DNA of 42,224 nucleotides from a virus. Numbering within the stretch: the first letter of the stretch is position 1; each line of letters begins with the position of its first letter. The notes under the pieces are model-generated. The model was not told where the DNA came from. It worked only from the letters and a program-made list of their open reading frames with translations, and made no database searches. The position numbers and the translations under genes were made by a program. The DNA is taken from the IMG/VR virus record IMGVR_UViG_3300005264_000013, positions 1 to 42,224 of that record, one strand, 5' to 3'. This document shows, piece after piece, positions 1 through 42,224 of the stretch.

Positions 1-22
1 AGTACCATTCTATCGAAATCTA
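1..22. repeat. terminal direct repeat, left copy
   Basis: The first 22 bases are identical to the last 22 (42203-42224). This is the usual mark of a circular contig whose ends overlap, so the window is probably one full genome unit. Confidence 0.9.
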
Positions 23-115
23 AGGATAAATACACATATTCTTACTGGTTGTATGTGATTAGAACACTAATGTCAAAGTAATATAGCTTATATTTAAAGC
101 GATTATAATTATAAA

Positions 116-148
116 GTGAACTTAGATTCTAAACATTTCTAGGTTCAC
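116..148. other. 11-bp stem-loop
   Basis: GTGAACTTAGA (116-126) pairs with TCTAGGTTCAC (138-148) with one G-T wobble and an 11-nt loop. No T-tract follows, so a classic terminator is unlikely. It may be an RNA structure or a protein-binding inverted repeat. Confidence 0.45.
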
Positions 149-289
149 GTCTATTTAAACAATAAAGGTAACAAAGTGTAATTCTGAATATGTTTCAAAA
201 AATATTGTAGGACAACAAAAAGTTTCAAATATTTAAGTATGACTAGGTGTATGTCTCTCTTGTATCATAAGAGTTAAAGCGTAATATTG

Positions 290-310
290 AACTGATAAAG
301 AATATTATCA
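290..310 (+). repeat. 21-bp repeat, copy 1 (inverted partner at 1195-1215)
   Basis: A 21-bp sequence with core ACTGATAAAGAATATTATC occurs here and, inverted, at 1195-1215. This copy also forms a perfect hairpin: ACTGATAA (291-298) with TTATCAGT (305-312). Confidence 0.6.
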
Positions 311-498
311 GTCGAGTATAATTATATCTTGAACTAAGAAGATAAACAACAGAGAAGGATACTATATGTTTATTATGTTTATTAATATTATAATTGATGT
401 GTTTATTGATATCTCATATATTTATTGATGTTTATTATAAGTATCTCAAACAATATAGTATATAATTTAGTTTAATCTTTAATAAAATAATTATTCCT

Positions 499-531
499 AT
501 AAGAATATTATTAATAATAAATTATTCTTAT
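499..531. other. AT-rich stem-loop
   Basis: ATAAGAAT (499-506) pairs with ATTCTTAT (524-531). It lies between convergent transcription units and could take part in termination. Both arms are AT-only apart from one G/C pair, so chance is a real alternative. Confidence 0.35.
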
Positions 532-652
532 GTTAATGTCTTCTTGTGTTGTCACTTGGTCATATAAGACACTATTATTTGGGGAATACAAACACACCTT
601 TATTTGATAATGTCCTTCTGTGTGTCTTCTTTGACACCTCTGTATTAAGGTC

Positions 653-781
653 TTAGTTTCCCGCTAATTTATTTACTGCGTCCATCAAGTCTTGATATGT
701 GTCGTCTTCTGTGTCGTTTTCAACAGACTCATAATAAGCACTTAACACACGCTTTAACATCTGTCGTTCTTTTTTATTCAT
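653..781 (-). CDS. small acidic protein, 42 aa
   Basis: ATG with a GAGGTG ribosome site about 6 nt upstream, ending in TAA. The product begins MNKKERQMLKRVLSAYY and ends with an acidic, helix-prone segment (ENDTEDDTYQDLMDAVNKL). It is the last gene of the leftward accessory operon, after the gene at 815-1099. No family is recognised. Confidence 0.7.
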   Translation of the reverse strand: MNKKERQMLKRVLSAYYESVENDTEDDTYQDLMDAVNKLAGN

Positions 782-814
782 TTTAGCACCTCTTTCAATT
801 TTAAAGTGGATAGT

Positions 815-1099
815 TTATTTAAATCTTTCGTTTAGTTTATCCCTAAAATTAAATCTTGTGATGTGTGTTCCCTGTTTTAATCTCTCGATTTTAAATCCCG
901 TTCTCCTTAGCAGTTGGCTTATTAATCTTGCATTATATTTAATCTTCTTTTGTGTTGAGTATTGTTTTGTTTCATTGTGATATGATGTCAAGCCACTTAT
1001 AATTTGTTGTAGTGTTAAACTCTTGCCCATACAATATTTTTTAATATATCCTTTAAGTAACTCTGTGATGTGTTGGTTATGTCTTGTTTTACGATTCAT
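815..1099 (-). CDS. putative basic DNA-binding protein, 94 aa
   Basis: Basic protein of unknown family. Residues about 23-70 (MGKSLTLQQIISGLTSYHN, then RLISQLLRRTGFKIERL) look like helices of a winged-helix or helix-turn-helix fold with a basic recognition segment, so a regulator is possible, but no signature is decisive. The start is supported by GGGGTG upstream of the ATG. A 139-nt gap with a perfect 7-bp hairpin and one arm of a 21-bp inverted repeat separates it from the preceding gene, so it may be regulated separately. Confidence 0.65.
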   Translation of the reverse strand: MNRKTRHNQHITELLKGYIKKYCMGKSLTLQQIISGLTSYHNETKQYSTQKKIKYNARLISQLLRRTGFKIERLKQGTHITRFNFRDKLNERFK

Positions 1100-1170
1100 A
1101 TAAACACCCCTGTTTATAGATTTTTCTCCCTTGCTTGTTGTCCTATTCCTTTTTAATAATATGCTCTTAT

Positions 1171-1187
1171 ATCATTAAAATAATGAT
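1171..1187. other. hairpin in intergenic gap
   Basis: ATCATTA (1171-1177) and TAATGAT (1181-1187) form a perfect 7-bp stem with a 3-nt loop. It lies between the genes ending at 1239 and starting at 1099, next to a 21-bp repeat copy, and could be an operator or a transcript-processing structure. Confidence 0.4.
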
Positions 1188-1194
1188 TCTCAAA

Positions 1195-1215
1195 TGATAA
1201 TATTCTTTATCAGTT
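1195..1215 (-). repeat. 21-bp repeat, copy 2
   Basis: Exact reverse complement of 290-310. The two copies are inverted and about 900 bp apart, enclosing the genes at 653-781 and 815-1099. This copy lacks the last two bases that complete the hairpin in copy 1. Confidence 0.6.
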
Positions 1216-1238
1216 TGAGATGTCGTCTTTAAACCCCC

Positions 1239-1427
1239 TTAAAAATATTCTCTACCAATAACTTTATTTAAATCATATTGGTTTTTTGTTACTAAATAAG
1301 CATTATAAGAGTCTTTATTAAAATTATACATATTAGTAATATTCTTTAATACAACTTTAATGCTTGGTTTATTCTCTTTGTATGCTAATCTTACTAAATC
1401 ATTAATACTTATATCTTTATCTTCCAT
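1239..1427 (-). CDS. hypothetical protein, 62 aa
   Basis: Start ATG follows AGAGGTG closely. Begins MEDKDISINDLVRLAYKEN and is otherwise a mixed-charge small protein with no motif. It lies 3 nt downstream of the gene at 1431-1571, whose last codons contain its ribosome site. Confidence 0.65.
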   Translation of the reverse strand: MEDKDISINDLVRLAYKENKPSIKVVLKNITNMYNFNKDSYNAYLVTKNQYDLNKVIGREYF

Positions 1428-1430
1428 TCT

Positions 1431-1571
1431 TTACACCTCTAAACCAAAAAAATCTTTGTTATATAAATCTTCATAAATAGCCTTTGATTCTGTTCCATCT
1501 TCATATAAAACAAAAACTTCTTTTCCTGTATTAAATAAATATTTAGCCATTTGTCTTGATATTTCATCCAT
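1431..1571 (-). CDS. hypothetical protein, 46 aa
   Basis: MDEISRQMAKYLFNTG followed by a beta-like stretch (KEVFVLYEDGTESKAIYEDL). The ATG is preceded by AGAGGTGTAG. Its last codons (LEV, stop) encode the GAGGTG site of the next gene, so the two are probably translationally coupled. No family is recognised. Confidence 0.65.
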   Translation of the reverse strand: MDEISRQMAKYLFNTGKEVFVLYEDGTESKAIYEDLYNKDFFGLEV

Positions 1572-1582
1572 CTTCTACACCT

Positions 1583-1720
1583 CTAAATTTCTGTTATTTT
1601 TTCAATATTTATCAAATCGTGATTCCCTACGTTAATAATCCCACTAAAAAGACACTCTTCTAAATCACTTTCGCAAAAATCTTCATCTATATCTATTTTT
1701 ATTAAATATCTCTTTATCAT
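1583..1720 (-). CDS. hypothetical protein, 45 aa
   Basis: MIKRYLIKIDIDEDFCESD; acidic centre, possible small alpha/beta fold. AGAGGTC lies 5 nt before the ATG. Sits in the tightly packed leftward accessory operon. Unknown function. Confidence 0.6.
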   Translation of the reverse strand: MIKRYLIKIDIDEDFCESDLEECLFSGIINVGNHDLINIEKITEI

Positions 1721-1731
1721 CTTGACCTCTT

Positions 1732-1860
1732 TTAAGGTATCTGTAACCTTAAACATAAATCGTTTATTTCTGTGATGTTGTAATTTCCATTTTTTATTGT
1801 GTCGTTCATAATTAAATTATGAATAAACACTCTCTCTTTATTGCTTAACTCGATTTTCAT
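1732..1860 (-). CDS. hypothetical protein, 42 aa
   Basis: MKIELSNKERVFIHNLIMND, helical, unknown family. Its ATG overlaps the TGA of the upstream gene in an ATGA arrangement, indicating coupled translation. Confidence 0.6.
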   Translation of the reverse strand: MKIELSNKERVFIHNLIMNDTIKNGNYNITEINDLCLRLQIP

Positions 1861-1961
1861 CTTGATTCTCTCCAAGGTGTGAAGCCCTCTTTATCTCTAA
1901 GGCATTTGCATTTATCTTCTATGTTTCTACATTGTTTGCAATACCATTCTTTTTTATTCAT
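1857..1961 (-). CDS. Cys-rich mini-protein, 34 aa
   Basis: Four cysteines in the pattern CKQC (residues 8-11) and CKC (18-20) suggest a small zinc-binding knuckle. Overlaps the flanking genes at both ends (ATGA to the downstream gene, 8 nt with the upstream one). Function unknown. Confidence 0.6.
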   Translation of the reverse strand: MNKKEWYCKQCRNIEDKCKCLRDKEGFTPWRESR

Positions 1962-2139
1962 CTTGATTAACCTCGTAGTTAAAACTAAAATATAATTCGT
2001 TGTTCTTTTTCTCTTGTTCTAAGTTATACTTTAAATGTATTCTGTTTAAAACTTCTGCGTTAATCCTTAATAAATCGTTAATATCTGATTCATTAAAAAT
2101 TTCTGTCATAGTTTTATAATCTTCTTTTGTTAATGTCAT
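1954..2139 (-). CDS. hypothetical protein, 61 aa
   Basis: MTLTKEDYKTMTEIFNES; largely helical and acidic. Starts 2 nt after the preceding gene's end and overlaps the next gene. No domain recognised. Confidence 0.65.
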   Translation of the reverse strand: MTLTKEDYKTMTEIFNESDINDLLRINAEVLNRIHLKYNLEQEKKNNELYFSFNYEVNQDE

Positions 2140-2141
2140 CT

Positions 2142-2444
2142 TTATAAGTCCTCTATTAAAACTGCTTTCCCTGTCTTTAAATCTGCTTTTACATCTTTTA
2201 ATTCATTACATAAAAATAGATTTCTGTATTTCCCTGTTGTCTTACTATATTTCCAATCACAACCTAAATAATAAATATTTGTTGTTTTGAGTTTTACTAC
2301 TATGGTTGAATTATAACTTTGAAATAAACTCCCACCTGTAAAATCTAAAATAAATTGGTTAGGAATATAATTTCCTCTTGATGATGTTATATTTTCAACA
2401 CTTTTAAATTGTCCTAATTCCTTTAATAGTTTATTCTTATTCAT
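2142..2444 (-). CDS. hypothetical protein, 100 aa
   Basis: Mixed alpha/beta protein with a beta-rich centre (residues 40-75, with aromatic and Lys residues). Start overlaps the upstream stop by 4 nt. No family recognised. Confidence 0.7.
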   Translation of the reverse strand: MNKNKLLKELGQFKSVENITSSRGNYIPNQFILDFTGGSLFQSYNSTIVVKLKTTNIYYLGCDWKYSKTTGKYRNLFLCNELKDVKADLKTGKAVLIEDL

Positions 2445-2743
2445 CTTCTACACCTTCCAAACCATTTCGTTTCTGATTTTAATTTTATAGATTCGTTGCC
2501 GTCGTATTCTTCCACTATAAACATTTCATTATCTTTTAATTTACACACTCTTATATTTTCCCAACCACCTACATACTCATCTATTCCTTTACTTTTTAAA
2601 TATTCCATAACTTCTTCTTCTTCTGCGTTTCTCTTTGCTAATTTAATTAAGCCTTTATTGAATAACATAAACTCTTTGTTTTCATCAGAAGCCCAAGAAT
2701 TCCAACCTGCCCCATAACCATAACTTATTAAAAACTCTTTCAT
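2441..2743 (-). CDS. conserved-looking viral hypothetical protein, 100 aa
   Basis: Begins MKEFLISYGYGAGWNSWAS; the YGAGW segment followed later by GGWENIRV and EEYDGNESI resembles a widespread family of small phage proteins of unknown function (recognition from memory, not searched). AGAGGTG precedes the ATG. Overlaps the next gene by 4 nt. Confidence 0.75.
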   Translation of the reverse strand: MKEFLISYGYGAGWNSWASDENKEFMLFNKGLIKLAKRNAEEEEVMEYLKSKGIDEYVGGWENIRVCKLKDNEMFIVEEYDGNESIKLKSETKWFGRCRR

Positions 2744-2746
2744 TCT

Positions 2747-2893
2747 CTACACCTCTTTTAGTCTTTCTAATTCTTTATTTATTTCATTTATTATTGTTTC
2801 TGCTCTGAATTTTATATGCGTTAGTCCGTGTATGCTTAAATCATCAACATTAAAAGTTTCGTTATCTTCTCTTATTTCTAATTCTACAACCAT
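2747..2893 (-). CDS. hypothetical protein, 48 aa
   Basis: MVVELEIREDNETFNV followed by a C-terminal helix (ETIINEINKELERLKEV). Starts 1 nt after the upstream gene's stop with GAGGTG in front. Its own last codons (KEV, stop) carry the GAGGTG of the following gene. Confidence 0.65.
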   Translation of the reverse strand: MVVELEIREDNETFNVDDLSIHGLTHIKFRAETIINEINKELERLKEV

Positions 2894-2894
2894 T

Positions 2895-3077
2895 TTAATA
2901 CACCTCGCATTTATTTAAATATCGTTGAACTTCTAAATTTTTTAAAAAGTGGTTACACTCCGTAAGATGTCTTCTTAAATCCTCTTTTAATATTGTAGTC
3001 ATCTTTAAATCTTGTTTCTCTTTTCTTATTTGTTTGTTAAGTTTAAATTCGTTAGTTCTTTTAAGTTTAATCATCAT
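2895..3077 (-). CDS. basic hypothetical protein, 60 aa
   Basis: Lys/Arg-rich helical protein starting MMIKLKRTNEF, with two Cys near the C-terminus. GAGGTG lies 6 nt before the ATG. No family recognised. Confidence 0.6.
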   Translation of the reverse strand: MMIKLKRTNEFKLNKQIRKEKQDLKMTTILKEDLRRHLTECNHFLKNLEVQRYLNKCEVY

Positions 3078-3080
3078 TTT

Positions 3081-3230
3081 TTACACCTCGTCTTTTTCTA
3101 ACTCAATAATATTCTGATGTTCTCTACAACTATGAGGAAATATCCTTTTAAGTTCTTTAAGTGAGTAATTTCTTCCCTCATCTTTATAAGACGCTTTCAA
3201 ACCTTTAATCCAATTATTGTAATTAACCAT
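3081..3230 (-). CDS. basic hypothetical protein, 49 aa
   Basis: The start is set at the ATG at 3230 (MVNYNNWIKGLKASYKDE), which has GAGGTT upstream and lies downstream of an archaeal-type promoter. A longer open frame to 3410 reads through AT-rich, hydrophobic, non-protein-like sequence and is not used. First gene of the accessory operon 3230 to 653. Unknown function. Confidence 0.6.
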   Translation of the reverse strand: MVNYNNWIKGLKASYKDEGRNYSLKELKRIFPHSCREHQNIIELEKDEV

Positions 3231-3288
3231 TTTTAATAACCTCTTTAAAGTTGCTCTTTGACAACTTCTAAACAAATGAATAATAACT

Positions 3289-3308
3289 GCACTTATAAAC
3301 CTTTCGGT
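3289..3308 (-). promoter_or_regulatory. archaeal BRE/TATA promoter
   Basis: Leftward GAAAGGTTTATAAGTGC: an A/G-rich BRE followed by a TATA box, about 60 nt before the start of the gene at 3081-3230. Candidate promoter for the whole 3230-to-653 operon. Confidence 0.6.
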
Positions 3309-3411
3309 GTAAAAAATATAAATGTCTAGTGAATATGTTGTGGTATATATGTTTATTATATACAATATATTGTGTTTGTTTATAAAGAAAGTGTGATAAC
3401 CACAGGACAAA

Positions 3412-3909
3412 TTATTTTAAAGAAATATATGTGGTATTTCCACCAACACCACCATTAGTTTTTAGAATATTAATTTTATTATTATGATATAATTTATTTA
3501 TTTTTCTTTGTAATGTTTTATATGAATATGGTTTTCCCATCTTTTTATATAAATCTCCTATTTTAATTTTATCTTTTGTTATAAAATTTAATGGATTATA
3601 TTTATTATTAAATTCGTTTTGTTTATTAACATTATCTTCTAATCCTTTAAAAATTAAAACATATTTATTTTCTTTTAAAATTTCATTAATCCTATTGACT
3701 AATCTTATTTTTTCATTACTTCTATCAGAAATAGTATGTATTACAGAGTGGTGGTTAGGACATAATCCAATAATATTTTTTATATCATCAGTTCCACCCT
3801 CACTTCTTGGTATTATATGATGTAAGTGTATATTTTTGTTTCTCCTACAAAAAACACACTCTTTTCTAATAATATCATATTTTTTCTGTTTTAAACTATA
3901 TTTTCCCAT
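3412..3909 (-). CDS. HNH endonuclease with C-terminal winged-helix-like domain
   Basis: Free-standing HNH homing-type endonuclease of 165 aa. The HNH core is clear: CVFC, then HLHHIIPRSEGGTDD, then NIIGLCPNHHSVIH, giving zinc-binding cysteine pairs and catalytic His residues. The C-terminal 60 residues (KIKIGDLYKKMGKPYSYKTL and on) look like a helical DNA-binding domain. The start is placed at the ATG at 3909 (MGKYSLKQKKYD) because a strong BRE/TATA promoter ends about 30 nt upstream; extension to 4131 adds only hydrophobic AT-rich residues. It has its own promoter, as is usual for homing genes that insert between viral genes. Confidence 0.85.
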   Translation of the reverse strand: MGKYSLKQKKYDIIRKECVFCRRNKNIHLHHIIPRSEGGTDDIKNIIGLCPNHHSVIHTISDRSNEKIRLVNRINEILKENKYVLIFKGLEDNVNKQNEFNNKYNPLNFITKDKIKIGDLYKKMGKPYSYKTLQRKINKLYHNNKINILKTNGGVGGNTTYISLK

Positions 3910-3928
3910 ATATTTATATGTTATTAAC

Positions 3929-3951
3929 TCCTTTATATAACTTTCCTTTAA
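3929..3951 (-). promoter_or_regulatory. archaeal BRE/TATA promoter of HNH gene
   Basis: Leftward GGAAAGTTATATAAAGGAG, about 27 nt from the ATG at 3909, which predicts a leaderless or very short-leader transcript. Confidence 0.7.
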
Positions 3952-4277
3952 GTTGTCGAAAGATATATAAACGAGTGTAATCACTACTATATTATTAATT
4001 TGGTTATTCCGAATTAACAATAATTTTAAAATTGTTACAACACATAAGAATTTATTACTGATTAGTAATAAAAATTTAATTATCATGAGATAGTGATAAC
4101 TATAAAAAACCTGTTGATTTAAGTTCAACAAAGAAATATAGTAAAATGTATATTAGTTTAGTGATAACTATATTTTCAATATTTCTTAGAAAAAAAAGAA
4201 CATTATTTAAAGGCGTGGGTGTTAAGAAAAACACACCCCCCATACCTAAAAATAGATACAGGGAATGTGAAAGAGGT
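3952..4277. other. non-coding region with operator-like repeats
   Basis: About 325 bp without a convincing gene. TAGTGATAACTATA occurs twice as a direct repeat (4091-4104 and 4159-4172), 68 bp apart, upstream of the HNH promoter. A terminator-like hairpin follows at 4217-4238. The repeats may be regulator-binding sites. Confidence 0.5.
4217..4238 (-). terminator. terminator-like hairpin
   Basis: GGGTGT (4217-4222) pairs with ACACCC (4233-4238), unusually GC-rich for this genome. In the leftward direction a run of eight T appears some 20 nt further on. It lies downstream of the last gene of the 4833-to-4278 operon. Confidence 0.5.
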
Positions 4278-4445
4278 TCATAATTGTGTTATAATGTCTG
4301 TTTCAATATCACACGTTAATTCAAAGTCTCTCATATCATCATCTCTTAATTGTTCTCGTTTATAATACATTACTATATCCAATAGATGTAGTAATTTATA
4401 TCTTGGTATAGATAGTTCTGCCATCTTTTCTAAATCATTTCTCAT
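4278..4445 (-). CDS. hypothetical protein, 55 aa
   Basis: MRNDLEKMAELSIPRYKLLH, helical with an acidic second half. ATG overlaps the upstream TGA (ATGA). Last gene of a three-gene leftward operon. Unknown function. Confidence 0.65.
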   Translation of the reverse strand: MRNDLEKMAELSIPRYKLLHLLDIVMYYKREQLRDDDMRDFELTCDIETDIITQL

Positions 4446-4594
4446 CTTAATTCTAACCTCGTTTTTATGTCTTTTTTTAATTCTCTTTCAATATACAAAC
4501 TTAAACTAAATACATTAATTGGTAAACTTATGTTTCTTTGCATACAATATTCGTGTATATAATTTTCAGTCTTATCTTGCATCCATCCCATCAT
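4442..4594 (-). CDS. hypothetical protein, 50 aa
   Basis: MMGWMQDKTENYIHEYCMQR, helical. The ATG at 4594 overlaps the TGA of the upstream gene, and the stop overlaps the next ATG, so all three genes of this operon are joined by ATGA overlaps. Unknown function. Confidence 0.65.
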   Translation of the reverse strand: MMGWMQDKTENYIHEYCMQRNISLPINVFSLSLYIERELKKDIKTRLELR

Positions 4595-4833
4595 TCACAC
4601 CCCTCACAAAACATTAATCTATCATCTGGTAAAATCTTATGACAACCAGCACATTGTCTATTCTCAAAAGACTCTGCTATGTATTCATCTAAATCTGTAT
4701 CAAACACACTATAAAAGTCTGCTCCATTAAAATCTCTAACAAATTCTTTTAACTGGTCTTCTGTAAATGTGTCTAAAAACAATTCCTTTTGTTCTTCTAT
4801 ATTTTCTTCATACCATTCATTAAATACTTTCAT
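4591..4833 (-). CDS. acidic protein with C-terminal zinc ribbon, 80 aa
   Basis: A strongly acidic helical N-terminal part (residues 1-55) is followed by a CAGC...CEGC zinc-ribbon-like pair (about residues 61-79). First gene of a short operon with its own promoter. Possibly a protein- or nucleic-acid-binding adaptor; no family recognised. Confidence 0.7.
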   Translation of the reverse strand: MKVFNEWYEENIEEQKELFLDTFTEDQLKEFVRDFNGADFYSVFDTDLDEYIAESFENRQCAGCHKILPDDRLMFCEGCE

Positions 4834-4866
4834 ATTAATTACCTCTTATAATATAGTAGTGTAGTA

Positions 4867-4890
4867 CTCCTTTATATATCTTTCTTTTTT
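4867..4890 (-). promoter_or_regulatory. archaeal BRE/TATA promoter
   Basis: Leftward GAAAGATATATAAAGGAG, about 45 nt before the ATG at 4833. A GAGGT ribosome site lies between them, so the transcript probably has a short leader. Confidence 0.7.
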
Positions 4891-4965
4891 GTTATCAACT
4901 GATAATTTAACCTATATTGTGGATAGGGTTATCTTACTATGTTTAATCAATAATAGTTGATTCTA

Positions 4966-4990
4966 GAGCTGTAAACCCCTTTCTACTTAG
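4966..4990 (-). repeat. 25-bp bipartite operon-end element, copy 1
   Basis: GAGCTGTAA, six variable bases, TTCTACTTAG. The same arrangement with identical arms and spacing occurs at 20488-20512. Both copies sit just outside the 3' end of an operon. This copy is 3 nt past the stop of the winged-helix gene that ends the replication operon. Confidence 0.6.
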
Positions 4991-4993
4991 AGA

Positions 4994-5281
4994 TTATTTC
5001 TTTTTGAGATATGTTTGTACAAATGCTTTCTTCATTATAAACATCAACTCATCCATTCGATTATCTGCATATCTTTCATTAACCATAAAGGTTCTTTTAA
5101 GTCTCTTTGGGTTATTAGTCTTTATTAAAAATCCTGTATGTTCTAAGTTGTTTAAGATTCTTGACACAGTACCAAAACTAACCTTACTATTCTTAGATAT
5201 TTCTTTTGCATCGAACTTATAATCTTTACGACTTCTTAATTTACCATATATGTATAACATTACATCAATTCCTTGTGCCAT
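4994..5281 (-). CDS. winged-helix DNA-binding protein
   Basis: 95 aa. Residues 20-75 form a typical winged helix-turn-helix: FDAKEISKNSKVSFGTVSRIL is the HTH and the following NLEHTGFLIKTNN plus RTFMV is the wing. Basic C-terminus. It starts 4 nt after the gene at 5286-6473 and ends the replication operon. It could be a repressor or a replication factor. Archaeal MCM and Cdc6 proteins carry C-terminal winged helices, so a stand-alone wing next to an ATPase-like protein is suggestive but not proof. Confidence 0.8.
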   Translation of the reverse strand: MAQGIDVMLYIYGKLRSRKDYKFDAKEISKNSKVSFGTVSRILNNLEHTGFLIKTNNPKRLKRTFMVNERYADNRMDELMFIMKKAFVQTYLKKK

Positions 5282-5285
5282 AATA

Positions 5286-6473
5286 TCACATCTTAATTAA
5301 ACCAAGACTCTTAGCCTTAGTCATATATGCTTTATGACATTTATAAATATTATCCATTTCTTTATAAAAGATTTCGTCTGAATTACTATGACATTTAGCA
5401 TATCTTTCTACCAATGTTGCTATTCTCTTAAAAGTATTATCATATCTAACAGATTCTTCTCCAACACTATAATTCAAATCATATCTGCTTAAATCATAAG
5501 TTAATGTAAACTCATCAAAATGATTCTTTAGATAATATAGTTTACCTATGAAATTCTTATAATCTTGTATGTTCTCTTTCACAAAGTCAATCCAATTAGC
5601 TTGAAAGTCTAATTTGTTATTCTTTTTAACTTGACCATCACATAACACTGGAAAGATTCTATCAATAACTGCTTCTGTAAACATTTGTTCAAAACACATC
5701 TTACCTTTCTCCATATAATATTCTGGTAAGTTGTGAAATATAACATAACCATAGTCAACAACAGAAATCTTAGAACCAGTAGCATGACTACCAATAGTCT
5801 CATGTTCATAATCTGATTTAGTACCATCTCCTGTTTGAAAGAAGAATGATTCCATGTTCTCTGCTTTCTCTCCTGTATATCCAGACAACTCATTAAAACA
5901 AGTAAAGTCTTCTCCAATAAGTTGATACATCTTAGCCATAGATACTTTATTAACATTACGACCAAGTCCTGTTGGTTTAATAATACTTTCTACAATACCA
6001 TCTTTTCCAAATGCTTTCTTAGTAGCAACTCTTGCAGTAGCCTTAGTAACCCATGTAGTTAATACACACCACTTAGCAACCCTAAAATCTTCGGGACACT
6101 GATGGTCTAAATCCATCCAGTCATCAAAGAACTCTTTATCATCAATATTATCACTCTCTGGAAACACTGCTCGTTTATAATCTTTAATAATATAGAATAC
6201 CTTACCTCTATATACAAGTTTTTCTTTATCTTTAATGTTTAATGGTAAGTCATGTTGATTTTCTGATGGTAAGAAGTATGTTGAATTATCTCCATCTTTC
6301 TTAATTTCAAATCCATCAAAGTTTTGTCGTTCAATGACCTTACCTTTATCATCTTTAATTGTTTTTGCTATACGTTTCTCATCTGATTTAATATCAGTAG
6401 CTTTTACAGTATTAGCAAACAACATCTTAAAGAGTTGTCCTGTGGCATCTTTATTGTATATCTTTTTGTTCAT
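5286..6473 (-). CDS. putative AAA+/helicase-like replication protein (degenerate P-loop)
   Basis: 395 aa, unrecognised with certainty. The middle (residues about 170-265) has the order of an AAA+ or SF3-like ATPase core. A glycine-rich turn after a hydrophobic strand (IIKPTGLGRNVNK) stands where a Walker A would be. FTCFNEL resembles a Walker B strand, YVIFHNLP resembles sensor 1 with Asn, and EAVIDRIFPV could supply an arginine finger. The Walker A is not canonical (no GxxxxGKS/T), so the enzyme may be inactive or the resemblance accidental. The C-terminal half is helical. Start: GAGGG before the ATG. Its place beside the winged-helix gene and in the operon with PolB and primase supports a replication role. 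Confidence 0.5.
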   Translation of the reverse strand: MNKKIYNKDATGQLFKMLFANTVKATDIKSDEKRIAKTIKDDKGKVIERQNFDGFEIKKDGDNSTYFLPSENQHDLPLNIKDKEKLVYRGKVFYIIKDYKRAVFPESDNIDDKEFFDDWMDLDHQCPEDFRVAKWCVLTTWVTKATARVATKKAFGKDGIVESIIKPTGLGRNVNKVSMAKMYQLIGEDFTCFNELSGYTGEKAENMESFFFQTGDGTKSDYEHETIGSHATGSKISVVDYGYVIFHNLPEYYMEKGKMCFEQMFTEAVIDRIFPVLCDGQVKKNNKLDFQANWIDFVKENIQDYKNFIGKLYYLKNHFDEFTLTYDLSRYDLNYSVGEESVRYDNTFKRIATLVERYAKCHSNSDEIFYKEMDNIYKCHKAYMTKAKSLGLIKM

Positions 6474-6570
6474 TCTGTTCCCTCTTTTGAAAGGTGTTTA
6501 AATAACTATCATTAATAACATAGTTATCATCACACCATATTTGATACTCTGTTCTCTCTTTCATTATCAT
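6451..6570 (-). CDS. small overlapping gene, 39 aa
   Basis: MIMKERTEYQIWCDDNYVIN, polar. It overlaps the first 23 nt of the gene at 5286-6473 in another frame and fills the gap to the upstream gene. No strong ribosome site, and a second in-frame ATG lies 6 nt downstream. Modest support. Confidence 0.45.
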   Translation of the reverse strand: MIMKERTEYQIWCDDNYVINDSYLNTFQKREQNEQKDIQ

Positions 6571-6590
6571 TACACTCTGTCAATTTTAAA

Positions 6591-6905
6591 TTAACGTATA
6601 TCCTCAAATATATCTTCTTCCCCAGAGTTTTTACTTTTACCTTTTGTCTCTGCAATTCGTTGTGGTTCTACTTTCTTAGACTTATCTAAATGACCTTCCC
6701 ATAGAACTTTGCTCTTAGGTTTTTCATCAAATGCTATGATAGATGTCTTCACATAACCCTTTCCAGCATTTTCTAATTGAAAACACATATTATTACAAAC
6801 AATCCTTCCTTTACTACCTTGCTTATAACCTAATTTAAAAACATGAAATACTTTTCTTATATCTGCTATACTTAAAAAATCTGTTGTTAATTCTACCTCA
6901 TTCAT
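6591..6905 (-). CDS. small replication-operon protein with acidic tail, 104 aa
   Basis: Beta-rich N-terminal part (residues 1-70), a Lys-rich linker, then an acidic tail ending EEDIFEDIR. An acidic tip after a flexible linker is typical of single-strand DNA-binding proteins that recruit partners, so an SSB-like role is possible, but no OB-fold signature is visible. GAGGTGA gives a strong ribosome site. Two similar hairpins lie just upstream. Confidence 0.65.
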   Translation of the reverse strand: MNEVELTTDFLSIADIRKVFHVFKLGYKQGSKGRIVCNNMCFQLENAGKGYVKTSIIAFDEKPKSKVLWEGHLDKSKKVEPQRIAETKGKSKNSGEEDIFEDIR

Positions 6906-6920
6906 TTAATTCACCTCACT

Positions 6921-6971
6921 GAAATCTATCGTAGATAGTTTCATTTAGAAACTTATCTTTGATAAGGTTTC
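6921..6971 (-). promoter_or_regulatory. tandem similar stem-loops before the 6905 start
   Basis: Two adjacent hairpins with 3-nt loops: 6948-6971 (GAAACTTATC against GATAAGGTTTC, one bulge) and 6921-6942 (GAAATCTATC against GATAGTTTC, one bulge). Their arms resemble each other. In the leftward transcript they end just before the ribosome site of the gene at 6591-6905, a plausible place for translational control. Confidence 0.5.
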
Positions 6972-6995
6972 GCTTTTAAAAAGAAAATAAAAAAA

Positions 6996-7238
6996 TTATT
7001 GTCTAAATCTAAATAATAATTCAGACAACACATTGATTCCAACTGCTTCCCAATAAGTTATGACTGGTAGAGATAATACTCCAACTCCAACCCAGTTCCA
7101 TAACCACATCAAAATAAGAGATAAGACAAAAGCACCAATAAAACCACCAATGATATTGCTAGTAACCTTCTTTTTAATCTCTTTTTTAAGAAGTTTAGAA
7201 TCTAAGGAATCTATATATTTCTTAGAAACCTTTGTCAT
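6996..7238 (-). CDS. small membrane protein, 80 aa
   Basis: Lys-rich N-terminus, then a long transmembrane segment (about residues 30-50, IIGGFIGAFVLSLILMWLW) and a second, weaker hydrophobic stretch. It sits between replication genes, so a membrane anchor for replication or a superinfection function is possible. T-rich sequence after its stop (leftward) may terminate transcripts in archaeal fashion. Confidence 0.7.
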   Translation of the reverse strand: MTKVSKKYIDSLDSKLLKKEIKKKVTSNIIGGFIGAFVLSLILMWLWNWVGVGVLSLPVITYWEAVGINVLSELLFRFRQ

Positions 7239-7239
7239 C

Positions 7240-7776
7240 TTAAATCAAGTCTCCTAATACTTCTTTATATGTTGTTTGTTTACCATCAAAGTTTACTGAA
7301 TCTTCTGGTTTACAACCATTCGCTTTATAGTATGCTAAACAAGCTTCTACTTTAGGATTCTTTGGTTTATCTACTGATATAAATTCATAAGTATTGTAAG
7401 TAAACTTCTTCATTTCCTTAGTTTCTTTATCTTCAAATTCAGTAGTAGTTTCTCTTTTAATAACTTTAACTCCACCAACTGGCATTGAGTTCCAAGATTC
7501 TAATGCTTTTGGTGATACATTTAACTTACAATCCTTTCCATCATAACTAATATAAGTTTCTCTAACAGTAAAGAAGTCACCATCTTTCTTTTGTCTTTGT
7601 TTTTCAACAACATCTCTATCGCTTGTTTTCTCAACAATAACAAATTGGTCTACTCCTAAGTCATTAAACTTAATAGTGTTCTGCTCTACCTTTGTTCCTT
7701 CTTTATTAGTATAAGATGTATCTCTTACTTTAACTCTCGTTTCAATTAAATCTTCATTCATTTTCTGTCTCTCCAT
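7240..7776 (-). CDS. beta-rich replication-operon protein, possible OB-fold
   Basis: 178 aa (or 173 aa from the internal ATG at 7761, which has GGAGAG at good distance and may be the true start). Residues 10-140 are rich in alternating charged and hydrophobic strands, consistent with an OB-fold ssDNA-binding protein, but no motif proves it. Overlaps neither neighbour and ends 1 nt before the membrane-protein gene. A BRE/TATA promoter inside the upstream gene can drive it. Confidence 0.65.
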   Translation of the reverse strand: MERQKMNEDLIETRVKVRDTSYTNKEGTKVEQNTIKFNDLGVDQFVIVEKTSDRDVVEKQRQKKDGDFFTVRETYISYDGKDCKLNVSPKALESWNSMPVGGVKVIKRETTTEFEDKETKEMKKFTYNTYEFISVDKPKNPKVEACLAYYKANGCKPEDSVNFDGKQTTYKEVLGDLI

Positions 7777-7816
7777 TGATTTGACTCAATTAACCTTTCT
7801 TAATTTCGATAGTAAA

Positions 7817-7993
7817 CTATCTCCATTGGTTAGACTCTAAGAGTCTCTCCTTATATAAAGTAGTACACTTCTCCTTTATATACTTTTCCTTTTCTAAGAC
7901 CATATCAGCATCATCTGAATCATTACCTTCTATTTTCCAATCAATAGTGGGTTTACCAGACGATGTAATACTTCCTTTTAGTGTGAATTTCAT
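7817..7993 (-). CDS. small hypothetical protein, 58 aa
   Basis: MKFTLKGSITSSGKPTIDWK, beta-like N-terminus and a basic helical C-terminus. The ATG follows the upstream TAA by one base, the same TAA-A-ATG junction seen at 11216. A BRE/TATA promoter for the following gene lies within its coding sequence. Unknown function. Confidence 0.65.
   Translation of the reverse strand: MKFTLKGSITSSGKPTIDWKIEGNDSDDADMVLEKEKYIKEKCTTLYKERLLESNQWR
7869..7893 (-). promoter_or_regulatory. internal archaeal BRE/TATA promoter
   Basis: Leftward GGAAAAGTATATAAAGGAG inside the gene at 7817-7993, about 100 nt before the start at 7776. Near-identical to the promoter at 4867-4890. Confidence 0.6.
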
Positions 7994-7994
7994 T

Positions 7995-8246
7995 TTAAAA
8001 ACTTGGCATATCTGTTTTTGGTTGTTCTGCTACAAAGTTTTCTGTTGCTTTCTTACTATCCTTTTCTTTTAAGTCTTTCATTTGTTTTTCTGTACTAATT
8101 CTTTTACCAACAAAAAACTCAGCAACTTCTTCATACTCTTTTGCTAATTCCAAAGCATAATTACCAATTCTAGCTTCAAGAATATTATAATCAATTTCTT
8201 TTCTGTCCTTTAACTTATATAAATATCTAACTGTTTCGTCTTTCAT
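7995..8246 (-). CDS. helical hypothetical protein, 83 aa
   Basis: Mostly helical and highly charged (residues 1-65), with a disordered C-terminal end (EQPKTDMPSF). AAGGTGA ribosome site and a dedicated promoter. First gene after the polymerase. Unknown role; small helical accessory factors in this position are common. Confidence 0.7.
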   Translation of the reverse strand: MKDETVRYLYKLKDRKEIDYNILEARIGNYALELAKEYEEVAEFFVGKRISTEKQMKDLKEKDSKKATENFVAEQPKTDMPSF

Positions 8247-8275
8247 TTTATATCACCTTTCTAATTTAAGTATAA

Positions 8276-8302
8276 TGTATACTTGTTTAAATACTTTTCG
8301 TT
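8276..8302 (-). promoter_or_regulatory. archaeal BRE/TATA promoter
   Basis: Leftward GAAAAGTATTTAAACAAGTA, about 45 nt before the ATG at 8246. It shares the downstream AAACAAGTATAC with the promoters at 14591, 17909 and 18973. It directly abuts the polymerase stop codon. Confidence 0.7.
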
Positions 8303-8304
8303 TT

Positions 8305-11097
8305 TTATATTACTTTCCTTATATCCTTTCTATATTCTGGTGCTATAAATTCTAACAATTCGTTTATATAACTACTATAGTCTACGAACTCTAACCATTT
8401 AACACCAAATGTTGCTTGTAATTCTTTTAGTTTTGCTTTCTTTTTGGTTACACCAACACCAATAGCTTTGTTTGCTATAAGATAATGTTCACCATACCCA
8501 TACTTGAATGATATTTGTTTATGAATGCCATTTCCTTTAGGACTATAATATTTAATACTCTTAACCCTATATCTTTTCTCCAACCAATTAGGATTATCTT
8601 TTACTACTTCTTTAATCCAATCTAATATTTGTTGTGGGTTAAAATTTAATCTACCTTCCAATTCAAATAGTTCTGGAGTTATATATCTTTTAAAAACTTC
8701 ATGACCAATTCGTGATGTACTTAGATTCTTTAGTTTAATACCAGTATAAGATACTTTACCATCTGATATAATAACATTTCTATTCTTAACATTAGTTCCA
8801 TCACCATTCTCAATTAACCACATTTTATCAATACGTTTCTCAAACTCAAATGAATGATGTTCATTATATATGTTCATGTTCTGTCTTTGTTTCTCTGTAA
8901 TCTCTTCTGCTATTTCTTTAATTCTATTTCCATTATCAAGATGGTCTATAACATATAAACTATCTGTGTGTTGATAAATAACTTTATAACCATAACTTTC
9001 AAATGTTTTCTTAGCATCTGTGATACAACTTCGAGACATACCTGTGATACTACTTGCAGTTCTATTATCATATATATGTTTGAATAGAGCATTACCAGAA
9101 TTCCCTGTCCATTCAAATTTACCATTTCTCCCAGCCAACATAGTATGATTATCTTCTACTTCAACACAATATACATAATCATCAAATTTTATTTTGTCAA
9201 AGTTTCTTGATTTTTTAAAAAAACTACCTTCCGATTTTCTATAATATATTCTAAACACATTAGAATCCTGTGAAACACTAAATTTATATCCTAACATCAC
9301 AATCAATCTAACAAAATCATTTTTTAAACATTCTAATTTAGTAGTGTATCTATGTCTACCCTTACTTCCTCTATCCCTTTTATCTCCGTCACCATCAAAC
9401 ATTCCTTCTAATAAACTTTCTAATTGTTCCTTACTAGCATTGTTAAAGATTTCATCTGATATATGTTTATTATCTGTTCTATCAAATAAATTTGTTATTT
9501 CTTCGTAATATTGTTTTCTATAAACACCAAAATATTTTGGTCTTTCTGTAAATTTTAAACTAACATTTATAAGACTTCTTTTTATTTTGTTATATACGAT
9601 AGGATTAACTTTTTTATATTGAGACAATATAATACTATAACTACTCTTAATCTTTCCAGCATACCCTTCCGACAAATATATGCCATATAGATAATATTTA
9701 TCTAAATCTGTTTTATCTGACTTTAGACACATTCCTCTATGTTTAGAAAATCTGGCATGATGTACGCTTTCTAAATCTTGTGCTAAAAATTCATCTGTAT
9801 TATAAAATTTTTTTGTATGTGTGTTATATTCATTTAGATAAAAACTATGATTAGGTGTTATTAAAAAATCATAACTTCTATGTTTCATTTTTATCATATT
9901 ACCTGTATGTTTATATTTATATGTTTTTGTTATTGGTTTAATTTCTGTTTTATCTGTTTTAAGATTTAATGAATATACTTTGTCTTGATAAGTTAAGTCC
10001 TTTATATTCTTAATGCCTTTGGTTGTTACAACTTCTGTTTTTTCATCAAAACAAGCTCCATAACTACTATTAAGTAAAATCTTAATACCAAGTTGTTGTT
10101 TATCAAGTCTATCCCATTCATCTGACTTATATTCAACATCTTTCATCTGTTTCTTAATTTCTTTTCGTTCTAAGAACATTCTAATAACTTGTTTTTCAAA
10201 CTCTCCTATTTCTTTTGAGAATGAACCTGTTATATTACCCTCAAAGATAGAATCAGAACCATTCCAATCATCACCAAATGTAAATAAGTTACCACCTATC
10301 ATCATGTTTGGATATAGAGAAGCAAAGTCAAATACATATACATCTTTAGCAAATGATATTTTATTATTAACCCACATTAATGCTCCTCGATATGGTGCTT
10401 TAATAGCATTATCATCATAGTCTTGTGGTTTATTCATAACATTACAAAACCATTTATATCCAGTAGTTCCAGATGGTGATAATAACCATGACATATTCAT
10501 TTGGTCTTGTAATGATAGATGTTTCTTCATACCATAGAAGTTCTTATATAGATGTTCTATGAGATAATAAGTAGCATCTAAGTCTCCAAACAGATAATCT
10601 TTCATATCTTGATACTCTTTCCCTGTGAGAAAAGGTTTCTTTAATAATTCATAATCAAAGTCTCCTTTCTGTACTTTAAGTTTAAAGAACTTAGCTAAGT
10701 ATTTTAAGTTTCTTTTGTTTCTTGGAAAATCAAGATACATCATTTGTTTAGCTCTCTTCTCAATGATTTCCATAGCATCTATAAAGATACTTCTCTGTCC
10801 TGTAAATGTTTTAAATTTAAAACCATATCGTTCCATAAGTCTATTATCATAACCCATATCCATTCCTTGAACTTTACGTTTCTTAATATTAAAACCACCA
10901 ATAAGTCTATGAGAACTTATGAGTCTTTGAATCATATCCTTTTGATTAGGAGTATAACAAAACTTCATACCATTTGGTAATCTAATTCCTATGTATTTAA
11001 TAATGTCTACTTCTGAATCTGGTTTAGCTCCCACTACATGAGTTTCCAAATCATAAACCAGAAGTTGTTTTAAATCATCATACATATTATTTACCAC
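8305..11097 (-). CDS. family B DNA polymerase (T4-like) interrupted by an intein
   Basis: 930-aa precursor; 612 aa after removal of the intein (residues 349-666). The 3'-5' exonuclease is present: ExoI YDLET (D16, E18) and ExoIII YLFGD (Y168, D172). Polymerase motif A is DFASLYPNMM (D257). Motif B reads KILLNSSYGA then SGNALFKHIYDNRTA across the intein and resembles the T4/RB69 version. Motif C is YQHTDSLYV (D712), with His at the usually Asp first position. KLKNLSTSRIG probably corresponds to the KKRY region. The start is GTG at 11097, overlapping the zinc-ribbon gene; an ATG at 11085 is the alternative. It is shorter than T4 polymerase. Main replicative polymerase, expected to work with the primase at 16213-17067. 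Motif identification is firm. Confidence 0.95.
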   Translation of the reverse strand: MVNNMYDDLKQLLVYDLETHVVGAKPDSEVDIIKYIGIRLPNGMKFCYTPNQKDMIQRLISSHRLIGGFNIKKRKVQGMDMGYDNRLMERYGFKFKTFTGQRSIFIDAMEIIEKRAKQMMYLDFPRNKRNLKYLAKFFKLKVQKGDFDYELLKKPFLTGKEYQDMKDYLFGDLDATYYLIEHLYKNFYGMKKHLSLQDQMNMSWLLSPSGTTGYKWFCNVMNKPQDYDDNAIKAPYRGALMWVNNKISFAKDVYVFDFASLYPNMMIGGNLFTFGDDWNGSDSIFEGNITGSFSKEIGEFEKQVIRMFLERKEIKKQMKDVEYKSDEWDRLDKQQLGIKILLNSSYGACFDEKTEVVTTKGIKNIKDLTYQDKVYSLNLKTDKTEIKPITKTYKYKHTGNMIKMKHRSYDFLITPNHSFYLNEYNTHTKKFYNTDEFLAQDLESVHHARFSKHRGMCLKSDKTDLDKYYLYGIYLSEGYAGKIKSSYSIILSQYKKVNPIVYNKIKRSLINVSLKFTERPKYFGVYRKQYYEEITNLFDRTDNKHISDEIFNNASKEQLESLLEGMFDGDGDKRDRGSKGRHRYTTKLECLKNDFVRLIVMLGYKFSVSQDSNVFRIYYRKSEGSFFKKSRNFDKIKFDDYVYCVEVEDNHTMLAGRNGKFEWTGNSGNALFKHIYDNRTASSITGMSRSCITDAKKTFESYGYKVIYQHTDSLYVIDHLDNGNRIKEIAEEITEKQRQNMNIYNEHHSFEFEKRIDKMWLIENGDGTNVKNRNVIISDGKVSYTGIKLKNLSTSRIGHEVFKRYITPELFELEGRLNFNPQQILDWIKEVVKDNPNWLEKRYRVKSIKYYSPKGNGIHKQISFKYGYGEHYLIANKAIGVGVTKKKAKLKELQATFGVKWLEFVDYSSYINELLEFIAPEYRKDIRKVI
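9100..10053 (-). other. LAGLIDADG intein in PolB motif B
   Basis: 318-aa intein. Block A starts with Cys349 (CFDEKTEVVTTKGIKNI); block B is TPNHSF (T414, H417). The two LAGLIDADG endonuclease motifs are YLYGIYLSEGYAG (469-481) and LLEGMFDGDGD (562-572). Block F is VEVEDNHTMLAG, and the C-terminal splice site is WTGN with Ser667 as the +1 residue. The penultimate residue is Gly, not the usual His. The insertion lies four residues past the NS of NSxYG, inside the polymerase active-site motif. Confidence 0.92.
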
Positions 11098-11216
11098 TCA
11101 AAGTATGAACCCTGTTTAGTCCAACCACAGTTATCACATTCTAATATGTAATATTCCTTTTTTGTATCTAAAAAAGTTTCCTTTATCTTATTTTTTCCAC
11201 ATTTTGGACATATCAT
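11091..11216 (-). CDS. zinc-ribbon mini-protein, 41 aa
   Basis: MICPKCGKNKIKETF, then CDNCGW: two CxxC knuckles about 20 residues apart form a complete zinc ribbon. The ATG follows the HNH stop by one base and its TAA overlaps the polymerase GTG, so polymerase translation may depend on it. Probably a small DNA- or protein-binding partner. Confidence 0.75.
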   Translation of the reverse strand: MICPKCGKNKIKETFLDTKKEYYILECDNCGWTKQGSYFEW

Positions 11217-11217
11217 T

Positions 11218-11853
11218 TTAAACATTTCTCCATAATAATCTTTTCTTAATTTTTAAACTTGTGTGTCTACTTATATTAAAAATCTGCTTTATTAAATGAG
11301 TATTAAACCCTTTTGAATATAAACTCCTTATGTTTTTAACATCTTTCTCTGTCAATTTAGTTGTACTTCTATTTTGAACATTTCTAGCAGCAGTTATAAA
11401 TCTACAATTAGATGGCTCATAATTACCATCATTATCAATTCTATCAATCTGTAACCCTTTTTTATATCCATTATTTAAACACCAATCATGGAAAGACCAA
11501 AAATCATTTAACCAGTCCTTACAAATTTTAATACCCCTGTCACCATAATATTTATAATCTGGTAAATTTTTATCTAAGATTCGTTGTTTCATAGAGTTCC
11601 AAACAACATACACTGGTGATTTGTTCTTTGAAAGACTAAATATACATTTTCTACTACAAGCTCTTTGTCTATGTTCAGCACCTGTTACTTTCACTATTTC
11701 TTTCTTACATATAGCACATTTATATAATGAATAATATTTACCATCACTAGCTTTTTCTAAACTTTTTAATTTAATTAAGTAATCTCCACTAACATCTAAT
11801 GGTGTTTCTGTTATATTTCCCTTTTTACATTTATCACATTTCATTGTTATCAC
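11218..11853 (-). CDS. HNH homing endonuclease with N-terminal zinc ribbon
   Basis: 211 aa. N-terminal CDKC...CAIC plus CSRKC segments look like zinc binders. The HNH core is typical of phage enzymes: YYGDRGIKICKDW, FHDWCLNNGYKKGLQIDRI, DNDGNYEPSNCRFIT and NVQNR. The C-terminus (TEKDVKNIRSLYSKGFNTHL) is a helix-turn-helix like those of HNH/NUMOD proteins. It sits directly upstream of the polymerase gene with its own BRE/TATA promoter, as expected for a homing gene inserted near an intein-bearing target. Confidence 0.88.
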   Translation of the reverse strand: MITMKCDKCKKGNITETPLDVSGDYLIKLKSLEKASDGKYYSLYKCAICKKEIVKVTGAEHRQRACSRKCIFSLSKNKSPVYVVWNSMKQRILDKNLPDYKYYGDRGIKICKDWLNDFWSFHDWCLNNGYKKGLQIDRIDNDGNYEPSNCRFITAARNVQNRSTTKLTEKDVKNIRSLYSKGFNTHLIKQIFNISRHTSLKIKKRLLWRNV

Positions 11854-11870
11854 TTATTATATATTGGTAA

Positions 11871-11893
11871 ACTGGTTTATATATCTTTCTATT
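11871..11893 (-). promoter_or_regulatory. archaeal BRE/TATA promoter of HNH gene
   Basis: Leftward AGAAAGATATATAAACCAG, about 40 nt before the ATG at 11853, abutting the stop of the upstream gene. Confidence 0.7.
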
Positions 11894-12114
11894 TACCAAT
11901 CTTGTTTTATATCTTTAATTTCATTCAATATCTTTTCTAACTTATTCATTTCTTTCTGTTCTTGTAATACATAGTTATTGTTGCCATTGTAAGGTTTCAC
12001 ATCACCAGTACAATTCAAATCGATACATTTATCATTCTTTTCTTCAACCAAAGTATTATAATTAGCTGATGTGTAACTATAACTTCCACATTTAATACAT
12101 ACATATTCATTCAT
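11893..12114 (-). CDS. small zinc-finger-like protein, 73 aa
   Basis: CIKC (residues 6-9) and CIDLNC (about 30-35) suggest a zinc site; the C-terminal half is a charged helix. GGTGA ribosome site. Function unknown, probably nucleic-acid binding. Confidence 0.7.
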   Translation of the reverse strand: MNEYVCIKCGSYSYTSANYNTLVEEKNDKCIDLNCTGDVKPYNGNNNYVLQEQKEMNKLEKILNEIKDIKQDW

Positions 12115-12135
12115 CTTATTTCACCCACTTCTTTT

Positions 12136-12263
12136 TTAATATTCATAATAACTTAGTTCTTTTAAAGTTTTTTCTCGTTCTTCTTTTCTACACAAATCTC
12201 CATATTCTCTTGCTTGTCCTGTTGTAACAACAAAAGGCATACCGTCTGTGCAATTACATTCAT
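12136..12263 (-). pseudogene. small Cys-containing gene with probable frameshift
   Basis: Two frames compete. The ATG at 12263 has a perfect AAGGTGA site and directly follows the upstream stop, but its frame gives a poor 33-aa peptide ending at 12162. The -1 frame, open from just upstream to 12136, reads like a real protein (ECNCTDGMPFVVTTGQAREY, then GDLCRKEE) but has no start until the ATG at 12240. Insertion of one base after the first ATG would join the good start to the good frame. This is either a frameshift mutation, a sequencing error, or a 34-aa gene starting at 12240. Confidence 0.45.
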
Positions 12264-12482
12264 CTACTTCACCTTGTATTTTAAGTCCTTTAGTTTATCT
12301 CTTGCATCTACAAGACTGTAGTACTCATTGATACTATCGTACATACTATCTATGTAATCCGTATGAAATGCACTTGTATATCCGAATGGTGCGTTGTTCA
12401 GTATTTCATAGTCATTCTCAATCTCATCTTTGACATCTTCCATCTCTCTTGAAATCTTTAATATCTTTTTATCTAAATTCAT
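12264..12482 (-). CDS. helical acidic protein, 72 aa
   Basis: The start is placed at the third in-frame ATG (MNLDKKILKISREMEDVKDE) because GGAGATGA sits 7 nt before it and the upstream stop is 1 nt away; starts up to 12497 are possible. Helical, acidic, Tyr-rich. Unknown function. Confidence 0.6.
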   Translation of the reverse strand: MNLDKKILKISREMEDVKDEIENDYEILNNAPFGYTSAFHTDYIDSMYDSINEYYSLVDARDKLKDLKYKVK

Positions 12483-12483
12483 T

Positions 12484-12675
12484 TTATTCATCTCCATTCA
12501 TTATTCTATATTCGAGTAATAATTTCTCTCCTTTCTTTTGATACTTATATCTTGGAGTCTGGTGATTCTCACACCATTGTTCTCCACAATACTTGCAAGG
12601 ATGTCTCCATTCATACACATGATTTCTTATAATTTTAAAAAACAAATTTCTAAAAAACCATTGTAATTTATTCAT
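12484..12675 (-). CDS. small zinc-binding protein, 63 aa
   Basis: The start is set at the ATG at 12675 (MNKLQWFFRNLFF), overlapping the stop of the gene at 12668-12796; an extension to 12711 overlaps that gene in full. CKYCGEQWCENH (about residues 27-38) is a compact C/H-rich zinc motif, flanked by a hydrophobic N-terminus and a basic C-terminus. Unknown family. Confidence 0.6.
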   Translation of the reverse strand: MNKLQWFFRNLFFKIIRNHVYEWRHPCKYCGEQWCENHQTPRYKYQKKGEKLLLEYRIMNGDE

Positions 12676-12796
12676 TTGACATAACCATAAAACAAAATTT
12701 TTCTTTATCATTAGTAACAGATATGCTTTTATCTTTTGGTAAACAATTTAAAAAATCTTCAAATTGTTTTATCAGATGAGTTTTAGTTTCATTCAT
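12668..12796 (-). CDS. hypothetical protein, 42 aa
   Basis: MNETKTHLIKQFEDFLNCL. ATGA overlap with the stop of the transglutaminase-like gene and an 8-nt overlap with the next gene, consistent with coupled translation. No motif. Confidence 0.6.
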   Translation of the reverse strand: MNETKTHLIKQFEDFLNCLPKDKSISVTNDKEKFCFMVMSNE

Positions 12797-13578
12797 TTTA
12801 ACAAATACTCTCCATTCTCATCAAACACATAAGCTGTATAATTATAATTCTGATGTCTTAATGGATTTTTTATGAACTCATTGTTTTTCTCTGGATAGAT
12901 ACTTGATTCTATTACTACCCAATCATTAACATACTTTGATACCCAAATATTATTAAGATGCCATTCTCCTGCAACATTACAATAATGTAGCTTTAACTTA
13001 TTAACTTCATTTGGAAACCATTTCTTTAATCCTGCTAATGCTATATGATAAAAGAACATAGCAGAACCATCACAATCATCATCTAAGACATTATCAACAA
13101 CAATGTTATCGTGTTGTTCATTAAAAGAAGCCCAATACTCTTGTTTACCATATTGGTATTTATCTAATTTATATTTATCAATCCCTTCAACATATTTGAC
13201 AATCTTAAATATCATAGCATCAGAATCAACAGGTTTAGATTTATATATTTTCTCTAAATAAATATTTATTAATTGTTCATCCTCTAAAGTAGTTTTTAAA
13301 AACTTGTGTGCTAACTGATAACTCTCTTTACCATTTTGCCAAGCTTTATGATACTTCTTTTTATCTATTAAATCATAATTAACAGACTTAAATTCTTCTA
13401 AAGAATTGTAAGGATACCTTTCTTCTTCATATAATATGAGTTCATCTTCCAACTTATCACATTTATGATTTAATTCTGTTATCTTATCTTGTGAATCTAT
13501 ATATTCGTCTTTCAAATCACTTTGTTCTTTGTTAGTATATCCACCAAGTATTTTAATTATAGTATTTTTAAAACTCAT
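12793..13578 (-). CDS. transglutaminase-like cysteine protease-fold protein
   Basis: 261 aa. The N-terminal 60 residues form a charged coiled coil. The C-terminal domain carries the transglutaminase-like triad order: Cys169 in DDDCDGSA, His207 in GEWHLNNIW, and an acidic residue (Glu224 in WVVIESS, normally Asp). Phage proteins with this signature are common, but their substrates are mostly unknown. Pseudomurein endopeptidases of methanogen viruses share this fold, so a lytic role is conceivable; the lack of an export signal and the position among replication genes argue against it. Confidence 0.7.
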   Translation of the reverse strand: MSFKNTIIKILGGYTNKEQSDLKDEYIDSQDKITELNHKCDKLEDELILYEEERYPYNSLEEFKSVNYDLIDKKKYHKAWQNGKESYQLAHKFLKTTLEDEQLINIYLEKIYKSKPVDSDAMIFKIVKYVEGIDKYKLDKYQYGKQEYWASFNEQHDNIVVDNVLDDDCDGSAMFFYHIALAGLKKWFPNEVNKLKLHYCNVAGEWHLNNIWVSKYVNDWVVIESSIYPEKNNEFIKNPLRHQNYNYTAYVFDENGEYLLK

Positions 13579-13809
13579 TTATAACACCCCGAAAGGTTTA
13601 GTTCCACATTTCTGTTGATATAAGTCTTCTCGTTTATCATACAACTTATATAATTCAGTTAATGTCTTATCCATTGATTCCAAAGCCATGTTCTTATACT
13701 TGGTTGGTTTTAAATCTAAAGCTAACTTGTATTCTTCTTTGATTAAATCTTTCGTTGCTTCAATTCCTCGTTGATTTCTACATAACATCATTTCTAAATT
13801 CTCTATCAT
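13579..13809 (-). CDS. helical hypothetical protein, 76 aa
   Basis: All-helical, charged (MIENLEMMLCRNQRGIEATK). It overlaps the upstream stop by 4 nt and ends 1 nt before the transglutaminase-like gene. Unknown. Confidence 0.65.
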   Translation of the reverse strand: MIENLEMMLCRNQRGIEATKDLIKEEYKLALDLKPTKYKNMALESMDKTLTELYKLYDKREDLYQQKCGTKPFGVL

Positions 13810-14099
13810 TCTTCAAACCCCATTTTCTTTTTAGGTACTACATTGTATCCATAACTTCCAGTGGTCTTATTTTTATAAAATTTTAATGTGTTATCAACTT
13901 TATATAATTGAATGTTGTGTACTGTTTGTGTTGCTTGTGATATAGTTTTATTATATATACTAATATCTTTATATAATTCATTAACCATTTCTTGCATAAG
14001 ACCTATAGTATTTTGTACTCCTAAAATGTAACCACTCTCTGAAATGCTTACTAAATCATCTATCTTTTCTTCTAATGTATCTTCTGTTTCCTCAGTCAT
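13806..14099 (-). CDS. helical hypothetical protein, 97 aa
   Basis: Acidic N-terminus (MTEETEDTLEEKIDDL), helical centre, basic C-terminus. ATGA overlaps on both sides. Unknown. Confidence 0.65.
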   Translation of the reverse strand: MTEETEDTLEEKIDDLVSISESGYILGVQNTIGLMQEMVNELYKDISIYNKTISQATQTVHNIQLYKVDNTLKFYKNKTTGSYGYNVVPKKKMGFEE

Positions 14100-14578
14100 T
14101 TTCTCCCACCTATGGAGATAGATTCATTACTTAATCTACCTCGTATCCTACAATTTATAATACCATTATAAAATTTATCTGATAATAATACATCTCTATC
14201 AAATTGTTCTTTTGCTTCATAATATCCACATTCCCATCTACCTTTACAAAGTCTTATAATCTTCCTATCAAAACATAGATGTCCTAAGTTGTCTAAGTCT
14301 TCATTAAGTTCATTACAAGAACCCCAGTATGTTTTCCAATCAGATTCTTTCTTGATATGAGTTCTGGTTGTTCTTGTGTTTAGAATACGTTTACCATTTT
14401 TATCTTTAAGATGTTTTCCATCCTTCATCTTAAATTTAGTTGGTTTCTTTTTTTCTGTTCTCCAGAAATGTTTTCTACCTATGTATTTTCTACCATTCAT
14501 ATTATTAGTAATCTCATAGATAAAACCAATGTTCTCTTGAAGTTCTTTTTCACTTGGTAAGTTAATCCATTCATTCAT
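14096..14578 (-). CDS. GIY-YIG-type endonuclease
   Basis: 160 aa. GFIYEITNNMNGRKYIGRKH (residues 18-37) is the GIY-YIG core with the catalytic Tyr and Arg. ESDWKTYWGSCNEL is a block conserved in Seg-like phage endonucleases, and a Glu in EAKEQF is the likely metal ligand. A dedicated BRE/TATA promoter lies 30 nt upstream, as for the two HNH genes. Likely a free-standing homing or DNA-processing nuclease. Confidence 0.85.
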   Translation of the reverse strand: MNEWINLPSEKELQENIGFIYEITNNMNGRKYIGRKHFWRTEKKKPTKFKMKDGKHLKDKNGKRILNTRTTRTHIKKESDWKTYWGSCNELNEDLDNLGHLCFDRKIIRLCKGRWECGYYEAKEQFDRDVLLSDKFYNGIINCRIRGRLSNESISIGGRK

Positions 14579-14590
14579 AGAATTGTTTAA

Positions 14591-14618
14591 GGTATACTTG
14601 TTTATATATCTTTTGGTT
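14591..14618 (-). promoter_or_regulatory. archaeal BRE/TATA promoter
   Basis: Leftward AAAAGATATATAAACAAGTA with the TATA centre about 30 nt from the ATG at 14578, predicting a near-leaderless transcript. Confidence 0.75.
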
Positions 14619-14623
14619 TGTTT

Positions 14624-14776
14624 TTAAACTAATTCTTTATGATTAGGAATATTTAAGAAATCTTTCACACATTGTGTACATAAATAATATTTGGTATCTC
14701 CAATCTTATGAAGTTTTACTGGACTTTCGTCTATAGAAATAGTTTTACATTTATCACAGAAGGAAACAATACCCAT
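14624..14776 (-). CDS. zinc-ribbon mini-protein, 50 aa
   Basis: MGIVSFCDKCKTISIDESPV, then YLCTQCVKDFL: a complete CxxC/CxxC ribbon. Lies just after the metallophosphoesterase gene across a T-rich tract. Probably a small nucleic-acid-binding factor. Confidence 0.7.
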   Translation of the reverse strand: MGIVSFCDKCKTISIDESPVKLHKIGDTKYYLCTQCVKDFLNIPNHKELV

Positions 14777-14797
14777 TTTAAAAAGAAAAGAAAAAAA

Positions 14798-16168
14798 TTA
14801 AAGTTTATATTTTCCATTGATAACATTAATCAGACTAGCTTTACCATTCGAGTAGATGAAAGCATTAGTATGTAACCAACTAGATAATCCCTGAACATAA
14901 TCTAAATCATAATCTGTAGCAGTACCAACAACATAAGTATTTCTAAACATCTCTGGTGTATGTTTATGTCCTGTTATAGATTTACCATAAGCAGCTTCGA
15001 GAGTTTTAATAGAACCTCTTGCTCCATTAGCTCCTTTATCACCATGTTGTCCTAACTGATAACCTCTAACCTTGAAGTCTTCATTACGACTTAGGAATCT
15101 AACATTACTTGGTAGTTCTCCAAAAGTTTTTAATCCTTCAACCAGTGGGTCTTGTCCTTCAATCATCTTAGTAAATAACTTAGAAGATAAATATGAATTA
15201 TGTGGTTCTTCGATAAACCTACCAGACTGAATATATCTATTTAAGAACTCATCATGATTAGATTTAGTAACTATATATTGTGTCTTAGGAGATATAGTTG
15301 AATACTCCCATAACTTATTATATACCATCTTTAATTCTTTTTCTAATGATAGTTGTCCTTTTAATCCTTTTTTACTTCTAATAACATAATCATTCATTTC
15401 GTGATGATTAATACTTGAACCATTAAATAAATCATGAAATATAGCAAACTTTGGTTTATAATGTCTTAACATTTCTTGATTAACTTTTTCAACTTTCTTA
15501 TTAGTTTCTCCAACGTGTGTATCCATTAGTACAATAGCATCAACAGAAGACTTACTCATTTTCTTATTGAGAGAATAATCTAAATCCATGAACTTACCAT
15601 TGTTTAATGATTCAACTTGTCTAAAATGAAAATCTTTATTACCATTACATTCTACAATAGTAAAACCATATTGATGGTCTCTTTTTGCTATTTGTCCTAT
15701 TCTATTAGTAGTTCTATAATTAGGTTCAGTACAAGCTCCTGTTGTTATCAAAGCTTTAGGTAGTTGTCCTACACTATTTGGAATAATCTTTAATGCTTGT
15801 TTCGGTGATGCAAAAATAGTAGATATATCATTCTGAGCAAATCTTGCCAGACCTGTTGTTGGAATGATTTGTTGTGGTCTAATAGCATAGTTAGAAATCT
15901 TAATACGCTTACTTAGAATTGTATCTCTATTAATAATTTCATACTTATCATCGTTCTCATAAAAGTATTCATCTAAGTCAGTTTCTTTTATAGACTTACC
16001 AGCCATAGGTAATATATAAATTTTGTCAACATCTTGATATTTAGCATACACTTCTAAGTTGTGTAAAAATTCTTTATTTACATTAGCTTCTCTTTGTGCA
16101 GCAGTCACAATATATTTCATTCCATTCACACTCTTCTTAATAGTTTCTTCTAAGTTAATTGTAATCAC
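14798..16168 (-). CDS. metallophosphoesterase, T5 A1-like
   Basis: 456 aa. The C-terminal two thirds carry the calcineurin-like metal ligands in order: MDTHVG (D216, H218), HDLFN (D246), SNHDE (N304, H305), GQHGDKG (H375) and GHKHTP (H401, H403). The overall pattern resembles the A1 early protein of phage T5, linked to host DNA degradation, and related phage nucleases (recognition from memory). The start is GTG at 16168 with weak ribosome-site support; an ATG 16 codons in is possible. T-rich sequence follows the stop. Co-directional with primase and RecB-like nuclease, so a nucleolytic or recombination role fits. Confidence 0.82.
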   Translation of the reverse strand: MITINLEETIKKSVNGMKYIVTAAQREANVNKEFLHNLEVYAKYQDVDKIYILPMAGKSIKETDLDEYFYENDDKYEIINRDTILSKRIKISNYAIRPQQIIPTTGLARFAQNDISTIFASPKQALKIIPNSVGQLPKALITTGACTEPNYRTTNRIGQIAKRDHQYGFTIVECNGNKDFHFRQVESLNNGKFMDLDYSLNKKMSKSSVDAIVLMDTHVGETNKKVEKVNQEMLRHYKPKFAIFHDLFNGSSINHHEMNDYVIRSKKGLKGQLSLEKELKMVYNKLWEYSTISPKTQYIVTKSNHDEFLNRYIQSGRFIEEPHNSYLSSKLFTKMIEGQDPLVEGLKTFGELPSNVRFLSRNEDFKVRGYQLGQHGDKGANGARGSIKTLEAAYGKSITGHKHTPEMFRNTYVVGTATDYDLDYVQGLSSWLHTNAFIYSNGKASLINVINGKYKL

Positions 16169-16212
16169 CGAATAATTTAATTCAGTCCTTTCTTCAATAG
16201 GATTCTCCCTAT

Positions 16213-17067
16213 TTATCTATAATTTCTAATTTCTTCAAAGATGTCATAACCATTAACATCAAACCATTCTTTTACTTCACTAAACAAAAATCTTCTTGGT
16301 TGTAGCTTTGCCCATTTAACCCAACCATTAGTTCCAGCATAAAGATTTGTATGTTCAAAATCATTATAATTTACTGATAATTGTTTTCTAAATGAATCTG
16401 TGTTTAAATCTCTATTAACACATTCAATAATAGCATTTTTAAATAATACATTATGCATCTCTGTTTTATATTCAAAATGGTTTAATAACCATCTAATCAA
16501 CCATGTGTTATCATAAATAATATCACATTCTTTTGATTTGTTTTCTTTATGATATTTTACAATCTGTATTGCATCATGTACTAATTTTGGTTCAAGATAA
16601 TTTCTAATATCTCCATCTGAATTTGTTGATACTAACTCCATAACATTCTTATGCTTAAAATGTGGTTTATTTTCCATAGCAATAAGATGTCCTTGTGTTC
16701 TTGCAGTAGAACAATCAGCTTCTGACCATTCAAAATATTTATCAAAGAATAGAGTTATATATTCTCTTCTCACTTCAACATCAAGAGCTTCTAATCCAAC
16801 AACTCTATATAGATGAATATGTGGACTTCTACCTTTAGCATCATAAACAAAGTATTTATAACCATTAGCTTTTAATCTTCTAAGACTTATACGAACTAAC
16901 TTATCAGCAAAATTTCTATCATTTGTATCAAATTCAATAACAATTTCATCATCCATGATACTTCTAAGATTATCTGTGTCCTTTCTTGCTCTATTAGTTC
17001 TTGTTTCATTAGTTTTACTAACAAATACAAGATTTCTACTATCGATTAGCTCATATATACTTTCCAT
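16213..17067 (-). CDS. archaeo-eukaryotic-type primase (PrimPol-like)
   Basis: 284 aa. AEP motif I is seen as VIEFDTND (D47, D50), motif II as GRSPHIHLY (S81, H83, H85), and a downstream acidic residue in EADCSTARTQG (D118) is the likely third metal ligand. The C-terminal part is helical without a helicase. It overlaps the upstream nuclease gene (TAATG). Expected to make primers for the PolB encoded downstream in the same operon. Confidence 0.85.
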   Translation of the reverse strand: MESIYELIDSRNLVFVSKTNETRTNRARKDTDNLRSIMDDEIVIEFDTNDRNFADKLVRISLRRLKANGYKYFVYDAKGRSPHIHLYRVVGLEALDVEVRREYITLFFDKYFEWSEADCSTARTQGHLIAMENKPHFKHKNVMELVSTNSDGDIRNYLEPKLVHDAIQIVKYHKENKSKECDIIYDNTWLIRWLLNHFEYKTEMHNVLFKNAIIECVNRDLNTDSFRKQLSVNYNDFEHTNLYAGTNGWVKWAKLQPRRFLFSEVKEWFDVNGYDIFEEIRNYR

Positions 17068-17894
17068 TATAACATCTTCTCTATTTTTATTTTATGTTTG
17101 AAGTCTCTTGCTGCTTCTGAGTCTTCTTTTGCTAATTCATACACTTCTTTAATCTTTTTTTGTACAACATTTATCAACCATTTGATTTGTTGTGTGTTGT
17201 GAGCATCTACTCTGAAATAATATTTCTGACAATATTTAAGATAGTCAACTCCCAACCATTCCACTTTATGACCTTCTTCTTGTAGAAGTAAAGCATAAAT
17301 CATTAGTTGAATATAATATTCTGTGTGAAATGTTGTTCTTGTTTTGCTTGAAGTCTTATAATCTTCTGGTACAACAGACAACATAGTATTCATAACATTA
17401 GACATCTTATGAAATTTATCTTTTGTGAAACAAGCATCTACATAACCATGTATCTTTAACTCTTTATTTTCTGCATGATACTCTTTCCATTCTGGTGAAT
17501 TATATTCAAATGCTTTCTTAGCACCATATTTTCCTTCAAGTCTTTTAGTTTCTTCAACCCATACTTGTATATATTTAGTAAGATACTCTTTTATGATGTC
17601 TTTATTCATAATATCATTTTCCATCTTAGTAATTCTTTCTGAGTTGTCTATATATTTAGTAAATAATTCTGAAAACCTTCTAGTAGCAAACTGACTTATA
17701 TTTTCATCATCCTTTGGTTCTTCTGTAAAGAAGTCTTCATTGAATGAATGAGTTGCATGACCAGATGCAAAATAAATATTATCATCTTGTTCTTTACCAA
17801 GTACATATCTATCATACCATTGTTTATAATTAAATAGGAATGATGTTATCTCACTTGGTGAGTTCATCTCTCTCGGTTCTATAATTTCTGTCAT
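17067..17894 (-). CDS. Cas4/RecB-like PD-(D/E)XK nuclease
   Basis: 275 aa. The N-terminal SPSEITSFLFNYKQWYDRYV matches the opening of the PDDEXK_1 family. Catalytic signature: G45-H49, GYVDA (D153), EDYKTSS (D178, K180) and YIQLMIYAL (Q196, Y200). None of the cysteines characteristic of the Cas4 iron-sulfur cluster is seen. Probably a recombination exonuclease. Its promoter overlaps the end of the preceding gene. Confidence 0.85.
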   Translation of the reverse strand: MTEIIEPREMNSPSEITSFLFNYKQWYDRYVLGKEQDDNIYFASGHATHSFNEDFFTEEPKDDENISQFATRRFSELFTKYIDNSERITKMENDIMNKDIIKEYLTKYIQVWVEETKRLEGKYGAKKAFEYNSPEWKEYHAENKELKIHGYVDACFTKDKFHKMSNVMNTMLSVVPEDYKTSSKTRTTFHTEYYIQLMIYALLLQEEGHKVEWLGVDYLKYCQKYYFRVDAHNTQQIKWLINVVQKKIKEVYELAKEDSEAARDFKHKIKIEKML

Positions 17895-17908
17895 AATATT
17901 CTCTAAGA

Positions 17909-17934
17909 CATACTTGTTTATATATCTTTCGTTT
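17909..17934 (-). promoter_or_regulatory. archaeal promoter overlapping an upstream stop codon
   Basis: Leftward GAAAGATATATAAACAAGTA with the TATA centre 28 nt from the ATG at 17894. The TAA of the gene at 17918-18085 is part of this TATA box. Confidence 0.75.
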
Positions 17935-18085
17935 CTAATTCAAAATCATATAAGATTTCATTGACATAATTCAATATTATAGCTTTCTGTCTTTCCTGTT
18001 CAAACTCATCTACTGAATCTATAATAGAATCTATTGACATAGCTATTTGTTTCTTATTAAACTTAATTTTTTCTTCTTTGTTCAT
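17918..18085 (-). CDS. helical acidic protein, 55 aa
   Basis: MNKEEKIKFNKKQIAMSIDS; all-helical. It overlaps the end of the Nmad1-like gene by 23 nt, and its last codons double as the TATA box for the nuclease gene. Unknown function. Confidence 0.65.
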   Translation of the reverse strand: MNKEEKIKFNKKQIAMSIDSIIDSVDEFEQERQKAIILNYVNEILYDFELETKDI

Positions 18086-18386
18086 TTTTATCACTTAGAT
18101 AACATTGTAGTATGTTTGCATAATTTCTTAAATCACTTAATGTGTCTAAAATAGATTCATCTTTCACTGCAGCTTCTTTCGTTAATAAATTACCAATTCT
18201 TGCCATCTTATCAGACATTCTAACTAAGATTCCTTTCTCTGCAGAACAAACACCTAATGACTCAACAACTCTAAAATTTGAGAATGGGTCTGTGTTTGTA
18301 GCATAGTCTTGATTCTTCATTTTTACAATGTCTATATCTTTCTTAGCATTGGTTTCTAACATTTCAATAAAGTCTTTTCGTATCAT
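18063..18386 (-). CDS. Nmad1/DUF1599-like protein (nucleotide-modification associated)
   Basis: 107 aa. The pattern KNQDYATNTDPFSNFR, then GILVRMSDKMARIGNLL, then DESILDTLSDLRNYANIL matches the DUF1599/Nmad1 family often found in phages beside nucleotide-metabolism or DNA-modification genes (family recalled, not searched). Helical with acidic residues as in MazG-like folds; the biochemical role is inferred only. First gene of the leftward replication block, preceded by a late-type promoter core about 27 nt upstream. Confidence 0.8.
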   Translation of the reverse strand: MIRKDFIEMLETNAKKDIDIVKMKNQDYATNTDPFSNFRVVESLGVCSAEKGILVRMSDKMARIGNLLTKEAAVKDESILDTLSDLRNYANILQCYLSDKNEQRRKN

Positions 18387-18401
18387 ATATATAATAAAGA
18401 T

Positions 18402-18431
18402 GTACTACTATATAATATCTACTATCTTTTT
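18402..18431 (-). promoter_or_regulatory. late-type promoter core before 18386
   Basis: Leftward AGATAGTAGATATTATATAG then TAGTAC. It matches the core of the promoters at 27700, 37913 and 41743 but lacks a clear GATTTCAAG upstream element. TATA-like centre about 27 nt from the ATG. Confidence 0.6.
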
Positions 18432-18670
18432 CTGATAAGGTTTATAAACCTAAATTTATCCATTAAAAATACAGGATGCGTCAGGAACATATATAATAAC
18501 ATATTGTTGTTAATAAAAGACTATGGCTACAACTCCTATCCCCTCAAAAAAACATATACACCTTCGGTGAGCTGTTATTTTTTTATTCGTGAACCTTATA
18601 GAGAAAGAGATTTAATTTACACTCATGGCACTTATCACACCCTAATCTTTATGTGATGTTTCGTAAAGTC

Positions 18671-18685
18671 GGTACTTTGTGGTAT
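18671..18685 (-). repeat. 15-bp motif shared with 42194-42208
   Basis: Leftward ATACCACAAAGTACC followed after 7 nt by CGAAA. The same 15 bases with CGAAA at the same spacing occur, in the other orientation, at the window end. Confidence 0.6.
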
Positions 18686-18758
18686 ATTAGTTTCATATTC
18701 TGTGATTATCAGAATCAACTTCAACTGACCTTTACTTGAGTTACTTTTAAAAGTGGTA

Positions 18759-18786
18759 AGGTATAACATCCGAAGACATTATACCT
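18759..18786. other. 8-bp stem-loop
   Basis: AGGTATAA (18759-18766) pairs perfectly with TTATACCT (18779-18786) around a 12-nt loop. On the + strand CTTTT follows. Possible terminator, operator or part of an RNA. Confidence 0.45.
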
Positions 18787-18855
18787 CTTTTACATAGTTT
18801 TATTTATTTGTCTCTTCGAGTTCGATAAAAAACAAACTTCTATTATGTGTATATA

Positions 18856-18890
18856 CTTACTACTATATAATATTATGTAGGAAAAACTCT
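18856..18890 (-). promoter_or_regulatory. orphan late-type promoter
   Basis: Leftward AGTTTTTCCTACATAATATT then ATATAGTAGTAAG: the same core and spacing as the promoter of the protease gene (37913-37953). No gene lies to its left for about 470 nt, so it may produce a non-coding RNA or a long leader. Confidence 0.5.
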
Positions 18891-18972
18891 ACGACAACAT
18901 CATATTGCATTTCGATGTGAGTAATACAAGAATAACTAATATGTATTTCTTTATAAGTCTTTTGGTTTTAAA

Positions 18973-18999
18973 AAGGAAAGTTATATAAACAAGTATACC
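18973..18999 (+). promoter_or_regulatory. archaeal BRE/TATA promoter (rightward)
   Basis: GGAAAGTTATATAAACAAGT with the TATA centre about 30 nt before the ATG at 19013, predicting a leaderless transcript. Confidence 0.75.
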
Positions 19000-19012
19000 A
19001 TATATATCTAAT

Positions 19013-19537
19013 ATGATACTAAAAAAACTTATGTTTAAGATTAGTAGTTACTTCTACTTTAGGTTAAAAAATAAAATGTTTAGGTGGGACAAGATGATAC
19101 ATGATAGACTAATAGATATTGTTCAGCATGATATACACTATAAAGCACATATTGCTGGAGAAGAAGTAATTACAGTGAGAGAATTTAAGTTTTGTTATAA
19201 GAAGAATACATCTTTATATCAGTCAGACTATTTCAAATCTGGTATGAAAAAATTCATTAATGGAGAGATGGATTTATTATCTATATATCCAGAAAGAAAA
19301 GAATATGAATTATATGAAATTAAAACAACTAAGACAAAGAAAGCTATGACAAAAGCAAAGAAACAAGTTGGAATAGATAATGGTCTAATTAATTATATAA
19401 AGACACATAAAGGAGTAATTACAGAATTAGATGATATAATCAATGACGAGTATAAATGTGCTGGTAAGAACGTAGTATATAATAGAACAGAAGGTGCTAA
19501 GCTTACAGATACATATTATAAACATAAATATAAATAG
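19013..19537 (+). CDS. putative PD-(D/E)XK nuclease
   Basis: 174 aa. GEMDLLSIYP (D87) followed by YELYEIKTTKTKK (E102, K104) and KAKKQV (Q118) fits the D-ExK-Q active site of Hjc/VRR-like restriction-fold nucleases. The N-terminal 25 residues are basic and hydrophobic. The start is the first ATG, placed correctly for a leaderless message; later ATGs (19031, 19076) are possible. First gene of the only multi-gene rightward operon. Could be a Holliday-junction or structure-specific nuclease. Confidence 0.65.
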   Translation: MILKKLMFKISSYFYFRLKNKMFRWDKMIHDRLIDIVQHDIHYKAHIAGEEVITVREFKFCYKKNTSLYQSDYFKSGMKKFINGEMDLLSIYPERKEYELYEIKTTKTKKAMTKAKKQVGIDNGLINYIKTHKGVITELDDIINDEYKCAGKNVVYNRTEGAKLTDTYYKHKYK

Positions 19538-19549
19538 GAGATGAGGGAA

Positions 19550-19702
19550 ATGAAAGAAGGAGATATAACAACAATTGTTCTACACGATTATTACCCAGAA
19601 GGAGATGTTGATGTAGAAGTAGAAGGAATAATCATTGAAGTTAACAATAATAGATATACAGTGGACTGTGGTGGAGTATTATATGAGGTAGAAGATGATT
19701 AA
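19550..19702 (+). CDS. acidic beta-rich protein, 50 aa
   Basis: MKEGDITTIVLHDYYPEGDV, then alternating beta strands and CGGVLYEVEDD; looks like a small barrel. GGAGATGA lies 5 nt before the ATG. An in-frame ATG at 19541 lies inside this site and is less likely. Unknown function. Confidence 0.7.
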   Translation: MKEGDITTIVLHDYYPEGDVDVEVEGIIIEVNNNRYTVDCGGVLYEVEDD

Positions 19703-19859
19703 AGAAGAATTAAACCTAAAAATAATAGAAGCAGAAGACAAAATAGAAAAAATATTAAGAACTTTAGAAGAAGAAACTGGTTTACAAGTAAATGATTACA
19801 TAATAGAAAGATATTGTGATAATGCTTTTATGACTAGTTTTTCTTTAAAATTGGGGTGA
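19695..19859 (+). CDS. helical protein, 54 aa
   Basis: MIKEELNLKIIEAEDKIEKI; coiled-coil-like. Overlaps the upstream gene by 8 nt with GAGGT in front. Unknown function. Confidence 0.65.
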   Translation: MIKEELNLKIIEAEDKIEKILRTLEEETGLQVNDYIIERYCDNAFMTSFSLKLG

Positions 19860-19870
19860 TTTAGATTAAA

Positions 19871-20062
19871 ATGTATGATAACTTAAGGATAGTAGAGCCA
19901 TCTGAGATGGAAGATTATGTAGTTCATTATGATGGAGAACAAATACCAAACATAGTTGGTATGATTTTACTTTTTGATACAGATATTATTGATAAAGAAT
20001 TAAAGACAAGAAAAGATAAGAATTGGTCTAAGGTTGGAACAAAACATTGGGCAGAGAGATAA
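19871..20062 (+). CDS. hypothetical protein, 63 aa
   Basis: MYDNLRIVEPSEMEDYVVHY; acidic N-terminal half, basic tail. GGGGTGATTT serves as ribosome site. No family recognised. Confidence 0.65.
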   Translation: MYDNLRIVEPSEMEDYVVHYDGEQIPNIVGMILLFDTDIIDKELKTRKDKNWSKVGTKHWAER

Positions 20063-20064
20063 AA

Positions 20065-20448
20065 ATGGAAGATAAAGATATATCAGATGAAGAATGGAAT
20101 CTATATTTAACTAAATATAAAGATAAATATGTAACTAAACTACAAAAGAATGGTATTAGATGTTTTAAATGTAAACATGGTACTATTGAACCATTCAGTT
20201 TAACAACCAGATATTTAGGATATTGGGGATACTATGAAACATCAAGACAAAAGAATACTTGTATGAATAAACTACCAGACTATGTAGAAACCACTATAGA
20301 TTGTGATACAGAGTTTGGATGTAAGTTTCCAGAAAATAAACTAATAGAATTAGAAAATATATTTAAGATAAACAAGAAAAAAGAGCTAACTAGAAAAACA
20401 AAAAGAAAACTAAGAAAGAACATCAAAAAAGCAAGAAAATACCTTTAG
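20065..20448 (+). CDS. Cys-containing basic protein, 127 aa
   Basis: The start is placed at the ATG at 20065 (MEDKDISDEEWNLY), 2 nt after the upstream stop. CFKCKHG (C35, C38) plus two later Cys (TCMN, FGCKF) may bind zinc. The last 30 residues are almost entirely Lys/Arg, suggesting nucleic-acid binding. Last gene of the rightward operon. Confidence 0.7.
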   Translation: MEDKDISDEEWNLYLTKYKDKYVTKLQKNGIRCFKCKHGTIEPFSLTTRYLGYWGYYETSRQKNTCMNKLPDYVETTIDCDTEFGCKFPENKLIELENIFKINKKKELTRKTKRKLRKNIKKARKYL

Positions 20449-20487
20449 GGTTACATTAGTATCTAAAAAAGAAAAAGTCTTAAATTT

Positions 20488-20512
20488 GAGCTGTAAGTAG
20501 GCTTCTACTTAG
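20488..20512 (+). repeat. 25-bp bipartite operon-end element, copy 2
   Basis: GAGCTGTAA, six variable bases, TTCTACTTAG; identical arms and spacing to 4966-4990. Here the variable part completes a small hairpin (AAGTAG with CTACTT). It lies between convergent operons. Confidence 0.6.
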
Positions 20513-20527
20513 GAATAATTTTAAAAT

Positions 20528-20557
20528 AAAAAGAAAAAAAAGAGTCCAATTGGACTC
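20528..20557 (-). terminator. intrinsic-type terminator of the virion operon
   Basis: The perfect palindrome GAGTCCAATTGGACTC (20542-20557), read leftward, is followed immediately by TTTTTTTT and further T-rich sequence. It lies about 25 nt beyond the stop of the last leftward virion-block gene. Confidence 0.8.
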
Positions 20558-20582
20558 AGTGTTGTTGTTTTAAAATAAAACC

Positions 20583-21194
20583 TTAATGTTTAGTAATACT
20601 TGAGATAGTATATTTACCATGGCTTAGTTTAACTTTTACATCAACCATTTTAAATTTCTCTTCATCTAAGTCTTCTACTTCAACTTTCATAATAACTGAA
20701 CCTTTATTACAGTCATCATTCATTTTTAAGTCTAATAGGTCTTCATAGTCTGAATGAGTCTCAAATACTTTAATATCTTCTTCGTCTCTAAATAAGCCAG
20801 ACCATAGATTTGCGTCATCTAATTCTTCTTTAAAGTCTTCTGAGTCAATTAAAGAGATAGCTTCTACAATTAATTTGTTTTCAGCATCTACAACTTCTTT
20901 CCAGTCATCATAGTCTTCAATAATTTCTCTACCTTCTAAAGTTAATACTAATTCATCATAAGCAGATGTGTCCATAACAGTAACATTTACTGGTACTTCT
21001 TTTTCAACTACTAATGTTTCAACAACTGGGTCACAAACGAAAGCACTAATTTCAGATTCTAGTCCTAAAATTTTTTCGTTAAGTGAGTCAGTAGTATTTC
21101 CTTGTTTTAAAGCAATAGTTCCAAATACTGATGCACCAATTAATGATACTCCAGCTGCAATTGCTAAACCTGTATGTAATTTATCTGTTTTCAT
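20583..21194 (-). CDS. membrane-anchored acidic protein, 203 aa
   Basis: A single N-terminal transmembrane or signal segment (residues 8-28, TGLAIAAGVSLIGASVFGTI) follows a short basic start. The remainder is acidic with a short coiled coil, two cysteines (C54 and C162) that could pair, and a beta-rich end. Topology suggests the bulk lies outside the membrane. It follows the holin-like genes and has its own strong promoter and leader hairpin. Candidate lysis, envelope or exclusion function; no family recognised. Confidence 0.75.
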   Translation of the reverse strand: MKTDKLHTGLAIAAGVSLIGASVFGTIALKQGNTTDSLNEKILGLESEISAFVCDPVVETLVVEKEVPVNVTVMDTSAYDELVLTLEGREIIEDYDDWKEVVDAENKLIVEAISLIDSEDFKEELDDANLWSGLFRDEEDIKVFETHSDYEDLLDLKMNDDCNKGSVIMKVEVEDLDEEKFKMVDVKVKLSHGKYTISSITKH

Positions 21195-21207
21195 TTTGTA
21201 TATCTCC

Positions 21208-21238
21208 GATAGATTAATCTTATATGAGTCAATCTATC
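21208..21238 (-). promoter_or_regulatory. 5' leader hairpin before 21194
   Basis: GATAGATT and AATCTATC form a perfect 8-bp stem with a 15-nt loop in the leader of the gene at 20583-21194. A GGAGAT ribosome site follows directly, so the hairpin may affect translation or message stability. Confidence 0.5.
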
Positions 21239-21261
21239 CATACGTTATATTTTGTGAGAAT

Positions 21262-21286
21262 TAAGTTATATATAAACCTTTTGTTT
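21262..21286 (-). promoter_or_regulatory. archaeal BRE/TATA promoter
   Basis: Leftward ACAAAAGGTTTATATATAAC, about 78 nt before the ATG at 21194, giving a leader of roughly 50 nt that contains the hairpin at 21208-21238. Confidence 0.65.
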
Positions 21287-21367
21287 TTATATCTATATTT
21301 TAAAGCGTTTTGGGATAATAAAAAAGATACCCCCGTATCTAATGGTGAAGTTTTCAAAAAGAAAACC

Positions 21368-21601
21368 TCAGTAATCTTTTACCCAGAACTCAATTATATC
21401 AAAGCTCATTTTAGCTAGTCCTGTTACAACTACAATCATAGTAGGATTCTCTTTAAAGAAAATCAAACCAAATAGTAATGGTGCTGCAACCTTTGCTATT
21501 TCTTTTATAGTTTTTAATTGTCCTTTCATAAATTCTTTAAGTTTCCAGTTACTTAAACTGAATTTTGGACTTTTAAGATAATTTTTTAATTCATTAGTCA
21601 T
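21368..21601 (-). CDS. holin-like membrane protein, 77 aa
   Basis: The start is set at the ATG at 21601 (MTNELKNYLKSPKF) with GAGGT upstream. Basic N-terminal half, then two hydrophobic helices (VAAPLLFGLIFF and IVVVTGLAKM), and a short charged end. Size, topology and adjacency to an XhlA-like protein suggest a holin; not proven by motif. Confidence 0.6.
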   Translation of the reverse strand: MTNELKNYLKSPKFSLSNWKLKEFMKGQLKTIKEIAKVAAPLLFGLIFFKENPTMIVVVTGLAKMSFDIIEFWVKDY

Positions 21602-21602
21602 T

Positions 21603-21902
21603 TTATATACCTCGCATAAGTGCAATTATTTGTATGAGACCCAATAAAAACATTCCAACAGCCAATGCTGCATGAAACCAAAAGTGAGAGTCTCTCTTTT
21701 TTTCTTTATTTTCGTCTTTAATATCTATTTTATCATTATTATGTTGATGTTCAATTCTACTAAGTTCTTCTTTAGTAGCATACTTATCATCAGCACATTC
21801 TATAAATTTGTCTAATTTTTTGTCAATTTTATTTAAGTTTATATCTAAGTTATCTAGCTTTGTTTCCACAATAACCAACCTCTCTCTGTCGTGTTCATTC
21901 AT
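21603..21902 (-). CDS. XhlA-like holin/hemolysin accessory protein
   Basis: 99 aa from the ATG at 21902 (MNEHDRERLVIVETKLDNLD). A long N-terminal coiled coil with heptads (LDNLDINLNKIDKKLDKF) is followed by one C-terminal transmembrane helix (AALAVGMFLLGLIQIIALM). This is the layout of XhlA-type proteins that cooperate with holins in bacterial phages; in archaeal viruses the role is inferred. Directly followed by the holin-like gene. Confidence 0.65.
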   Translation of the reverse strand: MNEHDRERLVIVETKLDNLDINLNKIDKKLDKFIECADDKYATKEELSRIEHQHNNDKIDIKDENKEKKRDSHFWFHAALAVGMFLLGLIQIIALMRGI

Positions 21903-21913
21903 TCTATTCAACC

Positions 21914-22462
21914 TTAAATAAGACTTCCATCTTTATATTTCCAAATAGTTATACTAATAGTTTTTAAATACCCTTTAGGATATGCTAAAGTGTCAACATT
22001 TAAATCAAATCCACTAGTTTTTTGAGATGCTGTTGGGGCATAAATACCATATATGTTTCTAACTCCACCAGTATTTGAATAATTATCTGTACACGTTTGT
22101 ATAGAGTTTGTTGTATAAAAATCCATGGATGTTATATTTGTTGTATCTGCAGTAAATTTTATCTTTGTTAGTCCCACATTAGTAGACACCACACTATATC
22201 CAACCCAATAAATTTCGATATAATCGTAATCTTTGGTTTCAGAAGATATTGCTATTGTATGAGATGCTGTATCATTAGTACTAATAGCGTTAATATCCAA
22301 ATCTGAACCAGTATATTGTGTTTCTAACATTCTAATAGGTAATGAATCTATTTTATCATCATAATCATCTATTATTGCATCGTTTGTATCGTTCATGTCT
22401 TGGAATGAAGGTGTCTCTTGAATCCAATCAGAACCCCCTAATTGTGTGTTTCTAATTGCCAT
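21914..22462 (-). CDS. virion or baseplate accessory protein, 182 aa
   Basis: Short N-terminal adaptor-like segment (MAIRNTQLGGSDWIQETPSF), then a beta-rich, Thr/Ser-rich domain lacking charged clusters, as in tail-tip and receptor-binding proteins. It sits among tail-fibre genes. No family recognised. Confidence 0.65.
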   Translation of the reverse strand: MAIRNTQLGGSDWIQETPSFQDMNDTNDAIIDDYDDKIDSLPIRMLETQYTGSDLDINAISTNDTASHTIAISSETKDYDYIEIYWVGYSVVSTNVGLTKIKFTADTTNITSMDFYTTNSIQTCTDNYSNTGGVRNIYGIYAPTASQKTSGFDLNVDTLAYPKGYLKTISITIWKYKDGSLI

Positions 22463-22463
22463 T

Positions 22464-22832
22464 TTAATTATATTTAACCTCTATTCTTATTTGTCTTCCA
22501 ACATCATCATATCTATCTATTAAGTCTGTGGAAGATGCTACAAATTTAATTTTTGCAGTGTTTGTTGGAGTCATTGTAATTGACTCATTGTATGGAATTA
22601 ATGTTTCTTCTGTATCTGTTATTATATAACAAGTAACATTATCAGTCCATCCTGTTGGTACATTATATGTATTAAGTGTAAATCTTGAAAATGATATTTC
22701 ACTGTCTTTATGAAAAGGAATACTTATTAATGGAACACTACCTAATTGAATTGATTCTGATAAAAATGCCCAGCTAATACTAACAGCACCACCAAGCATA
22801 TCTCCCCCCAATGTAAATGTTCCTAATCCCAT
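22464..22832 (-). CDS. beta-rich structural protein, 122 aa
   Basis: Gly-rich hydrophobic N-terminus (MGLGTFTLGGDMLGGAVSIS) and a beta-sandwich-like body rich in Thr, Ser and Ile. Probably a tail-tip component by position. Confidence 0.6.
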   Translation of the reverse strand: MGLGTFTLGGDMLGGAVSISWAFLSESIQLGSVPLISIPFHKDSEISFSRFTLNTYNVPTGWTDNVTCYIITDTEETLIPYNESITMTPTNTAKIKFVASSTDLIDRYDDVGRQIRIEVKYN

Positions 22833-22840
22833 TTTGACCT

Positions 22841-23089
22841 CTATTTACTAACAGTACTTAATTTTCCTGTACTAAGTATCTTTCTTGTCTTACAGGGTTT
22901 ATTAAGTTTTGAATCCACTTCATGTGAACCTTCAACAATTTTACCAATAGGTTTTTTAAATTTACCTTTATGCTCTTTGTATAACGCTTCTGCTTCTTCA
23001 TCTGTGATGTTATTGATTCTAATAATATTAGGAATCTCTGTCATTTCATCGTATTCTTCTTCCATTATTTCTAAATATTTGTGTGTCAT
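22841..23089 (-). CDS. hypothetical protein, 82 aa
   Basis: Start at the ATG at 23089 (MTHKYLEIMEEEYDEM), with GGAG 9 nt upstream. Acidic N-terminus, basic C-terminus (RKILSTGKLSTVSK). It lies between LamG and structural genes; perhaps a chaperone or adaptor of the fibre proteins. Confidence 0.6.
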   Translation of the reverse strand: MTHKYLEIMEEEYDEMTEIPNIIRINNITDEEAEALYKEHKGKFKKPIGKIVEGSHEVDSKLNKPCKTRKILSTGKLSTVSK

Positions 23090-23117
23090 ATTGTTCAACT
23101 CCTATAAGTTTGACGAG

Positions 23118-23765
23118 CTATGCTCGGTAAGTTTTATTATAAATTTCTTTGATAAATGCTTCTGTTGGTTCTGTTGTTCCCATATCAAACATCATAAAAT
23201 CAGACATTTGTCCATTTAAATATCTATTATTAACATAATTTCCTAATTTTAAAACTACATTTGAAGCAGAAACATCAGTTCCAAACGAACCAACCACCAT
23301 ATTTGCCCAATCTCCATTTAAAACCATTTTAAGTCCTTTACTGGTAGTATTCCAACAAGCGAAATGATACCAAACTCCAGTGGTTAATCCACCAAAATTA
23401 GCTGCAGCAGTTGTCGAGCCTCCATAAAACCTAAGACCCCCACTTCCGTCCCAATATCCAAAATGGGTAGTTGTTGAGCCTCCACGAATCTCAAACGTAG
23501 CACCCCTTGTAATTACATCAAATTTTACCCAACCACAAAAAAAAGTAATACCTGTTGCAGTATTTATAGACCTCGTTGTTGTTACTGCAGTATAATCATT
23601 ACCATCAAAGTCTAAAGCTCTTTTTCCATTAAAAGGAATCTTAATTAGAGTTGCACCAGAAATTGTTGAGTTATAACCATTACCACTATAATCATAAATA
23701 GTACTCCCACTAACTGGTGCTTCTGGATACCATAATACTAAATCTGGGTTTTGTGAATTAATCAT
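23118..23765 (-). CDS. LamG/concanavalin-like jelly-roll protein
   Basis: 215 aa. Single LamG-like domain: DLVLWYPEA...YDYSGNGYNSTISG, ALDFDGNDY, GITFFCGWVKF, WYHFACWN, LKMVLNGDW, NRYLNGQMSDFMMFD and TEAFIKEIYN. Such domains bind carbohydrates and occur on tail fibres. Paralogous in plan to the next gene, joined to it by an ATGA overlap. Probably a receptor-binding appendage. Confidence 0.8.
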   Translation of the reverse strand: MINSQNPDLVLWYPEAPVSGSTIYDYSGNGYNSTISGATLIKIPFNGKRALDFDGNDYTAVTTTRSINTATGITFFCGWVKFDVITRGATFEIRGGSTTTHFGYWDGSGGLRFYGGSTTAAANFGGLTTGVWYHFACWNTTSKGLKMVLNGDWANMVVGSFGTDVSASNVVLKLGNYVNNRYLNGQMSDFMMFDMGTTEPTEAFIKEIYNKTYRA

Positions 23766-24478
23766 TCTGTTACCTCTTTCATGAATGGATAAATGTCTTT
23801 TGTTAATTCTAATTGATATAATTCTTTTATTTCATCTGAAGATAAAGCTCTCGACCATATTTTTGGTTTATCAATAATTCCATCCCAAGGATAAGCGGTT
23901 ATATTACCACCACCAATTGCTAAAGTATATGATGCTGAACCTACTTGAGTGCTCGTTGCTGTTTCAGTATTATCAATACTTCCATTATAATAAATCTTAA
24001 CTGCATCAGCAGCTGTTGTTCCATCCCAAGTATAAACCCAATGAGACCAACTATCAACAGGAATACTGGTAGAACTCTGTATTCTTGAAGCAATACTTCC
24101 ATCTGCTTCAAAAATATCAAGTTTATTAGTAGTAACATTACTAACAAAAACCGCAGTACCTCCACTTCCTCCAAGATTAGTAGTTGTCATAATGATGTTA
24201 AGGTCTGTTAAACTATCGGGTGATAACCAAAAGCTGATTGATTTAGTGCCCATAGGTATGATAGAATCATCCATAGTAATCTTATCATTACTACCATCAA
24301 AATAATATGCATTATCACTTATACCAAATCTATCAGTAGTCAGTGTTGCTCCACTTACAGTCGTAGTATTTTGTCCTATAAAATCAAGTGCATCTCCTTT
24401 CATATCTAATGCAAAAACACAGTCTTCAAATAAGTCTGTATATCTTGTATTTTGTTGTGGATTAACTATATTAACCAT
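23762..24478 (-). CDS. LamG/concanavalin-like jelly-roll protein
   Basis: 238 aa. Same domain plan as its neighbour: DCVFALDMKGDALDFIGQN, AYYFDGSNDKITM, SISFWLSPD, SHWVYTWDG, VKIYYNGS, WDGIIDKPKIWSRALSSDEI. Likely carbohydrate binding on the tail. The pair suggests duplication followed by divergence for adhesion specificity. Confidence 0.82.
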   Translation of the reverse strand: MVNIVNPQQNTRYTDLFEDCVFALDMKGDALDFIGQNTTTVSGATLTTDRFGISDNAYYFDGSNDKITMDDSIIPMGTKSISFWLSPDSLTDLNIIMTTTNLGGSGGTAVFVSNVTTNKLDIFEADGSIASRIQSSTSIPVDSWSHWVYTWDGTTAADAVKIYYNGSIDNTETATSTQVGSASYTLAIGGGNITAYPWDGIIDKPKIWSRALSSDEIKELYQLELTKDIYPFMKEVTE

Positions 24479-24489
24479 TTTAGCTCAAT

Positions 24490-27345
24490 TTATTCTAAAG
24501 TTAAGACCACTTTAAGGTCTGTTCCTGTTATTGTACTTCCAACCTGAGTTACATAAATAAATAATACATCATCACTTGCTACGCTATCTCTTGCTGAATC
24601 AATAGTAGTTCCAGCTGTTCCAACTGTACTTCCACTTGTTGAACATCCAACTTGATAGATACCATTTGTTGCTGTTTGAGCAGTCCCAATATTAATTTCT
24701 GCATCACTTGTGAAGATACTATCTGTACTTGCAGTACCATTCTTTCGAACGTCTACTTCAAAGTCTGAACCTGTTGGTAACCCTAATAAAGAGATTCTAA
24801 CTTCTGTAATATCCATTCCATCATAAGCATCTGTAATTGGTATATAATAAAGTAATCCAGTACTCTGTTCTCCGTCTTTAGTAACATAAATTGGAGGTGC
24901 TCCACCTCCACCTGCAGCATTATCATCTACATATTTCTTATTTGCTGTTTGATAATTTGTTGTCGGAGCTGAACTAGGCGTTACTGGAAAACTACTAAAA
25001 GTTTTAATTCCTGCAATAGTTTCGTTTCCTGTATCTTTTACACAAGCATTTAACTGAGTCTGAATTGCACTTGTTACACCCTCTACATAATTTAATTCTG
25101 TAGTAGTCAAAGTAGCACCATCTAAAATGTTAAGTTCCGTTGCGTCCGCATTTCCAGGATAACTAACCTTTGCAGTATTAGCTGAGACATCTGACTCCAT
25201 AGTATCTAAATCAACAGCTTGTGTCACTGTTAAATGTCCTACTTTAGTAGCGTCTACAGAAGTTAAATGATAATAATCTCCACCTGCACCACCTTGTAGA
25301 TTAGTTAAACTATTATGGTCGTCAGTAGATAATTCAACTCTACTTACAACTTGATTTCTCCAATCTATGAAATTATCGCCTTCATCTGTACTAACAACTT
25401 TCGCATTTATAGCACTCGTATAAGAAGTGTTTGTTTGTAATATTACTGTCCCGATGGGTCTTATTTCTGGGAACATTATATCATTAAGAACTAACTCATT
25501 AATTTCTGTCTGAGCACCTGTTCTTGCTTGAGATTTAGTATTATATTCGTTTTGACCCATTATAGCTATCATTGGATTATCTTTCTCAGTGGTTGCGAAT
25601 ATGTGACATAATACAAAATCATTATTAGTAGCTTCCGTTAATTGCCAAGCTCCACCTGTATATTCATTCCATGCCAATCTTGTAGCACTTGTATTGTCTA
25701 ATGTTCTCGCACTAAATCCTGATACTATTGTTTTATTCCAAGTTACTGTAGAACCTGTCATGTGATAAATAGGTAGCCCCGTAGTGCTCGTAACAGCAGA
25801 TATTTGTAGTCCTAAATCTTCATCAGAAACTCCACCTGCGTCAATACCAAACTGTGCGTCTACAGTAATTCCTGTACCATCAACACTCATTGTATTAAGT
25901 CCAAGACCATTTCTATAAACTAATCCGTTTGAATAATGTAAATAAGCATGAGTATTACCATCCATTTGCATACCATGTCTTTCTTCTCCAACATAAATGG
26001 CTTCATTATCAGTAGCATTCCAATAAACAATACTTACTAATGGTTTAGTCATAATTAAATTACTAGCAAAATATTCAGAAGGATTTGCTACAGATGTTAA
26101 AACACCATTATTATAATATATAATATGAATACCTTCTGTATCATCTATAACAACAGTATCTCCAGTACTTGTGAATAAAACACTATCTTCATAATATTCA
26201 AAGTTTGTCGCTGTTGGTTGAATACTAAAAGTTCTCGTACCATCTGTGAAAGTTATTGTTGAAGTTGTTTTTGTAGGAAATCCAGTATTATCATTCTTCG
26301 CAGCATTAGCAGCTCTAATTTCTTGTAAAGCTCCTTCAACATCTGTTGCAGTATAATAACTACCTGAATCAGTAATATCTACATCAACAGCATCTTGGTC
26401 TCCAGTATTAGTTCCTGAAGTATTACCAATCACAACTAATTGTGCGTCTGTAACAAATCTATCGTTAACATCTTCTGTAATGTCTCCTGTAGTTAATACA
26501 ACAGTTCCTGTCTCACCATTAACACTTAGTACTGAGTCTGTTGGTGTTTGTAATTCAGTCCAATCAGCCATTGTTCCAGTTGAACTACCATTATGCATAT
26601 AAGATTTATTTAAATCACTTCTTACAGCTACATCTCCTTCTTCAGTAGTTGCTGCTAACATTAAAGCTTCACTTGCATATACTGCAACTTCTGTTAAAGC
26701 TACCGGGGGTAATACTGAACTTGATAAAGTACCTGTTGTGATGTTACTTGCATTGGTGCAATCTGTATTAGGTACGTTACTTAGTCCAACATCTGTTTTA
26801 TCAACACTATGTGGATTACTTGTATTAGAAATATGAGAGTCTATTTGAGTGTGAGTGTTTGTTCCTTTATTAGCTAAATCAACGTGGTCTCCACTAGTAG
26901 CAACATCTGATAATGATGTTATAAAGATTCTTAAGTCTTCAATATCACTTGAACCAAGAGTTGTTTCTGATGTTTCAACCCAAATTTCTGCTAATAATAC
27001 AGAATCACTTGGTAATGTTGGTGGTATTGGTATAGATGTTTGTCTTCCTGTAGAACTACTTGGAGCTGCTGCTGCAGCTGTACCAGTAGTATATTGTAAC
27101 CCAGAAGCATTAAGATAGATTATATCTTTTCTTGGATTAGAAGAACTTGCAGCAGTAACTACTTGAGTGCCACCACTATATGTATACTTAGTACCATTTA
27201 TGATATAAGTACCAGAAGCTATTGCTACTGTCATAGCAGAACTAGTTGTTACACCACATCCTGTTAAAACTCCTGTATTATTGAAAGCATCCACTATTGT
27301 GTTCATATCATTATCAAACAAAATATCATTATTTTCATAAACCAT
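24490..27345 (-). CDS. tail fibre / receptor-binding protein, 951 aa
   Basis: Largest virion protein. Start at the ATG at 27345 (MVYENNDILFDNDMN); a GTG 3 codons upstream is possible. The N-terminal 180 residues resemble phage baseplate-attachment domains (TYIINGTKYTYSGG, RKDIIYLNASG, DSVLLAEIWV). The middle is Thr/Asp-rich fibre sequence with HVDLANKGTNTHTQIDSHI-type segments and an NILDGATLTTTELNYVEGV motif typical of trimeric fibres. KYVDDN precedes a C-terminal beta domain. Directs host attachment. Confidence 0.85.
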   Translation of the reverse strand: MVYENNDILFDNDMNTIVDAFNNTGVLTGCGVTTSSAMTVAIASGTYIINGTKYTYSGGTQVVTAASSSNPRKDIIYLNASGLQYTTGTAAAAAPSSSTGRQTSIPIPPTLPSDSVLLAEIWVETSETTLGSSDIEDLRIFITSLSDVATSGDHVDLANKGTNTHTQIDSHISNTSNPHSVDKTDVGLSNVPNTDCTNASNITTGTLSSSVLPPVALTEVAVYASEALMLAATTEEGDVAVRSDLNKSYMHNGSSTGTMADWTELQTPTDSVLSVNGETGTVVLTTGDITEDVNDRFVTDAQLVVIGNTSGTNTGDQDAVDVDITDSGSYYTATDVEGALQEIRAANAAKNDNTGFPTKTTSTITFTDGTRTFSIQPTATNFEYYEDSVLFTSTGDTVVIDDTEGIHIIYYNNGVLTSVANPSEYFASNLIMTKPLVSIVYWNATDNEAIYVGEERHGMQMDGNTHAYLHYSNGLVYRNGLGLNTMSVDGTGITVDAQFGIDAGGVSDEDLGLQISAVTSTTGLPIYHMTGSTVTWNKTIVSGFSARTLDNTSATRLAWNEYTGGAWQLTEATNNDFVLCHIFATTEKDNPMIAIMGQNEYNTKSQARTGAQTEINELVLNDIMFPEIRPIGTVILQTNTSYTSAINAKVVSTDEGDNFIDWRNQVVSRVELSTDDHNSLTNLQGGAGGDYYHLTSVDATKVGHLTVTQAVDLDTMESDVSANTAKVSYPGNADATELNILDGATLTTTELNYVEGVTSAIQTQLNACVKDTGNETIAGIKTFSSFPVTPSSAPTTNYQTANKKYVDDNAAGGGGAPPIYVTKDGEQSTGLLYYIPITDAYDGMDITEVRISLLGLPTGSDFEVDVRKNGTASTDSIFTSDAEINIGTAQTATNGIYQVGCSTSGSTVGTAGTTIDSARDSVASDDVLFIYVTQVGSTITGTDLKVVLTLE

Positions 27346-27369
27346 TATAATCACTCATTTATTATTTAT

Positions 27370-27672
27370 TTAAAGTCCAGACTCAAAATCATCTGCTAAG
27401 TCAAATAGCTCAACAAATCTATTATTATCATTGTAATATTTACCATCTATTGTTGGGAAAGGACTTGTGTCATCAGCAAAAACATCTGTTTCAACTGGAG
27501 CTGCAGTAGCATCATTAAATTCAGATACATTCCATTGAAAGAATCCAGTAGCATTATGTAATGATACCTTTTTTCTTCGTTCAACACAAATAACAGTATT
27601 CTTAAAAGATTTTCTACGATATTCAAAATCGTCTGGTCTTGCTGCACTATTTCTTAGATTTCCTGTAGTCAT
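27370..27672 (-). CDS. small structural protein, 100 aa
   Basis: MTTGNLRNSAARPDDFEYRR; mixed beta, acidic C-terminus. First gene after a late-type promoter, upstream of the fibre gene. Possible fibre chaperone or tail-tip protein; not recognised. Confidence 0.65.
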   Translation of the reverse strand: MTTGNLRNSAARPDDFEYRRKSFKNTVICVERRKKVSLHNATGFFQWNVSEFNDATAAPVETDVFADDTSPFPTIDGKYYNDNNRFVELFDLADDFESGL

Positions 27673-27699
27673 TTTTCCTCTATAGTATACTTATGGATA

Positions 27700-27736
27700 T
27701 ACTAGTATATAATATTTACTATCTAAAACTCTTTAT
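27700..27736 (-). promoter_or_regulatory. late-type promoter
   Basis: Leftward GAGTTTTAGATAGTAAATAT then TATATACTAGTATA, about 40 nt before the ATG at 27672; GAGGA precedes the start. Drives the fibre, LamG and lysis-like genes. Upstream element AAAGAGTTTT is a weaker match to GATTTCAAGTTTT. Confidence 0.65.
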
Positions 27737-28083
27737 CCGATGATAAAACTGTTTCTTTGTTCATATTCTACAGTCTGTGTATTTGTCTTTCCAACAATAG
27801 TAGTATGTTTACTGATAGTCATTGTAGTACCAGAATCTATGTCTATTTTGATAGCATTTATATCATCACCAATAGCATCTCCTGTTTCTAAAGTAGTTCT
27901 ATAAATAACATCTGTATCGGTAGTTGTTATAATTAAATTAACCCCAGATTTGGTTTCATCAACAGTATCTAAATCATTATCTGTATAATCAGTATTATCA
28001 GACATTTCTCCAATTTGTGCTTCTGTTGTTTGACTTGCTAATGTAGATGTTATCCATGGTGTAAATTCAGATTTAAAGCTCAT
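27733..28083 (-). CDS. baseplate-region protein, 116 aa
   Basis: MSFKSEFTPWITSTLASQTT; acidic, Thr/Asp-rich beta protein. ATGA overlap with the preceding baseplate gene. Position fits a baseplate or tail-tip component. Confidence 0.65.
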   Translation of the reverse strand: MSFKSEFTPWITSTLASQTTEAQIGEMSDNTDYTDNDLDTVDETKSGVNLIITTTDTDVIYRTTLETGDAIGDDINAIKIDIDSGTTMTISKHTTIVGKTNTQTVEYEQRNSFIIG

Positions 28084-29369
28084 TCTAGTTCCTCTTTTAG
28101 TTGAAGTGTTGTAGTTACTTCTTTATTTGAAGCATTTTGTGTAATTCTTTGAACAGTGTAATATGCTTGTTTTAATCCTTTAATATTAACATAAACTCTA
28201 TTACCTAAAGCTATGTCTATTTTAGGAATTGTTATTGATATAGTATTTCTAGCTTTTCCGACTAAATCAAACCAAGAGTTAGCATAAGATTTTGCTAGTT
28301 TTCTTGCTTCTGACCTAAAGGCTGCATTTGTTGATACAGTATATTCACTTCTTAAATTATGATATTGGTCGTCATAATCATTACTTATCCCAGCTATTTT
28401 TGATTGTGTATCAAATCTTTCTTTGACAATTGTAGTAGCATCAGATGTTTCATCAATAACATAGGTTGTTATTGGTTCTGCATTAAAGTCTTCTCCTACT
28501 TCTAAGATTAATAAATTAACACTGTTTTCATTACCAGTATCTTCTTTTAAGTCCATTATTTTATAAGTTTTATCAATAGTTAAAGCAACAGTATCTAATG
28601 GATGATACCATAATACGTTTCTACCTTGTATATCAAATATTAATGGTACTGTAATTATTTGTGAAGGACTTTCATATTCTGCATCACTATTAGTCCATTG
28701 TGGTTTACTAAGTTCTTGAGTCCATTCATAGATTGGTTTTTTTAACCACTTTGGTTCTATATCTGGAAACTTATAAGCTGCTGTTAAAGCAGTATATGCT
28801 TGATATGCAACAGTATTATTATCTTTATCAGCTTGTGTAAATTCAATAACAGATTGGTCTCCACCATTAGGTCTTGTTACTTGAATACCATCAGTTCTTG
28901 GATAACCAACATATAATATGTTTAAGTTTAATGAACCAGAACCTTCTGAATCTTCCACAGCATTTTGTATAATGTTTGATAAAATGAATGGTGTTGCTTC
29001 TGCAGTATATGTTTCAGTCCAAAACTTATTAAAGACTTCATAAGTAAAATCTCTTAAACTAAACTGTAGTTTATTATTATCTGGTGATAATTGAATAGAT
29101 TTATCTAAAAATTTACCTTCCCAAACAACATCTGATTCTGTAAATTCAGTATCTTGGTCTGTTACTACTTTATTATATAAAAATATTTCATCATTCTCTT
29201 GAATCATAAATAAACCATCTTCAAAGAATGGAGTTGTGTCAGTAACATCTACTGTAGCTTTATTATTAACTGGGTCAAATGTTTGATTGGTTTCAATGTT
29301 ATCAATTCTATAACTAGTAATAGGATTATTATTACTATACCATACTAATTTTGACTTGCTATAACTCAT
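28080..29369 (-). CDS. tail hub / baseplate protein (gpD/gp44-like)
   Basis: 429 aa. Beta-rich N-terminus with a DTTPFFEDGLFMIQENDEIF stretch and DNNKLQFSLRDFTYEV, as in phage tail-hub proteins related to gpD, with later strands like RVYVNIKGLKQAYYTVQRIT. Located two genes after the tape measure, the standard place for the hub. No protease or lysozyme motif seen. Confidence 0.65.
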   Translation of the reverse strand: MSYSKSKLVWYSNNNPITSYRIDNIETNQTFDPVNNKATVDVTDTTPFFEDGLFMIQENDEIFLYNKVVTDQDTEFTESDVVWEGKFLDKSIQLSPDNNKLQFSLRDFTYEVFNKFWTETYTAEATPFILSNIIQNAVEDSEGSGSLNLNILYVGYPRTDGIQVTRPNGGDQSVIEFTQADKDNNTVAYQAYTALTAAYKFPDIEPKWLKKPIYEWTQELSKPQWTNSDAEYESPSQIITVPLIFDIQGRNVLWYHPLDTVALTIDKTYKIMDLKEDTGNENSVNLLILEVGEDFNAEPITTYVIDETSDATTIVKERFDTQSKIAGISNDYDDQYHNLRSEYTVSTNAAFRSEARKLAKSYANSWFDLVGKARNTISITIPKIDIALGNRVYVNIKGLKQAYYTVQRITQNASNKEVTTTLQLKEELE

Positions 29370-29370
29370 T

Positions 29371-29940
29371 TTATTGCCACATAATTCTACAACTAATTTG
29401 TAAAGGGATTATGTTACCTCTAGCTCCTTCATTCATTGTGATTGAATCTATTAATACATTTAAGTGTTTAGCAGATAAAGTATTACCATCATCTGTAGCA
29501 CCAAATAAATTTATTAACCAATACATAGATAATAAGCTTCCAGCTCCTGCATTTGTTTCTTCATCGATATAAATATCTTTATGTCCTTTTGACATCCACA
29601 TTAAAACTAATTGTTTTAAATCTGGTAAGTCTTTAGCATAAGCTTCTCCTGTGTTAATAAATTCTGTTGGTTTTATAATTGACACTCCAAGAGATAATTT
29701 TGGAACAGAAGTACTTGTTCTTGTTAATGAACTATTAAATCCAGACAATGATAAATTATCTTGTATGTTACTACTTCCACCAAAGTTTACTGTGTCTAAT
29801 TTAAGTTTGATTGGACTTACTGCTTTAAACTCACCAAGTTCATATTGTGTACTTGTGATTGAACCATAAGCTGTGAATGGTGTGTCTGATGGACTAAAAT
29901 CATTATCTACATATCCCGTATCTTCTATTGTTATTATCAT
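29371..29940 (-). CDS. distal-tail-like protein, 189 aa
   Basis: Directly after the tape measure gene. N-terminal beta segments (GSITSTQYELGEFKAVSPIK) and an NLFGATDDG...ITMNEGARGNIIPLQISCRI end. Position and size fit a distal tail or LysM-less baseplate adaptor; sequence motifs are weak. Confidence 0.55.
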   Translation of the reverse strand: MIITIEDTGYVDNDFSPSDTPFTAYGSITSTQYELGEFKAVSPIKLKLDTVNFGGSSNIQDNLSLSGFNSSLTRTSTSVPKLSLGVSIIKPTEFINTGEAYAKDLPDLKQLVLMWMSKGHKDIYIDEETNAGAGSLLSMYWLINLFGATDDGNTLSAKHLNVLIDSITMNEGARGNIIPLQISCRIMWQ

Positions 29941-29941
29941 T

Positions 29942-31348
29942 TTAATTTCCTGTCGTACTATAACTATTTAATGGTTGTAATTCTATTGTTTTATTCCCAA
30001 TAGTAATACTAGTCATTTTACCAGCCTTAGCTTTTTGTTCTGCATAATATTTATATGCATCTCCAGCAGCATAAATTTCATTGGTTTCATTACCTATTGT
30101 TGTTAATAAAGTATCATTTACATAATCATTTAAACTAATACTTGCAGTTTCTGCTTCTCCAATTGACCCAGTTAATCCACTATTTGTATCTAACCCAATA
30201 GATGTAGTTAAATCTTCAAAAGATAAATTTAAATCCCCTATTGTACTATTTGTTGTATTAATAGATGCCAAATCAAAATCTAATTCAAATGGGGTCGTAA
30301 TTGTTTCACCATTTAATAATTTATTATATTCTGGAACATTTTCTATATCCATACCTTCTGCATTTTGTATTCCTGCTTTAACAATTGTAAATATAATTGA
30401 AAATGTGAATCCGATGATTGCACCAATTAATGCACCAGCAGGGCCCCCAACAATAAATCCAACTAAAGCTGCACCAAAAGTTGTTGCCAATGTTCCTTTA
30501 ACTACTTTACCCCAGTCTGTATCTAAACCTTTAAATGCGTCACTTAAAGTTTTAACCCCTAAGTATGTAAGAGCAAATCCAACAGTAAGTCCAATAATAA
30601 TTGCACCAGTACTTAACATCATAGATGCCATATATGGAGATATTCCCATCGCAATTGCTGCATCCTTTGCACTCTTTGCTACAAATAAAGTTCCAGCTAG
30701 ATAATCAGCAGCCATTTTTAAAGTTACTAATTGACCTATTGTTGTCATAATTGACCCTAAACCAGCCAATGCTCCAACGACAGCTATAAAAGCAACTCCC
30801 CAACCTGGATGGTCGCTAAAAACATTTGCAATTGCTTCTAATCCAGTTGCGATACCTATTAATGCTTTATTAACACCTTCACTATCTGCAAAAGCACTAA
30901 ATATATTATATTTTAATAATTCAAACGAACCAGATAAGCCTAATATTCCTCTGTTAAATTGTGAATTTTTATCAGAAATATCTTTATAAGACTGACTCAT
31001 AGCTTTAAACATTCCACCAAAAGTTCTTGATAATGCTTGACCACCAAAAATCATAGACAAGAATCCAAAGTTCATACCCTTTTGAGACTTAATAACTCTT
31101 TTCATCTCTCTATTAGTATATCCAACTGATTTACCGACTTCAAACATAGACTTCTTAAATTGTCTAGCTCTAGTAGACCCCCTACCAAAAGCTCCTGCTA
31201 ATTGGTTGTATTGTTTTCCAAGACCAAAAATATTTTTATCTTGTTGTCCTAATTCCTTTGTTGATTTTGTAATATTATCAACATTCTTTTTTAAAGCTTT
31301 ATCAACAACATCTAATACAACTTTTACATTATAAGTAACTTCTGGCAT
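29942..31348 (-). CDS. tape measure protein
   Basis: 468 aa. N-terminal helical, Lys/Gln-rich region (KKNVDNITKSTKELGQQD) followed by several hydrophobic segments (about residues 180-330, e.g. WGVAFIAVVGALAGLGSIM and GPAGALIGAIIGFTFSIIF) typical of tape measures. Located just after the frameshifting chaperone gene. Its ATG overlaps the stop of the frameshift frame (TAATG). The short length implies a tail of roughly 70 nm by the common 0.15 nm per residue rule. Confidence 0.88.
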   Translation of the reverse strand: MPEVTYNVKVVLDVVDKALKKNVDNITKSTKELGQQDKNIFGLGKQYNQLAGAFGRGSTRARQFKKSMFEVGKSVGYTNREMKRVIKSQKGMNFGFLSMIFGGQALSRTFGGMFKAMSQSYKDISDKNSQFNRGILGLSGSFELLKYNIFSAFADSEGVNKALIGIATGLEAIANVFSDHPGWGVAFIAVVGALAGLGSIMTTIGQLVTLKMAADYLAGTLFVAKSAKDAAIAMGISPYMASMMLSTGAIIIGLTVGFALTYLGVKTLSDAFKGLDTDWGKVVKGTLATTFGAALVGFIVGGPAGALIGAIIGFTFSIIFTIVKAGIQNAEGMDIENVPEYNKLLNGETITTPFELDFDLASINTTNSTIGDLNLSFEDLTTSIGLDTNSGLTGSIGEAETASISLNDYVNDTLLTTIGNETNEIYAAGDAYKYYAEQKAKAGKMTSITIGNKTIELQPLNSYSTTGN

Positions 31349-31578
31349 TATTTTTTCCTCTTTTTTCTTTCTTTTTCCATCAAAGCATTTTTTCTGACTA
31401 AATAATCATATTTTGATGTTAATTTAAACCAATCATAGTCTCCATGTATATCAACACAAAATTCTGATTCAACAAAATGAATCATATTATTTAATCCTAA
31501 AACAACCTTTTCTGGTGTGTTATTTTCCTCTGCTTGACAATATTTATCAAACTCTTGTTCAGTCAGAGGTCTATTCAG
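31348..31578 (-). CDS. tail assembly chaperone, frameshift extension (gpT-like)
   Basis: A 76-residue open frame (LNRPLTEQEFDKYCQAEENN at its start, a Lys/Arg-rich end) with no start codon of its own. It is reached by -1 frameshifting from the gene at 31575-31910, making a 187-aa fusion. It ends overlapping the tape measure ATG. In lambda the equivalent gpGT binds the tape measure during tail assembly. Confidence 0.85.
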   Translation of the reverse strand: MNRPLTEQEFDKYCQAEENNTPEKVVLGLNNMIHFVESEFCVDIHGDYDWFKLTSKYDYLVRKNALMEKERKKRKK

Positions 31579-31910
31579 TTTTTTGGCTTTTCTAGGCTCT
31601 CATAATCACTACGTTTAGCTTGTTTTGTAGCAATACTAATTTCTTTTGTAAATTCAGCAAAATTAAAAGCTAGTAATAAATCAATTTCTTCATCAGATAA
31701 AGAGTTATCTCCATTTTTTAATCCGAGTTTCATAAATTCTATAGTATTATTATATTTATCATCATAAGAAGCATCTGGACTTAGTTTAACTTTTAAACTA
31801 TCAAAAATTTCTTCTGCTTTGTATTTAATATTAAACTCTTGTTTATCTATAACAATAGTCATTCCTTCTCCAATTGCTTTCTTAATTTCATTTAAATCCA
31901 TTTCATTCAC
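31575..31910 (-). CDS. tail assembly chaperone (gpG-like)
   Basis: 111 aa. Helical, acidic, starts MNEMDLNEIKKAIGEGMTIV. Its last codons CCA AAA AAC before TGA contain the -1 slippery heptamer A_AAA_AAC. Position between major tail protein and tape measure is the standard gpG location. Overlaps the upstream gene by 4 nt. Confidence 0.82.
   Translation of the reverse strand: MNEMDLNEIKKAIGEGMTIVIDKQEFNIKYKAEEIFDSLKVKLSPDASYDDKYNNTIEFMKLGLKNGDNSLSDEEIDLLLAFNFAEFTKEISIATKQAKRSDYESLEKPKN
31578..31584 (-). promoter_or_regulatory. -1 ribosomal frameshift site
   Basis: A_AAA_AAC in the correct phase directly before the TGA. Eight nt downstream CCTCTG can pair with CAGAGG about 30 nt further on, giving a GC-rich stem at the usual spacing. 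A short TTGA/TCAA pairing lies within the loop. Confidence 0.85.
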
Positions 31911-32158
31911 CTATTTTGTTTTAAATTTTGATAATATTCTTTGATTTTATCATTAATTTCTAATCTAATTTCTTCTATACGTTGTTTGACTTCTTCTGGT
32001 TGTTTGCTATATAAAGCTTCATACATTTGTTTATGAAACATAACTGCAATCCATCTAACGTCACCATACTTCTCTAAAGAGTCTTTTATAAAGTCATCTG
32101 CCTGTTTTCTAGGCATAGTCATCTTTACTACTCTTGTATATTGTGTTGTATCTTCCAT
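31907..32158 (-). CDS. small tail-region protein, 83 aa
   Basis: MEDTTQYTRVVKMTMPRKQA; helical, basic C-terminus. Lies between the major tail protein and the chaperone and overlaps the latter by 4 nt. Unknown, possibly part of tail assembly. Confidence 0.65.
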   Translation of the reverse strand: MEDTTQYTRVVKMTMPRKQADDFIKDSLEKYGDVRWIAVMFHKQMYEALYSKQPEEVKQRIEEIRLEINDKIKEYYQNLKQNR

Positions 32159-32180
32159 TTCAATCCTCTTTAAATATATT

Positions 32181-32218
32181 TAAAAAAATAAAAATAAATC
32201 TAAGATGTTACTCTTAGA
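32181..32218 (-). terminator. terminator overlapping the major tail protein stop
   Basis: TCTAAGA (32199-32205) and TCTTAGA (32212-32218) form a perfect 7-bp stem with a 6-nt loop; read leftward a T-rich tract follows. The TAA of the major tail gene is inside the stem. Confidence 0.7.
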
Positions 32219-32849
32219 AATTTACTAAAACTTCATCAATAGTGTCGTTATAGTGGTCTACAAAGATTTTTGTTTTGTTACCAGCTAAACCATAAGAAGT
32301 ACTTGCTGTAGTATCATCACCATTTGGACTTATATTACCAAAGCTACTAAAGTCTGGTTCTACAACTGCAAAGTTTTTAAAGTAATGAACAGCTCCAATT
32401 TGTTTCTTAACTCTAACAAACATAATAAAGTCTTCTGTTGATTTTGAACCTAATACGAATGAGGAGTAATCAGATACATCTGCTACAGTAATACCTTGTT
32501 CAGTTAAAGCGTAATCTAATAGAGTTTCTCCAAAGGATTCATCAGCTTCAATTGTGATGTCTGTTTCGTTGTTAGCAGTAACATAAGTTTCTGAATTTTG
32601 TGAACCAGATGAATCTGCTCCTACATAATTTTTAGTTTCCTTATCATCTTCTGCTGGTGATAATTCAAAAGAATTTTTACCATCTGAGATTTTCTGGAAA
32701 TCACTAATATTTGTTGCTGTAATTTGTGCATCAACATACCCTGCAATAGTTAAATTATTTCCTCTTGCAGCAATATCAATTGCGTTATCTATTCTACCAA
32801 TATAAATTTCTACATTCTTCGCTGAGAATGGTTTAAAGCTAAAAGCCAT
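32214..32849 (-). CDS. major tail protein
   Basis: 211 aa. Begins MAFSFKPFSAKNVEIYIGRI; beta-rich with NNLTIAGYVDAQITATNISD and a C-terminal Ig-free jelly-roll-like part. Identified by size, acidic beta composition, position between the tail-completion genes and the tail chaperone, and a terminator directly behind it as for abundant proteins. Family-level motif recognition is weak. Confidence 0.75.
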   Translation of the reverse strand: MAFSFKPFSAKNVEIYIGRIDNAIDIAARGNNLTIAGYVDAQITATNISDFQKISDGKNSFELSPAEDDKETKNYVGADSSGSQNSETYVTANNETDITIEADESFGETLLDYALTEQGITVADVSDYSSFVLGSKSTEDFIMFVRVKKQIGAVHYFKNFAVVEPDFSSFGNISPNGDDTTASTSYGLAGNKTKIFVDHYNDTIDEVLVNF

Positions 32850-32855
32850 TTTTAT

Positions 32856-33359
32856 TTACCTCGTTTTAATTTTAATGTTTTGTAATAATTGTATTGTTTT
32901 CGGAACCATTTCACGTTCAGCTTCTGGATGTGAAAGAGTAAACCATTGTTTATCCGTTCTACCAAATGCTGTATTTGCTTGACCTACCCATAGACCATCC
33001 ATATTATCGTTCACTATGCCTTTAGCATAAGCCCAATCTTCTAGATGTTCATTATCTACAAAATGTAAAAATTGTGGATAGGTTGTGTTAACGTGTTCAC
33101 CATTAACACCTTCTTCTAAAGTTACTAATGCGTCACCTTGCATAGATGTCATAATAATTTGACCTTTAGATGGTTTCCTTCTATCATGTTTTTGTACTGA
33201 AACTGAATTAGCTACTGTACCCGTAACTAAAGGAATATGATTTTTAATAACTAATGTATAAGAGTCATGAATACCTTTATAAATTGCTCCTGGTATTTTT
33301 TTCATTAAGTCTCTTGTTATAGACTCTTGAAGACCCTTTAAACCTCTAACTCGTGTCAT
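32856..33359 (-). CDS. tail completion protein (HK97 gp10-like)
   Basis: 167 aa. LKGLQESITRDLMKKIPGAI, then IKNHIPLVTGTVANSVSVQK resembles the L..L..SI..k.P..TG.L..S pattern of gp10/HK97-type neck proteins. Position just upstream of the major tail protein supports this. Confidence 0.72.
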   Translation of the reverse strand: MTRVRGLKGLQESITRDLMKKIPGAIYKGIHDSYTLVIKNHIPLVTGTVANSVSVQKHDRRKPSKGQIIMTSMQGDALVTLEEGVNGEHVNTTYPQFLHFVDNEHLEDWAYAKGIVNDNMDGLWVGQANTAFGRTDKQWFTLSHPEAEREMVPKTIQLLQNIKIKTR

Positions 33360-33770
33360 TTATCTTACCACATAATCTACTACGATTCTTTTAACCTTTA
33401 AAAGTTTTTTATCAGTTTTAGTTATTGGTGATGCATTTAAAACTCTAATTGAATTTCTTTGACATTCCATGTTATAAGGTATTAAAGTAGTATCATTATA
33501 TAATAATCCATAAATTTCTTGAGTTAAAGTATCTGTCTTTAAATCTGTAGTGTTAATACAATAAATGTTATATGTAACTTCCAATGAACCACCATTTAGA
33601 TATACTCTATCTGGGTTTGAATCTTGTTCTACTACAATAATAGGAACATTGGTGTTTTTTGAATAAGAAGTAGTGACTTTAACAGTACCACTATTACTGT
33701 CTAGTATGTTTTTTAAGTTTGGAATGCCTTTAGTAAACCAATTAGCTCTAGTTATTTGTGTTAATGCCAT
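33360..33770 (-). CDS. tail terminator-like protein, 136 aa
   Basis: Alpha/beta protein with NGGSLEVTYNIYCINTTDLK and a C-terminal RIVVDYVVR strand, consistent with tail terminator proteins, which often show such strand-helix patterns and sit before the major tail gene. Its stop abuts the next gene's ATG. Confidence 0.6.
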   Translation of the reverse strand: MALTQITRANWFTKGIPNLKNILDSNSGTVKVTTSYSKNTNVPIIVVEQDSNPDRVYLNGGSLEVTYNIYCINTTDLKTDTLTQEIYGLLYNDTTLIPYNMECQRNSIRVLNASPITKTDKKLLKVKRIVVDYVVR

Positions 33771-33833
33771 TTTATATGCTTCTCCTAAGCGTTAAAGATA
33801 AGTCTATACGACTAAGTTTATTATAAACTCAAT

Positions 33834-34199
33834 TCACTTCTCTTTAATAATGATTTTGTGTCCTAATAGAGTCTCTCCTAGAATCCATTTGGAAATTTTT
33901 ACTATTTGAAATTCTTGTGAAAATAAATTCATCTCATCTGTGTCTGAGACTGTAACTGTAATTGGTAATAATACAACATAAGATGAGTCTTTATATAAAC
34001 CAGCTTTATCTACTTTATGAGCATACTCTACATAATCTTTTACAATTCCATAGACAACTTCTTGAGAACTAAATGTTTCGTCTAATTCTCCATAGTCATT
34101 AATGCTAGTAGTATAATGAACTAACTCAATACTCTTTTTTAAATCATCTCGTGTAAGCACACTTGTGATTTTATCTCTTACTGCTGTTTGGTCTACCAT
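33834..34199 (-). CDS. head closure / stopper-like protein, 121 aa
   Basis: Small beta-rich protein; IELVHYTTSINDYGELDETF and VVYGIVKDYVEYAHKVDKAG, then a strand FQIVKISKWILG, fit head-closure proteins (SPP1 gp16/HK97 gp7 type). Order adaptor-stopper-terminator is conserved. Confidence 0.65.
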   Translation of the reverse strand: MVDQTAVRDKITSVLTRDDLKKSIELVHYTTSINDYGELDETFSSQEVVYGIVKDYVEYAHKVDKAGLYKDSSYVVLLPITVTVSDTDEMNLFSQEFQIVKISKWILGETLLGHKIIIKEK

Positions 34200-34200
34200 T

Positions 34201-34842
34201 TTATATTAATTTAACTTTAAATCCCTTTTGAAAATTAATTAATGCAGTGTTAATTGAAGCATCTAGTGCTTGTGTTCCATTATATGGATTACCACCATTA
34301 GTAATTTCTCTATATACATCAACATCGATAATTTCTGTTTTACCAGATAAGTTACCACTCGTTTCAATAAAAGTTTTAGTAAAAATATATCTATAAGTCA
34401 TTAAGAATACAATATTCTTAATTGCGTTTGGCATATTAGCGTATGAGTATCCAGAATTATAAGTATATTCTAGTCTATCATAACATTGTGCTGAATAAAC
34501 ACTACCAATATCACCATTCTTAATGACATAGTTTGGATTACTGTTGGAATCAGTTGCATCTACAACAGTCCAATTTGGATTAAGTAAATTAGTATTACCA
34601 CCACGTAATTGTGTGATAGCTGTAATTGGTAAGCTTTTAAGGAAAACAACTCCTGTTTGAGAGTTATCTATAATGTCTACTGTGCCTGTTTGTGTTTGAT
34701 ATATTCCAACTTGAGTTTCAAAGTCTCCTTCTGCTAAAGTAATTAATGATTGTATTTCAGCTAATGTTGGACTAGTACTAGTTGTGAATGTTGTTAATAA
34801 TCTTTCTTCTACGTCTGCTACAGACAAATAAACATCTACCAT
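34201..34842 (-). CDS. head-tail adaptor (gp6-like)
   Basis: 213 aa. N-terminal helices (YLSVADVEERLLTTF, LAEIQSLITLAEGDFETQVG) are typical of connector adaptors, followed by beta strands and a C-terminal helical segment. Position after capsid genes and before the stopper supports this. Confidence 0.7.
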   Translation of the reverse strand: MVDVYLSVADVEERLLTTFTTSTSPTLAEIQSLITLAEGDFETQVGIYQTQTGTVDIIDNSQTGVVFLKSLPITAITQLRGGNTNLLNPNWTVVDATDSNSNPNYVIKNGDIGSVYSAQCYDRLEYTYNSGYSYANMPNAIKNIVFLMTYRYIFTKTFIETSGNLSGKTEIIDVDVYREITNGGNPYNGTQALDASINTALINFQKGFKVKLI

Positions 34843-34860
34843 TGTTTTTCCTCGTTATAA

Positions 34861-34880
34861 TAAAAAATAAGAGTCTTATT
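34861..34880 (-). terminator. hairpin overlapping the stop of the 34876-35376 gene
   Basis: AATAA/TTATT with inner pairs around a short loop, followed leftward by TTTTTTATT. The TAA stop lies in the stem. Weaker than the hairpins behind the capsid and tail genes but of the same design. Confidence 0.5.
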
Positions 34881-35376
34881 CAGACTTCTTTTTTGTTGAT
34901 TTTTTCTTTTTAGGCTTTACTTCTAGTTTATCAATAACTTCTTCTTGGATTGCTTGTTTTAATTCTTCTCCATCTAAAGTTTCTAATTCTTCAACCTTTG
35001 GTTCTACCTTTTTTGGTTTACTCATCTTTTCAAGTTTCTCTGCTAATTTTCTTTCTACGATTTTATCGATAGCATCTTCTTTAGCAACTTCTTTTTGAAC
35101 TTCTGAATATAATCTAACATGACCTTTACCTCTATCTAAAGCTTTCTGAGCTAGAATACCTGTCATAGCTCTTGGTTTGTTAGGATGTAATTTAACAATT
35201 GAACCAATATTAAATTCCACATCTGAAATTAAGATATATTTTTTTCTTGGTAATAATTGTCCTTGATTAGCGTAAGGATTTAAGTCTTCTTGTAATGCTG
35301 ATAAACTGTGGTCTCCTTCTCCTGCTAATGGTCTTCTAATGTTTGTTTTATCATGTATTGTTAATTGTTCTTTCAT
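34876..35376 (-). CDS. capsid-region protein with Lys-rich tail, 166 aa
   Basis: A conserved-looking centre (KKYILISDVEFNIGSIVKLH, PRAMTGILAQKALDRGKGHV), then a long charged helix and a C-terminal tail KPKKKKSTKKKSE. It lies right after the major capsid gene. Could be a capsid decoration or DNA-contacting inner protein; not recognised. Confidence 0.65.
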   Translation of the reverse strand: MKEQLTIHDKTNIRRPLAGEGDHSLSALQEDLNPYANQGQLLPRKKYILISDVEFNIGSIVKLHPNKPRAMTGILAQKALDRGKGHVRLYSEVQKEVAKEDAIDKIVERKLAEKLEKMSKPKKVEPKVEELETLDGEELKQAIQEEVIDKLEVKPKKKKSTKKKSE

Positions 35377-35403
35377 ATCATTTCACCTTTATATTTATTT
35401 GTA

Positions 35404-35441
35404 ATAAAAAAATAAAAAAAAAACTTAAGGTTACCCTTAAG
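35404..35441 (-). terminator. terminator overlapping the major capsid stop
   Basis: CTTAAGG (35424-35430) and CCTTAAG (35435-35441) with a 4-nt loop; leftward the stem is followed by ten T. The capsid TAA is inside the stem. Confidence 0.8.
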
Positions 35442-36342
35442 CAGTTTTCATAACAATAACTCCTTCATTTCTTTTGATTTTTACACCGAAAGCTTCAAAG
35501 TAATGGAAAGTCCATGCTCTTTGTCTTTTAGTTTCTCTTTCAAATTCCATAACTGGAGTTAATTTTTGTGCGTAATAGAATGCTTTATCTGATAAAGCAA
35601 TTGCGTTACTTACTTCGATAGCATCTGCTGCTCCTTCGTCAGTAATTTGTACGTTATTTGATTCGATTACTTTAAATCCTAAATATTTACCAATAACTCC
35701 GTTTTTGATAACATCCATTTCGGAAGTTGAGTTAGTGTAGAATTTAGCATCGTTGTATAATTTGTAAGATTGGTCTGGACTAATTACTAAGTAACTCATG
35801 TTTAAGTTATCTTTTGCCATTTCAACTTTACATTTTACAGCTTGTTCGTACATATCTCCTGCTCCTGCTATGATGTTAGCGTCAGTATATCTAGTTGTAC
35901 CAGTACTGATTGGATAAATTGCGTCAGAAGTACTGTTAAGTAATTCAGTCATAATTTGTACATCTCTGTTTTCTGCTAAAGCTCCTGCAGCACCAATTCT
36001 AACTCTGTCCCATACGAAATCAAAGTTTTCACTTAAAGTTTCCATTGAGATTTGTTTAGCGTCTCCGAACCATGCTAAAGTTAAATCAAAGTTAGCGTAG
36101 TCTAATGCACTAATTGGTGTGTCAGTTCCTTCTGTTAAAGTAGAAGCTGAGAATTGTGTTTCTGTAAAGAAAGTAATAGTTTTACCAGCTTTTCCTAGTA
36201 AGTAACTAGAAACATCGTCTGCTAAAGGTCTAAGTTTTTCTGCGTTGTATAAGTGTTCGATTACTCTTTCATCATAAACTTCTGGAACTACTCCATCAGT
36301 TGATGCTGCTGCTCTTTTATATGCGTTTGCGTCTAAAGCCAT
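35437..36342 (-). CDS. HK97-fold major capsid protein
   Basis: 301 aa. LLGKAGKTITFFTETQFSAS, ISALDYANFDLTLAWFGDAK, QISMETLSENFDFVWDRVRI, then a P-domain-like region with YLVISPDQSYKLYND and a final FHYFEAFGVKIKRNEGVIVM are typical of N4-gp56-like HK97 capsid proteins (recognition by pattern). GGTGA ribosome site. Followed by a terminator. No long N-terminal delta domain, consistent with separate scaffold genes. Confidence 0.85.
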   Translation of the reverse strand: MALDANAYKRAAASTDGVVPEVYDERVIEHLYNAEKLRPLADDVSSYLLGKAGKTITFFTETQFSASTLTEGTDTPISALDYANFDLTLAWFGDAKQISMETLSENFDFVWDRVRIGAAGALAENRDVQIMTELLNSTSDAIYPISTGTTRYTDANIIAGAGDMYEQAVKCKVEMAKDNLNMSYLVISPDQSYKLYNDAKFYTNSTSEMDVIKNGVIGKYLGFKVIESNNVQITDEGAADAIEVSNAIALSDKAFYYAQKLTPVMEFERETKRQRAWTFHYFEAFGVKIKRNEGVIVMKTA

Positions 36343-36406
36343 TTTATATTCACCATTTATTGTTTATATTTTATTATAATTTATTTCAGTCATTTCATTC
36401 TAAAGT

Positions 36407-36838
36407 TTAACCTAATACTTTATTTCTCCAATACTCTTTATTATCTACCTTTGTAGATTCTTCTTTAGTATATGGATTGTCGTTAGATTTGCTTGGTAAT
36501 TTTGATTTTCCATTCTTTAATTCATCAACAGCTTGAGTTAAGTTCTTAATAACTTCATCTCTCTTTGCTAATTCACTATCGAATGATTTGAGTGTTTCTT
36601 TGAACATTCCTTTAAGTTTTGAATTATCTTCAACTTTAGCTTTTTCTTCTGCTTCTTTTTTTGCAGATTCTTCATCACTAATTTCGGTTCTAATCTTCTC
36701 AAGGAACTTATTTGAATCAAACGGAGTTTCTTCTGTAGTTTTTTCGGTAGCTTCTTCAATATTTTTAGGAGTTTCCTTAACCTCTGTTTTATCTGTTTCC
36801 GTTTGTGTAGGAATATCCTTTTTAATTTCTTCAACCAT
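36407..36838 (-). CDS. scaffold-like protein, 143 aa
   Basis: Glu/Lys/Thr-rich, disordered N-terminus and a coiled coil (LKSFDSELAKRDEVIKNLTQ). No domains. Sits just before the major capsid gene, the standard scaffold position. Likely an assembly scaffold cleaved by the protease encoded upstream. Confidence 0.7.
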   Translation of the reverse strand: MVEEIKKDIPTQTETDKTEVKETPKNIEEATEKTTEETPFDSNKFLEKIRTEISDEESAKKEAEEKAKVEDNSKLKGMFKETLKSFDSELAKRDEVIKNLTQAVDELKNGKSKLPSKSNDNPYTKEESTKVDNKEYWRNKVLG

Positions 36839-36840
36839 TT

Positions 36841-37230
36841 CTATTCACCTTCTTCGGACTCTGATTCTTCTTCTTCGTTTTCAACTTCTGAATCATTATC
36901 TCTATAATATTCTGCTTGTTCTTTCATGACAATTAATCCTTCAACATTTTCTTTTACTGATGTTAATTCTTTGTCTTTATTGAATAATACTGCTTCTCTT
37001 AAAAGAGCTTGATATTCTTTTGTGTTTTCAAAACTCCAAAAACCTTCTTTAACGATAGTAGCACCCATTCTAAGTTCTTTAACTTCTAATTCAAGCACTT
37101 TTAATTTTAATGTATTACCTAAGATTCCATCTTCAACTTGTTCGATTTGTTCGTTAAGCCAAGCTTCATCTTTACCTTCATATCGTTGTTTTGATTGATT
37201 TATAATACTTTCTCTCATTTTTTCATTCAT
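36841..37230 (-). CDS. acidic coiled-coil protein, 129 aa
   Basis: Helical, with a C-terminal run of Glu/Asp/Ser (EVENEEEESESEEGE). Lies between protease and scaffold-like genes. Possibly a second scaffold component or inner capsid protein. Confidence 0.65.
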   Translation of the reverse strand: MNEKMRESIINQSKQRYEGKDEAWLNEQIEQVEDGILGNTLKLKVLELEVKELRMGATIVKEGFWSFENTKEYQALLREAVLFNKDKELTSVKENVEGLIVMKEQAEYYRDNDSEVENEEEESESEEGE

Positions 37231-37249
37231 TTCGTTTCACCTTTTCTGA

Positions 37250-37876
37250 TTAATTTAATACTGACATTGGGTTTCGTGGGTTATCTGTCATACTCCAACC
37301 AACTCTTTCACAATTTACCAACTTCTTACCAATGTAAGTAGGATTATAAAACTCAGCAGAAATACCAACAGTAGTCCCTTTAGGATACCACTTAGTAAAT
37401 GTTTTATATGCTTTATGTTTTTTATTAATAGTAATTTTACCATTTAGTTTACCATTTATATACTCAGTAGATATTAATTCAAACAAACCATTAAATTCAG
37501 AGATACCATCAATATCAAAATGTTCAATATCTCCATATACATCCATAGGAATGTTTCCTTTAGCTATATTTTCTAATAATCCATTATCTACTGACTCTCC
37601 AGTATTATCTTTATTAATGGAAGATATAGTATAATCCATATAATATGAAGGATTAAAGAATCCAGACTTACCAACAACAGTATTTACTTTAACACTAGTT
37701 TTTAGAGTCCATTTGTCTTCTACAATTTTATAAGACTGTTTAACGACTCTCCAAGCTAATCTTAATGCTCTCTTCTCATTAACACTTTTCAAAGCTTTAT
37801 CATAAGCTCTAAGAAAAATCTTTTTAGCATTGATTGGTAATTCTTTTATTAATTGTTCCATATTTTCTGATACCAT
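37250..37876 (-). CDS. prohead protease with N-terminal ChaB-like domain
   Basis: 208 aa. Residues 5-55 (LPINAKKIFLRAYDKALK, RALRLAWRVVKQSYK) match the ChaB fold pattern. The remainder resembles HK97-type (S78) prohead proteases: NKKHKAYKTF (His154), VGISAEFYN (Ser173) and the conserved GWSMTDNPRNP end. Expected to cleave scaffold and capsid precursors during maturation. Adjacent to tandem late promoters. The family call is by motif memory; catalytic residue numbering is my inference. Confidence 0.78.
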   Translation of the reverse strand: MVSENMEQLIKELPINAKKIFLRAYDKALKSVNEKRALRLAWRVVKQSYKIVEDKWTLKTSVKVNTVVGKSGFFNPSYYMDYTISSINKDNTGESVDNGLLENIAKGNIPMDVYGDIEHFDIDGISEFNGLFELISTEYINGKLNGKITINKKHKAYKTFTKWYPKGTTVGISAEFYNPTYIGKKLVNCERVGWSMTDNPRNPMSVLN

Positions 37877-37890
37877 TTTCTATAAAAAGT

Positions 37891-37953
37891 TAACTATATA
37901 TAATATTATGTGAGTACTAGTATATAATATTATGTAAGGAAAACTTGAAATCG
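37891..37953 (-). promoter_or_regulatory. tandem late-type promoters
   Basis: Two adjacent copies of the core, leftward ACATAATATTATATACTAGT (37913-37935 region) and CACATAATATTATATATAGT (37891-37912). The outer copy is preceded by CGATTTCAAGTTTTCC. They lie 15-75 nt before the ATG at 37876 and drive the capsid operon. Confidence 0.7.
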
Positions 37954-37972
37954 AGGGTTTTTGTTCAAAAAT

Positions 37973-38143
37973 CTAAGGATTTACGACATCATATTTTTCT
38001 TGTTGTTTTAATGTTGCTACAGACTCTCGAAACTCCTCTCTATTATTAAATTCTTCCTTCTTTCCTTTATTCCAATTTCTTAAAGGTCTAAAGTATCCTA
38101 CAACTCGTGAATATACTTCACAAGGTTTACCACAGGTACTCAT
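37973..38143 (-). CDS. stand-alone NrdD-type glycyl-radical domain
   Basis: 56 aa (start overlaps the portal stop in ATGA). CGKPCEVYSRVVGYFRPLRN, then WNKGKKEEFNNREEF reproduces the C-terminus of class III anaerobic ribonucleotide reductase: the glycyl-radical loop RVxGY (Gly16) and the following RP..NWNKGKxxEF block. No catalytic subunit or activase is seen in this window. By analogy with YfiD/GrcA, which replaces damaged pyruvate formate-lyase radical domains, it may repair or complement host NrdD; this is inference. Small NRDD-type proteins exist in databases, so novelty lies in the context. Confidence 0.75.
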   Translation of the reverse strand: MSTCGKPCEVYSRVVGYFRPLRNWNKGKKEEFNNREEFRESVATLKQQEKYDVVNP

Positions 38144-39462
38144 TCTTTAGCCTTAAAGTTTTCAATACCTTTATCTTGTGGTTGTCTACTTTCGTGTAAA
38201 TCACTATTAGGTGGGAATTGTTTTTTCTTCTTAAAAGGATTTATCTTATCAAGAATACCTTCTTTAGGTTCTTCTTCAGCAGTTTGTTCTTTCTCTTGAG
38301 CTTCTTGAGCCATATCAAACATATCTTCTGGTAATTCCATGCCTTTTGAGTTTAACCAACCTAATACTTTCTTCTTATCTGCACCTTGAGTCATAAGTTT
38401 CATAGCAATATCTACTAATTCTTTATCATCTTTAAGGTCAACTTGTTGATGAGCTATTTCTACTCCTTCAACACCTATTAAAGGCATAAGTTCTGCATTA
38501 ATTTCTTCATCATATTCTTCTAAGAATGAATATAGACTCATTTGGAAAGCATATCTTGCTTGAATCTCTGAGTTACTTCTATTAGAATTATCTACAGTTC
38601 CAGAAATAATTGGTGGTACTTGTAATAATGTTAAGATTTGCATTCTATAATATCCCAATAAATCAGTAAGATAAGCTAATTTAGATTCGTCATCTAATTT
38701 ATTAACTTGTACTTGTTCTTCGGATACAGTCAATAACATTTTCTTTCTATCTTTCATTCCTTCTTTGATTAATTCTGATAATATTTCTACATCATCTACA
38801 CTAATACTTTTGAAATGTAAGTTAGTTTTAAACATATTTTGTTCAAACAACCATTCTATATGTTCTAATATAAGTTTTTTAGTATATAATAACTGTCTTA
38901 ATGTTTCAATGTTACTTGAACCCCAAATACTTGAAGTATATTGGTCTACAGTTAATTTAATCATGTCTTTACCAGCAATCCATGTTGGACATTTGGAATC
39001 TGTCTTAGAAGTTACATCTTGTTTAAATTTATAAATAGTTCCTGTTTCACTAACATCAACTTCAATGTCTGGTGTATCTGGTACTTTGAATCCTTTGATT
39101 TCAGTTTTTTTAGAATCAGTATATACGATTTCTATGAAACAATTAGAATAAGTCATTAAATTTCTAAAGATTTGTTTTTGTACTTTAACCCATTTAAGTC
39201 CTTTGAACTGTTTAGTTACTTTCTTAACATTTTCTTCACTTTCTCCTTCAAAGAAATGTCCTGTTCTTGTTAATGCGTTAACCTTAGCTTCAATAGCTCC
39301 TCTTAACTCTGGGTCATCTAATACTATTTCGACTAACTTAGCCATACTTGATTCTGCTCTACTCCAACCTCTATTTGGTTGTCTTGTGTTTGGTACTGTC
39401 TTATAATAATCCTTAATAATTGATTTTCCAGCTTTTGCTGTTACACTTTCTTTCTTAGCCAT
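38140..39462 (-). CDS. portal protein
   Basis: 440 aa from the ATG at 39462 (MAKKESVTAKAGKSI), which has GGTGA 5 nt upstream; a GTG 3 codons earlier is an alternative. Portal signatures: DPELRGAIEAKVNALTRTGH, a wing region with SNCFIEIVYTD, IETLRQLLYTKKLILEHIEW, LGYYRMQILTLLQVPPIISG and SNSEIQARYAFQ. Acidic and basic C-terminal tail. Follows the terminase genes as usual. Confidence 0.88.
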   Translation of the reverse strand: MAKKESVTAKAGKSIIKDYYKTVPNTRQPNRGWSRAESSMAKLVEIVLDDPELRGAIEAKVNALTRTGHFFEGESEENVKKVTKQFKGLKWVKVQKQIFRNLMTYSNCFIEIVYTDSKKTEIKGFKVPDTPDIEVDVSETGTIYKFKQDVTSKTDSKCPTWIAGKDMIKLTVDQYTSSIWGSSNIETLRQLLYTKKLILEHIEWLFEQNMFKTNLHFKSISVDDVEILSELIKEGMKDRKKMLLTVSEEQVQVNKLDDESKLAYLTDLLGYYRMQILTLLQVPPIISGTVDNSNRSNSEIQARYAFQMSLYSFLEEYDEEINAELMPLIGVEGVEIAHQQVDLKDDKELVDIAMKLMTQGADKKKVLGWLNSKGMELPEDMFDMAQEAQEKEQTAEEEPKEGILDKINPFKKKKQFPPNSDLHESRQPQDKGIENFKAKE

Positions 39463-39474
39463 GATTTTCACCGT

Positions 39475-39612
39475 TTATGTTCTATAATCTTTATGTGTTA
39501 TTATATTATATCTTATATTGTTATTATGATATTCTTCTAATATATATTTTTTAGGTAATATCCTAAAGACAAATTTGGGGATTCTTATATAATTAACATA
39601 ATATGTTTTCAT
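39475..39612 (-). CDS. small hypothetical protein, 45 aa
   Basis: MKTYYVNYIRIPKFVFRILP; basic, Tyr/Ile-rich. It starts 2 nt after the terminase stop and ends just before the GGTGA of the portal gene, filling the gap between them. Unknown function; AT-rich composition leaves some doubt. Confidence 0.6.
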   Translation of the reverse strand: MKTYYVNYIRIPKFVFRILPKKYILEEYHNNNIRYNIITHKDYRT

Positions 39613-39614
39613 TT

Positions 39615-41111
39615 TTAATATGTTATAATTGTTAATTTTGTTTTACTTTTAATCTCTAAATGTTCCATACAAGCCATAACGAATGAATCTATCATATCAT
39701 CAGTATAACCTTTCTCTGGTTTTAAGTCTCCTGTAAAATTAAGAAACTCTTCCTGTAAATCTGGGTCATAATAACTCTTAATTCTATATTGAAAACAAGC
39801 TTGTTTAAATAGTCTATAAAAGTCAGCCTTTTGACCACGAAATACTACTTCTTTGTAGTTAAAACCTTTCTTTTTAAACCATGAGTAAAATGCAGAACCA
39901 CCACCTTGTGAATCTACATACCATTTAATTATGTTTGGAAATCTTCGAGATATGTCTAAGATGTCAGCCATTAATTCTGAATCACCACCAACTGGGTATC
40001 TCTTGTGATATAGTCTTATATATCTATTGTTTGCTTTGTCATATTTTACTACTGTAATTACACTTCTACTAGTAGTACTACCACCAAAGTCTATTGCTGC
40101 ATACGCTTCTCCACTATATTGTGTTCTGAACGAATGGTCTCCTCTAAAGATTTTATCAACTTCATTCTCTTTATGGAAGTATGCTTTACGTTTTGATACT
40201 AATTCTGAGAGATACTCTTGACGGAATGAATCTCCCCATCCCTTTTCTTCGTATTCTCTCCTTGTTTCTTTAATCTCATCTAAGTATTCTTGGTCTTTAC
40301 GATAGTAATATGGCATCCATACAAGTTTAAACCTTGTTTTATGGTCGTCAACAGGCATTAAGTCATAGTATAACCCCGATGTACCATTAGGAGTTGTTGC
40401 ACAGAATACTTTTGATTTATTATCATCAGTAATAATAGGTCGTACTGCTTCTTTATAAATCTTGTACTCATCATTTGAACCATTCGCATAATCTCTCCAG
40501 AATGCTAACTCATCCATGAAGATAATTGAAGCTCCTTTACCTCTTGCTTTAGGAGTTGGTGCAAATACTCTTATTGTGTTCCATTTACCATTACCAAAGA
40601 TACTAAATTGTGTGTTATTGTTTTTAGCTTTATCTTTTCTGGTAGGTAATCGTGATGTGAAATATTTATCTCCAAGTTGTCCTTTAAATACTCGTTTGAC
40701 ACGTTCATCTCCTTCTTGAAACATCATATTGATTTCTTCAATGTAAGACTCTGCTTCGTCTTGAACGTGTGCTATAACAACAATCTTCGTAGACCTGTCT
40801 AAACCTTTAGGATATTTATTATAATTTAATGCCCATGCACCAAATACTTTCTGGTCTGTAGATTTACCACTTCGTCTCGCCATTAAAGACATAACGAATC
40901 TATGTTTCTTCATCATATCTAAATGATAAACTTGGTAATCTCTAAGTTTAAATCCGAGTTTAAAGTATGCAAAATAAACTGGATGGTCTTCACAAGCTGC
41001 TAGTATTGGATTCTTTGAATCTTTATACTTCTCTGTGATTATTTTTACATCAAACCAGTCTTCATAGTTATCTATAAACTCATCTGGTATTTTCGTATAT
41101 TCAGTTCCCAT
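39615..41111 (-). CDS. terL: terminase large subunit
   Basis: 498 aa. ATPase: Walker A ARRSGKST (78-85), Walker B SIIFMDE (D200, E201), coupling CATTPNG. RNase H-like nuclease: AAIDFGG (D341), WYVDSQGG (D400) and YTDDMIDSF (D472, D475). Packages DNA into the prohead. Overlap and order with the small subunit and portal genes are standard. Confidence 0.95.
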   Translation of the reverse strand: MGTEYTKIPDEFIDNYEDWFDVKIITEKYKDSKNPILAACEDHPVYFAYFKLGFKLRDYQVYHLDMMKKHRFVMSLMARRSGKSTDQKVFGAWALNYNKYPKGLDRSTKIVVIAHVQDEAESYIEEINMMFQEGDERVKRVFKGQLGDKYFTSRLPTRKDKAKNNNTQFSIFGNGKWNTIRVFAPTPKARGKGASIIFMDELAFWRDYANGSNDEYKIYKEAVRPIITDDNKSKVFCATTPNGTSGLYYDLMPVDDHKTRFKLVWMPYYYRKDQEYLDEIKETRREYEEKGWGDSFRQEYLSELVSKRKAYFHKENEVDKIFRGDHSFRTQYSGEAYAAIDFGGSTTSRSVITVVKYDKANNRYIRLYHKRYPVGGDSELMADILDISRRFPNIIKWYVDSQGGGSAFYSWFKKKGFNYKEVVFRGQKADFYRLFKQACFQYRIKSYYDPDLQEEFLNFTGDLKPEKGYTDDMIDSFVMACMEHLEIKSKTKLTIITY

Positions 41112-41113
41112 TT

Positions 41114-41692
41114 CTAAGCCACATCATCTAAAGCAGACATATCCACATCAATAATGTTTTCTTTAACATCAAATTGTTTAGCTTTCATCTTTAAAGCAGC
41201 TTTATTGTATTCTTTCTTACCAATATCAGCTCTAATCCTACTTTTTAACTCTAAAGCCTTGGTAATCTTAGACTCCATCATAAGAATAGTCTTTTCACGT
41301 TCATCAATCATCTCAAGAAGCTTCTTTTGTTCGTGTAAATCTACTTCTTTTAGATATTTGTTCTTTAAATCGTTCTTAACTTGCTTATGAAACATTAAAG
41401 TTTGTTCTTGGTCTGCTAATTGTGCTTGTATTCTAATTAAATCAGCTTCTTCTGATAACAAATCTCCAGAAAAGTCTTTTAATCTCTGACCTAAGTATTG
41501 ATTTATGTATGAATCAGCTTCTAATGCTTTTGCTCTATATGATAATGATTCTATGTAACTATCAAATTCGTACTTTTGTACTTCCTTCAATGGTTCTAAT
41601 TGTAATTTTTGTTTTAATTCCTGTATTTGTTTGGAATTTCTACCATGTTTAAGCCCATTTACTGAACCAACACTTCCATGTTTCTTCGCCAT
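41114..41692 (-). CDS. probable terminase small subunit
   Basis: 192 aa. Gly/His-rich N-terminus (KHGSVGSVNGLKHGRNSKQI) then long helices and coiled coil (residues 85-150), ending in an acidic tail. Size and position immediately before the large subunit support the call; no HTH of the classical type is obvious. The preceding non-coding region is a natural place for a packaging site. Confidence 0.7.
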   Translation of the reverse strand: MAKKHGSVGSVNGLKHGRNSKQIQELKQKLQLEPLKEVQKYEFDSYIESLSYRAKALEADSYINQYLGQRLKDFSGDLLSEEADLIRIQAQLADQEQTLMFHKQVKNDLKNKYLKEVDLHEQKKLLEMIDEREKTILMMESKITKALELKSRIRADIGKKEYNKAALKMKAKQFDVKENIIDVDMSALDDVA

Positions 41693-41742
41693 TTCAAATC
41701 TTTTCCATGATAGGTTTTACTACCATAGTATATATAATGTGA

Positions 41743-41782
41743 CTACTAGTATTTAATATCTACTATACAAAACTTGAAATCC
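41743..41782 (-). promoter_or_regulatory. late-type promoter of terminase/portal operon
   Basis: Leftward GATTTCAAGTTTTGTATAGT then AGATATTAAATACTAGTAG, 50-90 nt before the ATG at 41692. A second TATA-like core (CACATTATATATACTATGG) lies at about 41723-41741. Confidence 0.7.
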
Positions 41783-41958
41783 ATCATATTTTGTTAAAAT
41801 AATTACCCCTACATTTTAAAGAAAAAATAGATTTGTAGGGACACCCCGAACACAGCCATGGGCTTTTAATAAATACTAAAGTTAATGGGAGTTAACCAAA
41901 GTTAATAACACCACTGCTATAAAATAGAAGTATTAGTAATTTTGAATGAAAAAGTACC

Positions 41959-41999
41959 GATTTCAAGTTTTCCATAGTAATATTTATATAGTAGTAAGT
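41959..41999 (+). promoter_or_regulatory. late-type promoter (rightward)
   Basis: CGATTTCAAGTTTTCC then ATAGTAATATTTATATAGTA: the same bipartite layout as the promoters at 37913 and 41743, but on the + strand. The TATA-like centre is about 30 nt before the TTG at 42018. Confidence 0.65.
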
Positions 42000-42017
42000 C
42001 TATAATATATATAGAAC

Positions 42018-42167
42018 TTGAAAATAGTTTCAATTTTTGGTAAGATATTACCTGAATTTGGTACAAAGAATGAATTTTCTTTATACCTTGACACCAATTG
42101 GAGTGAGTTTCTTTTTGAAACTGACTGTAAATTTGGAATTAGAGATAGAACAGTTGATGGAGAATAA
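42018..42167 (+). CDS. small protein, 49 aa, TTG start
   Basis: The TTG at 42018 opens KIVSIFGKILPEFGTKNEFS, then YLDTNWSEFLFETDCKFGIR, a protein-like composition unlike the opposite strand. A stop lies two codons upstream, so the frame cannot extend; TTG would be the first codon of a leaderless transcript from the late-type promoter. The only gene seen on this side. Function unknown. Confidence 0.5.
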   Translation: MKIVSIFGKILPEFGTKNEFSLYLDTNWSEFLFETDCKFGIRDRTVDGE

Positions 42168-42193
42168 TGATTAGTAACCATTTTGAACCAAAC

Positions 42194-42208
42194 ATACCAC
42201 AAAGTACC
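42194..42208 (+). repeat. 15-bp motif shared with 18671-18685
   Basis: ATACCACAAAGTACC, then 7 nt, then CGAAA. The copy in the divergent region at 18671 has the same parts and spacing on the other strand. Confidence 0.6.
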
Positions 42209-42224
42209 ATTCTATCGAAATCTA
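42203..42224. repeat. terminal direct repeat, right copy
   Basis: Identical to bases 1-22. Lies inside the shared bipartite motif that begins at 42194, so the assembly break point falls in that motif. Confidence 0.9.

Follow-up and report, generated by a model that had tools for sequence, protein, structure and literature searches.

A candidate programmed -1 frameshift in the tail chaperone genes of an AT-rich, probably archaeal tailed virus

Directly upstream of the tape measure gene of the virus IMGVR_UViG_3300005264_000013 (IMG/VR), two overlapping frames occur, of which the second lies in -1 relative to the first. How would this second frame be expressed? The question was examined in the whole 42,224-nucleotide stretch (positions 1 to 42,224 of the record), hereafter called the window, and the coordinates of the features are collected in Table 1.

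The window carries the head and packaging genes of tailed viruses, namely those for terminase, portal and an HK97-type head protein, and its gene order (head, connector, tube-like, small gene, G, T, tape measure) matches that of tailed viruses. Family searches with G and T returned nothing that identifies either protein; the gpG-like gene had no Pfam match and a weak match to phrog_4408 (E 0.03), and an AlphaFold model of G, built with no alignment, was uninformative (pLDDT 50). Because neither protein has an identifying family match, the roles of both were inferred from position. The downstream gene probably encodes the tape measure protein, as suggested by its position, by the weak match of the window's own ORF to a phage tape measure (E 0.3) and by the weak tape-measure matches of its counterpart in a distant relative, G002 (IMGVR_UViG_3300027753_000001). 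Elsewhere in the window, two adjoining genes with laminin-G-like (concanavalin A-like) domains (23118-24478) lie beside a 950-aa tail fibre-like gene, together forming a probable receptor-binding module, and a Family B DNA polymerase (8305-11097) is split by an intein (PF14890; weak LAGLIDADG match).

Table 1. Features of the window and of the corresponding G002 region
Feature	Position	Strand	Basis or remark
Tape measure protein (probable), 468 aa	29942..31348	(-)	Position, synteny with G002 ORF 14884-16311, weak phage match
-1 frame T-like extension, 78 codons + TAA	31348..31584	(-)	No ATG, GTG or TTG in first 33 codons
Predicted stem-loop CCUCUG...GCAGAGG	31527..31569	(-)	8 nt 3' of heptamer; MFE -13.4, z about -3.4
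Slippery heptamer A_AAA_AAC	31578..31584	(-)	In phase, immediately 5' of TGA
gpG-like tail assembly chaperone, 108 codons from ATG 31901	31578..31901	(-)	Position between tail tube-like gene and tape measure
Small gene, 83 aa	31907..32158	(-)	Between tail tube-like and gpG-like genes; phrog_28887, E 5e-4 (unknown function)
Probable major tail (tube) protein, 211 aa	32214..32849	(-)	Position only; no family match
HK97-type major head protein	35437..36342	(-)	phrog_267, E 8e-19
Portal protein	38140..39471	(-)	PF04860, E 7e-11
Terminase large subunit	39615..41111	(-)	phrog_2, E 8.5e-25
A1-like DNA transfer protein homologue, 456 aa	14798-16168		phrog_1745, E 4.5e-100; common in bacteriophages
Near-identical archaeal-type promoter motifs (AAAGATATATAAACAAGTAT), n=7	3959, 4864, 8279, 11869, 14594, 17910, 18977		
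G002 G-like ORF	14338-14676		Tail region, upstream of T-like ORF
G002 T-like ORF, 68 aa	14673-14879		Own ATG in ATGA overlap; -1 frame relative to G-like
G002 tape measure ORF	14884-16311		Weak matches, mostly annotated tape measure proteins; syntenic with window 29942..31348

The shift site and its surroundings

The minus strand reads ...GAA AAG CCA AAA AAC TGA ATAGA CCTCTG... at the end of the gpG-like ORF, where the heptamer abuts the TGA stop (31577-31575) at zero distance. Because the window is A-rich with 29% GC, in-phase slippery heptamers are common in it (71 in 10,827 codons), and the rarity of in-phase A_AAA_AAC was rejected as an argument, four copies being observed versus about five expected. 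The heptamer by itself therefore carries little weight; what is unusual is the combination of features at one site, where a heptamer abutting the stop coincides with both the longest -1 opening and the strongest predicted downstream fold among the 71.

The -1 frame is open from 31584 to 31351, comprising 78 codons counted from the heptamer or 76 after AAA AAA, and its TAA stop (31350-31348) overlaps the tape measure ATG by one base (TAATG). The runner-up -1 opening, 75 codons long in gene 2142-2444, enters an ORF with its own ATG. The coding score of the -1 frame was +0.222 per codon, compared with a mean of -0.416 and a maximum of 0.153 for off-frame windows of the same length, and its first 33 codons alone scored +0.223, a value that no more than 0.25% of off-frame windows surpass. 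Judged by codon composition, the T frame is protein coding. Downstream of the heptamer, a spacer of 8 nt (UGAAUAGA) leads to the predicted stem-loop (MFE -13.4 kcal/mol, z -3.4 to -3.5), which was equalled by 0-2 of 200 shuffled sequences and belongs to the most stable 0.55% of 52-nt windows on the strand and to the most stable 0.22% in the late region. Stimulatory structures of this kind often, though not always, accompany G/GT-type frameshift sites.

These results bear out the observations of a preliminary description of this locus, which had reported an in-phase A_AAA_AAC directly before the gpG-like TGA, a 76-codon -1 frame reaching the tape measure ATG with no start of its own and a CCTCTG/CAGAGG stem 8 nt downstream; its comparison to the logic of lambda G/GT also appears well supported by the sequence, the coding signal, the RNA fold and the gene order. 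The fusion it proposed was retained and its length revised. The 187 aa given there assume a start at GTG 31910, nine bases outside ATG 31901, whereas the latter is preceded by an AGGTGA ribosome-binding site and is therefore the likelier start, giving a fusion of 184 aa.

Programmed -1 frameshifting that produces a G/GT pair, with a gpGT fusion of about 184 aa, is in our judgement the best explanation of these features and a probable one. In this siphovirus-type tail module, most ribosomes would terminate at the TGA and release the 108-aa gpG chaperone, while the stem-loop would pause a minority of them. We infer that the paused ribosomes slip one base back on A_AAA_AAC, replacing Lys-Asn by Lys-Lys, and that reading would then go on through CTG AAT AGA... 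to yield the gpGT fusion, which would end at the tape measure start. The ratio of G to GT would be set by the efficiency of slippage. If the roles are lambda-like, G would cover the tape measure protein, with the T part serving to recruit tail tube protein.

Host evidence and the search for relatives

A AAAGATATATAAAC motif family that resembles an archaeal BRE/TATA box in form occurred in seven copies, versus 0.11 expected, and two of the seven sit 30 nt before ATGs that have no ribosome-binding site, as in leaderless archaeal genes. Sigma-70-like sites showed no enrichment in positions 1-20000. Judging from the promoters and the leaderless genes, an archaeal host is likely, not proven. Counting against it is the A1-like protein, which is found mainly in bacteriophages and whose nearest genome homologues lie on MAG contigs assigned to the CPR bacteria Candidatus Buchananbacteria and Portnoybacteria. 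The earlier assignment to an archaeal-type virus thus gains from the promoters and leaderless genes but is weakened by this gene. Compared with the proteins of HCTV-2 (Haloarcula californiae tailed virus 2, KC292028), a haloarchaeal siphovirus, those of the window have a less acidic and more basic character, which argues against a halophile. Apart from the seven motifs, a second repeated motif (TACTAGTATATAATAT, a 40-nt family) occurs at 18394, 18849, 27691, 37906 and 41735, with several copies between genes, and possibly represents late promoters.

Searches for close relatives found none in IMG/VR with the G, head, terminase and A1-like proteins, and none in GTDB genomes with the terminase. 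Degenerate patterns for the terminase and the head protein retrieved unrelated records or none, the portal and head proteins matched no phage records, and a two-sequence terminase profile run over 83 further records gave no more kin, with faint matches in three of them. One record (L001) was rejected as a relative, having the A1-like gene alone in common with the window. The sole true relative found was G002, a distant one reached through the A1-like protein (41%). It resembles the window in the terminase (about 28% identical, E 9e-31), the head protein (25%, E 1e-11) and the portal (E 2e-28), and the probable tail tube protein aligns with the G002 gene in the same place (26%). G002 also carries TTTAAATA boxes at similar distances. 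Among its head genes, between portal and head protein, lies a 242-aa ORF (7326-8054) that looks glycosyltransferase-like by eye.

The G002 junction and the alternative explanations

As in the window, the tail order of G002 is G-like, T-like and tape measure, with the T-like ORF in the -1 frame. Unlike in the window, this ORF starts at its own ATG, the slippery heptamer is absent at the junction, and upstream of that ATG the T frame stays open for no more than 2 codons, all of which indicates that G002 does not use this signal. Relatives lacking the heptamer, or with the two frames encoded separately from good starts, had been named beforehand as evidence against the frameshift; G002 is such a relative, but it is too distant to decide the matter. 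The G and T proteins of the window do not align with those of G002, and for this reason the contrast was read as probable lineage variation rather than a false signal in the window. It nevertheless modestly lowers confidence in the frameshift and raises the rival considered next.

T could instead be a separate protein, made by termination and reinitiation at the CTG (31578) that overlaps the G stop as CTGA and is the only possible start early in the -1 frame, the A run then being incidental. The ATGA at the same junction of G002, where the relative frame of the T-like ORF is also the same and its length is similar (68 versus 76 codons), speaks for this reading. CTG, however, is a poor start, an ATG is available as the start in the larger window genes examined, two or three excepted, and no AGGTG-like ribosome-binding site precedes this CTG. 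Reinitiation also leaves unexplained why an in-phase heptamer lies right at the stop in front of so strong a fold, and why the identical CAAAAAACTGA recurs in HCTV-2; we consider it unlikely. Another explanation is that a one-base deletion in the A run, whether introduced in sequencing or assembly or a genuine mutation, split one continuous ORF. The junction is indeed a homopolymer of six A's, where one extra A would join the frames, but no other gene in the window looks frameshift-broken, the site, its place against the stop and the fold are as frameshift signals predict, and the frames of G002 are likewise separate and likewise in a -1 relation. A deletion is accordingly very improbable.

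An A run would in principle also let RNA polymerase, not the ribosome, slip and add the extra base. Known cases of such slippage mostly require longer runs, which counts against it, and the in-phase heptamer and the stem point to the ribosome, leaving polymerase slippage only a very slim chance. Similarly slight is the chance that the -1 frame is unexpressed and open by accident, G alone being enough. Seventy-six random open codons are rare yet possible (p 7e-5 to 1.6e-3), and the T of G002 does not align with the -1 frame; against this, the coding score lies far above that of off-frame windows, and the frame occupies precisely the space up to the tape measure ATG.

The two viruses may belong to a single lineage of archaeal tailed viruses, AT-rich and apparently non-halophilic, in which T is made by a -1 frameshift in one member and from an ATGA-coupled start in the other, the mode of expression having switched while the frame relation and the junction position were kept. 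We put this forward tentatively, at somewhat less than even chances. If true, it would count among the early instances, outside haloarchaea, of frameshifting in a tail chaperone. The contrast between the window and G002 also lets one ask whether the fusion itself or the T domain alone is needed for tail assembly.

Comparison with known frameshift systems

In lambda, a -1 frameshift close to the 3' end of G, directly ahead of the tape measure gene, yields a low level of the G/GT fusion (PMC5009743). Lambda differs from the window in its bacterial host and in that its frameshift and protein ratio have been measured, whereas the window is known from its sequence alone. A closer parallel is offered by genes 40 and 41 of HCTV-2, arranged as in the window in the order tail tube, G/GT and tape measure. 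Its gene 40 ends GCA AAA AAC TGA, gene 41 is the joined G/GT coding sequence in GenBank, and the A_AAA_AAC site has been published (PMC5009743). As in the window, this heptamer is in phase directly before the TGA, inside the 11-mer that the two viruses share, and the -1 frame reaches just short of the tape measure ATG. HCTV-2 differs in being a halophile virus of 68% GC, in the length of its T part (about 166 codons versus 78) and in its predicted downstream fold, and no sequence similarity was shown between it and the window.

Other haloarchaeal viruses likewise have a chaperone pair before the tape measure gene that a predicted frameshift joins. Tail-chaperone frameshifts of -1 are listed for HVTV-1, HCTV-1, HCTV-2 and HCTV-5, and one of +1 for HSTV-2 (PMC5009743, PMC8211752); the chaperone heptamer of Hardycor1 (-1) is G_GGA_AAT (PMC7911831), and the HF1 group has a probable +1 chaperone frameshift (PMC7230728). 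Unlike in the window, the heptamers of HCTV-1 and HCTV-5 are G_GGA_AAC and G_GGA_AAG, and that of Hardycor1 also differs, while HSTV-2 and the HF1 group shift in the other direction. Furthermore, -1 programmed frameshifting on a heptamer was experimentally shown in an archaeon for fucA1 of Saccharolobus solfataricus (PMC8211752), a cellular enzyme gene rather than a tail chaperone.

The window is a further example of the already described G/GT frameshift type, by which many phages obtain two forms of a tail assembly chaperone, and the same slip site has already been predicted in a haloarchaeal virus. The proposal in the preliminary description that the mechanism works on archaeal ribosomes is consistent with the layout found here, but the window adds little to it, as the same heptamer before the TGA of HCTV-2 was published and the -1 frameshift of fucA1 demonstrated before. 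For archaeal -1 frameshifting, a single cellular case has been shown experimentally and a few viral ones have been predicted, the latter all haloarchaeal in the literature found, so that the expected range would widen with a clean A_AAA_AAC and a strong predicted stem in an archaeal virus that is AT-rich and probably non-halophilic. The site is also compact enough to serve as a cassette in tests of slippage by archaeal ribosomes.

A comparable arrangement was observed in two methanogen viruses, psiM2 (13209-13948) and psiM100 (1195-1950), in which a -1 frame that is conserved between the two follows ORF19, a gene situated ahead of the tape measure gene. This frame is unannotated in the records of both viruses, and a literature search found no mention of it. 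In psiM2, an in-phase A_AAA_AAG leads into a 78-codon extension, and psiM100 reads AAG AAA AAG AAG at the same place. This is a probable G/GT frameshift outside haloarchaea, and the arrangement suggests that the G/GT layout extends to viruses of methanogens.
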